Positions 1-64,000 of a stretch of 64,000 nucleotides of DNA are shown here, piece after piece. This stretch comes from Acholoe squamosa (lineage: Eukaryota > Annelida > Polychaeta > Phyllodocida > Polynoidae). A program made the position numbers and the translations under genes. The stretch is taken from contig OX439037.1 of the NCBI GenBank assembly GCA_949317995.1, positions 71,921,762-71,985,761 of the forward strand, in the 5' to 3' direction. The notes under the pieces are model-generated. The model did not search any database. It had not been told where the DNA came from and saw only the letters and a list, made by a program, of their open reading frames with translations. Numbering within the stretch: position 1 is the first letter of the stretch; each line of letters opens with the position of its first letter.

Positions 1-3000
1 GCGGGGGGTCCGTAATCCAAGCACTTCAAAGCCCACGATCAAACCCAAGATTTTTTTTTTTATCTAAACAGGGCACCACTTTGATTTTAAATATAAAACA
101 AGCAGCCTTCACTCCTCTAACATAGTGGGTGCACACCTTGGGTTTACCCCCAGTACCTTTAGGTTATACAAATGTCTTGAACCTTATCTCTGGGCTGACC
201 TGGTGCCCGATCGACACCTATCCTCACCCTGATCACACGAGGTGTGCCATGAAGCCCAGAACCCTGTCCGAGCCTTGTGACGCTCCCCGATTTATTTAGA
301 AAGATGCCAAACGAAATAAACTCTGAGGTCTCCAACGTGTAAACTCGTGTCCTGACACATGTCGGCGAGCACCTCGCGAGCAGCTCGTATGAAGGGTACA
401 TACATAGGTGTGGAGGGTTTGGGAGGCTCGGGTAGCCGCCTGGAAGACCCAGGTTTCAGGAGTAGGTGGAGTAATAATAAGCTGGCTTGTAACACCTGTC
501 TCGGCTGGAGTGTGTACCAGGGCCGCCACCTCGACCCTCTCTCCTCCAGGGGGGTAGGTCGTCTTACCCATGCAGAGATTTGGGAGCTGGGTGGGCCGTA
601 GACACGCTATACACTGTACTTGATTACCTCAGCTCTACTTTCTGTGCACCAGTACTCCTGTGACGTCCAATGTCAGTGCACCCCTCTTTGTATCGTTTAT
701 TCATAGAACCATAGATAGGCCATTGATACACTACATTTAGTGCATCATTAAACAAAAAACAGACCACAGATTTTATAAAATAAGTTTTACTTCTGTTTGG
801 AACATGAACACAACGTCCTCCACCATAAAACACACTTGGTCAGCATGACCTGAACACATAGGTGAGGCAAAACGTGGGCAGCCTTAATAAAGTGATATGA
901 ATAAGAGTTATAATAAAATTTCATGGTTTCTTTGGAGCTGGGTGGGTGGGCAATCGCGCTCCTAAAACGTCTCAGGCGGAAAAGAATTCGGTACCAATCA
1001 GTGTCCAGTTTTATAGTAGACTGGGGGTGTAAAATAGCTTTACATGGGGTCCCCAATATAGCCTTGAACCATGACATTAGGGTTGAACAATAGTCTTACA
1101 TGGAGGGCCAGGTAGATAGCCTCAAAGACTGAATGTAATTTGCAGCAGTCTGTAACACCAGGTTGTGCTAGTAGTTCAATAATCAATAGTAGTGGTGCAT
1201 GCCTGCAGATGGCAGCAAATGAACTTGTAGAGACTGTGGTAATGTCTAATGCCCCAGCATTACACAGTGTGTGCAATGCTAGAATAATTGTTTCACACCT
1301 CTTTTCTATAACCTTTTCTCTTCAAACTTTTGAAATTCTTTGTTGGCTCTACATCCCTTCCCTTATTCTGCACTTTTCTAATATGTTTCTTTGCAAATTT
1401 CCATCGTACCTGAAATGAAGCACACTGGGTCATGATTTCTCCTTTCTTTTTCGTTTTTTTTTCTTTCCATCGAAGTCCTCTTTCCATGTCTCTGTATTAA
1501 TAGCATACTAAATAGCCCATCATTCAATATGCACACCGACTATACTGAGTTTTTGCACCAACTTAAAATTTCTAATTCAAATAACAACTTTCCACACTGA
1601 AGCTTACACCTATGTAGCACCCATTCACTCATCACTCTCTTATTACCTTCCTAACTATCTCCTTTTCATCTACGAGGTATCTCCTCCAGGGCATTGCAAA
1701 CCCTCACACTCTCCCATCCAGGTGAACCTCTCTCCCACCTCTCTATATAGCTTTACTATATTACTAGTGCTACCCCACGACCCTGGGAGTACACACCAAC
1801 CCATGCAGCTATCGTCACAACCAGGCTCAAATATGCATCATGATAAGTGGGTAGAATGTAGTCATCTGGTAGAAATAAGGTGTAGGCCCAGTGCCAGCAG
1901 AACAAATACCAGTTTATAAGTCTTGGGCTCAAATTCCACTAGATAGATACATAAAGGGTCTTCATATGGGGATCTTGCATAGAACATTTATGGAGTGCAC
2001 TTTGTTTTATAAATGGGCTGCATATGAAAACGTTGTCATAATAGCCCTGAGATATAAAAAAAAACCGTTAAGCGCTTTAGCAGATCTATAGAAAGATCGA
2101 AAAGGGCAAATCCCACGGTGCAATATTTACAATATAGTTTCTGGAAGTTAACAATCTGTTGAAATCTAGCTCCCTGCATATTGTAAGAGGTTGCACAGCT
2201 ACAGGGAGGTATAATGACAAAGAAACTATTGCAGATTGGGAGCCAAATTAAGATCTATAGATATTTTCTCTTGCATTTAGAAAGGTTTCTGCAATTGACC
2301 GGATAGGGGGTGTGGAGGGGGGTCCCCCATGTCACATGTCGATTAAAAAAAAAAGTGGCCATGTCCCCATACATGTCAATTTTAAGAAATGGTCATGTCA
2401 CCATGTCGATTTTAAGAAATTGTTTATGTCACCATGTCAATTTTAAGAAATTGGTCATGTCCCATGTCACTAAGCCTAAAATAGCCCATGTCACCATGTC
2501 AATTTTAGTGGTCCACACCCATCAGATACTGTTGCACAAAATCCAGCAATTTAGTAGTCGCCAAGAGATAATATGCAGTTACAAATGTATTTGGCACCAT
2601 TGGTTTACAGGGTATAACAATGTATTCACAACTAGAATAACAAAAGACTGGGTCCAACATGCCAGGGCTATGCTATACTCTGATTATCTCATCTCCTCTT
2701 TAAAATACCCTATACCTATTCCATCACAATTCATTGATGTACCTGTGGAGTGACCACAGCTGAATCCCGTTGTTTTTAATGTGGAACTTACAGCAAGCAA
2801 CACTACTTAAAAGCTGTCTGAAATATTCCCAATTCTTCTAATGATAAAAAAAAGAGCACAAATACATAGTTAAAGATAAACACGGGTGTGGACTGAGGAA
2901 ATATATCAGTAAAAAAAAACACATATCCCACGCTCTCTTTGCTGATCTGTATATAAGAGCAAGGAAATGATTTTTCACCGCCACATCTCGTGGATCCACG

Positions 3001-4440
3001 CAGCCATGCGGCGAGGATTCGCGTGTCGTTTTCCGAGTCTGGCATTGATTTGTTGGTAAAATGTGCGGGACTGTCTGGCACGAAGAGCTAAATGGCCCAC
3101 TGTGCTCTGGCATTCAGGAGAGTCATATTGGAAGAATATAGTAGTGGGGGTTTTGGACATGTTATGCCAAGACTACGTGACACAGAATTCAGAGAAGGAA
3201 AACAGCTCAAAATAAATAGGTCTGCATATGTTTTTGAGAATCGCAGAAGAAATCGGGGTATAAGCGGATAGGATTTGGTCTAGCATAGAAACTGAGAAGA
3301 GAAGGTGAATTGGACGGAATTGTGACCAGGGGAAAGTAGCAACAATGCACATTAGTGGCAAGGTGAGGGAAAACATTCCTCCTGGGGGGAAATGGCCTTT
3401 TAAGGTTTAAGTCATGGGCTTTATAATGAGATATCTTGAGCTAAAATATCTCCGATAGTTTTGCTGTAATTGCTTGTCAAACATAGGTTCGCATGTACAA
3501 CTGAAAATGGGAAATATAAGCTCTAAATGCACTATATCCGAGCATAAACACTGATAATGCAAAAATACAGTTTTGTGGGAAAATAACCAAAGGAATGTGA
3601 TGTTCTTGTCATAAAATTGGTTCTAGAGGGAATTTTTGAGCTCTGTTTTTGGTTCTAGGTTCCTGAAGGAATTTTAAAAGAAGGTTTGTGGCAAAAATTC
3701 CCAATTGGAATATTGGAGTGGTTTCCATGGCAACCAGAAATTGCCTTATCTACCAATTTTCTATGTTTCCATGGCAACCAGCATTCCAAAAATGGGACAT
3801 TTTCAGTGGGGATGGAATGATTTTAAGCATACCACTGGATTCCTTATAAAAAAAATTGGCCTAAAGCTTTTTTTAGCATATTTGTTTTGTCAGTGTTTTA
3901 CCCATATATTCCCCCTGGTGGCCAAAACCAGTACTAAAAATTCCCCCGGAGGCACGTTCTCCCCCATTGGGCCACAAAATTTAGGCAAATCTATATGAGG
4001 TAGAATAATTGAAAAAAACAACTTTAAAGCCTTTAATTTTATGACAAATGCAGCGAAATTAGTAGGCAGTTGCGTAGCTTGAGAGGTAATAAAGAGAAAG
4101 TTACAATGCGTTCTAGTATGAGACTATTGCATTGCCTAACCCTATAAAATTGCCGAAACTGGTGGAATCTAGACATTAGAAATAAAGGAACACTGATAGG
4201 TATTCATCAATGTAGTATTCCTAAATGAAAATGCCACCATAAAGTAAAACACACCTATCTGGACATGTAGATACAGCTGTAGACATTTGACAATATCTGC
4301 GCAGGAGAGCTGAGGGAATATCCCATGAAAGCATCCATGGGACATCCTTTCTTCTGGCCTGTTCACATAGACCTATAGCAGCCGTCCTATATGTGGGATG
4401 GAGCTGGGGTTGTATATGTAATACAACTATACTTAAATGG
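1..4440. other. non-coding stretch, no gene recognised
   Basis: AT-leaning sequence with short open frames lacking coding character. The only structured piece I see is the CATGTC-rich repeat at 2305-2515. Positions 3690-3780 carry a short direct repeat around GTTTCCATGGCAACCAG, an RFX X-box-like string that appears twice (about 3722 and 3767). Confidence 0.5.
2305..2515 (+). repeat. CATGTC/AATTTTAAGAAA-rich repeat, copy D1
   Basis: Short imperfect tandem units of about 30-34 bp built from CATGTCAATTTTAAGAAA and GGTCATGTCACCATGTCG, preceded by GGGGGGTCCCCCATGTC. A related reverse-complement copy lies at 23585-23830 (AAATTGACATAGGACATGGG followed by GGACTCCCCCA). The long open frame here is a by-product of the repeat. 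Confidence 0.6.
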
Positions 4441-4444
4441 CCAC

Positions 4445-5215
4445 ATAATACATTCAGGTTTATATGTACCTTTTCGTCATGATGCACCAATTGAGGCACA
4501 TCTTTCATGCATGTATCAACCCACTAGCGTCGACATGATACATAATTGCCGCCCTACCAAGTAGACTCACCAGTGCTGCATTCATGCATCATGACGACCA
4601 ATGCATGGGACTGATGCATTAATGCACCATGCAGGCAATTAAAGGGTTAGTAAGGGGTAGTGTGGTTTTGAGAGCTGATGGGACTGTAAGCAGCAGAGAG
4701 CAGCAAAATATAAACACCACTCTCTCTCACTGATGGAGCTGACATTTTGTCTTCAGGTTTCCAGCTCTTGCCAGAGGGTTATTTACATTCCACATGATGT
4801 CTATACTATAGGTTCATGGGTCGTAAGTCGTCAAAATGCACCAATGTTGTGCTGTATGACGGGTCTATTCACATTGCAGCAAAATACTATGCCAACCCCT
4901 TGGGACTGTGTCAAACGCTAGGCTTGTATTTCTCATTTGCATGGCACGGATGATAGCGGTCATTACTTGATCTTGCCCCTGGCGAGATGAGCACTGATGA
5001 AAGCTATTATGATGGGTATCAGTTGTCCCCTAAAAAATGCCATGAAAGACAGGAATTATCTTATGGGTAGATAATCCATCCCTCTATCTGCCTATAGTAT
5101 AGTGTCGATGTGATGCATGGACGTAGACCTAGCAATGCATTCGCCATGGCTGCATTCATGTATCATGCCTATCAGTGGGCATGATGCATTGAAGCAGCAT
5201 TCGGCCTTCAAATGG
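4445..5215. repeat. two degenerate GATGCATCATGACGACC-type palindromic elements (family C)
   Basis: About 4450-4650 and 5100-5215 hold CATGATGCACCAAT, CAGTGCTGCATTCATGCATC and GCATGATGCATTGAAGCAG blocks in alternating orientation. These are the hallmark of the commonest small element in this window (see 46003-46215). The first ends near TTAAAGGGTTAG at 4639. No coding potential. Confidence 0.6.
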
Positions 5216-6133
5216 CCAAGTGCACATGGCTTCTCCAAGCCTCCGTTTTCACGCGAGTAAATCTCGCGAAAGCGCCAGGGACGCCAGTAGGCTATACATG
5301 TAGTGATTTTCCTATTTCATTTTTTTATTCTTGTCGGTGAAGAAGGAGAGGAAAGACTGATAAAGCAAATGTATCTGGCTGTGTATATATACAAGCAAGA
5401 GTGGGAAAGGGTCTGGTGGTATGCAATGACACGCTCGAACTGCAATGAGTGAGTGTTTTGCACCAGCGGAATGATTTAGTCTCGGGCTCTAAGGAAGTTT
5501 GTGTATAAATCCACACTGCAGCGCTTGTGCCCTTTTTAGAGTTTCAAGGAAGGGAGCATTTATCTGCTGTAAGGATGCCAGTTTAAACTACAGGTATAGT
5601 AATAGAGTCTGTAATGTAGGTTGAACATGGCCCAGTAATTTGCACCATATATTGGCAATCTATACTTCCTAGACAATAACTGCAGTCAGGTTTGGAGCAA
5701 TGGATGATGACAGACTTGAACAGTTTATATTAGTTTTATTAAATATTGATAAAGAGTATGAGATAACCACAAAGATCAGATTATTCACATGAACAACCGG
5801 GAGATAGCCGAAATACTGAAGTTTATTCAAATATAGCTTTACACAAGAACTTGTCACCAGGTTTGGGGCGCTATCAAACGCTACCCTATTTTGAGCCAAT
5901 GTTTAAATAACGACGCTATAGCCGACTGAAACTAATTAGCGATCATGGATGCCATTTTACAATGAATTCAAAGCAAAATGAGATTGCACAGCTCAGAACC
6001 TTGCCCTCAGAGGCTCCAGACCACCTCTGTAGGAAATCAGAAATTTCCTTAGATATTTTGGGCAAATTCTAAGTGACCAAAGTGGGTCAAAGTCAGATAT
6101 CGCCTGTGCAGGCACTGAAGACCCATCTGTATA

Positions 6134-6386
6134 GCCGTGTGTCCACAGGGCGACATAATTGGTGAGCGACAGAATTCCCGATGACAAAAGCACTTTCCGA
6201 TGATAATATCTAACATCGGGAATGGGTGACAAACGCCCTTTTGTCGTTGGGAATGGACGATAAACGTCGTTTTGTAGTCGGGAATGGACGACAAACGCCG
6301 TTTTGTTGTCGGGAATGGACGACAAACGTGGTTTTGTCATCGGAAATTTTGTCGGTACCAATTCTATCGCCCTGTGGACACAAGGC
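6134..6386. mobile_element. MITE with 31-bp minisatellite core
   Basis: Terminal inverted repeats GCCGTGTGTCCACAGGGCGA (6134-6153) and TCGCCCTGTGGACACAAGGC (6367-6386) differ at one position. Similarity continues inward for about 60 nt (ATAATTGG...CGACAGAATTCCCGATGACA against its mirror). The centre holds about four 31-bp units GGGAATGGACGACAAACG-CGTTTTGTNGTC (6217-6340). No transposase is present. The frames open on both strands come from the repeat. It sits directly upstream of a LINE fragment. Confidence 0.75.
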
Positions 6387-6419
6387 TTATCTGGATGAGA
6401 CTGGGATTGGCAGTTGGGG

Positions 6420-7830
6420 TACTGACATCCTGTATACAAGTATATGATTATGCCTGTATTTGACTATGGCGCCATTGTAGTTGATGGTGCAGCCGGGAAA
6501 TATAAGAAAAAACTTGAGACAGTTCAAAATAGCTGCTTGCGATGCTCTTTAGGCATAAAAGCAGCTACTGACATTAGTCGCGTCGAGCTACTGACGAGAA
6601 CTAGATGTAAGCGCCTGCATGAACTGCGCAAAAGGCAACTATTGGGAATCATGTATATGATATCAGTAAATACCCATCAAATGTTATACCGACTTAGCGG
6701 ATTGTCCAATGGGTGCCGCCATTGCTGAAGCTTGTTCCCAGCTCTTATCACTGATAACAGCTATCTGATGGGTACTACGTACTGCCCCCCGAGAGGACTG
6801 CAGTAAATAGCTGGTGTTATTTCAGAGGCGTAGGAAGCAAATCTTCATTGGGGGGGGCCCAGTGAGGGCCCCATCGCGACCACCTTGAATAGTCAGCTGA
6901 AGCGCGATGACGTCTATACATATGTATATAGAATTTGTATAGAAAATAATTTTGGGTGAACTTTGTATCTGACTTTAGGCTCAGACCCCCATTTTCCCTA
7001 TCCCATCACCATATTAATCTAATTTGAGATGAAAAGTCTAAGCTTATTTTCCATTTTGTTTATGAGTTCTTTGGGGGGGGGCCCAGACATAATCAGGCCC
7101 CACCTGCTTCATGATTGGGGGGGCCCAGGCCCCCCTGCCCCCCCCCCCTTTTCATACGCCCCTGTATTTCATTGGCTGATAATTAAATGAGCTAAGTCGC
7201 CAGTACGCCTCCTGAGAGGGAATGTCAAAGTAAATCTATGTGTAAAAAGGGCATATAAACTACGCTATGAGAAAAGTCCTTTGTATAGAGGGGGAAAACT
7301 CTGGCAGTAGTTGACCCCAGACTTGCAATCTAGTTCGAGTAATCGAGAGTTTCTAAACCGGCTACCAAATTGAAATTATGCATAAAGTGAGTGTGATTAT
7401 GTGATTAGGGCTTCAATATCTCTGCGAATTTGTCTGTTGCATTGTATGGCCCTTGTTGAGGCCATAAAGCGCAAGGATTGATCAACTTATTCTGAGTCCC
7501 ACAGTGGATTATGTAGCTATACCCCTTGCAAATTTGGGATAGGCCCCGAAATCGCAACAGATTCAAAATCGCAGAGATATTTGAGCCATTTTTCGCCAAG
7601 TGGGATTCGACCTATACACAAAACTGGTACTGATTTAAAGGTAATGTCATGAGCTGCATGAGATATGACTAAGTCTAATATATATCATGCTATTTGAGCA
7701 CTGATCCGCTGATTATTGATGACACTATTGTTCATGTTTATTTTTGTTCCTTGTTTGGCTACAGTGAACAGCGAATTGTATTATTTGATCTTTAGTCAAT
7801 AAAAACTTTTAAAACTCAAAAACTCAAACT
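6420..7830 (+). pseudogene. non-LTR retrotransposon (LINE) reverse-transcriptase 3' remnant
   Basis: At 6444-6728 a frame reads MPVFDYGAIVVDGAAGKYKK, then KLETVQNSCLRCSLGIKAAT and VELLTRTRCKRLHELRKRQL. This is the conserved YG...KLQ.VQN..LR...L......R...L region after the catalytic domain of Jockey/CR1/RTE-type reverse transcriptases. The frame resumes after an inserted MITE (6823-7164), at 7218-7380, with NVKVNLCVKRAYKLRYEKS, GGKLWQ, an in-frame TAG, then LTPDLQSSSSNREFLNRLPN, the usual GxxLWNxLP..l....s...Fk..l end. AATAAA at about 7799 and an AAAACTC-rich tail to about 7830 probably mark the 3' end. Dead copy: stop codon, insertion, and no 5' part. Confidence 0.75.
6823..7164 (+). mobile_element. 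G-tract MITE, family B copy 1, inserted in the LINE remnant
   Basis: A 342-bp element starting CAGAGGCGTAGGAAGCAAAT and ending CATACGCCCCTG, with long G and C tracts just inside each end. It is flanked by TATTT on both sides (6818-6822 and 7165-7169), a 5-bp target duplication. It splits the LINE frame and so inserted later. No open frame of note. The left 90 bp match the reverse complement of the right end of the copy at 7988-8273. Confidence 0.8.
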
Positions 7831-7987
7831 CAAAAGTCAATGCAGAATCCTTGAAATCGAAACTGACACGCATATCCGCCATCAATGAACGTGTTTTATT
7901 CAGAACAGATTTATTATAAGGAGTGGTATTTCTTTAGCAACATGGAGTGGGAGTGTGGCAGATTTAAATGCACATATTATGGCGATT

Positions 7988-8273
7988 CAGGGGCGTAGGA
8001 AAAGGGGGGGGCCCATAAAGGAGGTGGGGCCTGAGTATGACTGGGCCCCCCAAAATTTACCAAGAATTCATAATAAATTGAACAAGAAGCTAAAACTTTG
8101 CATTTCAAATTAGATTGATATAGTAATGGGATAGGGAAAATGAAATTACTTTTCTATACAAATTTTATGTTGGTATATATGGGTGCTATTGCGCTTGAGC
8201 CGACAATTCAAGGTGGTTGAGGTGGGGCCCCCGCTGGGCCGCCCCCGATGAAGATTTGCTTCCTACGCCTCTG
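7988..8273 (-). mobile_element. G-tract MITE, family B copy 2 (inverted)
   Basis: A 286-bp element starting CAGGGGCGTAGGAAAAGG and ending TTGCTTCCTACGCCTCTG, in opposite orientation to the copy at 6823-7164. The shared inner block reads AATCTTCAT, a G tract, then ACCACCTTGAAT. No clear target duplication. Confidence 0.75.
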
Positions 8274-10070
8274 CGTTCGTTAACAGTGTCTTAATGTAGA
8301 ATTTAGCCAATAATAGTCCGCTATTAGTGCCCTTTTACAGTAAAATCTCGTTATAACGATCTCATATGTATACGAGGACTGCTTTATAAAGAGTAAAAAT
8401 CTCAGCTCCATCTCTATTTCTTCCTCCATCAAGGGTTAGAAATCTCAAGATTCACCTTTTGCTGAAAACAGGCGAATCCCTGCCCCCACCTCCTTCTCGC
8501 TGTCAAAGAGTTGACTACTCCCCAAGGGCGTCTTTTTCAGTGTGTTTGTATGGGGAGTGAGGATTTCCACCTATGTTGTCTGAGTAGCAGTATAGAAGAA
8601 GTCTGACACCCTTAGTCTCACCCTGTCTAACACCCTCAGTCTCACTCCTGTCTCATCATCAGCTGACACAACCTGAAAATGTCAGCAGCAGCTCTTTCCA
8701 TGGCCCCCAAAAAACTAATTAGCCTAGCCAGGCACGTAGCTACAGTCTAAATTACCTCTCCTTCCTGGAACTACAAAACACCCTGTCCTTGTTTATCCTG
8801 TTGTTTAGTGCCCTTCCGTTTCTGTTTGTATGTTATTATAGTAATGCTTCCTTTAAAGTATTTAGTTATTACATTTAACTTTATTGGACATTTGTAGCTA
8901 TGAACAGTTCCATCAATCCCCTTCTCCCCCACTGTCAGGCACCTTCTTACAATTCTGAATTAATTCCCTCTCAGTCTTATACTTTATACCACAGCGGATC
9001 CAAATACAATGATATTAAGATTTAAAAAAATTTAAAAAAAAGATCAATGCACTAGGAAGCATTAGTTATTTGTAAGCACAGCACTTAGAATGCATGTTAT
9101 GAATTATGGTTAGTTTGATAGGATAATCATATATACATAGATATTACTTATTTCTTACCCTTGGTATCTTGGGGTTCCTGGGTGAAACTCTTATATATCA
9201 TTCCTGTACTCAGTACCAGCAGCTTTTCCGGGTTGATATGAGTAATATGTACTGTTAGCTGTCATATGCACATTATTTTTCTTATCATCTCCCGGTGAGG
9301 GAGGGTGAGTAATAGGCCAGGGGAACTCTTGCCGACCCAAGCCTCCCTCCATCAACCATACCACACCCATTTACCTTGGGTTTATTTGCTTCTCCTGGGC
9401 AAATCACATCTAATGAACGCCTTCACTGCAGAACTGTTGACAGACCCGGATGTACTCTGCATGGCCGCCTGTGCTAATCCTGCTGCAACAGTATATGGGA
9501 GTCTCTATTGGTTGGAAGGGTTGCAGGAACCCAGTGTAGATCCACAAACTGATGCCCCTTGCTGCACTGGGCAATAACCTTGGGAATGCACCAGAGCCAC
9601 TGAACGTGTGTATATGTGTTTTTGCTGGGCATGGCTCCATCTGTTAGCAATGGTCACTGGGGAGGAATGATCAGTCCCAGTGGGCAGGGTTCTCAGCAGG
9701 GTTGTTATGTTTAGGTTCACCCCATGAAGGGGTCAGTTCATCCAGGTACCCCTCTCTACAGAGCCAAAATAAGATCTCATTACTGTCAACAACTGTTGAT
9801 GTATTGTTGTCACATGTTAAGGACAAATTTAATTACCTTGAGACTGAGTAGCTTTGAAAGCTCTAATAAAAAAAATAATTGAATAATAGTCCTATCATTC
9901 ATAATCTATCTTCATACAAACCCACAATGAAATAATTAGATCAGATCACATGCTAATGAGTGTCAAATTCAGCATCTATTGTACATCCTGAAAACAACTG
10001 ACTTTGGATTGAGATGTCTTTAGTCAAACAAAACATGTATGAATAAATTTCTGTTTTATCTTTATTTCAG
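8274..10070. other. non-coding, upstream of first putative ROS1 exon
   Basis: No recognisable gene or signal-peptide exon. 8340-8400 has an AT-rich stretch. 9290-9740 is somewhat GC-richer with short frames on both strands but no family match. A promoter for the gene would be expected here or further upstream, but I see no TATA/Inr or CpG-island signature that I can defend. Confidence 0.4.
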
Positions 10071-10127
10071 GTTGCAGACGCGACGAACCAGGACCTTCGT
10101 TGCAACACGTCATGTCGTCAACATCAG
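10071..10127 (+). CDS. ROS1: ROS1 putative exon a, Cys-rich N-terminus
   Basis: A 57-nt candidate exon lies between a pyrimidine-rich TTTATTTCAG acceptor and a GTACGT donor. It is phase 0 at both ends and encodes 19 residues ending LRCNTSCRQHQ. The C-x3-C pair resembles the first Cys pair just after the signal peptide of ROS1. It is placed by phase and Cys pattern only, is 27.5 kb from the next exon, and could be a chance open stretch. No signal-peptide exon ending in phase 0 could be recognised upstream. Confidence 0.5.
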
Positions 10128-13100
10128 GTACGTCTTAGCCGTAGCAGCCATCTTGTCATCACGTGGTTAACCATGCTTTTATATAGCAGACGACATTTAG
10201 GTTTCCCGCCTCGTTACAAGAGGTATATCTTCATAAGATTACACAGTGAAAGATATACAATTCAGAAGCCCCAGGATGACATAAGTGACATCATGAGAAA
10301 TGCAATGTGAAGTAATTTGTTATATTGGAAATTTTCAAACAGGGAATTTAGGGGAATGCATTACAAATGGATAAACATATTAAGGATAACCTGTAGAAAT
10401 ACTACGTAAGTATTAATTCCAAGAAGCCATTAACTATGAGCCCTTCAGGACGCAACTCAACAGTATGACATTGGGATGGAGAGGGGAGTCTGTAGTAACG
10501 ACCAAGTCCTCTGATGTGTGTTGGGGTAGAAGCCAGGAGAGGTGACTATTGCTGACGGTATGATAATATAGCCCCTGGGAGGTGATGAACTAGTGGAACA
10601 GGTGAGGGGTAGGTAGGCCTAGAAGAAGGGGGGGTACAAGTAGGATGGGGTTCAGAGAAAGTGACAGGGCAGGAAGGATTTAGGGAGGGATGTGGGTATA
10701 TTGTTTACAGTGGGTATGGCTTGAAAATGGGGTTTCTTCTTTTAGAATACATCATGGTGACTTGACTTAAATGCAATCGCAGAACGCCTTTTGCAGGATT
10801 TCTACTCACCAATCCTCTAAGACCACATAATGTCTCAAGAAGTATGCCTATTTGTCGTGCAGATGCATCAAAAGCGCAGTCTGGTACGTAGTCGCTTGGT
10901 GCTGCACATGCGAGCCCTCCAATGTATATCAACTTCCATGTAAGATATATGGATGCAGCAAGGGGTATAATATATACTCACCAAGGCTGTGTTAACGCAC
11001 CATGCGGTCCTTAAGAGTTATATTGTATAGAGTATTTAAGCTAAACTATGCCCAAAATCACGTGTATGTATAGACACTGCATTGGAGCCCACCCTGATAT
11101 CATGTGGCTTCGCATGTGGCTTCATTTTTTTTCATTCAAAAGAACATGTCTCATTCAGGATCCCTCATATTCTGTCAAACCCTTGGATACAAGCGGTCAT
11201 ATTGAAACCTATTGGGAAGGGAGAGGGGCCTGAAGACCGCACCTGAGAGAGAAACAAGAGAGGATCCAAGGGTAGTGTTCATAATTTTGATGGAAGGCGT
11301 TGATTTGGAAGGGATGGGCCTCACTCCTTTTGCTACAACCAATACATCGCTGATCCTTTATCATCCTGATCAAATCAAGTTATCTTAACTTGATTAGCTT
11401 ACAAACGTTATCAACGAAAGCAAATTCTGATCGGCCAACTTACAGGATACAGGATGCTGATGACCCCTATGTTCATCTATGTGAGTCACTGTGGATGGGA
11501 CGGCTGTGGTCAAGCCAAATGGGAAGCTGCACCGTGAAAATCATCAAGTTCCTAAACCATCACCGTTAACAGAGACAAGTTTACCATGATGGACGGCGGA
11601 CGCTGTGTGAGAGTAGTGCGCATCAAAATATCGGCCAGGTGGCGCAGCGGGCAGCGGCCAGTAAATGCCACCCCATGTCCCCCCCCCCCATCCCGACATC
11701 CCCCGGGGCCAGCATGTAGTCTCACCATGAGTGACACTGTATTCCTACCCTCTGGCCATTTACTGTGCCGCCGCACGTGCCCACAGCTTGAGGTCCCAGC
11801 CAGCAGGTGGAAGGCAAAAGCAAGAGCGGGGATAAGAGAGAGAAAAAAAGATAAAGAAGAAAAGAGAAGAGAAGGGTAATGAAGAAGAGGGTTGGGGTGG
11901 AGAGGGGGAGGGGAGAAGAGCATCACAAAAGGGGTAAAGTAGGGGGAAGACAAAAGGATGAAAACAAAACAAAAACAGGTGGAAATGTTAGGAATTCACA
12001 TAGGAAAAAAATCTAACAAAAACAGGACAACCAGGGACGAAGAAAGAATGAAAAATTGAGAAGAATCCTCAGCATCAAAACAACGAAACAGACGGCGCAA
12101 AAGTAGAATATAAAAAGAGAAAACATGATATACCATGTACCAGAATATAGAACACAACCAGGCAAAATTCCTAGAAGGCAGCTACTTTAAGAGCAAGCCG
12201 GTGTACGTCAAAGCTGCATACGTCAAGGAGTGGGTAGGTTATGAAGATGTACGTCGTCTGGTGGTAGTGGGCGCCGTACGTTAGGGAAGGATCATTTTTA
12301 AGATAGGGAGTGTTAGGTTTACGCGCAGACGTGCGGAACAAAAAGCTGCCGCCACCCCCCTTTTTGGAGGGTCAACCCCTCCCCCTCTCTTGCTGCCGAA
12401 AATTGCATGTGAAAGTTTAGTGATATGCGCAATTTTTCACTGAAAACAGGTATAATTACCCCCCTCCCCACCTCAGAAGGGTTTAAAGGATTTTCACTCC
12501 CTCAGTAAAGGGGTCAAATGAACTTGCCCCCCCCCCTGTTGTTAAAAAAAAATGATCACTCCCTTACGCTTACTGGAAGTGAGCAGGACTGAGTAGCTCA
12601 GCCCCTGCACATTGTGTATACCGGTATGTACAACGCCTTGAGTAATGAGCAGGTCTAGGAGCTGCTCAATCCAGACCTGCTCAATGCCCCAGGCTGCACA
12701 CTGCTGATGGCACAATCCCAACCAATCGTCTCTATATAATGACAGACCCCTAATGTTGTCTTTAGGCTGTAAGCCTTTAAAAACTACACAGTGTTTTAGT
12801 ACACCATGCCAATTGGTCTTCACAATGGTTAAATGCAGCCCTATAGCAAACCTACCATAGCTGCAATGTAGCATCATGCTGTACCAACTAGGTCGATACA
12901 CCCCAAAATATGGGTTAGCATGATGCTGTGCTGCAGTGCTGGTCAGTAGACTCGTCAGCACTGTATTAATGGAACTTGGCGACCAGAGAACATGAAACCA
13001 AAGGCATCCTAAGGCATTAAAGGCTCTAGCACACGTCCAAAAGGCTGTTTAATAGCTCAAATATCAGCCAGGTGCATCAATGACTTAAGGTCTGTCCTTA

Positions 13101-16100
13101 CCATAGGTCGTGTACGTTACTCTTTATGCTATTGGTTCGAAACCCTTCAGAGACTGGTGCTTCACCTCTAGTAAACTCTTATTTTCTTTCTATAATGCCT
13201 GTTGTATAAAGCACCTATAATAACCTGGGATCCTAAGATAAGGGCTACACACACAAAAAAAAAAAAGAATTGAATTATGAGCATTAAATGACAATGTGAA
13301 CATACCAGGAGAAATTCAAAATCATTGACCAGCAAGTCCAATGCTCAGCTCAAAGTGAAGTGTTCCTAGAAATACCGAGGATGGGCTCTATGCTCTTAGA
13401 TTACCTATAGCCATTAGAGAGAGACACCGACCTATATCCACCACCCAGGTACTATAACTTCCACTAGAAACACTTCTTCACTGCCTTACAAGTGGGAGGG
13501 TGTCTGCATGTCTTTGCCCCCTTTTTGCCCTGGGCATACACGCGTGGTGATGGTACTGGAGCGCGCGTATTTTTGTCACCACCTCCTTTACCCTCGTCAT
13601 TACAGTCTCCAGAGCCTCCTCCAGGGCGCCACTATATACTACAGTGGTCGTACATTCCCCCTGCTTGTGTTCATCCAGGGTTGTGGCTGCTGATGTCGTG
13701 GAGGCTGTCCTGGGATGGGCTCCATTTAGACAGAGCCAAACATTTCTCTTTTTCTCTGCACTAGCCCCCCCCCCTTCACCCCAGCTCGCGTACGATCAGT
13801 CACCTTCACGACCACTAGTTGTTTGTTATTGGTAATCCAGGCTCCAAATGAACATAGGTAAATTACGCAGGATTATCGGTATACATGTTTTTATGGCGCA
13901 GACAGGTACAAGGAATCGGTTTACACTCTTCTGTCGTCTAAATGATACCCCTGCCAGGGATATTCAAGGATTATATAAAGATAGATACCAATGCACACGT
14001 ATTGAAATAGATGGTTTATGAATCATATCATATCTCTGTTTCATATAACTATGATTTGCCTGAATTTTATCATAAATCTCTCCAGAAGTTTTATTTAACC
14101 TAGACTTATTACAAACCAAAACAAGTAGGTCTACACTGTTAAAATGAGGTCCGCGTGTACACACAGCTGGCAATGGTACTTTCTCTCCCTCTTGACATGG
14201 CAATCAGTTCATCTTTCCGATGACGATATAGCCACTCCAGCGTTGAGGGGTACTGCCTACAGATGTCTCCGCCTTGTCTCAGCCAGGCCACCATGAGCAG
14301 CTCGGGGCTGGCAGGAGCTGCTCTGAACTGCTCATCCAGCCTGAGGAGCTGGTATGAGTCGTCGACGGGCGCTGATAGATCACTATCATGTCAGGTGCCA
14401 CTCTGGGGTGCATTGCCGCTGGTAAACATCACCACTCACCTCCTCCTGCTCCTCATCCTCCTGCAGCCTCCACCTTCTCTCTATACACCCACCCTTCCTC
14501 CAGGGCAGGGAGCAAAGGGGAGAGCAGTTCGAGAAGCTGTGAAAAAAAAACCCACCTAGTCCAGGACACTAAATTGTACACAGCAGTGTCATAACCATAC
14601 AGCAGTTGGTTGTATGGCCTTTTTCCTCCATCTCTTACCTTTCCTTGCTTCTTCCGTCCCATGCACTCTCTTTATAATCCCTTTCCTCACTCCCTACCCT
14701 TCTCCCATCCCACTACACTACCATCCCGCGGTAGGGGGGGGGGGGCATTGGTCTTGGTTTGGGTACCAACTGTGGTACCGACCCTGGGGAGTGGTGGCTT
14801 TCGATGCGCGGGGAGGGGAAAAAAGGGGCTGTCGACTGAATTGAATTTTAAACTTAGGGGGTTGACTATTATTGCCAAAGAACCATATTTTACATGAAAG
14901 AGGGCCCGAAAAGGGGGGGGGGCTGCTATCAGACTTATTCAAAAGAAGGGGGCTGTAAAGATTAGCCACATTTTAAGGGGCTGTGAAAAGGCAGACTGTA
15001 GTTTTGCAGCCTCCCCCGGGACTACCGCCCTGCTCCCATCCTCCTCCTCATACTTCCACGTAGTATGTGCTAAGAGAAGATTCCCAGCCACCCTAATCGA
15101 TTACAAAACAGACAATACAACCTCCCTCATTGTTCTAGTGTTAGATTGATTACAAAACAGACAATACAACCTTCCTCATTGTTCTAGTTTGAGATTGATT
15201 ACAAAACAGACAATACAACCTTCCTCATTGTTCTAGTGTTAGATTGAGTACAAAACAGACAATACAACCTTCCTCATTGTTCTAGTGTTAGATTGAGTAC
15301 AAAACAGACAGTACAACCTTCCTCATTGTTCTAGTGTTAGATATCTTCAGGCTCATCTCAGTCATTCCATATTCTCTGTAGACCCTATAGATCATCTTCC
15401 ATGTATAATACAGTGAAAAATGCATGTCAATCACAAACTGCCACCCACATGGGGAATATGATATAGACTAATGAACTATGTTATCTCCTGACAAGCTCAC
15501 TTCAAACATATTCTTTGCAAGGTGGCTAATAAATTTGTAAACCCATCCCCTTATCACATTGTTTATCTTGCGAGAAGCAAAATGAAAATGGCCATGTAGA
15601 AATAGGAGGTTTGGTAAATAGATTAGGATACAGATAAGATGGTAAGAGCACTGCAGGTATGAAAAACATGTCAGCGATAGCATTACCACAACTATTTATC
15701 TGTGGTGACGCCTTTGACTTGCCTCTTTAGAAGCCCTCGAAGCGATCACAGAAAAAAATCCTCTGCCCCTCACCTGCTGCAAAGTCCTGGCTTTTTGTTA
15801 CCTTTCACTTCATTTCTTTTGCGTCGGACCCCACAAGATGTAAGTGACATGGTATAGTGTACTAGAAAATGCGCACAATGTCCAGTTCTATAATTATGTA
15901 AGTGGCCAATCCAACCTAAAGTAGTCATTCCACCTGAGCTAATTAAAGGATTTTGTTGACTCCATGGGACTTATAGACTGAGGAAAGTTGATATTTTCTA
16001 AGAATTATGCATTGTAGTTCTGCATGCGTGCGATCTGGGAATAACGATTCATCTCGACATTGTTGTCTGTACTTTGGAGTTGACCTATTATGATGCTTTC

Positions 16101-19100
16101 TTTATATCCCAGACTGAGCCTTTATAAACTCTGATGGAAGGTCGGCTTAAGAGGAGGATTCCAGCCAGGGAACCTTTCTTATGCTGAGCAGTGGCCCCTG
16201 GTAAACTCAAAATACACTGCGCTGTTGGAATGAAGGGGGCAGGTGAGGGGAGAGAAATAGGCAGGGGTGTTTGCAGGGTATTGTTTTCTGCCTAGCACAA
16301 AGAGGAGCACAAAGAGGAATCTAATGATGATCTTTCAAAAGGCAACAAAATAACTCAAAGTTCAATCTGTATAGCAGGCTTATAGTTGGTCAAGTTCATT
16401 GTCACATATATAATCATGCATTTGTACATCCTAAGGATTGCCCGATCTGGCTATCAGACACCCCCTAATATACCGCAATACACTTAAATGCGTATTCTGT
16501 TTGTAAATGGATGTGCCAATGAGAATTCTTTCCAATAGAATCAATCTTATCAATTTTGGAAGACACTATAATATAGTTATATCCACTTATCTGTTCATAA
16601 CCCCTTTACACACCATAAATCAATTTATAGAATACAAATAAAGCAGGGGACAGCAACAACATGCCATGTTGATCAATAAAGTTCTACCTCCTCTATAGCT
16701 ACGTAAAACAACCCCAAAAGTCTCAGGTAGGGCCCGACATTGGCAAAAGCACAACACTTCAAAGCCAACCCCACATGGCTACATGCTATAGGCACCAGAG
16801 CCAACAAGACAAGCCCAAACAGACTATGTATCAAAGCCACCACCAGGCCTCTTACACCCCACAGATCCGATGACCACCAAGGGCAGAGAGGCTCTTGATC
16901 CCTCCTCCTGGGGGCATGGCCTTATCCCCCTGCCACTGTTTGCACTGCCGCGCCGGGGACAGAAAGCCAACCCCTCCTGGAGCAGCTCTGAGCAGCTCCT
17001 TCTGGAGGCTGGGGGGATCAGGTTAGTCTGGAGGTGTGTACGTCGGCCGCCGTGTGTCAAGTGGGCCAACCAGGGGGCCGCTGTGAAGCCTACCTGGGTG
17101 AGGCTGGAGGGGTATGCTCAATCTTACACAAACTGGCGAGGGCCAGAGGGCTTAACTGTTTGAAAGATGCTGATGAATCAATGCTTCAGACCTAGCGGTA
17201 TTTATGATGCATGGATACAACACTAGGGATTGTAATTGTGAGAGCTGAATCACGCAAATCCTGGTAGTTACATTGGTGCATCAACGACCATTGAAAGGCC
17301 GTAGATACTTAATATGTACATGTATATCACAGATGCTGTGAACAGCAATTATTGTGGGTATAGCAATGAAAGAGTGAGAGGAAGATTTCACTCTGGTAAG
17401 TTCAGATATATCTATTTTGCTGCTGTTGCAGGACTGATTCTCTTTTTATTTAGTGAAATAAAAAAAAAACTACATTGAAATTATATCACCCTCCCGCAAA
17501 ATCGTGTCCGAAATCAAATTGTCTTTCAGATTGGTAGGGGAGGGAAATACCATCTAATATTGTGCCAGATTGAGTATAGCAGTAGCACCTCTCCACCTAG
17601 GCTATGTACCAGCACCCCACCCCCACCCCCTCCCCACACCATCACCACCCTCCTAGCTCCTTACAGGAGGAGATGGCCTGCACCCAGCCAGTACTGACAG
17701 GTCGTATAGGTGCTTACTACAGTTTGGGGTTGATAGCAGTACATAGATAGTACACAATTTACTACTTCACATGGCCTATGTTCTTGTTCTTTTTTTTATT
17801 GCCCTTGGAGGTAGATTTAAAGGGAACTCTTCTGCCAGGTGGGAGCCAAAAGTCTTTCCTGTGTGGTTACTAATGACAAAATGGGACCTTTCCCAGCCTC
17901 AATTTATACATTTATTGACTCTGAATTGACTTTTGAGTTCCGACATTCCTGAAATTTCTCGTGAACGCCCTTTGAGGTGGTACATATCATAATGCAGACG
18001 ACCCTCGCTTCCTCGAACTTACATCTTCAGATTCCTCACTACCTCAGACAGGAGATTTCTACCTGCATATTTTCTATTGCATCTTAAAGATCGGCGGACA
18101 AGATATACTAAAGGGGTTATTTTCTCTATTAAACATATCATATGGCTGCAAAGGCCTTTGCTAAAGTCCTTTAGCATTTGGGACAAACTGTAGAGGTGCA
18201 GTTGTATATACATGTATTACCTTAAGAAATAACCTCCTGTTCACCCTTCCTATACCCACCCACCCTATGCACAGATTAATGCTGTAACATGTTTGAGTAC
18301 GGAGGGCGCTGGTAATGGGTTCTAGGGGCGTCCTCTATTATCTCTGTCAGTTAGCTGTGATGTATACAACAGTGCCGCCCTTGTGGCTGTCGGCTTATCC
18401 TCTGGGGTCCACAGTGATGCCTCCATGGAGGTTGAACCAGGTTCTCTGGTCGCCATGATGCATCAATGCAGTTCTAGCGAGTCTATTCACCAATATTGCA
18501 TTGATGCATCATGCCAACCCTGTGTTAACCCCATAGGTTCAGAATGAATGCATCCCTGCCTAGTAAGCCTGCCAATGCTGCATGCATGAGTATGGTACAG
18601 CAGTATACATTATGCGGACCACGCAGGGTTAAGTAGCAGTCAGGCATTTAGCACTGAACATGGGATCATAACATATAGACCAACGGCTAATCTTGTAAAC
18701 GTCACGTGATCGGCACAGCCTGCCACCATTGGTTACGTCAACGCCGGCCGCCAGGGGTCGTCCAGAGGTGAGAAGCACGTTTGTTCTCTCACCTCTGGAC
18801 CATCCTTCTCCGATCGACTTTCAGTTCTCCCATAACAGAGGCAGCCGGCTGCTGCTACAATATCAAAGTCAGACTGGGGTTAGTGAAATGACAAACGCCG
18901 CTGGCCATTGCGACCCCAAAAGTTGGACTTACAGCTAATGACAGCTCTAGGTAGCTGTGGGAAGGGGGCACTGCAATGATAGATTTGGATAGCAGTTAAT
19001 GCAGACAAGGGTTGCTGCGAATAAAAAGGCTGCAATGAAAAAAGCGGGATGGAGGCTTGTTGCAACGAGGCAGTTGGCATTATTGCAATCCCAGAGGTAG

Positions 19101-20779
19101 TTGGGGCTATTGCAATGCCATAGACAATTGGGGTTTGTTGTAATGAGGTAGTTGGGATTCGTTGCAATGCCAGAGGTAGTTGGGGCTATTGCTATTCCAG
19201 AGGTAGTTGGGGTTTGTTACAATGCCAGATGCAGTTTAGATTATTGCAATGCCAAATGAAGTTGGGGGCATTTCAATGCCAGAGGCAATTAGGATTATTG
19301 CAATGCCAGTGGCAGTTGGGTTTATTCCAGTACCAGAGACAATTAGGAGCCATGCAGAGGAAGCCTGTTTTTACATGCCTGTTTACATGGCCGAGGCAAT
19401 TGGCGTTATTGCAATGCCATAGGCAGTTGGTTTTATTGTGATGCCAGAGGCAGAACCTTGTGCTTTATTTTAGTGGAAGAGGTGGGTGTTTCTTAGAGGC
19501 AGACAAGATGGAGTTTTATTTTAAGGCCAGAAGCAGTGAGATTCAATGGAATTTCTCCAGGCAGTTTACAGGTATCACAACAACAAAGGTGCCTGTAGTG
19601 CATTGCAATGCTTAAAGGGAAACAGTATTCTACTTTAAAGACATCGTATTTTAATAGGGTTGATATTGAATAAAAAGATTCTGCCATAGTTTTTAAAATA
19701 TTTATCACTATAGAGGAGAGCAGAAGGTTTATGTGATGCATCTGATGACGTCATGAGTGGGTTAATGCATCAGGTGTTGTATTGTTAATGCATGGGGTGC
19801 GTACCAAAATCTATCATAATTAGAATAACAAATTATATGCCATCATGATCTTACACCAGGATTTTCTGTAGGGTTATCTTGTAATATATCCCAAAGGAAT
19901 AGACAAATTTTGCACACAATCAGAAAAAATTCTGATTGTGGGCTAACAGTACTGTGCAAGCACTAATCTGGTGTATTTTGCCTAATCGTGACATCATCAG
20001 ATGCATCAGATAAGCCTGCTGTTTTCCTCTATGCTGATAGATATTTCGATCACTGTGCCAGAATATTTTTATTTAATATCAAAATATGATATGATAACTT
20101 TTGGGCACTGTTTTCCTTTAAGGCAGCTGGATTTTGGTGCTATAAGCAGGTGGACCCCATTGTTAAAGTTTAAATTAGTTTGAATTCAATGCAGTATTTA
20201 ATGGTTTTTTTAGGTTTTGTGTCATGCTTTCGAGGCAGTTGGATTTCATCTTCTCTTTCCCTACGTCTATGCTAGTTAAGTGGGACCTACAGAATCATTC
20301 TACTGACAGGAACCCTGGAACTACCATGAGAAACCCAGTGGAAGTACAGCTATGTGGTACTCAATAACGCTATGTGCCTGCATCTGTGCATATCATGTAG
20401 ATAAGATGAGAATGTGAAACTGAACATAAACCTTGCTGACTCACTCTGCTCTGGTACTGCTCTCTAGTGGTGCACGTCCAGACCAGCAGCATGGGGTGAG
20501 GGAAATTGTCAAAGGTCATCTGGGAAAACAGATGACCTCAGGTCTAAGGATCTCCATCAGGAGGTCAACCAATTTATGCACTGATCAAACCACCCACTGG
20601 TCCTTTAAAAGGAATGCTGGTCTGGGGAAGATATACCGAGAAATCCGGAGATGCCAGTAGATCACTGGATTTGTAATTCAAGGTCTTGGGGCCTCTGGCC
20701 ACTTGATTCCAGATTTACTTCTAGATATGTCCAGCAGAGAAACAGAAAGGGAGCGAGAAGACTGGGCGAGAAATAGAGA

Positions 20780-20835
<56 letters not shown>

Positions 20836-23800
20836 GTACAGAATATAGAGGTGCAGAGTGCCTTTGTCAGTGGAGTTTTGTCTGTGGGATGTGAGGTGGC
20901 CCGGGTACTATTAACTACTTCAGTGTAAATGGAAGCTGTGGTTGTTAAATTTCAAAACTTATTGGCATTTCTCTGCATGTCAGGGAATGACTATACCCTC
21001 TCACTATATACATGTCTGGCCCTTGGGTATGTGCACAGAATTGTCAATTCCAACCTCTCCCCTTGGACCTGATATTCTACAGCACACCTTCACCACCATG
21101 ACCTATTTGTGGTATCCAGCATATGAGTGACACATGCTACTGACATAAACTCTTAGTGCAGCCTACAATATCCGAACACAAAGAAATTGTTTAAAAGATG
21201 TAGATAAGATGGAATTAACTTAGCAATATTGCACTAAAAAATTGAATAAATTCATAACCTTGATGATCTTAACATTCTGATATAATTGATCTTAATGATA
21301 ATAATCATCTCTGCCGTAGGATACTACCAATAACTGATAACGAGCTGCTCGTGAGTTTTGGAGTTGCTCATCTTCTACATTACGCTGCTAGTTTTTCAGA
21401 GAGGGGAATCCCCTCCTGTCTCTCCGCCCCCACCACCACCCAGCAGCTCCTCACCTACCCCATCACTCACCTACCCTAACGCACGTGCCCCCACACCTCC
21501 TCCAGCACCTATGGACGCATTTAGGTTGAGGGTTAAGGTAGCGACTACTGGCATGTTTACTGGGCCCCACCTCCCTCCTGTAATGTAATTATATTTTATG
21601 ACAGAAGCAGCCAACAGCCACTGAGCATATCACCTAACCAGGAGGAACATGACAGGCTATGATGGAGAGGTTTGGCTGAACCTCATAAGTAGTGTTTTCT
21701 TTATTTATTTTCTGTTTTTTTTTCAATTTTTGTTTGTTTATTTGATCATAGACAGTTACATGTTGGTGGGGTTTGATAACGAGGCGTTATGTGTAATGCA
21801 AATGATTCAAATGAATTGATTATAACGATAGACACTGATTAATATGGTATGTAATGATTATCAGGAATACAATGCTGCTTCTGCAGAGAAATAAATTGAG
21901 CTATTCGAGATATCAATAATATTCCCAATTATCATGGGGTCTTCATGCTTATCCCGCCTAGTAATTTAATAAGGCCCTATGGTGGTAAATTGCCATGTAA
22001 GATAGTGCTACACTCTTACCAGTATGACCTTGCCATGACCAGACAACCCCGAGTTCTCATCGCCAGTGCTCTATGTATAGATGTATTGGCATGACAGACA
22101 TGTCTACATGTATGACATTATCTGCTCATGGAATCAGGGATGATCAATGAATGTATCACAAATGGTCCGTTACTATAACTCTCCCAACACCCTGAAAGAC
22201 TCACAGATATATAGTCAGTTTAGTCTATGCTCTTTGTCTCTTCAGTGCTGTATTCTTGATAAATCCCTGCACACAGATCTATGTCCACAAAAGGGATACC
22301 ATTCATCTAAGACTTAAACCTCATTTTCATTTTCTAGATTTTACATGGCAGGTGTTCACGAAAAGAAATATCGATTTTAAATATGCAGTTCCTTACAGGA
22401 TTCACAGAATCATAGATTAGTTGTATTGGAGAATTGAATCATTAGTTTATAAACATTCAGGCGGAAATGGTTGGACAGAACAACCAGTTAAACTTTACTG
22501 GCTTGATAAGCACGCCCCCATAGTGCGAGCCCATTGAGGGAAAAAGAGAGATATACGGCCCTACTTAATGTGCGAAGCGTGTAGGCAGCATTACTCTTCT
22601 AGACTCGTGATTTAGGTCCATTCTCTTTCCTAAAGCTGCCCCATGTTCTCCATGCCCCACCCCACCCTATCCAACCCCTCTCCACCTCCTTTCTACAGGA
22701 TCAGGTCTTTAGAGTTATGAAGAGGAGAGATTCAACTGTCAGGATTGCTGGGTATATAATCAGGATTAATGTATGATTGTTGGGTAGAAGGACAAGAGTG
22801 TGTAGGCAAGGTGAGGTGTGAATTAAAGAGGAAGTTATAAATTTAAGAATGGAGTAAGCGCTTTAGATCACCACTAGTACCCTAGTACACTAGTACTAGG
22901 GTACTAGTGGGGCATTGGTCTATCACACCTATTGTATATCTTGACAACCTGCCAGTGCCCAATCAATCCCAAACCTACAAGACTGCTACACTGCAGAATG
23001 GTCATCAGGATGCACCACTGCAGTTCCATTCAGCAGAGTAGCCAACAATGCATTGGTGAACCATATTGACAAAGGAACATGAATCCATTGCCAATATTTC
23101 CAACAAAAAAAAACACTTCTGTCAGCAAAGTACATGAATATACATGTATATGTTTCTCACCAGTAAGGCATTCATGCATGACAAAACCCCTTCAGTTATC
23201 TTACCAACTGTACCATAAGACCATGGCTATAATACTCTATTAGGCACCATGTATACACCTGTTATCAATATCAGGAAGAAAGTGATTGCTGTACTTTGGG
23301 AGTTCAGCGGTACCCTGACACGTTATCAACATTATATCCAGCATTTTCAAAAAAATTAAATGTGCAACATAGAGACACATACCCGATATTACTCTCGAGC
23401 TATTTCTCCTTTCAACTGTACACATGTGTTTGTGTACATAGGTCAAGACCTGTGTGGCAAATCCAAGCATGAATGGCAAACCTGCAGGGATAACCAACAA
23501 CATAAGGGAATCCTGGAGAATGGACCTCCCATGCAAGTATACTGATACACATGGATACCGTTGTCGTGCACATTGATAGAAGTTCTGGCTGTATTAATGC
23601 ATTTGGCTCTAGATAGACCCCTAAAATTGACGTGGCAACCTGGGCTTTTATGTGCTTGGTGAAATGCGACTTTGGCAAATCCCTAAAATCATCATGAACT
23701 TTTCTTAAAACTGATACAGAGACATAGACATTTCTTGAAATCGAGAGGGTGACATGCGCGCATTTCTTGAAATTGACATAGGACATGGGGGACTCCCCCA

Positions 23801-26800
23801 TCTAGTGCCCCATGAATAGTGACGGCCCGATAGGTTTGAACCCCAGGAGTGAGACACTACCAAAAGACAAATAAACCCGAAGACCTTAGCCATATAGGCT
23901 CCACATAAAGGATGACATGCACATCAAAAACCTATTGGTATAACATATGAGCAGATCAGGAGTGACTCGCCAGCTGTTCTCCTTTAGATAACAGTTAAGT
24001 GTCCATGATGAAGGTGATGACGTAGGGTGCTGTCACCATATACAAACAGTAGCCACAACACAGAGATATATGCCTCCTTCAACCCCCCCCCCCTCCCACC
24101 AAGGATATTCTCAGACCACCACCAGCCATCCAGCCACCTCACCACAGTAGCTCTCACATTTTTCCTTTGAGCGCGTGCCGGAATGACCCCTGAGGGTCAA
24201 GGGTTGGGTCAATAGCTGGTAGGGTCATGCCCCCATGAGTGGCTTCCCTAAAGCCCATAATCTGTGAAGCACTGAGCAGCTCCCCGCTCGTCAAGAGCTG
24301 CTCTCTCCATATGCTCACTGCCAATCTCATCTAGGCAACACATTGCTGTGTCTGGAAATAGGTGATAAAATGTTGATGGAGTAGGAGCTACTATTGAGTA
24401 AAAAAAAACCTATTAAAAATTGAAAAGAAAATATAGAAGAAGAAAAAGAAGCAACGAATGGATAGATAAATACATAACTGAGAACCCCTACTGCTTTCTC
24501 CCTATTCCCTATGCAAATCATATACTTACTTAACATTTTCAATTTGTGATCATGGGGGAGGTTCCTATAGACCTAGTTTATTGGTTAACATATAGATAGA
24601 ACATGCATGCACCTGCAGTCACTAGGAGGATGGGGTTTCATTTCCTGGTATATGTTATAAAGGTCAATGGGCTGGTGGCATTTTTCAACGGACAGATGGA
24701 CAAGTTTTCAAAGTCCTGTACACCATGTCTCAGGTGAACCAGTGGAGCACTGAGCTGCCTACTACTGCTCCATAGTCTACTCTCCATCACCACTATATTG
24801 ATAGTCATAAATGCGCACATTAGAGAGTAGTTAATAAGCTTACAAACCAATAGGTTAATTGTAGTGTGGGAATGGATTGGAATATCAAATATGCCCTGAA
24901 GACATCTGAAAATCGAAACAGAATTGAAGCCTGGTAATAGTGGTAAAAGAAAACGTCCAATAAGGGAATTTCATGTATCATGGAATTTCATGTATCATAA
25001 GGGGCCTACTATATTAAGGGTCTTTTAGTCCTCTGTGTTCATGGGGATAGTAGGCAACATGCAGGGCAGAGTTAGCAAAAGGAAAAAAAGTGTACTTTTA
25101 GGCAATCAATTCTTCAACAACTTTGTATAATATATTTCAGTGAATATACCGCCCTATATACCCCCCCCCCCCCCTGCATTGAGTGGTCAAGCCATTGAGA
25201 GCACCGTCATTGTTCGGCCAACAAACGTTGATGTTGGCGCGTGGTCGGCGCGCGACTCTGCGAGATTCCATGAGACTGATAACGGCTACAAAATGGACGC
25301 CGCACTGAGTCCACTGGTGCCCATCGGCATCGTATAATAGACTGGGGGTGCTTGGCCTGCATTGTAGACATTGCTGACAGCTGGACCACACATCAGCATC
25401 TAGGACTGGGCCCAGCGGCGGATTCGGAACGATATGTATTGACTTAACGCCCTTGCTATCGCGCGCCAAATGTCCTACTTTTGGATATATATGTGCCTTA
25501 CTTTCTCCCCAACAAAGGTGCTCTTGTACTCTGGGTGTGGATAGGCAACTGCTATAAGGAGTCCTGTTAGCTTTGAATAACCAAGTATACAGGGTGAATT
25601 TGTATTGGCCGAGGGAAATGAGATAGAGATGCTGGGCTAGAAAATACTTATTATATGAAATTGTATTGAGCATAAAGTATGGCTGTTATCAAGATCAAGT
25701 GCAGTAAGAACAAATAGAAAAATAATCAGGGGAATAGATACTTTTTGAAAGGATGGGAAGGTCTTCATGAAAGGAGACATATATTCAAGAGACAACTAGA
25801 AACTTAGAAGCTGAAATTAATCAGGGCAATGGACCTCTCCAGAGAAAAGCAGAGTATAGTTTTCAGGAAGGGGGATAAACAGCAAGAAATTGAAGCTGAA
25901 TCAAGGCTCAATATGTCAAACTCTTCAGAAGGAAAGACACTGATTTCAGGAGGAAATGCAATGTTTTCAGGACAGAAGAATGAGGGATGATAGGCAGAAC
26001 ATCGCCAACAACAGCACGAATTGTGACAGCAAAAGAACAAAGCTACACAATGGACTAAATATGACCAAAAGTAGGTAAGGTTGATTGGGCAGGTACAGTT
26101 AAGGGGCATTCTGTGAAACTAGTTATATCCCTGTGTTATTTATATGATATATCTCCTACAGTTAGGTCGGCAATAGGCTGCACACTGACCACATGCATGT
26201 TTTGAGGTCCACAGCAACATTGAGAAAGTAAAGCTTTGTGTGTGTAACAAAAAAGGATGGATAACACAAGAACCACAAGGGAAGAGGAAGTAATTGAACA
26301 GAACGAGAACAAGGTAGATCTTACAGATGTCTACAGACTGTAGCTGGCAGTCCGTCTGCAGTAATTGGACGTTACGTCAGGCCCTCCAGACCTACAGGAT
26401 TCTGATCAGCGCCACCTGGATAAAACCAGACATATCACCAGGTGGAGCCATGCAGAGGTTTTTTTTTCATTTTAGGAAAATTAGAGAAAACATCAACATG
26501 TGCGGATATAAATCTGGTTTAAAATAATCATCTAAAATTCAATCAATTTGCCCGTTGCTTAAGATATTCTGTCTTATGAGACAGTATTTTGGGCTGAGGA
26601 AGATTTGGTATTCCGGAGGTATGGGCCAAGAATAAAAGTTTCTTTAAAAAGGAACATAACAATAATAAAAAAGCAAAACTTTACACTAGACATTGTTCAC
26701 ATGATCTAGAACTATTATTAAGTTCTTTTAGATAGCAATATCATTACTCGGCAGTGAGTGAGTTACTGATGGAAAGTATAGGCTTGATTTGTTTCATACT

Positions 26801-29800
26801 TGAGAGAATTGCGTATAACTGATATAATTGTTACGATAAATCCAAGCCAAAAAATCATTACATTTCATGGGCTGTGAAAGAGTATAACTTATGCTTCATG
26901 GCTGAGATACATTTAATTTTGTACCCACGTATGAAGTGCAGGTGGTGTTTATATAAATCAACTTTTTGGTGTACTGGGTATGATTATTTCAAGTTGGGGA
27001 TAAGGAGAGGGTCGGGGTCTTCTCAGGTGGAATATATGATCAAGACATACTTGACATAAGATATCATTAGAGGCTGACAGGTTAGAATGTTATTCATGGG
27101 GAAAGTCTGCACTGACTGAATCTACAGGTGAACATGTCTCACCAAACGAGGAGAATTGAGGAGATGGTAGTTACATTCATTAGATTGATCATTACTAAAA
27201 CTTAAGATAGCCACTATGATGAAGCTATGGATGAAGAACCCAGCTTACTTTGCTGTAACATTATCTTGGTATTGTCATTTTGAATACTTAGATGTTATTG
27301 GCAATGATGATATAACCATCTTGAGGTGGTACATAATAGAGTTTAGGGTAGATTTTTACCACTTTATGATATAATTGGATGGAGTATAAGGCAGAATCAA
27401 TGTGGTCCTGGTTTAGAGCGTGTCCGACTCTACAGGACAACTGCCTATCTCCATCCATCAACCATACCGGCACCCTATGCAGCAAACTGACTGCATGACG
27501 CCAGGCATAAACCCTTTAAGGGCGGCCTGATGCTTCAAGCTGCCAGTTCCATGGTCGTCATGATGCATCAATGCAGTGATGCTGAATCTACTCGCCAGCA
27601 CTGCATTGGAGCATCATGACGACCCCTTAAAAAATTTACCAACCCCCTAGGGCTACAGCGGCAGATTTAGACGCTCACAACTCTTTCTATTTGTGTGTAC
27701 TTAGGCGTTTTCTATTTATTCTGGAATCCAGATTTTGCTTGAAAATAGAAGGGTGCGCCACCCCATCTTGGGCCGCAACACCTCATCTTCAAAGCCATGT
27801 ATCCGCCGCTGGGTTATATTCATACATAGGTTTGGGAAGAAGCATGAATGCAGTCTTGGTGAGCAGGCTGCCCAGGACTGCATTCTCACATGATGACAGT
27901 GCTAGGCTACAATGCATTAATGCACCATGCAGCCCCCTAAAGGATGAGGCCAGGCATTGGACAACGCTTGGGTACAAACGGCTTCTACTACTCATGCTAA
28001 ATACGATTAAACCCCAATACACACATGCAGGTAGAGCTGCTCATCTGGCTGCACCGCCCGATTGCTTCCAGACTCATCCCAGACAGAATTGGGTGGATCC
28101 TGATGGTGCACAAACTGCAATATGTGACCATCTTAGAGCACATGATCAGATCATTATTATAGGTGTCCTCTAAATACATATTTGCTTCTGATTCTGTTGT
28201 GTGGAATACCATGGGCGGATATATGTAAAGCATTTTTATGCTTTGACCTCTATAGATACACTTTGAAAAACACAATTAAATTTTCTCATTATCTATTATA
28301 GTTTTGCTTCCATTGGTGTTTTTTTTCTTTCTTTTCGGATGAAACCATGGTTCTAAGAGGCAGCAAGTTAAAACACTGTAACTGTAAAGGGCATGCCTAT
28401 TCATCCAGGGGACCATCATACATCTACCCATCTACAACCCTACCCCCTCCACCATACAATTTACCTGGGCATGTTTTGGGGTATAGGCTTGCCTATAGAC
28501 CAGGTGAGTGGTCGGCCTGACAGACGTACAAATGACGCTGCCCAGGGTACCTGGCGGCCCACCTGTGGCACCTGGTGGGACGCCTTCATTTATTAACACC
28601 TTACCTGTAGCCGTGCCGCAGGTCCCATTACTTTTTTATTTCCTATGCCCCTGGTTAAGCCTTATGTTGTAGATAAAATGACACAACTTTTAACCCAATT
28701 GAAGGTGCATGATCTACAGATATATTCAAGTTATGACGGATAATGGAAGTGAGGTCAAACACCTCTCTGATCTTCCATCCACCGTAGAGGCTTTCCTCAT
28801 GAGAGACGACATTACCAATACTTATGTCGAGTATTCACTCCCTATCCCCCCATTATCTACGGTTATGGCAAGTGTCAACTAGTCAGAGTTACACTGCAAA
28901 AATGGTGTTTAGATCCTAAACACAATTCTAAACATATTCTTGCAACGTTTTTGTAATCACATTAATTTCCTACACATGTTTAGCCAAACAATGTGCTTAG
29001 TTCAAGTGTTTAGAAATATAGGTGTTTAGATTTAAACTTTGTGTTTAGATATCTATGAATTTTTGCGTTTAGATGTTTATGAATTTTTGTGTTTAGATGT
29101 CTAAATGCTTTGACGGAGAGTTAGGGTGTGCAGACATGTATACATTAACCCTTAGGTGCCCAAGCGCGCATTTAAGCGCGGTTTTGTGCTTAAATGCATG
29201 TATATTGAAGGAAATTTTCATCCAGACACTTCTACTGGTCCAATCTGCAAAGTTACACCCTCTATGGAATGCTTATGACCTCCCGATTATGATACAATTA
29301 TTCATTTGGCTGTATCTGCTTTATATCAGGCACAGTGTGTCAAAACTTGAAAATGAGTTGTCATTTTATGTGATTCATTAACAGGAAACCCTCCGGTTAA
29401 AATCTGATATGGTAACAAAATGCTGATGGATCATACACACATAGGTTCCACTATATTTTACAGCAAGTGCTCATATCCTAAACATAAGCCATGCATTGTT
29501 TCTAGTACAACATATCATGTTTCCTGTGTGCCAGTACATGTAGATGCATGCAGGAAAATCGGCTTTCAAAGGTCTCAGGATTGGAGGGATTATGGATATA
29601 TATAGAGACCAAATATCACTAAATGACAACAAATGGAATGTTTTGGTAACTATGGTTACTAGGCCTGACCAGTAGTATCACATCCTTCACTGAAAGTCTT
29701 CACTGAGTTATGAGAATTAAGAAAATGTAATATGCCAAGCCCTTATCAAGGAAGAAGATCGAAATTACACATGGTCTTATAAAACAAAAAATGAAATCGT

Positions 29801-32800
29801 GAAATAATGTAAAATCTTCAAATAATTCTGGGCACAAAAAGGTTAAAAAAAAAGATGTCTTTTGTTTGTTTTCTCATTTACTGGGGGAGGGGGTATTTAC
29901 ATGTCAAAGTCTCCAAAGATGTCAGCCACACATATTTACATGTGCATGTATGTACACACTGCATCAGAATGAGAGACTTGAGAAAGTACAACAGCTTGGC
30001 AGGTAGGAAATTGCTTTGTCTATTCCAGAATAACATGAAATAGGTGTCAGTCATTGAGCTTATTGATTATTTCATGCTAATGATGGTAGTGTAAGGTTAA
30101 TCTAGTCAACTTTCTATTGTCCTTTCTATTCTCATGACATTTAATGAATAGAAACTATTATAAACATGCAGTTTGGGTACATTTGTCACAAAAATTGATT
30201 ATAATTGTGTAAGGATAGTCCATTCAAAGGTAGTGCTGCTACCTGGTGTGGATTCAACATTCAAGCATCTTAACATATTGATGTTTAAATCTAAACACCT
30301 ATTATTCAACTGTTTAAACTCTAAACATCTAAACATGTTTAGCAAAAATGTTTATGTAGTTAGAATAAAAGTGTTCATTTCCTAAATGTGTAGTCGATGA
30401 GACACCTAACTGACCTATATGTTTAGGTTTTAAACATGTTTAGACCTAAACATGTTTAAAATCTAAACACCTTTTTTGCAGTGTACTAGTCAGGTGCTTT
30501 CACTTTCCTAATTTTACAGCCCCAAGTATGCCCATGATTTTATGGTCCCTCATTAGCTTGATCTGGGCTTCTGGTTATAGTCTGTAGCTAATTGAGCAGC
30601 TCAGTTATTGCTCATAAGACTTACTCTGAGCACGTCTAGGTTGTGTATAAAAGCAGAGTCGTAAGAGGACCCTGGCCAGACTGCCTTCCCTCCTAGAAGC
30701 CGAGAACACCACCACTCCCCCTCACACTCCCCCACCCCCTCCTGGGGCCCTCACAGCGGGCTCACAACTCATCCCCGGGCCCCATCTGTCGGCCTTCCAT
30801 TGCCGTAAGCTGCTCAGAGCTGCTCATGGGGAGTGCTTAGTGTTTAACATCCACATCCTTGCTGACTGTCTCCATAAAGTCTACACTGCCATGTCTCCAG
30901 CTAGGTTAATGCAGACTGATACTAGAATGGCACAGTTTTAGTAGGGGAGTTGTGGAATAGTAAGGAGGGTTTATCCAGTGGAGGAAAATATCGCACCGCT
31001 TACTGTGAATAGCGCTAAAAGCGGCACCCAGAACTTGAAAAGTGATGGGTTAGCAGTGTTTTCTTGTGGCTTAATCCCAAGTTTGCTGAACCGTATCAAA
31101 GGTATCTTGCATACGCATTAACAAAAATCAGTTCAAGTGGGAAACCTGATTAAGAAATCACACATGCCTAAGTGTAGATATACTGACGTTATGTAGGCCC
31201 ACCGATGGGTAGATGTAGTGGAGAGAGTACAAGTACGATATGTGCCACACACCCTGTCTGATAGATAAATAAGTGGGATTGGTCCATACACAATCGTACA
31301 TATATGATAAAATAAAAAGTTATGTGTTCACCCCCCTTGAATACAAATAGCACAAAGAGTTCAGTTCATGTATGAAGAGTTCAGTTCAAATATCCCTCAG
31401 ACCCCATGGCTAGACACTGTGGAGAGAGTAGGCCTAAATCTGTGTAGGCCCAAATATGAAGATCCCCCAATGGGTGGATATAGAATTATAGTGGAGAGAG
31501 TACATGTCAATGTAGGCTAAGTGCCTTAGCCCCCATCCCCCTGCCCCCATGGGTAGGCATAGTGGAGAGAGTACTTGTACAAGGGTGATGAACCTGTTGA
31601 CATTTGGCACCCCATGGAGAACTGCTCCAGCACGGCCAGGTAACTCACCGTGAGCAGCTCAGTCCGCTCCAGGTGATGGCAACACTAACAGGTGGCTGGA
31701 GAATTACACAGGTAAACAGTGGCCAGGTATACAACACCCGCCCTCAACACCCAACACCCCTTAGCCCTTTAGTGATGGCATGGTGCTCAAAATATGTGTG
31801 CACCACTGCAATGATCGATGATACAGGAGTCTATCAGGACCGCCATGTTGAATTAATGCAGCGTGTTACTCGCCAGTGCTGCAGTTATGTCTAATGGTGA
31901 GAGAAAAGCACTCCTATCCAAGCACTATGTTGCCCTTCAAGGGCTAACATAAGAGTGGTGAAAACATGAAGTTGTATGTCTATATGTAGGCCCTAATGAA
32001 TTCTTTCATCAGTACAGAGTCAGATCGAGAATGTATTTTCTTGCTTTGTGTAATAGTTTTGCTCTATGCGATTAAACAATTCGGCTTTGTATTGAACACA
32101 TGCAAGAATACTAGGAGTAAACTGAGTGTTGTCTTGTATAATGTAAGAGACTGTATACATAGTCTTTGACATGAGGGAGGGGCACAAAGGCCAGGGGGTC
32201 AAACAAGAACTGTGTAAAAAGGATGGGAAGAGACGGCTTACTATGCCTACTGTGGTCTCTAGGTATTTGAGAGGGAGGAAAAACCAAGCTTAGGGAGTGA
32301 TCATTTTTTAACAACAAGGGGGGGGGGCTGGTGGGTTTGTGTGTGGACGTTCGAAAAAGTTTTTGACCCCCCTCTCAGGGGGGTAACATTTTTTTTGACC
32401 CCCCCATAAGGGGTGAAATCGTGCGCAAATGTGCCCTTTTAACCTATAGTAATGCGTGGGGTTTTCCACTGAAAACAGATGAAATTATTTTGACCCCCCT
32501 CCATCAGAGGGGTTGAAAAGATTCTGACCCCCCCGGTCAAGAGGTTGAAAAAATTCTAACCCCCCCTCAAATCCACCAGCCCCCCCCCTGTTGTTAAAAA
32601 ATGATCACTCCCTTACCTAAAACCTCACCTGGAGTATGTTATGATGGGGCACCTGTTGACTGACCTAAAGGTTTTCCACACAGGTTTACAGACTCAGGTA
32701 ATACAGTAGCTACCAATATTATCCTCATGAATTATTGACCCCATGTTCAGATTCTTCAAGGAAGATAATTTATGGTTGTAATGATGCATTCATGCAGCCC

Positions 32801-35800
32801 TGATGGGTAACTCGCCATGCCTAATGCCGACCATATGGGATTGATACACTCCTGAAGGGTTGATATGATGCACCAATGCAGTTATAGCGAGTAGATGCAT
32901 CGATGCATCATGACGACCAAGCAGCGTCACCGTGGATACTGGGCACAGAACGTTGATTTAACATTGCCAACTGGTTGATGACCGTTGTCCAACACTTGGT
33001 AAATTGTGTTAATTACACTTGGTCAATGTTGATTCAACATTAAACTCTTTTTTAAGTTAACTACCGTAGCCAAGAGCATATTGTCTGAATTCTCTTTAGT
33101 GTAAGGCAGGGTCCAGTATAAAGGACAATCTGGCCCCAATCAGGCTGTATGGAGCAGCTCAGGTTGAAGGAGCAGCTCACTGCCAGCAGCTCCATCACCA
33201 AGCAGACCTAGTCTAAATACTGCGAGCAATTTTTAACTGTACAGGGGCCATGTGAAGAATGTACCGTTTTGGTGGCCATCTCGCCCATATGTATACCTTA
33301 ATGTTTTATTGCGTTACAATGCATGACACATTATGATAATTCAGGTTGATGAGATAATTGAAGCCATATGGGTGATGATGAAATGCGCTGCACAAGTATT
33401 GCATTGCACAGGGATTGAATACGACATTGCAAATAATAAAATGTTGATTCTTGTCAATGTGCTTATTTATTTGAGTATTTTCCGCCGATGTTCTAAAGCA
33501 CAAGAATGTATATCATATACGCCAATTACTTTCTTCTCTGACTTGATTTCAATTCCATGGCATCTTCAGCTCGACCAGCACAAGGAATTCACAGACTTTC
33601 CTCCATTACATTTACAAGACGTCTCCTGCACTCTATACAACTATACATCCTATATGATACAGTTCAAATATGATACATCCTGCTTCTAGCTTAAATTAAA
33701 TGCTATCTGAACCGCTTAGCTGGTGATTGATTACATATAAACAATAACATTCCCAACCATTTCTTTCCACCTCAAGCTTCTTTTATACATTACACACACG
33801 AGATTGCTATAATTTCCACTGTATGGAATCTGTAGTTTTCGGGCGTTCTTTTGTTTAAAACTTCATTTCATACAATTGTTAAAGTGCACACAGCTCAAGG
33901 ATGCTTCGCTAAATCTTCTGATTCCTATTGCTGGCTATCTTAATCCTTTTACTGATTTTGGTTAGATTATGAGATCGTCATTAAGGTCCAAATTTCCTAC
34001 AGTGCTCCCCTTACCTTTCCCAATGCACACATTAAAAATTACCTAGCTTTATCTGGCATCTCCATTCACACCTAAATTATTGGTCATATACCATAGTTCA
34101 CGTTAACCCTCCAAGGGCAGAAAAGTGACTCAATACATTCTGTGCTTTTGCCAGTATGGTCCAAGAATGGAAGCCTGTAGCGATTAGCTAATAAATACTG
34201 CATTGATGCATCATGCTACATTGGTGCATCATGCTGCATTGGTGCATCATGCTGCATTGGTGCATCATGCTGATCCTACAGGGTGGATACATTCCTATAG
34301 GGTCGACATGATTCATTGGCACAGTGTTGGTGCTGCATCGTGATGATAAAAGCACAAAATGCCTTTAGACATCAACCCGTCCTTAAAGGGTTAAGTGACA
34401 TTCATTGCTTCAATAATACTATTGCATATACCTACACACAAGCACCCAAAGCACGCCACTACCAAGCCTACTCTCACAACCCGCCAGTTTTATCAATTCC
34501 CCCCGCCCTCACAGTTCTGCACAAGCCTACGCACCCTGCTGCTCATCCTCATTTTATTTCCTTTTAATTTTCTTTTTGCATTAATGATGATTCTGTGCAC
34601 TTTCAGTGTTTTAAAGGATGTGCGTTATGGCGAGTGGCCCTCGTACAAACCTGCCTCACCTCCTGTGTAAGTATGGCATGCCGTCCTAGAAAAAAAAACG
34701 CATGACCTCCTTCGGCTTTTACTAATCATAGCTGTATCTAAGGAGTAAAATCGTGGACAAAGACTGCGTATACTACTCTATCTCCCACAAGGTCTTTTCT
34801 ACACTGACGGTTTGTTCTATCAACCTTGTAGGTTTGACGTAGAGAGCATGGCTTTATGTCATCACGTGACCCCGGCACATGACACCAAAAACAAAATGTC
34901 GTCTGGTGTCGTCTGCTTTCGTAGCAAAATAATCCAAGCGACCTACAGCACTCACAGTAGATTAATATAGTTTAGCTACTTTCATTAATAACGGTTTTTG
35001 AAGTAGTGATTATTTGGTACATCATTTACTGGAATAGATATGTGTGATTTCGTACATAGATATCGTTCAAATAAAAAGACTAAAACTCGTGGAGTTCACT
35101 ATTAATGTTGTTGCTCAATAGGGGCTTTATCCGTAGTATTTATCAGATAAACTACACACGATGTTTTGGCCAAAACATCCAACACCGACGGGGATGCCAC
35201 AATGTTGAGTGTGTACAATGAATAAGTCTATTGGGTTTCTACTATTTTAGAATAGTCTTTACATTTATGGTAATAACGGAAATCAATGATAAATGTTGTA
35301 AATCAACGATGAAATTAATTGCTAATATCTATATGATAACGCACTTTCGACTTACCGGTAACTATAATGTGTGTAGCCTACTAAATGTACATGTATCGAT
35401 GCATTTTATATATTACTGTTTACCAAGAGGCTGCCGTCCATAGTGACACTGGTAAAGACATAGATATCATTTTCAGTCATTTATGTCATGGGAATGAACG
35501 ATCCAAAATGTAACAAATGACTACAGGTACAGTCAACTCTCTCTAAGGGCCTCAATGGCTTTCTAACCACAAAAAAAGTTTTTGCAGAAAAGCGCCCCCA
35601 GCCACTCGTGCTGTACATTTTTGCATTTTAGGCCTAATTGGGCATGAAAAACATAAATGTCACTAGCTAGGCTGAATGGGTAAACTTTCACCAAAAAAGA
35701 CTAGAAAGTGTAACCACTGCACAGAGACAAAGTTTATTACTGAGAGGACGGCCAGCTGTTCTGTAAGGTATGGGATTTTCAGAGTGATATACTATGCCAA

Positions 35801-38800
35801 AAGGCAACATTAGGCCCCCTAACATACACTCCATTCCAATTAGAGTGCACAAAAGGCCCTCCGCTTTTTGGAAATCGTCAATACAGACGTGTTAGGGAAG
35901 TCAATGTCCCTGTAAGAGCTACAGTTGTCGTTCTGACAAAGCAGAGTTGTCATATCGACAATGCAAAGTCATCATTATTGACAACTTAGGTGGTCAGAAT
36001 GACGAACTAAAGTTGTCCTTTGACAACCTAAGGCTGTATACATTTATGTATTGTCAATTTCAAGGCCTAAGGTCATCTACACTTACGAGTTTCAGACCAG
36101 GAGGCTATTCCTTGACAATGCACCGTCCTAGTCGTACAAAATTTCCCATAGGAATAGCATTGACATTTTGCAGTCGTAGTGCCGTGAGTGATCGTAGTGC
36201 CTTACGAAATGCCCTCCTGTGAGAGTTTTCGGTGCCAAGAGAGATGACGTCCAATATTTAAGAGATTACCAGATTATCATTAAGTGAGAGATTATGCAGA
36301 CGATTAGGGTATAGCCGGTGTAAGTGACAATGTCCACTGGTCAGTATTGAGGACTGTAAGTAGTATAGGCAAATGGACCTTGGCCTCAGGCCTGAGGGGC
36401 CTCGCACTTGAAGTGGACTCCATAACTTATTTATGCAGACTGGGTCAACGGTCAGGGGTGTATGCCAAAGGTATGTGCCTAATCCTTATTTCCATGACCC
36501 CCAGCTTGCCCGAGTATCTGGCGTGGTGGTATATTTATAATATAATAAATACATGAAAGTAAAGGGGAAATCATATAGAAAAGTACACACTGCATTGTGA
36601 CACCCCTATTAAGCAGTATCATAAACTCTGAAGTGGCATAGATGGCTACCTTTCTAACACAGCAGAGAAAATGCGTGGAGAACATAATGTTATGTCTTAA
36701 TCTCACATGGTCAATCTGATACCACCAGATACATAAGGTCCCATGTTCTAAGAAGTGTAAGTGGTCAGTGCCAGGGACGCCCTACTGTGTCTGCCTACCA
36801 GGGTGAGTAACTCAGCCCAGGGGTGGTGTTAATGTGAGCTGCTCACAAGACTTGTTGTTTCTGTAGAGCAGGACCCTAGAGGAGGGCGGCCTCTCGATGT
36901 GGGGGCCAGCCACACGCTGGGTTTGGCCGACTTTCACAGTTCACTAATTATCGCTCATACGCTGTTTTTGGCGGCGACCCTGGCCGATCATTTCGCTACA
37001 GTTATGATAGCATATAAGTGTCAAGTCAGAACCCACTGGTTCCATCGGCGGCCGATAGGGGCTCCCACTAACATCCATCACGTGGTCTAGGACCAGATAT
37101 CAGTGCAAACACTCCAACTGGCTGGTACCAACGGTTTCTAACCATTGCCAAATGTCGTCTGTTTTCACTGCTGTCAAGAACGTCTGATATAATATGTGTT
37201 GTTCATCGGAATTTATCACTTTGGAAAAATCTGGTCCGGATTTATCGAGAGCATGCTTGGTTTTGCCCGGGGAAAATATTGTTTGGTTAGAAAAATAGAA
37301 GAAACTCGTCCCGGGAAAAATACTACCATCACTGCTTGAATACAGGCTTACTTGATTCCAAATAGTCCTTTCTCTCTTTACCAAGTCCATTATCTGCATC
37401 TTTAACCCCCAAGGACACAGGTGCATATTTTTTTATTTCCAATATTCATTTGCTATAGAATGTCGCATATCGGGTACTGCTTGTGTTTCAGGAAGGACGT
37501 TTGTGGCACCGTTCCCTCTAGGTTACCTTTCTGTTTCCAATGCCCTTGGCATTTTCTTGCTCAGAGGGTATTGGACATACATGTATTATGGCTCTGAGGA
37601 GGAAAAATCAGAATTCATTCTAATTGCTTCACTATTGTTTTTAATTTCAGGGAAATACTTCAGAGGAAAGTGTCAAGGTAGGTCAGGAATAAAGATAAGG
37701 CGCAAAATACATTGTCTAGTTTAGAAGTGATATTTCTTTTGGTAAAACATCATAATCACCTAAGATGTATGCATGGATGTGAATACCCTGAACATTTCCA
37801 CATGCATTCTAAAGTATCATAAAGTAGCTTTATTGAATATGTTATGTTATGTATCACCTAGCCTTGTAGAAAAGCGCAGATTCTACGTGGTGTTAAGTAG
37901 GCCATAAAGAGCACCTAGTTAGACAAGAGAGTAGACACACTTATCTGAGCTGTTATTAAGCTTCCTATTTATGATTCTTTATGACAAAATTATCACACGC
38001 TGCAGATACCTATGCAGAAACAGCTCATAAAAAAAGAAACCAATAGATAAGAAGTGACACTTGGAAAATAATGACGTAATAACTTTTTTTATCCTCTTAT
38101 ATCATTGTAATTTCCAGATGCAGTTTTGTATGCTGGGATGTCAGAGAGCTGTAGAGGTTTACGAGCGTGGTATACAAGGTAGGTACGCTGTAGAAAAAAT
38201 GGTATCAAAATAACGACAGTTCTCAAGCATCCTCGGGATAAAAAGCATCACCATTATTTCGATGGCGATCCCTCATAACATAGTGCTATCCTGTAGGCCC
38301 TACTTCTCCCTGGGGCTTCACTGTAGAAATCACACTGCCTTACTGTGTCACTGAAAAATTCACGGGGATACCTTTTAGATTTAACAGTCATTGTTAGAGT
38401 GTAGGTACCCATGGCAGACAGCCATTGCCATAGCAACTACCTCTCCCACACCCTACACCGTCCACCAGTACAATATGGGAGAAAGAGAGACTGAGGGGCA
38501 GGTTCAAAATGAGATCCACATGTGTTATGGTAAGCGTGGTGTTAGCTAGGACCATCTTTGTCACCCCAGACGGAAGAATCTACAAGCTCCCAGCCAATTT
38601 TGCCCTGATGTTTGTTTTTAGTCAGAAATTGGCCATATGGAACTTTTTCCAGCATAAGCTGTGGTACTGGTATGATTCCAGTGTATCGAATCATATTGGC
38701 ATATTTCATTACAAAAGGTTGGACAATGTGAAATTATAAGGATGTCTTGAAGGTCTTTTTGCAGTATATGTACTGTATAGGATCGGAGCTCAAAGACAAT

Positions 38801-41800
38801 AAGATAACCTTTGTTAGACAGATAATAAAGTCAACTTTTTTACCTTGCTCTGCTTATCAAAATTAATGTTCCAAATTAATGAAACAAAATTTGATACAAA
38901 ATTTACTACGATGCAAGCACAGCACTTGTATTAGAGGAAAGAGAGGGAAAGCAAAATAGCTCGACATCTTATCATTGTGGTGTAATACCATGATTAACTG
39001 TCATAAATTACCCAAAAAGTATTGGCTGTTATATGGCATGCTCCAGTGCCACTATATGCCAGAAATAATTTTTCTTTCCACAATGTAGAGCATGATTACG
39101 AAATTATCTTAGTAATTACTGTACATCTGCAAATAATAGGCCCCACCCCACTCGAGGTCCACCCTACCTCATTGTTTTCCTTCCAGGCCTTTGATAATTC
39201 AGCAGGACTTCCCTATTTACCCGTAGCTTTTTCAGTACCATTCCTTCTCTTATTTCCCATTCCATTTATTTTCTTTTTGATGTGACTGTTGTGAACTTTT
39301 TCTGGGTTCTGGGTAGTGTAGAGTGTCTACAGTGCTCAAGGTGAGAGGCATGGAGGACTATCTGGAGGGTACGACGACTACTAGCGTCCCTTAGGTATTT
39401 GTATACGTGGGGGCCATCAGCTCCAACATATACCCAGCCTCCTCCTGCTTCTGGCACTCTCCTCCAGGTCCCTCCAGTACCTGCACCCAGTCCCCTCCTA
39501 CAACATATACCATTTTCCTTTTATTATTTCATGTGGAGAATGAGGATTTCTGTAGTAAATCATAGGAAGACCCATTCTTTTCAGAACCATTCTCAATTCT
39601 GAAATCATTGAAAAGGTTTTGAGAAAAAAACACTTGTGCACGGACCTGAAACAGACTTGAGCTATTTACCTTTCTGACGGTATTAATTAGGGATACCCTC
39701 AGGTAAATGCAGAGATGTAATCGAATTTCTGAAAACCTAATAATATTTTGTTACTCATTAGTCCTCGGCTCCGCCACATAAGATACTGCTAGATTTAACA
39801 CCCATTTGGGGGGAATTCTAGCGGTCTTCTGTCTAGATAATGAGAGTATATTCCTCAGCCTCCAGAAATGATGACAATCTGCAGGAGGACTGGGAACAAC
39901 GGGGTCCCGCTTTCTCTATTTGAACCATTGTCGATTAGAATGTTATTGCGGAAAATTGCGTGTTTTTTTTTATCTTATCTCTTCTTGGGGAAACTTACCT
40001 TAGAATTCTGATAAAAAAATGTTGTTTGACACAAACTTATGTTAGAACACAAGCAATGCCATTTTTATTGTATCTAATGAAAAATGAAAGGTAATAGATA
40101 CAAAAAGCTGAAGGGCTCTTGCAATGCCTTGTCTACATACACGTTTATAATGACCAGTAGGCCCTTTAGGTCACATCTTTATTATATACCCTATCACTGA
40201 TATCACTTATCAGACTACTCAGATGTGCCCCCATCCCTCTCTCACCGCATACCCTGGAGGAGGGATAAGAAGCCACCACATAAAAATGAGACACCAGTAG
40301 CTGGGATGTACAGGAGGAGATAGGTAGAGGTGTGCCTCCCCCTCCACGGCGGACCCTGGATGGCAGGTACCTGAACACCTCCAGGTGTCAGGGAATAAAA
40401 TGGAAAAAAAAACCTCCTCCACCTCCTCGTCGTGATAAAAGTATAGAAGGTGTAAACAGGGGGAGGTATGGTGGGCGGGGGAATGTCAGAGTACGCAGGG
40501 TCACACAGGGGACGGAGGGTACTGGAGAAGGATAGTCACCCTCCTAATCTTGCTCCATGCTGGGGGCCTTGATTATCCCATTTCCCGGGTCACCTATACG
40601 GACACAAAGAAAGGGACATCCGGGTGGGATACAAGGCAAGTTATTGTTGATTGCACTGAAAAAAGTCTTCCTGACAAAATGACATGTATATCCATGTCAA
40701 CTTGATTTGACACTTAGAGCACATGTCATTGGGACATGGCACATATGTCACCATGACAACTGTCTTCATTACGCATGTCAAATGGAGTTGATGAACCAAA
40801 TGTGAGAGTGTCAACCTCATTCAACATGCCTTTCACGCATGTCATGTGGGAGACAATCATGACCTGTGCAGTATGTGTCAAAGCGATCAGTCTTCTTTTC
40901 TCTGTGTGCCTACTACCTAGAAGGACTATGGTCTGATTTAATTTGATGATATTTCTTAGATTAAGGCCGATAAGGATTGGTTATTTCCATAGCTTCATCC
41001 TAAGTAAAAACAACATCTTCTACAGTGATCTAAAAATTAGGTGTGTAGACCTATTTTGCATAAGAAGATGTGTTATTGGATAAAGTGAACACTGTGTAAG
41101 TGTGTTGTTATCAAAATATTGCGTATCCTCTCTTTAAATATTTTCCCTTGCCGCTTCTACCTTCTGCACTTCAACTCGCGCACACTGTCATGCTGGAGTG
41201 ATTGAAATTCCAAAATATCGCTACTTTTGCATGAGGATTTTGATAGATGGGATTTCAAAGGGTAGAAGCCTCAAGAAGAAGAATTCCACACTCTATATGC
41301 CTGGGAGCAGCCTCCTACTAACAAGGTGTCCATGTCTTTGATGGACGTCTGCAAGGAACCTGTCTAAAGGTGATCTATTGAAGGATATGCCTTCTGTAGA
41401 AGCCCCAGGCCCAGGGCAGCAAGCCGGGTTCAAAGGCCACCTTCTCCGTGACGTCATGGGAAAATGACCACACCAGTTCCTAGGCAACAGCGCCATGTTG
41501 ATATTGGCGCCATGTTTGTTTGCCCAACCAATATGGCGGAAGGATGTTGCCCCCAGATGGCTACCACATGACAGACTGACCAATCAGAGGGCCGCACGGT
41601 CCCTGCGCATGCTCAGTTCATTTTGGAGGGCAGTCGACAACCAGGTTTATCAGAGACATGATAAGAGCTAATGGTGCTACGTCTGTGGGTTGAGAAATGA
41701 ACTATCTAGCCATGAGAATGTGACAAGCAGCCTAATCTAATACACCTATGCTATCAGTACATGGGCATAATAATACTGAGATTTATTTAACCCTTTAAAT

Positions 41801-42240
41801 GTGAACTAGCGAAATAATACACCTTGCATCATGCCAACCCTACGAGGGTGACACGCTCCCGAAGGGTAGGCAACTATGACATGATGCTCCAATGCAGTGC
41901 TCACCCGCCAACACTGAATTGGTGATACAGTCTCATATTGCACTAGGTATGGAAGCCGTGAAGCATGATCCCAGAACTCCATGCAACATTTAAATGGTTA
42001 GATAGTATGTCGGGACAGCATGTTACCAGAGCTGCTTTATTCCGGGCTTATTCTCTTCTAATAACGACGTGGAGATGTATTCTTTTTATACTAGCTCTTA
42101 ATAGGTATACTATAGTTGGCAGGATGATGACAGTTGGTTTCCATTTTATAGTCTGTTTTATGTTGTTTTCATTTTTTGCTCTTGTCTGCCACCACCCAAT
42201 CTACGCAGCAACAACCACAATACCGTGTGCCTGAGCAGAT

Positions 42241-42305
<65 letters not shown>

Positions 42306-45300
42306 CGTTAAAGAAGAGAGGGATTGAAATTAATTGATTAATTTCAAATATCTATAACCTTGAAGTGGAAGATTCACCATCCTTGTACAGTATATAATAC
42401 CTAACACCTTTCATTTAGACTAACACTCACAGATTGGCTGTGCAGTGCACAATATATCGATATTTATCATTGAACCCCTTCCCCCCACAAATAAGCTGGT
42501 CAGTGTTCAATGCTATGATATCTTTCATTGAACCCTTACAGATAAGTTGGGCAGTCTGGCAGCGCCCTATGCCGTGGACAGGACGCCAACGTCAGTGCTC
42601 CTGGGTTGGAACCGGACGCAGCTCCCCAACGTGACGTACAACGTCCAAAGACGTTACGCCGACCTAGAGGGAGGAGACTGGGAGGACCATCATGACGTAC
42701 AATGGGAGGGCGATGATCGCCTCAACGTCACACATCTACACCCCTTTATCTCATACAATGTACGTATACTATCACACATCTACACCCCTTTATCTCATAC
42801 AATGTACGTATACTATCACACATCTACACCCCTTTATCTCATACAATGTATGTATACTATCACACATCTACACCCCTTTATCTCATACGATGTATGTATA
42901 TTATCACATATCTACACCCCTTTATCTCATACAATGTACATATACTATCACACATCTACAACCCTTTATCTCATACAATGTACATATACTATCACACATC
43001 TTCAACCCTTTATCTCATACAATGTACGTATACTATCACACATCTACAACCCTTTTTCTCATACAATGTACGTATACTATCACACATCTACAACCCTTTA
43101 TCTCATACAATGTATGTATACTATCACACATCTACAACCCTTTATCTCATACAATGTACATATACTATCACACATCTACACCCCTTTATCTCATACAATG
43201 TATGTATACTATCACACATCTACAACCCTTTATCTCATACAATGTACGTATACTATCACACATCTACAATCCTTTATCTCATACAATGTATGTATACTAT
43301 CACACATCTACAACCCTTTATCTCATACAATGTACATATACTACACATAATATTATACACCCCTCTCATACAATGTATTTATGTAGTATATATGGTTTAT
43401 TCAACCCTTTGAATTACAGATCCTGACACATTTGGTTTTCTTCAATGCCTACTCTATGCCTACAGACACCTTAGAACCCGAAATATGACACTTCTTCAAC
43501 ATATTCTACAAATAAAATAGAGAAAAGTGTTAAATCTACTAGAGATAAGAGTCAGTCATATGAACAGATAACTAGAAACTGCGAACAAAGAGACTAAAAT
43601 TGAGAAGCCATCTGTCTCTTATCTAAGTAGACCTCTTTTTATTCAGTTCCGCTGTAGAAATATGTGTTGCTTGACGAAGCCCCATTTTCCTCACAATGGG
43701 AGCCCAAATTATATGATTTTTATGAATATAACCCCCAACTGGCTCTGCAACTGCAGATATCTGTTCTTCATTTTCCCTTTTTTCAAAAGTCAGGAACAGG
43801 AAGCGTGTTTCTCGTCATGTTATCTGTGACTGATTAAAGATATAGTAGGGCTTATGTCATGCAGATATCATTGTTCCCTTGAGAATGCCTTCCATCCCAG
43901 GCTCTCTTTATTACCTCACGTCGTCAGGCATAAGTGGGAGCTGGAGAAATGGCCATTTTTTATATTTACATTTGTAAATTGGTCACAACGTGTGTCTTCT
44001 TCCCAGACCGGAAACTACCCCTTAAGACTAGAGCAGGCTGGGTAGGATTGTGGGTTTTGACAGTTGTAGGTATTTATATAGCAACCAAACAGGAAGTGTC
44101 CACATAGAGATAACCTAACGGTCAGGCACACTGGATCAGGCTGAGATCTTAGAGACAGGGGTGGAAGGAGGTGAAAAGAAGGTACCTTCTAGGAGAAGAC
44201 AAGGGAACGGTCATTATTTTTGTATCTAACAACTGCAAGGTGGGGAGCACGTAAGATGATGCATATTTCCCCAGCTACACGTTTATGAGAAATACAGTAA
44301 CCTATTCTGTTGTTATATTTTTTTCAATACAAATTGGCGAAATCGTCCCGACATTCTAGGGGTGCAGTTTCTTTTTCAGAGTTAACCCCCTGCCCCCCCC
44401 CCGTCATCCATTGTCAAATAATGATCAGCCCACTAAGAGGGTGTCCCCATGAGGCCATCCCCCGGCCCATATGGCACTAATATGGCACTAATACTCTCTC
44501 TTCACCTAAGACCCCTTCTACCCCTGGGTCACCTCCTTTCTACCGGGGTGCCACCGTCACCTCCAGGTTCCTATTGTACCCACTGACCTTCCTGACTCAA
44601 CCTGCTGATTCCAGGTGGCAGCACTCCCCCAAGAACAATGGGATGGGGGAGAGATGCGGAAGAAGTTCTATCTGTTGTGTGGACCATCTCAAAATAAATG
44701 TTGGAGTCGTGGTTAGGGCACCCCAAAACCCACTGGCACATACATAGTTTTATATAGGCCCATCCCCATTCTTACATGATTTACAATGTCGTGCAAATTC
44801 AGTAAATCATGTTATGTATGAAGTGATATAAGTTTCCATAATTATCGGTGATATATACCTGTATTTTTGGAGTATTCTTCATCCTTTTTTCTTCCATTTA
44901 TTTACAGTTCAGAATAGTCGCAGTTATTTCCAATAGAACCCATGTCAATTCTGAAGCTAGTGGTCCCATAGCTACACATGCTTCTGGAGGTGAGCAAATT
45001 TCATTTCAATACTTGTTATATGTAAAGAGGTGTTAGATAAGGGAAATTCCAAAGTGAAATCATGACACAAGGAAACTATAAAAGGCTTGAGCCAATGATA
45101 GCTGCATGCATTGATCCATTGCTTGCATGGAGACCCATTGTGTCCATATGTATGAGCTTGATAACTGTTATTACTCCAAATGGGCAATTGTGAGAGGGTT
45201 TCCTTTTGTAATATAAGCAACGTTGTCTCATTCAATAGTTCCACTGATTGCTTTACAGCACCTTCCAGCAAGCCCACCATCGTCTCTCTTATCAGTTCAT

Positions 45301-48300
45301 CTACTTCAATACACATCCGATGGGAGGCGCCTTTCTTCAAAAATGGCAAACTTCTCAATTATCGCCTACAGCTCCACAAAGAAACATCAGCAGCTCTTCC
45401 CATTGTCAAGGACATCCCATTGGGCTCTGACGTCAGTGACGTCATAACGGAGATAATAACCACATTAGAGCCTAACACTGAGTATGAAGTGACTTTGGCT
45501 GCACGGAATCGCTTTGGTTGGGGCCCAGAAGCCAGCGATATCATTGCCACCCTTCCAAAGGAGGAAAGTAAGTTATTTTACATATCACACAAAAGAGAAA
45601 TGAGCATTGTCTGACTCTCTCGTGTCCCCTAAATCCCAGTATCGCCTAACTTTGTAGAGAGTCTAGATTCAAGAAGAAGAAACATGTCTTGCCACAATGG
45701 CTTTGCAATGCTGTACATCAATCAATAAATGGTGAATTCTGTAATCTTCGACAGGTTGGTCTCTGGTTTTGTATTTCATGTTCCTTTCCGCATTGATTGT
45801 TTCCTAAAACTATTGTGAAATTCCCTCCCTGTATCTCTTGTTCTATCCCTAGGATCTGGAGAAACGCCGTACCTCATCATGGGCAGTGAACACAAACTAA
45901 GACAGCACAACCTGCTGGAGGAATCTGACCCGGGTCTAAGTGTGCTCTACAATGACTCCTACACCAGCATCTTAGGTAAGTCTACCTGGATACCTTCTAT
46001 AAGCCTTTAAGGGCCACATAATGTATTAATGCCTCATGCCCTTTGGTCGCCAGGGCTGCATTCTAAGCATCATGCTGATTGACCCCATGGGGTTGATACA
46101 CCCTCGATGGGTCTGCATGATGCACCAATGCAGTGCTGGCAAGTGTACTCACCAGCACTGCATTGGTGCATCATAACGACAGGGGGACATGAACCTGCGT
46201 GTGGCCCTTAAAGGGAGAGGTCCCCTTCCCCACTCTCCCCTTATACACCCACCCTTCCCACTGACTTATTCCATGTGCATTTTCTGTCCAGTGTTGTCGT
46301 TCTAAGTTGTGCATGAGTGTCCTTTCCCCACCACCATTTTGCATTTGATGCAAGCTATGACTGCACAACATGTTCCAAATGTTCTATCCCGGCTACTTTA
46401 GCCGGTGGACGGTTTTTGATGTGGACATGAATGACTTGTTACAACCTTTACTTTGTAAGTTCATAAAATGTTGAAATGCATAGTTTTGAGCTCCTTAAGG
46501 TTATATAGAGCAATGCATCAAATAAGACTTCCCAATGATTTCGGGTTAAATTAGTTTTATCACGATCACTGAAATAACGAGGAAGGAATCTGGATCATTG
46601 TGTTATTGGTTAAATCTAGATGCAGTATATTGTTCTGTCGTGACCCAGGAGTTATTTGTAGCTATTTTTGAGGTGGACAGGACTTGCTGATCATTGTGTC
46701 TGTATGATTATTTCAAAGATCGTAGAAAGCAGTTTACAACTTTTCATTGACATCCCGGTCACTTGCAATCAAGGCCTCATTTGCAATCAAGGCCTGTCCT
46801 GTAATCATTTGGGGCATATATATAGGTCATGGTCTTGCAGACACAAAGGTCTATTTGAAAACTGCTGTAAATGTGACATCAAACATAAATCTACATCCAG
46901 GGACATCATCATCACTGCGTCTTAACTAAGCCAAAATCAATTGTTCAATAGCTCTTCTCTTGGTCATTCAAAGGTCGGGAGATATTATTTGAAATGAAGC
47001 AGCTCATTGTGGAAGGTAAAAATGTGGGTTTATCCCTTTAAAGGTCGTATAGTGCACTAATGCATCATGTCCATGAGTTGTCATGATGCGTGAACTCAGC
47101 CAAGGCGAGTCGACCTGCCAGTGCTGCAGTCATGCATCATGATGGCCCTATGGGAGCACCTCCCAGTGAGCAGAAAATGTTGAATCAACGTTAAACTAAC
47201 ATTGATCATGGTTGATCAACGTTATTATAATGTTGATTCAACGTTCTGTGCTTTGGCCAATATTATTACAACGTTGATTCAATATTCTGTGCACACCGGG
47301 CTATGTTATCCAGGGAGGGTAGGAATGATCCATGAATGCAGCCCTGGCGAGTCACTCGCCAGGGCTGCATTAATGCATCATGACGGCTCATAGGCATGAT
47401 GCATAAACATACCATCACCATTAAAGGGTCATCACCACTCTAATTCTCTCTGTACCAGATTAGTGTAATATAGAGATATATTGTGATATAGAGCATGGCA
47501 TATTCTGGCTACATTGAATGCTTGTATTGTAGAGGCTTAGAATAAGCATTGCTTATAGTGTGTTGCTTATAGGAATACTATAGAACAATTCTATATCTTG
47601 CCTCTAAATGGGGAGTGTATCTAAGACCTTTACTGGATCTTCATTTGAAATAGTAACTGGTCCTGAGCCTGCGTCAAATCGCAGAGGAAATAAAGACACG
47701 TTATCTTTTTTATTATTTCAAAATGATAAGTATGACAAAACAATTGCTTACTGAAGTTGACATAATACAATCCAATTTCTTTTCTTTGGTGATAGCATGG
47801 AGATACTTCTACAAATTTCTATGAAATATTCTACATTATCTCTTACTGTCTAGAGCATTTCCCATGGTTCATGAGATAATGCTGAGGATCACAAGTGGAT
47901 GTCATGGCAATCTTAAGACATTAATGTAAAGATGAAAAGGGAAAACTGATAGGAGGGGCTGGGTCTTTAAAGCATGTGCACCTGAGATACTTCATTCTTC
48001 TTAAGCTAGCAGCATCTTCCAGTACATAAAATGGAGTCTGAATTTTAAATCATACATATGATCATTTTAGGTACGATTGTAGGCATTTTATAAAAGGCTG
48101 GTAGTCGTCTCATCAATAGAAAATATGAATGGTATTATATCGTGCATGATTTACTATCGCATGACAAGCTCTCTCCCTTTTAGGTAGAGCCACCAATCAC
48201 TATAACTGTGGTTTGATTCCTATTCCAGAGTTTAGGTAGTACTTATTAGATTTGATGTTATAATGGTTTATAAAATATGTATTGGATTCATATGTTTAAT

Positions 48301-51300
48301 CTACTTTAATACACTTACCTTTCTAGATATAGTGTATGAGTTCTTTAATTGGATCATATTAATCCAATTAATAAGACACAAAAGTAACCAATTTACTTTC
48401 TTAACCCATAGGTAAAAGAAAGAAAACAATAGCGAGGTTGAATTGATGTAGCACATCACCCTAAGAACTAAAATATGAATAAGATATAAGATTCATCAAT
48501 AATTAAACTTTGCATTACATATAAGTAAATGTCATTATATTATATACACTAACAGCAATCTTCATCTGTATTAGCTGTTCCATTATGCTACAACTTTATC
48601 TTTCATTTCTCATTATACTGATTTAGAGCCAATGCGAAGTATCAGTGAATAACGATGGCAATGAACGGCAGATCCATAAACAAAACCCATGTTACAAGTC
48701 TTTAATTCTCATGTAAAACTATAACTTAAGAATGACATGATTTTATTATATTTTTTCCCTAGATGTGGCCATCCACTACTACCACCACTATATCTTCTTC
48801 TCCAACACCTCTGGCTTTGTTTTCCGGATGGACCGGAGAGTCCAAAACGAGGTCCGAGCTATTTACAACAGTCCTCATCATCCGGGACCTCTCAGCGTCG
48901 ACTGGCTTCATGATAAACTCTATGTAGGGGAAGACAGTAAGGTAGGGTGAAGTTGTATCAAGGTTGCTGTGTAAATATTTTGTTTATATGTAGTCTGCTG
49001 AAAGGTCTCTCTTTTCATTATTAGAACTGTAATCATGAAAATTGGATGTATTTAAAGGTACATTTTCAAGTCATTATGGGACCAGCAAAATAGCGAGTTT
49101 GAGTTATTCAATACAAAGACTTGGACATATGATATTGATTATGATAGGTGAAAGCTGGCTATGGCTGGCTGGGTGGATTTTATGTAGTACATCTTTCCTC
49201 GTTGACTTTCAGATCAAATCGTGTGGACTAGATGGTTCGTCCTGTATTGTCGTTCTCGACAACTTGCCCTCTCCACCTCTCAGTGTTGTAGCTGACCCTT
49301 ACAATGGGTAGGTGTTTGAATGACACCGAATGAGAAATGAAAATGACAAATAATAAAACAGCCATATTTCTGTGTTCCTTTGCTATACAAGACACTAATT
49401 ACAAAGAATGTATATAAAGGTTCTTTAACAATCAATATATAATCGATGAATGCATGTCTATTTGGTGAGAATTAGGGAGTGATCATTTTTTAACAACAGG
49501 GGGGGGGGCTGGTGGGTGTGAGGGGGTCAGAATTTTTTCGACCCCTTGACCGGGGTTCAGAATTTTTTTTTAACCCCTCTGATGGGGGGTCAAAATAATT
49601 TCACCTGTTTTCAGTGGAAAACCCTGTGCGTTTCTATAGGTTTCGCCCCTTATGGGGGGGTTAAAAAAATTTTACCCCCTCAAGAGGTGGGGGCCGAATT
49701 TTTTTCCGCGCATTCCGCGCGCAAACCCACCAGCCCCCCCTGTTGTTAAAAAATGATCACTCCCTTATACTAAAATAATCAATTGTCATACCCACAATGG
49801 GTTTAATCATTAGTTTTCATGAAATATTTGGTGAAAAGGTATTACCACAAAAGAGAAAAAAATGTTATGGGGTAATATTAGTATTAGGCGATGTCATAGC
49901 TCCCTGAAGACAGCTACCAGGATGGGCCTATGTAGGAAAAAGGAAAAGCCAATTGAAGAATCTAACACAATTTGTTTTTCCTCATCCCCAAGGTACCTCT
50001 ACTGGTCCCATGCTAAACCCCCAGGGCTCTATCGTATTGACCTGGCCGACCTTGGTACGTCTCTGTCCGACCCCTTCGTCAAGTACCGCATCCTGCACTG
50101 CCAGCAGGAGCGTTTTACGACATTTGCCGTAGATTACGTCAACTATCGTCTCTACTACCCCGTGAACGCCAGCACGACAATCAAGAGCTCTAATCTCGAT
50201 GGGACTGAGGAGAAGGATGTGAGGCATACAATACAAACTACACGGTTTGTTAATATAGAGAGTATGGCCATGCACAATGACAGGTTCTACTGGACAGACC
50301 ACAGCAAGGTGAAAAAAAATATTCATTAATTGAATTATTCATTAGTTTTTAAAGGTATCACAAAAAAGAAAACTATTCATTAAATTCTAAAGACACAGTT
50401 TAAGAGCAACAGCATGAAACACACGATGACCGCTCTTTTCGTGAACAGGAATTGTCATCATATCTTGTATCTCGGGTCCTCATATACTACTGATACATAA
50501 TCATAACCCCACTGATCTGTATCAGAATACCCCGTTAATTGAATGTTATTTTAGCTGCAAAAAAGGGGATAATAAGTTCGCGACTTCTATACATAATAGT
50601 ATTTTCATCTATTCCCATCTCAAAATAGCCTCCTCCACATTCTCTATACCATACACAGGTGTTCTATGAGGAGTTTGAGGGGAGTAGATCCTACCACAAC
50701 CAGTTGTTGGTGTTTGACAGACCCTTCACAGGCCTCAATGTGTGGCACCCCTCAGCACAGCCAATACCAGGTAGGGACCACTTAACCATTTAAGGGCCGC
50801 TGATGCATTGATGCATCCCTGGGGAGTAACTCGCCAGGGTATACATTCATGCATCATGACGACCCTACGGGATTGATACACAGACTCCCGGAGGGTCGGC
50901 ATGATGCTCCAATAAAGTGCTGGCGAGCAGTCTCACCAGCACTTTATTAGTGCACCATGATGCCAAAATCTAATGGGCATGATTAACCATTTTGGACACA
51001 GTATAATACATTAAAACATCGGGTTCTTGAGCTGTCCAAAAGGGCCAGCATTGTGCTGCAATGAACTGCTGCCTAGTCACATACCATCGCCGAATTAATC
51101 ATCGTAATTGAATAATGGTGCCCTAGAGGGTGAACATGTGCATTAAAACATTAATAAGTTAATGTACACAGCATTGGAAACCAGCCTTACTCTATGCCAA
51201 ATGCACCACACGCACAGTCTCTTTGGTCTTGCCAAAACTAGTCTGATCTTCTCACATACCCTGAGCTGCTCATCTAAATTTAAGGATTTCCCTGCCACAA

Positions 51301-54300
51301 TGGCAAATATACGAGTAAGGGCTTTAGTATAGTTATCATGCACATTTGCACTTTGTACATCTATTGAAGTGTTAATCACGGCTTTAATTTTAGTCCCACT
51401 GCAGCCACCCCGCAATCTACAGGCTATCTTCTCCTCCAACACCACCACACTACAATGGGAAAGGCCTGACTGGGACCAAGGTAAGTTATAACTCATATAA
51501 ATACCTCAACTTGTATCATTTCTTATCGTGATGCACCAAGTACTGCCAGCTAATGTCAGTTCTGCATTGATGCAATAACATACAGGTAAGGCATGATAGA
51601 ATGCCACAGGGCCAGCAAAATGTATGAGTTCCAGTGTACATGTCTTGTCGACTTTATGTAGCCATGATCATGAATGCATCAGGAGGAATAGCAAGCACTG
51701 TCCCTCAGCAAATCCCTTATAAATGAAAATAAAGAAAGGAAGGTTTTCAATCACCATGATATTGCTACCTGTAGGCCAGGGGGCGTGGCAGGACTGGTGG
51801 TATCAGGTAGAGGTGACGGCTACGTCAAGTAGACACGTCAAGCCGACGTTGAAAAACTGTACGTCAAGACATTTGAAGATCACTGACCTCCAGCCCCAAA
51901 CTGCCTACAGCTTCCGGGTGAGGGCTTATACTTCTGGAGGGCATGGACCCTGGGCGGATCCATTCTATGGTGAAACTCTCAAAAATGGTGAGTACTACAT
52001 GCATATCAATTTCCTAAACCTCATGTTGGAAATGACATTTCTAATATGTAGCGCAAGCTTTGCCACTTCAATAAAGACTTCATTAAAGTTCCAATAAAAG
52101 CATTATCAAATAACCACGGACATTGTACGTCCATAAGATGGGTAGGCTAAGGAGCTTTGATAATTCTTAAAGTAAACATTTACATGAGTAGATATTCAAG
52201 TTCCACCAAATGCCCACAGCCCTAAGTCACGAGCAAAAGGCAATTAAGGGACATGGTGAACCAAAGCGGGTCCAATGACTATAGTAGAACAAGGTGCCAA
52301 AGTATATCCAAATATCAGAGGAGACCCAAGGGCTAGAGGTGACCCACATATTAATAAAGTTTATAGTGTTATGACATGACAAGTTCAATCTATGTGATTT
52401 TGCAGATGGCAGCCAGCCGTACCTGGTGTACTCCGTGTCAGGGACCATTCACCAGGTGGGCCTGGATGGTACCAAGAGTCAGGACGTCCTCCAGCTCCAC
52501 GCCTCCAACACCATACAACGTAAGTGCACCTTTTAAGGACCACTAAAGTATCAGTGTTTCATGCCTATTTGTCGTTATGATGCACCAATGAAGAGCTAGG
52601 GAGTCCCACTTTAAAAGGTTTGGTGTCTTTGGGATGATACTACTCACACACTGACCGTGGAATGACCCATAGACAGTGCCTGCCACCAAGGCCAATTTGC
52701 AATTTACACACTGACCATAGAATGACCCATAGACAGTGCCTGCCACCAAGGCCAATTTGCCATTTACACACTGACCATAGAATGACCCATGGACAGTGCC
52801 TGCCACCAAGGCCAATTTGCCATTTACACACTGACCATAGAATGACCCATGGACAGTGCCTGCCACCAAGGCCAATTTGCCATTTACACACTGACCATGG
52901 AATGACCCATGGACAGTGTCTGCCGCCAAGGCCCATTTGCCAATACTACTTACACACTAACCATAGAATGACCGGTGGACAGTGTCACTTATAATGGGAA
53001 CCTTATGATATAGGCTGATTTTAACATTGAAGGCCGTAATGTGCATTAATACATCATGTCGAAAGGCCTCATATATATGGAATCTCCAGGCCTGTATTTC
53101 TATATCACAAATATACGAGGGAATGCGGCACTTGAGGGGTTAACAGTTTAAGAGAGGTGCGATACCCCAAGGCTTCATACTCAATTTCTTTGGTAATAAA
53201 CCAAGATTGTGTCAAGGAGTAACTGACCTGTTCTGTAGCATGCCGACCCTACACACCAATCAAATCACGATCCTCTTATGAAATGTCTCGCCCCACCCTC
53301 TTGGTATCTGGGTGCAACGTGTATTGATATCCTGAGTTGCTGTTCTCCAAAAAAAAAAGGAATTACAGAATGAGATTGTATCATTTCTACCCAAAACTAT
53401 ACACTGGATAGTTCATTTACAGAGTTACTGATGGTGAATGGCTGGTACATTTGGCTGGACAGTCATCACTTTGTCTACATCAAGATGGGCGCCCTGTCCC
53501 GTCCTCAGAGGATACCTAACATCAGTAAAGTACTGGTTATAGCTTATGACTGGCTAGGACAAAAACTCTACTGGTGGAACACTCAGAATCAGGTATGTAT
53601 ACTACATTGTACTAATTAGTTATTTCTCAATGGCCTATATATGAAGTAGATTCAGTTAGGTAGTGGCGTAGGAAAAGGGAGAGGCAGGGAAGATCCCATA
53701 TATTTATAAGCTTATATAAACTTATAGCGCCCCACCCCAACCGAGACCCCTGCCCTCCATAAAAAAAAATTTCTTGCTACGCCTCTATCAGATAGGTAGT
53801 TTCCTTTGCCAATCAACAATTTAAACTGATATCTAAAAAAGATAATGAAAAGAATTGCAGTTATAATACACTCTGCGTTGCCTTTGCCATCAGTCCCATG
53901 CCTATATTGCCTGAGCAGTATATATTGCAACATTTACCCATGACCAGTATTAATATAGCCTAAATATACATAAACCTATCCTAATCTAATCCGCCAATGT
54001 TAATTAATTCTTCATACAGATATCTAGAAGTAACCTGGACGGCCATGGCGTTGAGAACGTCTACCAGGGCATCTCCCCAGCCTACCACCTGAGCATTGAC
54101 TCTAGGGAGGGCTACATGTACTGGGCCACCAGTAACACTGTAGAGGTAGCCCACCTGGACAATAAGGGGCATAAGATAATCAGGAAACTGCCACAGTTCA
54201 ATTTCTACATCCTTGGGCTGACTCTGGATCTAGATCACCGCACCCTCTACTGGTTGGCTAAGGAACACCAGAGGACTATTGTATATTCCTCCAGGCTGCT

Positions 54301-57300
54301 GTCCAGGACAGAGCCCACCCTGGGTCCTGTTATAAAGGTGACAGAGATGGACTCACCACCCAACCAGAGGTCAGTGTCTCTAGATGATCCATCTTGTCTT
54401 GCATGATTGGCATTACATTTTGAAACATGTAGGCCTCAGTAGGCCTATTTCTTACAAGTAGGGCCCACATACATAGAATACAGATTTTTTAGCAGTCAAA
54501 TAAAATTAATAAGTGTGTAGATCTACCCTGACATTCCAGTTCTGTGTGTTAACTTATAAGACTATCTCTTCTTATTGGGGGTCCGTATTGGTATTGACCA
54601 TTAAATTATAGCATGATGGCAACTAATAAGTCAAGTTGGTCACTATGGGCCTACACAGTTCCTGCCCGATTAAGACTTTATCATTGATAATAAAAACAGG
54701 TGCTGCTATGCCAATGGACTGGACCTAATATGGTTAATATATCTCATGTTTTATATTTTGTTCAATTTCCATCTTCCAGCATCCAGGGAATGCACTACTA
54801 CAGTAACCGTCTGTTCTGGCTCAGTTCCCATGGTAACATCGTTGTCATGGATACAGCAGCCCACAATGTGGCACGTCTCGAGCTGCCCTCTAGTGGGCAA
54901 AACATTGCCAGCCTCAGTCTCATCAAACCTATCACCGACATGACTTCTGGTGAGTAGACTAGGAACTATCCTACCATTGTCACGTCTCCAGTGTCATATT
55001 CTGACATAAATCTGTATCAGGCCATTTAATTTTGAAAACTTGGATGACAGATTCGCCGCTGGGATTTTGGCCAAAATCATTTTATTTCCCCCCCCTTCTC
55101 TCCATTTATGCCTGTCAAAATTTGATGGCCAAAATAGTGTATTCCCAGGTCGTTTTTGTCCTCTGGACGCTGGGATATTACGGGGTGTTTTGGCGTTGTT
55201 GTATTTTTTTCATCTGACCGCCGAAATTCTGAGCTCAAACAGTCTCTAATCCAAGTTATCATTATTAAATGGCCGTTATCGGCAAGGAATATGCATGATC
55301 AATATGACAAGGCCTCGTACCAGTTATCAGCAAATGTATATTGATTCCAGGACATTGCAGATTTTTTTTAATGGTGAGGCGGTGTATGCCAGCCCCCCCC
55401 CCCCTCCCGGTGCAGTCTTCCTAAGGATTGGACTGGTGTGTATATAAGTAAGCGACTGGTGCGCCCCCTAGTGTGGGTATGATATAGGGCTTAGTATTGA
55501 GGTCCAGTGGGTCTGCCATTGCTTGATATGGGAACTGGCAAGATAAGCACTGATAACTGCCAGCATGATATGTACCTGGTGTTACATAATGTACCCAATT
55601 CTCACTGGTTGATAATGTATCCCGGGTCAGCCCTTTTGGGTGTAAGTGGGAGTGGAGCTGGTTCTGGTGACTTGCACTGATAAACTGATAAGGTAGGGAC
55701 CAGCATGTCCCTGGAAGTGGGTGTTATCCAGGGATAAGGTACCCATCATGACAATACCTTATCAGTGTGTTTTGCCACCTTTGGCATAACCAGCGAAATT
55801 CAAAATGGTGGATCCACTGGATATGGGTCCAGGCTCCTATAGAACTAGGACAATGTATAGATGGTGACATGCCTAACTGATAAATGTAGTTAGGGATTTA
55901 GACATGACCAAATAATAGTCCACAGATGAATTCCTGATATCGATCAAAACTGCAGTCTAGGGCCTCGAAATGAAAATCCCCAAGGGTGGGGAGTGAACAT
56001 AATTATCAGAGCAGGATAGGGTGGTGAGATTCACCATGGACGGCCACAAATTTATTGTTTCCCCTGTTGAGAGAAACAGGATGATTATGATCTCCATGTC
56101 GATGAAGTTAAACCTCCGTCGACCTTTACCACTTGCTAAGAGGCTTTGCTAAGAATAATAATCATTGATGACTCCCTCACAAGTGAAACATAAACTTCCT
56201 TGTTTCCACGTCTTGTATTTCATAAAATAAGGATATTAAAACATAAAAAATGCATAAAAATGATATGGCGCCAGCATGTTGTGTAAAAATAGGTGTGTGG
56301 CCCTCATGTCTTGATACTACACAGACCCTTAAGTGGTTTTCTTAATACACTCTACTGTATTTGTGATACACTTCAACGGCCACTTTGGAGACATCCTGGT
56401 GAGAGAGTGAAGAGGGTCATTTATTACTCCCTGATTTAGATGCACGTAGGCCTACTCACATTGAAAAACTTTCCCAATTGAGAATCCAATACCCAATCTA
56501 AAATATAGCATTGGGTATTGCATTCTATATAGGTCCAAATGGATTTATCTAATATTTCAGGTCTTTTCTTCTTACAGACAATTTACTGTCATTTTGTAGA
56601 GCTCTACGTGGATCGCCCATGTACTTGTACATTTTAAATGACTGTCATAGTATTTGGATAACTTTTAATTTCTGGAAAAGATATATAAAAAGTTTAGCTA
56701 TTGCTTACTCATTTGGCTCGATTGAGTGAGAGGAGGGGCTGGTAAAACTGGTATGCTTATTATTAGTGCGAGTATACGATACTCACCATATATAAATCTA
56801 TACCAGATCTATTGAAGGAAATCAGTGGTGCAAGTCATTTGAGCATTTTGCACCCTTTGTATATATGACCCTCTACGTCCGCTACTGACATAAATGTGGC
56901 TTACCATTGGCCCGTTGTCAAATCCATTCACCCATTTCTAGGAGTCACCTAAATAAATCAACATAAATATGGGGTTAATTACCAATAACTATTCAGAATA
57001 AATATGGTCAGGAATACAAGCAAAGGTTCCAGATAACGCCTTACATCTGAGTAGCATATAATCATTCTACCTAGAAGAGTAAGAAAAGTATAGAAATGCT
57101 GTAAAAAATGTATAAAACCAAGGGACCATACTCCTTTATGTAAGAGAGAGTCCTCCTGTGCCCATTACAATTTGAAGAAAAAAAAGAGAAGGATGTGTAA
57201 GAAGTCCACTGTGCATACACATTGCCCCAAGCACACGGTCTGTCAGCAAACTTTCTTTAGTTTCTGACCCAGAAGCCTATATTGTAAGGACAGAGACCGG

Positions 57301-60300
57301 GGAAACACCTGGGAAAGAGCGGGGTGGTTCCATTTCTTCAACTTAATACACGAATAATGTTAATCAGCCCTCAGGATTCAGATATGGCCTTTCTTCCTTA
57401 TGGGTCTCTCTACAAAAATAAGAGGGAAACGGGAAATATGCTAGACGAGAAAGACCCTAATCTTAGGATTTGATAGTCAAATGAGGACCATTTATCATTT
57501 TCTTTATTCTGTACCTTTTTCGAAAGACATAGTCTTTGTCTCCTCGCTATCTATGCGTTGTACTTTCCGTTTTCCTCCTTCTTCGCATAAGTGTATACCT
57601 CTAGCCTTAGCCGTTTACATGATGACAAACATTCATTCAACACTTACTATGACCCTTGATATCCATACAAAAATTAACTCAAAAGCATTCCCACTTGCAA
57701 AAAAAAACACACGCACTTTTAACATTTTTATTAGGTTTTTTAGTGTTTGTCTTTTTAATGTTTCTAAAAATGTGTTTAAGTTTACATAATTTTTTACATT
57801 ATGTTTTTTAACCTAAAGGAAAAAGGGTTTTATAGAACGTAAAAAAACAACGTTTTTGAGTACTTGTTTTGACGATTAAAACAAACGTTTGGTAAACTTA
57901 GGAACATAATAAAAACTTTTTTTAACGTTTAATAATTTTTGTTCATGTGAAGTGGACTATTTAATGCTTGCTCGAGCTTTGTCGAGTTTATAAAGGACAT
58001 GCCTCGGTGAGGGGTCGAGATCAGAAGTAGATTTCCTCATTATAACACCACTTATATTCTCAGAGGACAGGGTCCGGCTCAGTATTGTCCAAAGAGCAGA
58101 ATCTAACCACCCAATGGATCCATTATAACGTGAACCACGGGGTTTCAGGGCAAAGGAATTGAGTGGCCTGGAGGGTCTTGCCTAAAAGGAAACGAGAACC
58201 AAGAAAGAAAACGTGCACGTTTTTGTCTTGCTAAATAGTTGTTTGGATAATCATTTAGAGAAAACGTGCATGGTTTTTTAGCGCCTCCCATGCCGCGTAG
58301 CGGCGGTACCGCGAAGCGGTACGGGAGTGCGCTATGATGATTGCATTTGCCCCATGTGATGAGGTCTCACAATACAAAATTACTGAATAGAGAAATTGAT
58401 AATTGTGAAATCTTCTTTATGTCTGCTTTTATGAGACATGTCATCAAACACTGGTATACCGACATTAACAGGGGGAGGCGTTTTTTTACGTGGTCACAAC
58501 CGCATTTCTTGTTTACTTCTTAAAAAGAGTTTTCCATACATTTTGCTGTAACTCTTTTGTCAATACTATGAAACGAATTAGGCCATTCACATTTACCCCA
58601 GCACTCTCTGAAAATTTTTACAGAGGTTCATCCTCGTCATCTTTTGGCAAGACCCTCCAGAGACAATAAGAGATACAAACAGGTACAGATCTTCCTAATA
58701 TAGCCCTTTTAAACAATCAAATAGCCATTTTGAGCAAGCAATTAAATGTAAAACTTGGCAGTGAATGCCACAAAGAAGAGGGATACATGGTGGATATTTT
58801 TGGCCTGTCCATAATACCAGCAGCCATAGGCAAACCAGTTCTGGTTATTTGTTCTTGAGCGGGGCTTTGCAGTTTAGAGGCGTTTTTGCTATGATTAGGA
58901 CATAGGGATCCAGTTGGGATTCCCTACCTAAATGGACAGACAGACTATTATCCCTATCATATACATATTATTTTTTGCCCCCAGTATCTATTTTATTCAC
59001 CCCCCCCCCCACCACATACACACATTCCCTTACTTCCCGAGGCAGTGAAGTGAGTTGCAGGGATCTGTATAGAAGTGACAAGTTGTGACGTCTTCCCCCA
59101 CACGTCACGTCACGTCACGCAGCACTGAGCAGACTGACATGTAGACGACCCATATAGTACCGTGTAGGGCTGGCCTGTAGTCAGTAGGAGGGAGAACAGC
59201 GACCTCCTCACATGTATAGGGATAACTTCTCTGAAACTGTTATATCTTACTCATATCTTCACAGGGATGACACCACAGTGTGTTTACATGTTATGTGAAT
59301 AGCTACTATAGGATTGCACCTAAGGACATGTTGGGAGTACCTTTCAATGTGCTGGTACATATACACCTTGCCTGGCCGAGATGGCATTATCATGACGACA
59401 GGGCTATATCCACAACACATTTAATGTCCATGGACAGGGAATTCACAGATGGAAATTGATTTTCTCTTTAATCAATAGTTACAATGATGAACAAGGAGAG
59501 GTGGCATTTACCAAAGTTTTTTTTATTATTGATTATTGAGTATATAAGCCAAGGAGAGAACAACCCAATGCTATAAACATATAGCAGGTACCTTATGCTT
59601 TGTGCGTGACTTCAGTGCAAAAATGATACTTTGGCGGATAATTGATAATGATGCTCCATGACATTTCCGCTGAACTGACAATAAGGATCCATTTAAAAAT
59701 AAATCAATGTGGTGAGCAAAAGGGGATCCTATACTGGTGATATAATCCACTCATAAATACACATTATATGTATATTTGTATATACATGTATGTTAGGATG
59801 CTGAGTCATGGTTAGTCCCCTTCTGTGGTGGTATATGTTGGGATGTCCCCCCTTTAACATTAACAAACAAACTAGAAGTATGCAGGCCACTACGTCTGTA
59901 TTGCACATGAACTAATCGTTCAGTTACACACTTTCGCTCAGTAGCATAAAGCGTGCCAATTGGGACAAGAGAGACATGTAGGGGTGATAGGCTTTAATTA
60001 CTGACCTTAATCACCTCCCTATGTGTCAGACTGTGTACTGGGGACAAGTACATGTGGCATTGATCGTGTATATGTGGGACACAGAGAAAAACAGGAAGGT
60101 TAAATAAGTGGTGGTATTGTGCAATGTGAGGCAAGTTTCATACAGGACCCATTTCATTGGATGTTGATATCTACAAAGACACTTGATTTTATGGAGTGAT
60201 ATAAAATCGTTAAATATCACACATCCACTATATGACATGTAGGGATGTATTAGACAAAATTTTGGACTGTAGGCCACTGTCATATTGCCTGTCTTTATCT

Positions 60301-60598
60301 TTAATTAGTGAAGATGGGACCAAGCATGATCTTCATGATGGACGTTATCATTACCACAATGATAATACTATCATCACTTACTCCTGTTCTTACCCTGGAT
60401 GACTTTACCTTATCTACAGAGTCTCCAGCAGGGAACAGGACGGCAGCAGTCATACCTGCCTCAGTGGCCTCCTCCAGTGTGAACATCACAGGGCCGTGGT
60501 ACGCATTTAACATCTCGTGGGCACCTACTCCAGTACCTAATGAGGAGGTCTACTACACCGTACAGCTCACCTATGGACAGAACGAGCAGGTCACCAAC
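10071..60598 (+). CDS. ROS1: ROS1/sevenless receptor tyrosine kinase, partial (18 exons, N-terminal ectodomain)
   Basis: This is the gene-level entry for the exons listed separately. The joined exons give 2862 nt, or 954 codons, without a stop, and every splice phase matches. The order Cys-rich segment, FN3, FN3, YWTD propeller, FN3, YWTD propeller, FN3 is that of ROS1, an orphan-type receptor tyrosine kinase of the cell surface; the Drosophila counterpart is sevenless. Recognisable blocks include HPFISYN joined to FRIVAV, YLYWSH, FYWTDHSK, AWQDWWYQVEV, LYWLAK and MHYYSNRLFW, each with a clear equivalent in human ROS1. Length to this point is close to the human protein at the same place. Missing are the signal-peptide exon (not found upstream) and everything after the first half of the fourth FN3, including the kinase (outside the window). 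Family assignment is very secure; orthology rather than paralogy is inferred. Confidence 0.93.
12284..12564. mobile_element. TA-flanked MITE, family A copy (degenerate left end)
   Basis: Left end GGGAAGGATCATTTTTAAGA and right end TGTTGTTAAAAAAAAATGATCACTCCCT-type sequence, flanked by TA. The inside has ACCCCTC and GGGTCAA runs like the better copies at 32292-32613 and 49475-49765. TA target and short inverted ends suggest a Tc1/mariner-mobilised element; this is inferred. Confidence 0.65.
12840..12975. repeat. family C palindromic element, degenerate
   Basis: GTAGCATCATGCTGTACCAA, GCATGATGCTGTGCTGCAGT, then CGTCAGCACTGTATTAATGG. It has the same palindromic arms around a GCTGG-CAGT/ACTC-CCAGC centre as the other family C copies. 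Confidence 0.5.
15098..15342 (+). repeat. 5 x 49-bp minisatellite
   Basis: Five near-identical 49-bp units beginning TGATTACAAAACAGACAATA and ending CATTGTTCTAGTGTTAGAT. Differences are single bases (GATTA/GAGTA, CTCC/TTCC). Intronic, with no coding frame. Confidence 0.95.
18414..18640. repeat. family C palindromic element
   Basis: Contains ATGATGCATCAATGCAGTTC, GCGAGTCTATTCACCAATAT and TTGCATTGATGCATCATGCC arms, then a second partial arm near 18575. It matches the family consensus described at 46003-46215. No coding potential. Confidence 0.7.
18990..19460 (+). repeat. 27-bp minisatellite (about 12 diverged units)
   Basis: Units of about 27 bp such as TTGGGATTCGTTGCAATGCC + AGAGGTAG repeat with substitutions and small slips. 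The clearest run is 19130-19345. Because the unit is nine codons, one frame (19214-19441) reads as repeats of LLQCQRQLG-like peptides. No exon signals or homology support translation. Confidence 0.8.
20774..20833 (+). repeat. (GA)n microsatellite
   Basis: About 30 nearly perfect GA dinucleotides, with purine-rich flanks. An open frame across it (RERERE) is an artefact. Confidence 0.98.
22871..22910. repeat. perfect 17-bp hairpin
   Basis: Arm CCACTAGTACCCTAGTA (22871-22887), loop CACTAG, and the exact reverse complement TACTAGGGTACTAGTGG (22894-22910). The arms are themselves built from CTAGTA palindromes. Confidence 0.95.
22980..23190. repeat. family C palindromic element, diverged
   Basis: GGATGCACCACTGCAGTTCC, AACAATGCATTGGTGAACCA and AGGCATTCATGCATGAC echo the family C arms but with many substitutions. 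Placed by motif only. Confidence 0.45.
23585..23905 (-). mobile_element. SINE-like element, copy D2, with tRNA-like head
   Basis: On the minus strand, 23905-23818 reads as a tRNA-like segment with an A-box-like TATGGCTAAGG and a B-box-like GGGGTTCAAACC. It is followed by GGGGGAGTCCCCCATGTCC and CATGTC/TTTCAAGAAATG units shared with the repeat at 2305-2515. A head of tRNA origin attached to a repeated body is the usual plan of a SINE. Ends are not defined, and the copy at 2305 lacks the head. Confidence 0.5.
27508..27640. repeat. family C palindromic element
   Basis: Begins CCCTTTAAGGGCGGCCTGAT and contains GATGCATCAATGCAGTGATG, CTCGCCAGCACTGCATTGGA and GCATCATGACGACC. A second fragment at about 27838-27950 has GCTGCCCAGGACTGCATTCT and GCATTAATGCACCATGCAGC. 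Confidence 0.7.
28887..30484. mobile_element. Mutator-like non-autonomous DNA transposon with TGTTTAGA palindrome arrays
   Basis: Ends ACACTGCAAAAATGGTGTTT (from 28891) and AACACCTTTTTTGCAGTGT (to 30484) are inverted. The nine bases ACTAGTCAG occur at 28878-28886 and 30485-30493, as a 9-bp target duplication would. Inside each end, for about 200 bp, TGTTTAGAT and ATCTAAACA alternate as overlapping palindromes (28901-29100 and 30265-30480). The middle about 1.1 kb has small frames without recognisable transposase. Nine-base duplications are typical of Mutator-like elements; family assignment is inferred. Four extra bases (AGTT) sit between the left duplication and the left repeat. Confidence 0.7.
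31772..31935. repeat. family C palindromic element, diverged
   Basis: ATGTGTGCACCACTGCAATG, GTTGAATTAATGCAGCGTGT, TACTCGCCAGTGCTGCAGTT, ending near CCCTTCAAGGGC. The GGCGAGT centre and terminal CCTTNAAGGGC agree with the family. Confidence 0.55.
32292..32613. mobile_element. TA-flanked MITE, family A, intact ends
   Basis: Starts TA-GGGAGTGATCATTTTTTAAC followed by AACA and a G tract. It ends with a C tract, TGTTGTTAAAAAATGATCAC, then TCCCT-TA. The terminal repeats are exact over about 25 bp. The interior is C/G-tract rich with two ACTGAAAACAGATGAAATT-like blocks. It is about 320 bp with no coding. A target of TA and these ends suggest Tc1/mariner mobilisation. Confidence 0.85.
32780..32925. 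repeat. family C palindromic element
   Basis: AATGATGCATTCATGCAGCC, GGGTAACTCGCCATGC, TGATATGATGCACCAATGCA, GCATCGATGCATCATGACGA. It is directly followed by a family F (AACGTTGATTCAAC) element. Confidence 0.7.
32935..33060. mobile_element. family F element, AACGTTGATTCAACATT type
   Basis: Starts CTGGGCACAGAACGTTGATT and ends GTCAATGTTGATTCAACATT. The left terminal block matches the right terminal block of the copy at 47162-47300. The right end looks truncated. Confidence 0.55.
34107..34390. mobile_element. family C element with TTAA target duplication
   Basis: Flanked by TTAA at 34103-34106 and 34391-34394, with ends CCCTCCAAGGGC and CCTTAAAGGG. Inside, an 18-bp motif CTGCATTGGTGCATCATG occurs about four times in tandem (34195-34270). 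TTAA duplications are typical of piggyBac-type cut-and-paste. No transposase is present; this is a non-autonomous element. Confidence 0.7.
35880..36060. repeat. GTTGTCA/TGACAAC-rich short repeat
   Basis: AGTTGTC, TTGACAAC and GTTGTCATATCGACAATG alternate in both orientations, forming several small palindromes. No coding. May be the end of a degraded MITE starting near 35525. Confidence 0.4.
37651..37677 (+). CDS. ROS1: ROS1 putative 27-nt microexon b
   Basis: A possible microexon of nine codons (GNTSEESVK) follows a TTTTTAATTTCAG acceptor and precedes GTAGGT. It is phase 0 on both sides, so it could be included or skipped without changing the frame. It carries an N-glycosylation sequon (NTS). 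Its position between two Cys-pair exons corresponds to a linker in human ROS1 that also has a sequon. Because it is so short, the evidence is limited to the splice signals and the phase. Confidence 0.4.
38118..38178 (+). CDS. ROS1: ROS1 exon c, Cys-rich segment
   Basis: A 61-nt exon between TTTCCAG and GTAGGT, starting in phase 0 and ending with one base over. It encodes MQFCMLGCQRAVEVYERGIQ. The C-x2-G-C pattern followed by an aromatic/acidic stretch matches the second Cys pair of the ROS1 N-terminus. The leftover G joins the first two bases (AT) of the next exon to give Asp, which fits exactly. Vertebrate ROS1 has additional cysteines here that are absent, so either the segment is shorter in this animal or an exon was missed. 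Confidence 0.7.
40645..40865. repeat. CATGTCA palindrome-rich element
   Basis: Begins GCACTGAAAAAAGTCTTCC. It then carries at least six GACATG/CATGTC strings in both orientations (for example TGACATGTATATCCATGTCA). The start resembles the ACACTGCAAAAA end of the element at 28887, but the other end is not clear. Confidence 0.45.
41440..41640. promoter_or_regulatory. candidate promoter/enhancer block inside ROS1 intron
   Basis: A GC-richer island with a dense set of classical promoter motifs: full CRE TGACGTCA (41449-41456), X-box-like GTTCCTAGGCAAC, three CCATGTTG/ATGGCG-type YY1 strings, CCAATATGGCGGAAGG (YY1/ETS-like), a CCAAT box GACCAATCAGAG (41578-41589) and NRF1 core TGCGCATGC (41604-41612). 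It lies 0.9 kb upstream of the FN3-1 exon. It could start an N-terminally shortened ROS1 transcript or a non-coding one. Function is inferred from motifs only. Confidence 0.4.
41790..41965. repeat. family C palindromic element
   Basis: Starts at TTTAACCCTTTAAATGTGAA. It carries CATGATGCTCCAATGCAGTG, CTCACCCGCCAACACTGAAT and a CCTACGAGGGTGACACGCTC spacer also seen in other copies. Confidence 0.65.
42243..42301. repeat. (AT)n microsatellite
   Basis: About 29 uninterrupted AT dinucleotides, 240 bp upstream of the FN3-1 exon. Likely polymorphic in length. Confidence 0.98.
42542..42759 (+). CDS. ROS1: ROS1 exon d, first FN3 domain (N-terminal part)
   Basis: Exon of 218 nt with two leading bases and phase 0 at its end, encoding residues 49-121. 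It contains the beta strands of an FN3 fold: VLLGW (core Trp), VTYNVQRRY and LNVTHLHPFISYN, with sequons NRT, NVT and NVT. The end HPFISYN joins FRIVAV of the next exon, matching HPFTEY-FRVV in human ROS1. The end chosen is the first of 14 tandem donors (AAT followed by GTACGT); using the 4th, 7th, 10th or 13th would lengthen the exon by multiples of 132 nt without changing phase. Confidence 0.93.
42730..43345 (+). repeat. 14 x 44-bp tandem array copying the exon d 3' end and its 5' splice site
   Basis: Fourteen head-to-tail units of exactly 44 bp with only point differences. The GT of the donor recurs at 42760 + 44n up to 43332. Each unit contains the last 30 nt of the ROS1 FN3-1 exon and the first 14 nt of the intron. 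The donor variants are GTACGT (copies 1, 2, 7, 8, 12), GTATGT (3, 4, 9, 11, 13) and GTACAT (5, 6, 10, 14). The unit contains no AG, so it cannot make new acceptors. 44 is not a multiple of 3 and all three forward frames are open, so each unit is read in turn as HLHPFISYN-, HTSTPLYLIQ- and ITHLHPF-like peptides. It has no spacers and is not a CRISPR array. Confidence 0.95.
43346..44907 (+). other. intron between exons d and e, after the tandem array
   Basis: Non-coding. A degenerate family A MITE is at 44203-44435 (GGGAACGGTCATTATTTTTG at left, C tract and AATGATCAGCCCACTAAG at right). 43500-44150 holds nothing I recognise. Confidence 0.5.
44908..44989 (+). CDS. ROS1: ROS1 exon e, end of first FN3 domain
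   Basis: Exon of 82 nt, phase 0 start and one base over, between ATTTATTTACAG and GTGAGC. It encodes FRIVAVISNRTHVNSEASGP and the following IATHASG, the last strands of FN3-1. It matches the FRVV...SYRTHPHG end of the human domain. It carries a sequon (NRT). Confidence 0.92.
45259..45567 (+). CDS. ROS1: ROS1 exon f, complete second FN3 domain
   Basis: A 309-nt exon with phase 1 at both ends, encoding residues 149-251, a whole FN3 domain. The landmarks are PSSKPTIVSLISSSTSIHIR followed by the core Trp, NGKLLNYRLQLHK, LEPNTEYEVTLAARNRFGWG and the end ATLPKEE. The GxGPEA-like turn and the Tyr corner are where they are in human FN3-2. The donor is a perfect GTAAGT. Confidence 0.96.
45853..45975 (+). 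CDS. ROS1: ROS1 exon g, entry strand of first beta-propeller
   Basis: A 123-nt exon, phase 1 to phase 1, after TCTATCCCTAG and before GTAAGT. It encodes R-SGETPYLIMGSEHKLRQHN followed by an acidic linker and NDSYTSI. It corresponds to the WLFLSRKTSLRKRSL...NITGIS region that opens the first propeller in human ROS1. Sequon NDS. Confidence 0.93.
46003..46215. mobile_element. family C palindromic MITE, best-preserved ends
   Basis: Terminal repeats CCTTTAAGGGCCACA and TGTGGCCCTTAAAGG are perfect inverses. The centre is a near-perfect hairpin: CATGATGCACCAATGCAGTG + CTGGCAAGT against ACTCACCAGCACTGCATTGG + TGCATCAT. CCCATGGGGTTGATACACCC separates a further CATGCC/GGCAT pair. About 213 bp and no coding. 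This copy defines the family recurring about 18 times in the window. Confidence 0.8.
47035..47430. mobile_element. family C element interrupted by a family F element
   Basis: Left part 47035-47160 (CCCTTTAAAGGTCGTATAGT, GCATGATGCG, CAGTGCTGCAGTCATGCATC). Right part 47301-47430 (CATGAATGCAGCCCTGGCGA, ACTCGCCAGGGCTGCATTAA, ending ATTAAAGGGTCATC). The family F element between them separates two family C halves, or two neighbouring copies. Confidence 0.65.
47162..47300. mobile_element. family F MITE, TIRs with AACGTTGATTCAA core
   Basis: Left end CCCAGTGAGCAGAAAATGTT + GAATCAACG and right end CGTTGATTCAATATTCTGTG + CACACCGGG are inverse with few mismatches. In between, TGATCAACGTTATTATAATG and ACAACGTTGATTCAA repeat the same core in both orientations. 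139 bp and no coding. Confidence 0.7.
48763..48941 (+). CDS. ROS1: ROS1 exon h, first beta-propeller
   Basis: A 179-nt exon (two leading bases, phase 0 end) after TTTTTTCCCTAG and before GTAGGG. It encodes DVAIHYYHHYIFFSNTSG, VFRMDRRV and PLSVDWLHDKLYVGEDSK. The D-V-A/H-Y-Y-I-F-F-S and S-V-D-W-L-x-x-K-L-Y patterns are typical blade elements of LDLR/YWTD-type propellers. They match VDVHQQIVYFSEG and SIDWLYQRMY of human ROS1. Confidence 0.96.
49213..49307 (+). CDS. ROS1: ROS1 exon i, first beta-propeller
   Basis: A 95-nt exon, phase 0 start, two bases over, after GTTGACTTTCAG and before GTAGGT. It encodes IKSCGLDGSSCIVVLDNLPS, then PPLSVVADPYNG with the final Gly split. The two cysteines and VVADPYNG align with the C..C and IVADSYNG blade of human ROS1. 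Confidence 0.95.
49308..49992 (+). other. intron between exons i and j
   Basis: Mostly occupied by the family A MITE at 49475-49765. The remainder is AT-rich and ends in a pyrimidine tract before exon j. Confidence 0.7.
49475..49765. mobile_element. TA-flanked MITE, family A
   Basis: TA-GGGAGTGATCATTTTTTAAC + AACAGG and a G tract at left. A C tract + TGTTGTTAAAAAATGATCAC + TCCCT-TA at right. The interior shows GGGGGTCAGAATTTTTT and TTTCAGTGGAAAAC blocks, as at 32292-32613 but in the opposite sense. It sits entirely within the intron between ROS1 exons i and j. Confidence 0.85.
49993..50308 (+). CDS. ROS1: ROS1 exon j, first beta-propeller with YWTD motif
   Basis: A 316-nt exon (one leading base, phase 0 end) encoding residues 384-489. 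It holds several blades: YLYWSHAKPPGLYRIDLADL, FAVDYVNYRLYYPVNAST, IKSSNLDGTEEK and MAMHNDRFYWTDHSK. The last carries a literal YWTD. The acceptor is the second AG of CCCCAAG, set by the split Gly codon. The donor is GTGAAA, weaker than its neighbours. Confidence 0.96.
50659..50770 (+). CDS. ROS1: ROS1 exon k, end of first beta-propeller
   Basis: A 112-nt exon, phase 0 start, one base over, after CCATACACAG and before GTAGGG. It encodes VFYEEFEGSRSYHNQLLVFD and then RPFTGLNVWHPSAQPIP. It corresponds to the VIFQQDALSFNEFIV...SSSQLHPLPG closing stretch of the first propeller. Confidence 0.94.
50771..51393 (+). other. intron between exons k and l with family C element
   Basis: 50786-50990 is a family C element (TTTAAGGGCCGCTGATGCAT, AACTCGCCAGGGTATACATT, CATGATGCTCCAATAAAGTG, CACCAGCACTTTATTAGTGC). 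A GAGCTGCTC 9-mer is at 51263-51271. The other introns of this part (50309-50658, 51481-51774, 51988-52405, 53593-54019, 54370-54779) show nothing notable except a family C fragment at 51520-51600 and the family B relative at 53663-53786. Confidence 0.6.
51394..51480 (+). CDS. ROS1: ROS1 exon l, third FN3 domain (first part)
   Basis: An 87-nt exon, phase 1 to phase 1, between TTTAATTTTAG and GTAAGT. It encodes VPLQPPRNLQAIFSSNTTT then LQWERPDWDQ, the A and B strands of FN3-3 with its core Trp. Sequon NTT. The next exon completes the domain. Confidence 0.94.
51775..51987 (+). CDS. ROS1: ROS1 exon m, third FN3 domain (second part)
   Basis: A 213-nt exon, phase 1 to phase 1, after TGCTACCTGTAG and before GTGAGT. 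It encodes GQGAWQDWWYQVEVTA, then ITDLQPQTAYSFRVRAYTSG and GHGPWADPFYGETLKN. AWQDWWYQVEV matches AWQNWTYEVKV of human ROS1, and the Tyr corner and GPW turn are intact. Confidence 0.96.
52406..52519 (+). CDS. ROS1: ROS1 exon n, entry of second beta-propeller
   Basis: A 114-nt exon, phase 1 to phase 1, after GTGATTTTGCAG and before GTAAGT. It encodes DGSQPYLVYSVSGTIHQVGL and then DGTKSQDVLQLHASNTIQ. The PYLVYSVSG.I strand corresponds to PPFIMAVKEDGLW of the human protein. Confidence 0.94.
52520..53422 (+). other. intron between exons n and o
   Basis: A partial family C arm at 52535-52600 (AAGTATCAGTGTTTCATGCC, TTATGATGCACCAATGAAGA), a 60-bp minisatellite at 52645-52985, another family C trace at 53030-53065, then unremarkable sequence. 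Confidence 0.6.
52645..52985 (-). repeat. 60-bp minisatellite, five full units plus one partial
   Basis: Units of exactly 60 bp containing CACACTGACCATAGAATGAC, CCATGGACAGTGCCTGCCAC and CAAGGCCAATTTGCC. Differences are a few bases, and the sixth unit has a short insertion. As 60 is a multiple of 3, long frames are open on both strands; they are repeat artefacts without splice or homology support. Confidence 0.95.
53423..53592 (+). CDS. ROS1: ROS1 exon o, second beta-propeller
   Basis: A 170-nt exon (two leading bases, phase 0 end) after TTCATTTACAG and before GTATGT. It encodes LLMVNGWYIWLDSHHFVYIK, a SRPQRIPNIS linker with a sequon, and VLVIAYDWLGQKLYWWNTQN. The last block is a classic blade strand and matches ALAFEWLGHFLYWAGKT of human ROS1. 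Confidence 0.96.
53663..53786. mobile_element. short family B-related MITE
   Basis: Ends GTGGCGTAGGAAAAGGG and AAATTTCTTGCTACGCCTCT are inverse and resemble the CAGRGGCGTAGGAA ends of the elements at 6823 and 7988. The body is only about 120 bp and shares little with them. Confidence 0.55.
54020..54369 (+). CDS. ROS1: ROS1 exon p, second beta-propeller core
   Basis: A 350-nt exon, phase 0 start, two bases over, encoding residues 722-837. It contains ISRSNLDGHGVENVY, LSIDSREGYMYWATSNTVEV, LGLTLDLDHRTLYWLAKEHQ and VIKVTEMDSPPNQ. The S-x-D-x-x-x-G-x-x-Y-W and L-D-L-x-x-x-x-L-Y-W patterns repeat as in YWTD propellers. They align with VDSVGGYLYWTTLYSVES and LTLDLSDGLLYWLVQDSQ of human ROS1. Confidence 0.97.
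54780..54949 (+). CDS. ROS1: ROS1 exon q, end of second beta-propeller
   Basis: A 170-nt exon (one leading base, one base over) after CATCTTCCAG and before GTGAGT. It encodes SIQGMHYYSNRLFWLSSHG, NIVVMDTAAHNVARLELPSS and SLSLIKPITDMTS. It aligns along its length with ALMYYSGRLFWINGFRIITT...SLKPLPG of human ROS1. Confidence 0.96.
55460..55476 (-). promoter_or_regulatory. CTCF-like binding motif
   Basis: TGCGCCCCCTAGTGTGG reads on the minus strand as CCACACTAGGGGGCGCA, close to the CTCF core (C-A-C-T-A-G-G-G-G-G-C-G-C). CTCF is conserved across bilaterians. Binding here is inference from one motif. Confidence 0.4.
57687..57956. repeat. AT-rich element with imperfect inverted ends
   Basis: Starts CCCACTTGCAAAAAAAAACA and ends TTTTTGTTCATGTGAAGTGG, roughly inverse. 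The interior is dominated by AACGTTT, TTTAACG and TTTTTAAC strings in both orientations. The boundaries are uncertain. Confidence 0.4.
58280..58333. other. GC-rich three-way-junction inverted repeat
   Basis: Outer arms AGCGCCTCCC (58280-58289) and GGGAGTGCGCT (58323-58333) pair over 10 bp with a single bulged T. Between them sit two perfect hairpins: GCCGC-GTA-GCGGC (58292-58304) and GTACCGC-GAA-GCGGTAC (58306-58322). It is embedded in AT-rich intron. I do not recognise it as a tRNA or known ribozyme. Confidence 0.7.
59101..59120 (+). promoter_or_regulatory. CGTCA tandem (CRE half-site cluster)
   Basis: CACGTCACGTCACGTCACGC contains three overlapping CGTCAC units, that is TGACG half-sites on the minus strand. 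A further TGACGTC is 20 bp upstream (59086-59092). ATF/CREB-type binding is a guess from motif. Confidence 0.3.
60420..60598 (+). CDS. ROS1: ROS1 exon r, fourth FN3 domain (first half)
   Basis: A 179-nt exon (two leading bases, phase 0 end) after CTTATCTACAG and before GTGAGT. It encodes ESPAGNRTAAVIPASVASSS, VNITGPWYAFNISWAPTPVP and EEVYYTVQLTYGQNEQVTN. It corresponds to SFRIEGNASSFQILWNGPPAVD...VFYSVEFS in human ROS1. Sequons NRT, NIT and NIS. The remaining strands of this domain were not found before position 64000. Confidence 0.93.
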
Positions 60599-60852
60599 GT
60601 GAGTAACTTTTTGTTTTATTGCCCTGCATGTATTAGATACATAGATTTGCTCATGCTGAGTTCATGGAGAGTTGATTAATTATGTAAAAGCAGCATCCTT
60701 TTCATTCATCAATGCATCATGTCCCGCACCCATGTACAGGTAGATGTATATAGAGAGTTATTACACGACCCAGTGCCTGTTATATATGGATATCAGGCAC
60801 GCCTTACAAATTTGAGACATGTCATATGTCACATGTTAGAACCTATGAGAAT

Positions 60853-60925
60853 TCCATTGCCAAGGGCAGGGGTCGAACCCATACACTACTGATTTACATG
60901 CCAGCTCCCTATGCAGTGCGCCACA
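60853..60925 (-). repeat. tRNA-like segment (SINE head or tRNA pseudogene)
   Basis: On the minus strand, GTGGCGCACTGCATAGGGAG (A-box region) and GGGTTCGACCCCTGCCC (B-box, T-arm) are spaced as in a tRNA. The ends do not pair into an acceptor stem and no good anticodon arm is seen, so it is not called as a functional tRNA. Confidence 0.6.
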
Positions 60926-61150
60926 GGGACTGATGAGAAACAGTGTGTGTTTGCCTGTATATATACAATGTCATAGGTTGGGTCTGGTTAGGAGCGACCC
61001 CAGCTTTTTCATATGTGCAAGGTGAGAATGGCATTATAATTATAGAGGCAATCACACCAGTAAGACAGGCTATCAGAGGTCTATACTGCTGGACGCATTT
61101 TTCAACCTGACATTCTGACTTATACAGACTTCAATGTCACAACTTAGCAT

Positions 61151-61222
61151 ACAAGCCCTGATGGCCTAATGGATAGAGCTTGGGACTCTCTATCTGAAGG
61201 TAGCAGGTTTGAATCCATACAT
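61151..61222 (+). repeat. tRNA-like segment (SINE head or tRNA pseudogene)
   Basis: TGATGGCCTAATGGATAGAG (A-box with D-arm) and GCAGGTTTGAATCC (B-box) are correctly spaced. The anticodon stem has a mismatch, the base after the anticodon is not a purine, and the acceptor stem is poor. Probably a SINE head or decayed tRNA copy. Confidence 0.6.
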
Positions 61223-61445
61223 GGTTTACCATTACATTTTTCCCCAAAAAACATTGGTGGGTGACAGAACCTAAAAAAATTCATCTTAACCTTAAAAAAA
61301 CATTTTTCAAAAACATTATTTTTTTGTTTGCAGGGAAACTATCAAAGTTTACCCGGTGGTCTGTTACTCAGAGTGGACATTCTCTTTCCAATGAATGCAT
61401 GATGCATTTTGATGCATTCTGATGCATTAATTGTGTAATAATCAT

Positions 61446-61508
61446 GCCCGATATCAAAGGATATTAAACGAGCCTGCAGGGCGAGTTTAATATCCTTTGA
61501 TATCGGGC
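61446..61508. repeat. perfect 24-bp hairpin with 15-nt loop
   Basis: The arm from 61446 to 61469 (GCCCGATATCAAAGG... ) is an exact reverse complement of 61485-61508 (...CCTTTGATATCGGGC). The loop GAGCCTGCAGGGCGA contains CCTGCAGG. Flanks carry weaker symmetry (ATCATG on both sides). Confidence 0.95.
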
Positions 61509-62159
61509 ACTCATCATGAATTATCCATTAATTACTTGTTCAGTATTTGGACCATCATGAAACTTATAGTTCGAGTGCTAATTAGCAGTGTTCTTTTCGT
61601 TGCGGATTATATTTTCTCTAACGATTATGATAAGAGCTTCTTTTTAAAATTGAAGGCATACTAGAAAAAAATGTGGTTGTCTTCATGTATGAATGCTGAT
61701 CATAGTTACCCCATGGACATGTGACTCAATTTCTCTGAAGGCATTTCGTTACTCCTGTTATATTTCTTAGGGCACCATAAGTTATGTTCTCATGAAGAAC
61801 TAAAGCAGCGTTGGAAAGTAGCTTCATACGCCGCAGTGTATCTGCTCCCTAACAGTTGGCGTGAAATATCAAATCAATTATAATATGCCATTAAAGAACA
61901 TTGGGTTGAATGCATTCTCCTGCCCTTAAAGGGTTGTTTACAGGATGCTCTGTTTGCTCCCGTGTACCACATCCAATTCTTCCTAAATCTAACTTCTCCA
62001 ACTGCTACTCACAATGCTCTGCCAATTTCAATTTGGTGGAGTTCAAGTAAAGTGGCACCCCCTAAAGTCAACATCAAGCGCTCCTGTGTACCAGTGGCAA
62101 AAACCACAACTAACACGGACTTGTTTGCTCTGTATACAACCCAGCATCAAGATTGCTAC

Positions 62160-62415
62160 CAAGAAAGTGTGTATTGGGGGAGGGAAAGAGCCCTTCACAG
62201 TGAGGACAATGCCTTAGGTCGGCATGATGCACCAATGTAGTGCTGGCGAGTCTGCTCGCCAGCACTGCATTGGTGCATCATGCTGACCCTCCGGGATGGT
62301 GTCAACCCTGTAAGGCCAGCATGGAGCTCTGTGAGTTACTCACGAGGGCTGCATCCATGCATCATGACACCCAAAGAGTCAGTATGCATTAGAGCATCAT
62401 GCAGCCTTAAGGGAG
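62160..62415. mobile_element. family C palindromic MITE
   Basis: Centre GCATGATGCACCAATGTAGT + GCTGGCGAGT against ACTCGCCAGCACTGCATTGG + TGCATCATGC is nearly perfect. Downstream GCATGGAGCTCTGTGAGTTA, CTCACGAGGGCTGCATCCAT, ending at CAGCCTTAAGGGAG. Confidence 0.75.
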
Positions 62416-62461
62416 TTACATTGTCTGGTGGCTCTGTTTCCTTTCCTGACTTTTTGGATAA

Positions 62462-62463
<2 letters not shown>

Positions 62464-62530
<67 letters not shown>
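62464..62530. repeat. (TA)n microsatellite
   Basis: About 33 TA dinucleotides followed by CACACACA. The open frames across it are artefacts. Confidence 0.98.
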
Positions 62531-62538
<8 letters not shown>

Positions 62539-63336
62539 TAGGCCCTCGAGGATCTTGAGAATTCTGAGAATTTCATTGTGACGTCAAGTCTGTGTTGATA
62601 TGTCAAGAAATCGGCCCATGTTAACACTGAATTATGGCAGAGTATATGCGCATATTTATATTCTATAGTTGTAAAGGAATTTCAGAGAAATGTTTGCTCT
62701 TAGACGGTTCCTACCCCCACGCTCTTATATACTGTTGTCTCGGTCAGACAATCCGTGCCTCAACTTTGCCGTAAGGCGATCTGTCCTTGTAGAAGAAGTC
62801 AAGAAAATAAAAGTCTACTTTGCATACTATCATTTTCTTTACACAAGACATTTGCACCTTGGTCCAAGTTCTTTCAACATGACTATTGCACATTTAATCA
62901 CTTTTGCTATATTGTCAATGAATTGTATATGATTTTTCCCACTAAGGAATATTTAAATTTAACACAGTGGAAAAATGACATCTAATTTTTAAAATCACAT
63001 TAGACGGCACAGACAGATCCACCTAGAATAATAATACACTGATAGCGAGAACCCACAATCATACTGTATATCTAAAACAATCCACCATCATTGGCGTGAC
63101 TTGTGGCTAACCAGTGGTGGACTCCCTGTGACCTCATTTATGAAGGTTCCTAAATCATCCCTGAACCCGGCCCAAAACACATAGCTGTAACCTTTAGGAA
63201 CTTGGTCCTAAACGTGCCAAACGTCCTCCTACGCAGTTATGCCTTATGGAGGTAACTTACTCCATGCTCCAACTATGTGGTTAATCAGAATTACATGTTG
63301 TAGTCTAAGTCTGAAGGCGTGGTGCATGTCTATTAA

Positions 63337-63620
63337 CCCTTTATTGGAAGGGCCGTGTTTTATTCATCATAGCGATCGATGTGTTTGATACCAGTCTACT
63401 GGTGATTGGTGGACTTAAAGGGTTAAATATACCAATAGCTGGTCATTATGATGTGTGAGTGCAAGTCTGACTCGCCAGGGATGTATACACATTCACACAT
63501 ATGATATTTACTGGTCCCATACAGCCACATAGGGTTTGTATGATGCTCCAATGAGGTATTGGCGTGTTTTCTCGCCAGGACAGCATTGGTGTACCATGAC
63601 GACCGAGTCCTTAAAGAGGA
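63337..63620. repeat. family C element(s), TTAA at left
   Basis: TTAACCCTTTATTGGAAGGG at left; GGACTTAAAGGGTTAAAT at 63411-63428 could close a short copy of 86 bp. A further palindromic part follows (CTGACTCGCCAGGGATGTAT, GATGCTCCAATGAGGTATTG, TCTCGCCAGGACAGCATTGG) up to CCTTAAAGAGG. Confidence 0.55.
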
Positions 63621-64000
63621 AGTGCCACGATTTTTTCCCTGTGTATATTTGTGATAAACCACGCAGGTCTATTTAAAGTTACATATCCTTGCCTGTGTAT
63701 ATATGGAGCACGGAAAACCAATGTACACCACACACTTCAAGGCCGACTCCTGTGGGTTGGCTACAGACCCTTATCAGGCCTCCCCACACAACTCGACATG
63801 TTGTGACGTCATCGACAGTAATTAAGGATGGGTGCAGTGGGAAGAGGTTGCACACTTGGCAAAGAAACATTTTTTCACATCAAAAATTGTTTTAAAATGT
63901 TTGTTTAATAAAAAACGGTTTCGAAGTCCCCCCCACCTGCAAACATGGAAAACGTTTCCTTCATAGCTTTGTCAGCTAATCAAAAGGCTTGCCGTACCAT

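Follow-up and report, generated by a model that had tools for sequence, protein, structure and literature searches.

A 44-bp minisatellite spanning a predicted 5′ splice site in a ROS1-like gene of Acholoe squamosa

Tandem repeats at splice signals are known from several systems. In human ABCA7, intron 18 carries a VNTR with a 25-bp unit that opens with the GT donor of exon 18; use of the second-unit donor retains one unit and shifts the frame, and is unaffected by array length (PMC5954066). For the ABCA7 frameshift isoforms the paper lists 14 ± 6 and 2 ± 1%, 'respectively'; we take the 2% to be the value for one-unit retention (PMC5954066). In human IFI6 (6-16, G1P3), the use of two downstream units of a minisatellite as donors results in three mRNAs (PMC4526556). 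Intron gain has also been described as an outcome of tandem duplication over splice signals, with repeated 24-bp AGGT segments in fission yeast genes as cited cases (PMC4974935).

We describe here a related arrangement within a 64,000-nt stretch of Acholoe squamosa DNA (the window), where a minisatellite begins inside an exon of a ROS1-like gene and repeats the end of that exon together with its predicted 5′ splice site. The features concerned are the following.

42542–42759, plus strand: FN3-1 exon ('d') of the ROS1 orthologue, ending ...LHPFISYN in phase 0, placed by phmmer alignment to ROS1 chains from AP onward and by frame
42728–43343, plus strand: 44-bp × 14 minisatellite, placed by TRF and in-register copies; copy 1 comprises 32 exonic and 12 intronic bases
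42760–42765, plus strand: donor 1, AAT/GTACGT, ancestral by gapless ROS1 alignment and presumably the main 5′ splice site
42804–43337, plus strand: donors 2–14 at 44-bp steps, of which 4, 7, 10 and 13 keep the frame
43344–43378 (end approximate), plus strand: degenerate 15th copy with donor AAT/GTATTT (GTATTT after 43374)
44908–44989, plus strand: exon 'e', FRIVAVISNRTHVNSEASGPIATHASG, phase 0 to 1, donor GAG/GTGAGC, from three-frame reading
45259–45567, plus strand: FN3-2 exon, by Pfam fn3 (1.7e-11) and ROS1 alignment, with its end set by eye at AAA/GTAAGT

The array and its copies

Run on the window, TRF reports a period of 44, 14.1 copies, 94% matches and 0% indels over 42728–43347, with the top score among the window's 30 TRF rows. 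The 14 copies have a mean pairwise identity of 94.7% (lowest 88.6%) with no indels, and 35 of the 44 unit columns are invariant. A core 18-mer, allowing up to three mismatches, matches 14 times in the window, always inside the array; shuffled sequences average 0.13 matches. TRF, the common register and the 18-mer count thus all confirm the tandem array of 14 copies at exactly 44 bp that a preliminary description had reported. Its definition of the unit as an exon end plus a 5′ splice site also stands, but not the division into 30 coding and 14 intronic bases: the maximal unit has 32 exonic and 12 intronic bases, the register of the repeat being arbitrary. Exon d closes with base 42759, the donor G following at 42760. 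In register, the 14 copies fill 42728–43343, and the degenerate 15th copy is added.

Three sets of identical copies occur (1 and 2; 3 and 11; 6, 10 and 14), which is the pattern expected from slippage or unequal exchange; copies 4, 5, 7, 8 and 13 carry private changes. The consensus unit holds two G per 44 bases, and AG is absent throughout 42728–43343, as had been stated.

Other repeats occur in the window. A strong minisatellite (60 bp × 5.6, 93%) lies at 52646–52984 within the ROS1 gene region, a 49 bp × 5 array at 15099–15342, and perfect (AT)29.5 and (AT)33.5 tracts at 42243–42301 and 62464–62530, respectively; an open frame at 6426–6725 resembles, by eye, a LINE-type reverse transcriptase fragment and is a candidate for one. 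Altogether, 20 arrays of period at least 10 cover 2,437 bp of the window. Taking 16–20 exon boundaries, our own estimate, 0.61–0.76 array/exon-boundary overlaps are expected by chance, or 0.45–0.57 leaving this array out, and an array of this length alone has 0.15–0.19 expected exon-edge overlaps.

Upstream of exon d, diverged tandem copies are found at 42428–42477 and 42486–42535 (50 nt, 72%, spacing 58), and a partial third copy over the exon d acceptor and start (to 42560) shares 15 of 18 bases. Scores as high as those of these acceptor-side copies arise in 52 of 3,121 adjacent-window controls and in 1.7% of up to 3,000 random pieces. Exon d may carry tandem duplications over both edges.

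The ROS1-like host gene and the junction at donor 1

The product spliced at donor 1 and extended through FN3-2 has as its best five of 101 PDB sequences, by phmmer, 9pwq (3.6e-27), 9pvp (3.7e-27), 9oyz (2.8e-20), 10gh (1.1e-17) and 10ft (1.2e-17), four of which are named ROS and one, 9oyz, tyrosine-protein kinase receptor. That ROS1-type entries come first for the FN3-1/FN3-2 product bears out the earlier assignment of the host gene as ROS1-like. Exon d starts at 42542 or 42563, each preceded by AG and each in phase 1 when read by eye, and ends ...NVTHLHPFISYN at 42759 in phase 0. Across the d–e junction, SYN/FRIVAV aligns to ROS1 without a gap (query LHPFISYNFRIVAV versus LHPFTEYIFRVVWI). This gapless match to solved ROS1 chains marks donor 1 as the ancestral 5′ splice site, its authenticity resting on protein alignment.

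Two scoring schemes differ on how the exon should be read. The best ROS1-chain match of the donor-1 product reaches E 3.6e-27 and 98.5 bits, whereas the donor-4 product (query with seven extra N-terminal residues) scores 83.4 bits against ROS1, split into two pieces; the ROS1-specific alignment favours donor 1. Pfam fn3, by contrast, gives 34.9 bits to straight read-through and 29.8 to the donor-4 product, and 24.3, under the cutoff of 25, to the donor-1 splice. We take this preference to be mimicry, as GTACGTATA reads VRI like an FN3 F strand and the motif recurs in the array. Although the Pfam scores point the opposite way, straight read-through as a coding exon was rejected as the main reading: a TAA at 43348 closes the frame of exon d, and the ROS1 continuation is supplied by the exon at 44908.

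Further downstream, the frame of an FN3 at about 51.77–51.98 kb has two matches, both of them ROS1 sequences (E 3e-6). A segment near 54.0–54.3 kb resembles LRP4/LRP6 propellers, with a best E of 5.9e-5 and no single stretch passing the cutoff, and a piece near 50.1–50.3 kb resembles LRP4 at merely 2.2 bits. A tyrosine kinase domain search of 45600–60601 on the plus strand gave no match, and the gene may extend past 64000. The putative intron after a YWTD-like exon starts, at 53593–53604, with GTATGTATACTA, 12 bases equal to the intronic part of copies 3, 9, 11 and 13; this identity with the array is probably due to chance. No RNA family match reached the gathering score.

Donor strength, reading frames and composition

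Donor 1 is weak. It has a matrix score of 2.15 and a U1 pairing of −3.8, against 3.12–5.98 and −6.0 to −11.0 for seven other putative donors, which were picked by eye, with a further donor near 51.99 kb lying outside the scored set; all of these scores are rough, resting on approximate versions of the matrix and of the U1 5′ end. Each copy re-creates a GT donor (14/14), and the +5 G is kept in ten. As nine-base sites, these ten differ at +4 alone, save that copy 4 also differs at −3. Donors 3, 9, 11 and 13 score slightly higher than donor 1; copies with TG at +4/+5 pair with U1 slightly better than donor 1 does, copy 4 having a lower matrix score, and CA copies are much worse (−1.15, −0.7). 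Sites at least as strong as donor 1 occur at 2.56 per kb outside the array, and nine fall in its 616 bp, five to six times that density. The weakness of donor 1 leaves room for leakage to later donors and is the main evidence against its strict use. Where equal donors compete, the one closest to the acceptor can be favoured. Use of downstream donors in IFI6 counts against strict donor-1 dominance as well (PMC4526556).

Donor n adds 44(n−1) bases to the product. Our frame computation agrees with the earlier claim that donors 1, 4, 7, 10 and 13 are in phase 0 and add 0, 44, 88, 132 or 176 residues; none of these five products shifts frame or meets a stop up to 45565 in FN3-2. The remaining nine of 14 (donors 2, 3, 5, 6, 8, 9, 11, 12 and 14) lead to a stop starting 7 or 26 nt into exon e. 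Donor 15 is in phase but preceded by the in-frame TAA at 43348, and skipping exon e (82 nt) shifts the frame and gives a stop in FN3-2.

The preliminary description also pointed to three open frames, which do extend over 42532–43347, 42668–43423 and 42717–43409. They are one fact and not three because 44 mod 3 is 2 and any frame runs through all three. Of shuffled sequences, between 6% (mononucleotide shuffling) and 23% (dinucleotide shuffling, by our own routine) are open in all three frames, and 42% lack AG. Design was rejected as an account of the open frames and missing AG, being unneeded for features within composition expectation. The GT is invariant, and any two given columns are both invariant with a chance of 0.63.

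The loss of the +5 G in copies 5, 6, 10 and 14, which had been noted before and is confirmed here, looks like CpG decay, since variation at +4/+5 consists solely of CpG to TpG or CpA transitions (five copies CG, five TG, four CA). CpG cells are off consensus in 9 of 28 cases, against 12 of 588 other cells (Fisher 4e-8, a value that overstates the case because cells are not independent and states are copied along the array, the direction being clear). Across the window, CpG is depleted (observed/expected 0.43) and TpG/CpA is in excess (1.24). Of the later copies, one of four that keep the frame (10) and three of nine that do not (5, 6 and 14) lack the +5 G. Selection against rival donors was rejected as a source of these changes, all of them CpG transitions on one strand or the other. 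The evidence put forward for function is weak and fits the composition of the unit, and the suggestion that the array tunes isoforms is left unsupported, its suggestive features being explained by composition and CpG decay.

Competing readings and known systems

We favour, at a probability of roughly three in four, a minisatellite that arose over the splice donor by chance and is largely neutral: splicing would take mainly donor 1, a little would leak to later donors, and the mRNA from that leakage would mostly carry a stop. A 44-bp segment would have been tandemly duplicated and expanded by slippage or unequal exchange, and would have happened to take in the last 32 bases of the FN3-1 exon and its 5′ splice site. 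Tolerance of the array would follow from its first copy, in which the exon end is intact and the donor still works: with 42759 joined to 44908 by the spliceosome, the remaining copies would leave with the intron. Later donors would see little use. Nine of these 13 lead to a stop codon near the start of exon e, and such mRNA would presumably be removed by nonsense-mediated decay. The 'tolerated, length-variable splice lottery' of the preliminary description is close to this reading, though in our view the lottery would lean towards donor 1, and the length of the array may vary.

A family of functional in-frame isoforms, in which donors 4, 7, 10 and 13 insert 44, 88, 132 or 176 residues into FN3-1, strikes us as improbable. 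Besides the weakness of donor 1, it draws on the stop-free products and on the 29.8 bits that Pfam fn3 gives the donor-4 product, whose last-copy peptide MYTITHLHPFISYDFRIV phmmer aligns directly to ROS1 and which carries a substitute E strand, MYTITHL. The inserts end in FISY[N/D] before FRIV, and it is doubtful, in equal degree, that the domain edge is rebuilt in this way with the insert forming a loop. On that phmmer alignment, strand F of the donor-4 product need not be broken by the insert, which can be viewed as a loop placed ahead of a regenerated E/F hairpin. Yet a regenerated exon end follows from any exon-end duplication and is not evidence of use; this insert is rich in tyrosine and aliphatic residues, half of its 44 positions being Y, F, W, I, L, V or M and two D, E, K or R (one D, one R), which is unexpected for a loop of a secreted protein; of the 13 later donors, nine shift the frame; and neither donors nor frame carry a signal of selection. 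Insertions of 44 residues are possible, given a weak donor 1 and in-frame products that regenerate the FN3 edge. Equally improbable is the fuller view of quantal ROS1 ectodomain isoforms, with 44n residues added to the first FN3, strand F regenerated each time to let the fold close, the weak donor 1 providing an adjustable choice and array length setting the range.

Somewhat less improbable, though still unlikely, is that array length tunes ROS1 output, longer arrays shifting more splicing towards out-of-frame donors or provoking exon skipping and so leaving less functional mRNA, with length varying between individuals. Skipping of exon e shifts the frame here, and in ABCA7 greater array length is associated with increased skipping of exon 19 and reduced expression, but unit retention in ABCA7 is unchanged with length (PMC5954066). 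Least probable of all is an artefact of assembly or sequencing. The array's sets of identical copies would fit one, and tandem arrays are prone to copy-number error. Against it stand the private changes, the degenerate end copy and the presence of other arrays in the window; the copy number itself may be wrong. The chance, largely neutral minisatellite with donor 1 dominant remains our preferred reading.

The locus provides a natural test of spliceosome choice among 14 near-identical donors in one transcript, and suggests that a minisatellite can spread over an exon edge with the protein unchanged, provided that the first donor is used.

With 44-bp units, inside the 10–100 bp range, lying over a 5′ splice site that is placed by protein alignment, and with GT in every unit, the ROS1 array belongs with the splice-donor-spanning minisatellites of the ABCA7 and IFI6 kind. 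At about 12 bp, the IFI6 unit gives in-frame steps, whereas at 44 bp two of three steps shift the frame. What the IFI6 and ROS1 arrays share is a minisatellite that supplies multiple splice donors (PMC4526556, referring to Turri, Cuin and Porter 1995). In ABCA7, likewise, the tandem repeat includes the exon donor, and there length polymorphism and a disease link are known; no exonic bases are described as part of the ABCA7 repeat (PMC5954066), whereas the ROS1 array repeats 32 coding bases too. Intron gain by tandem duplication, which needs AG and GT from the unit and makes a new intron (PMC4974935), was rejected for this locus: the array lacks AG, and no canonical new intron can end inside it. 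Literature searches met no mention of ROS1, and we make no claim that the array is unpublished. As the kind is known from human ABCA7 and IFI6, the value of this locus is that of a further example and not of a new principle.
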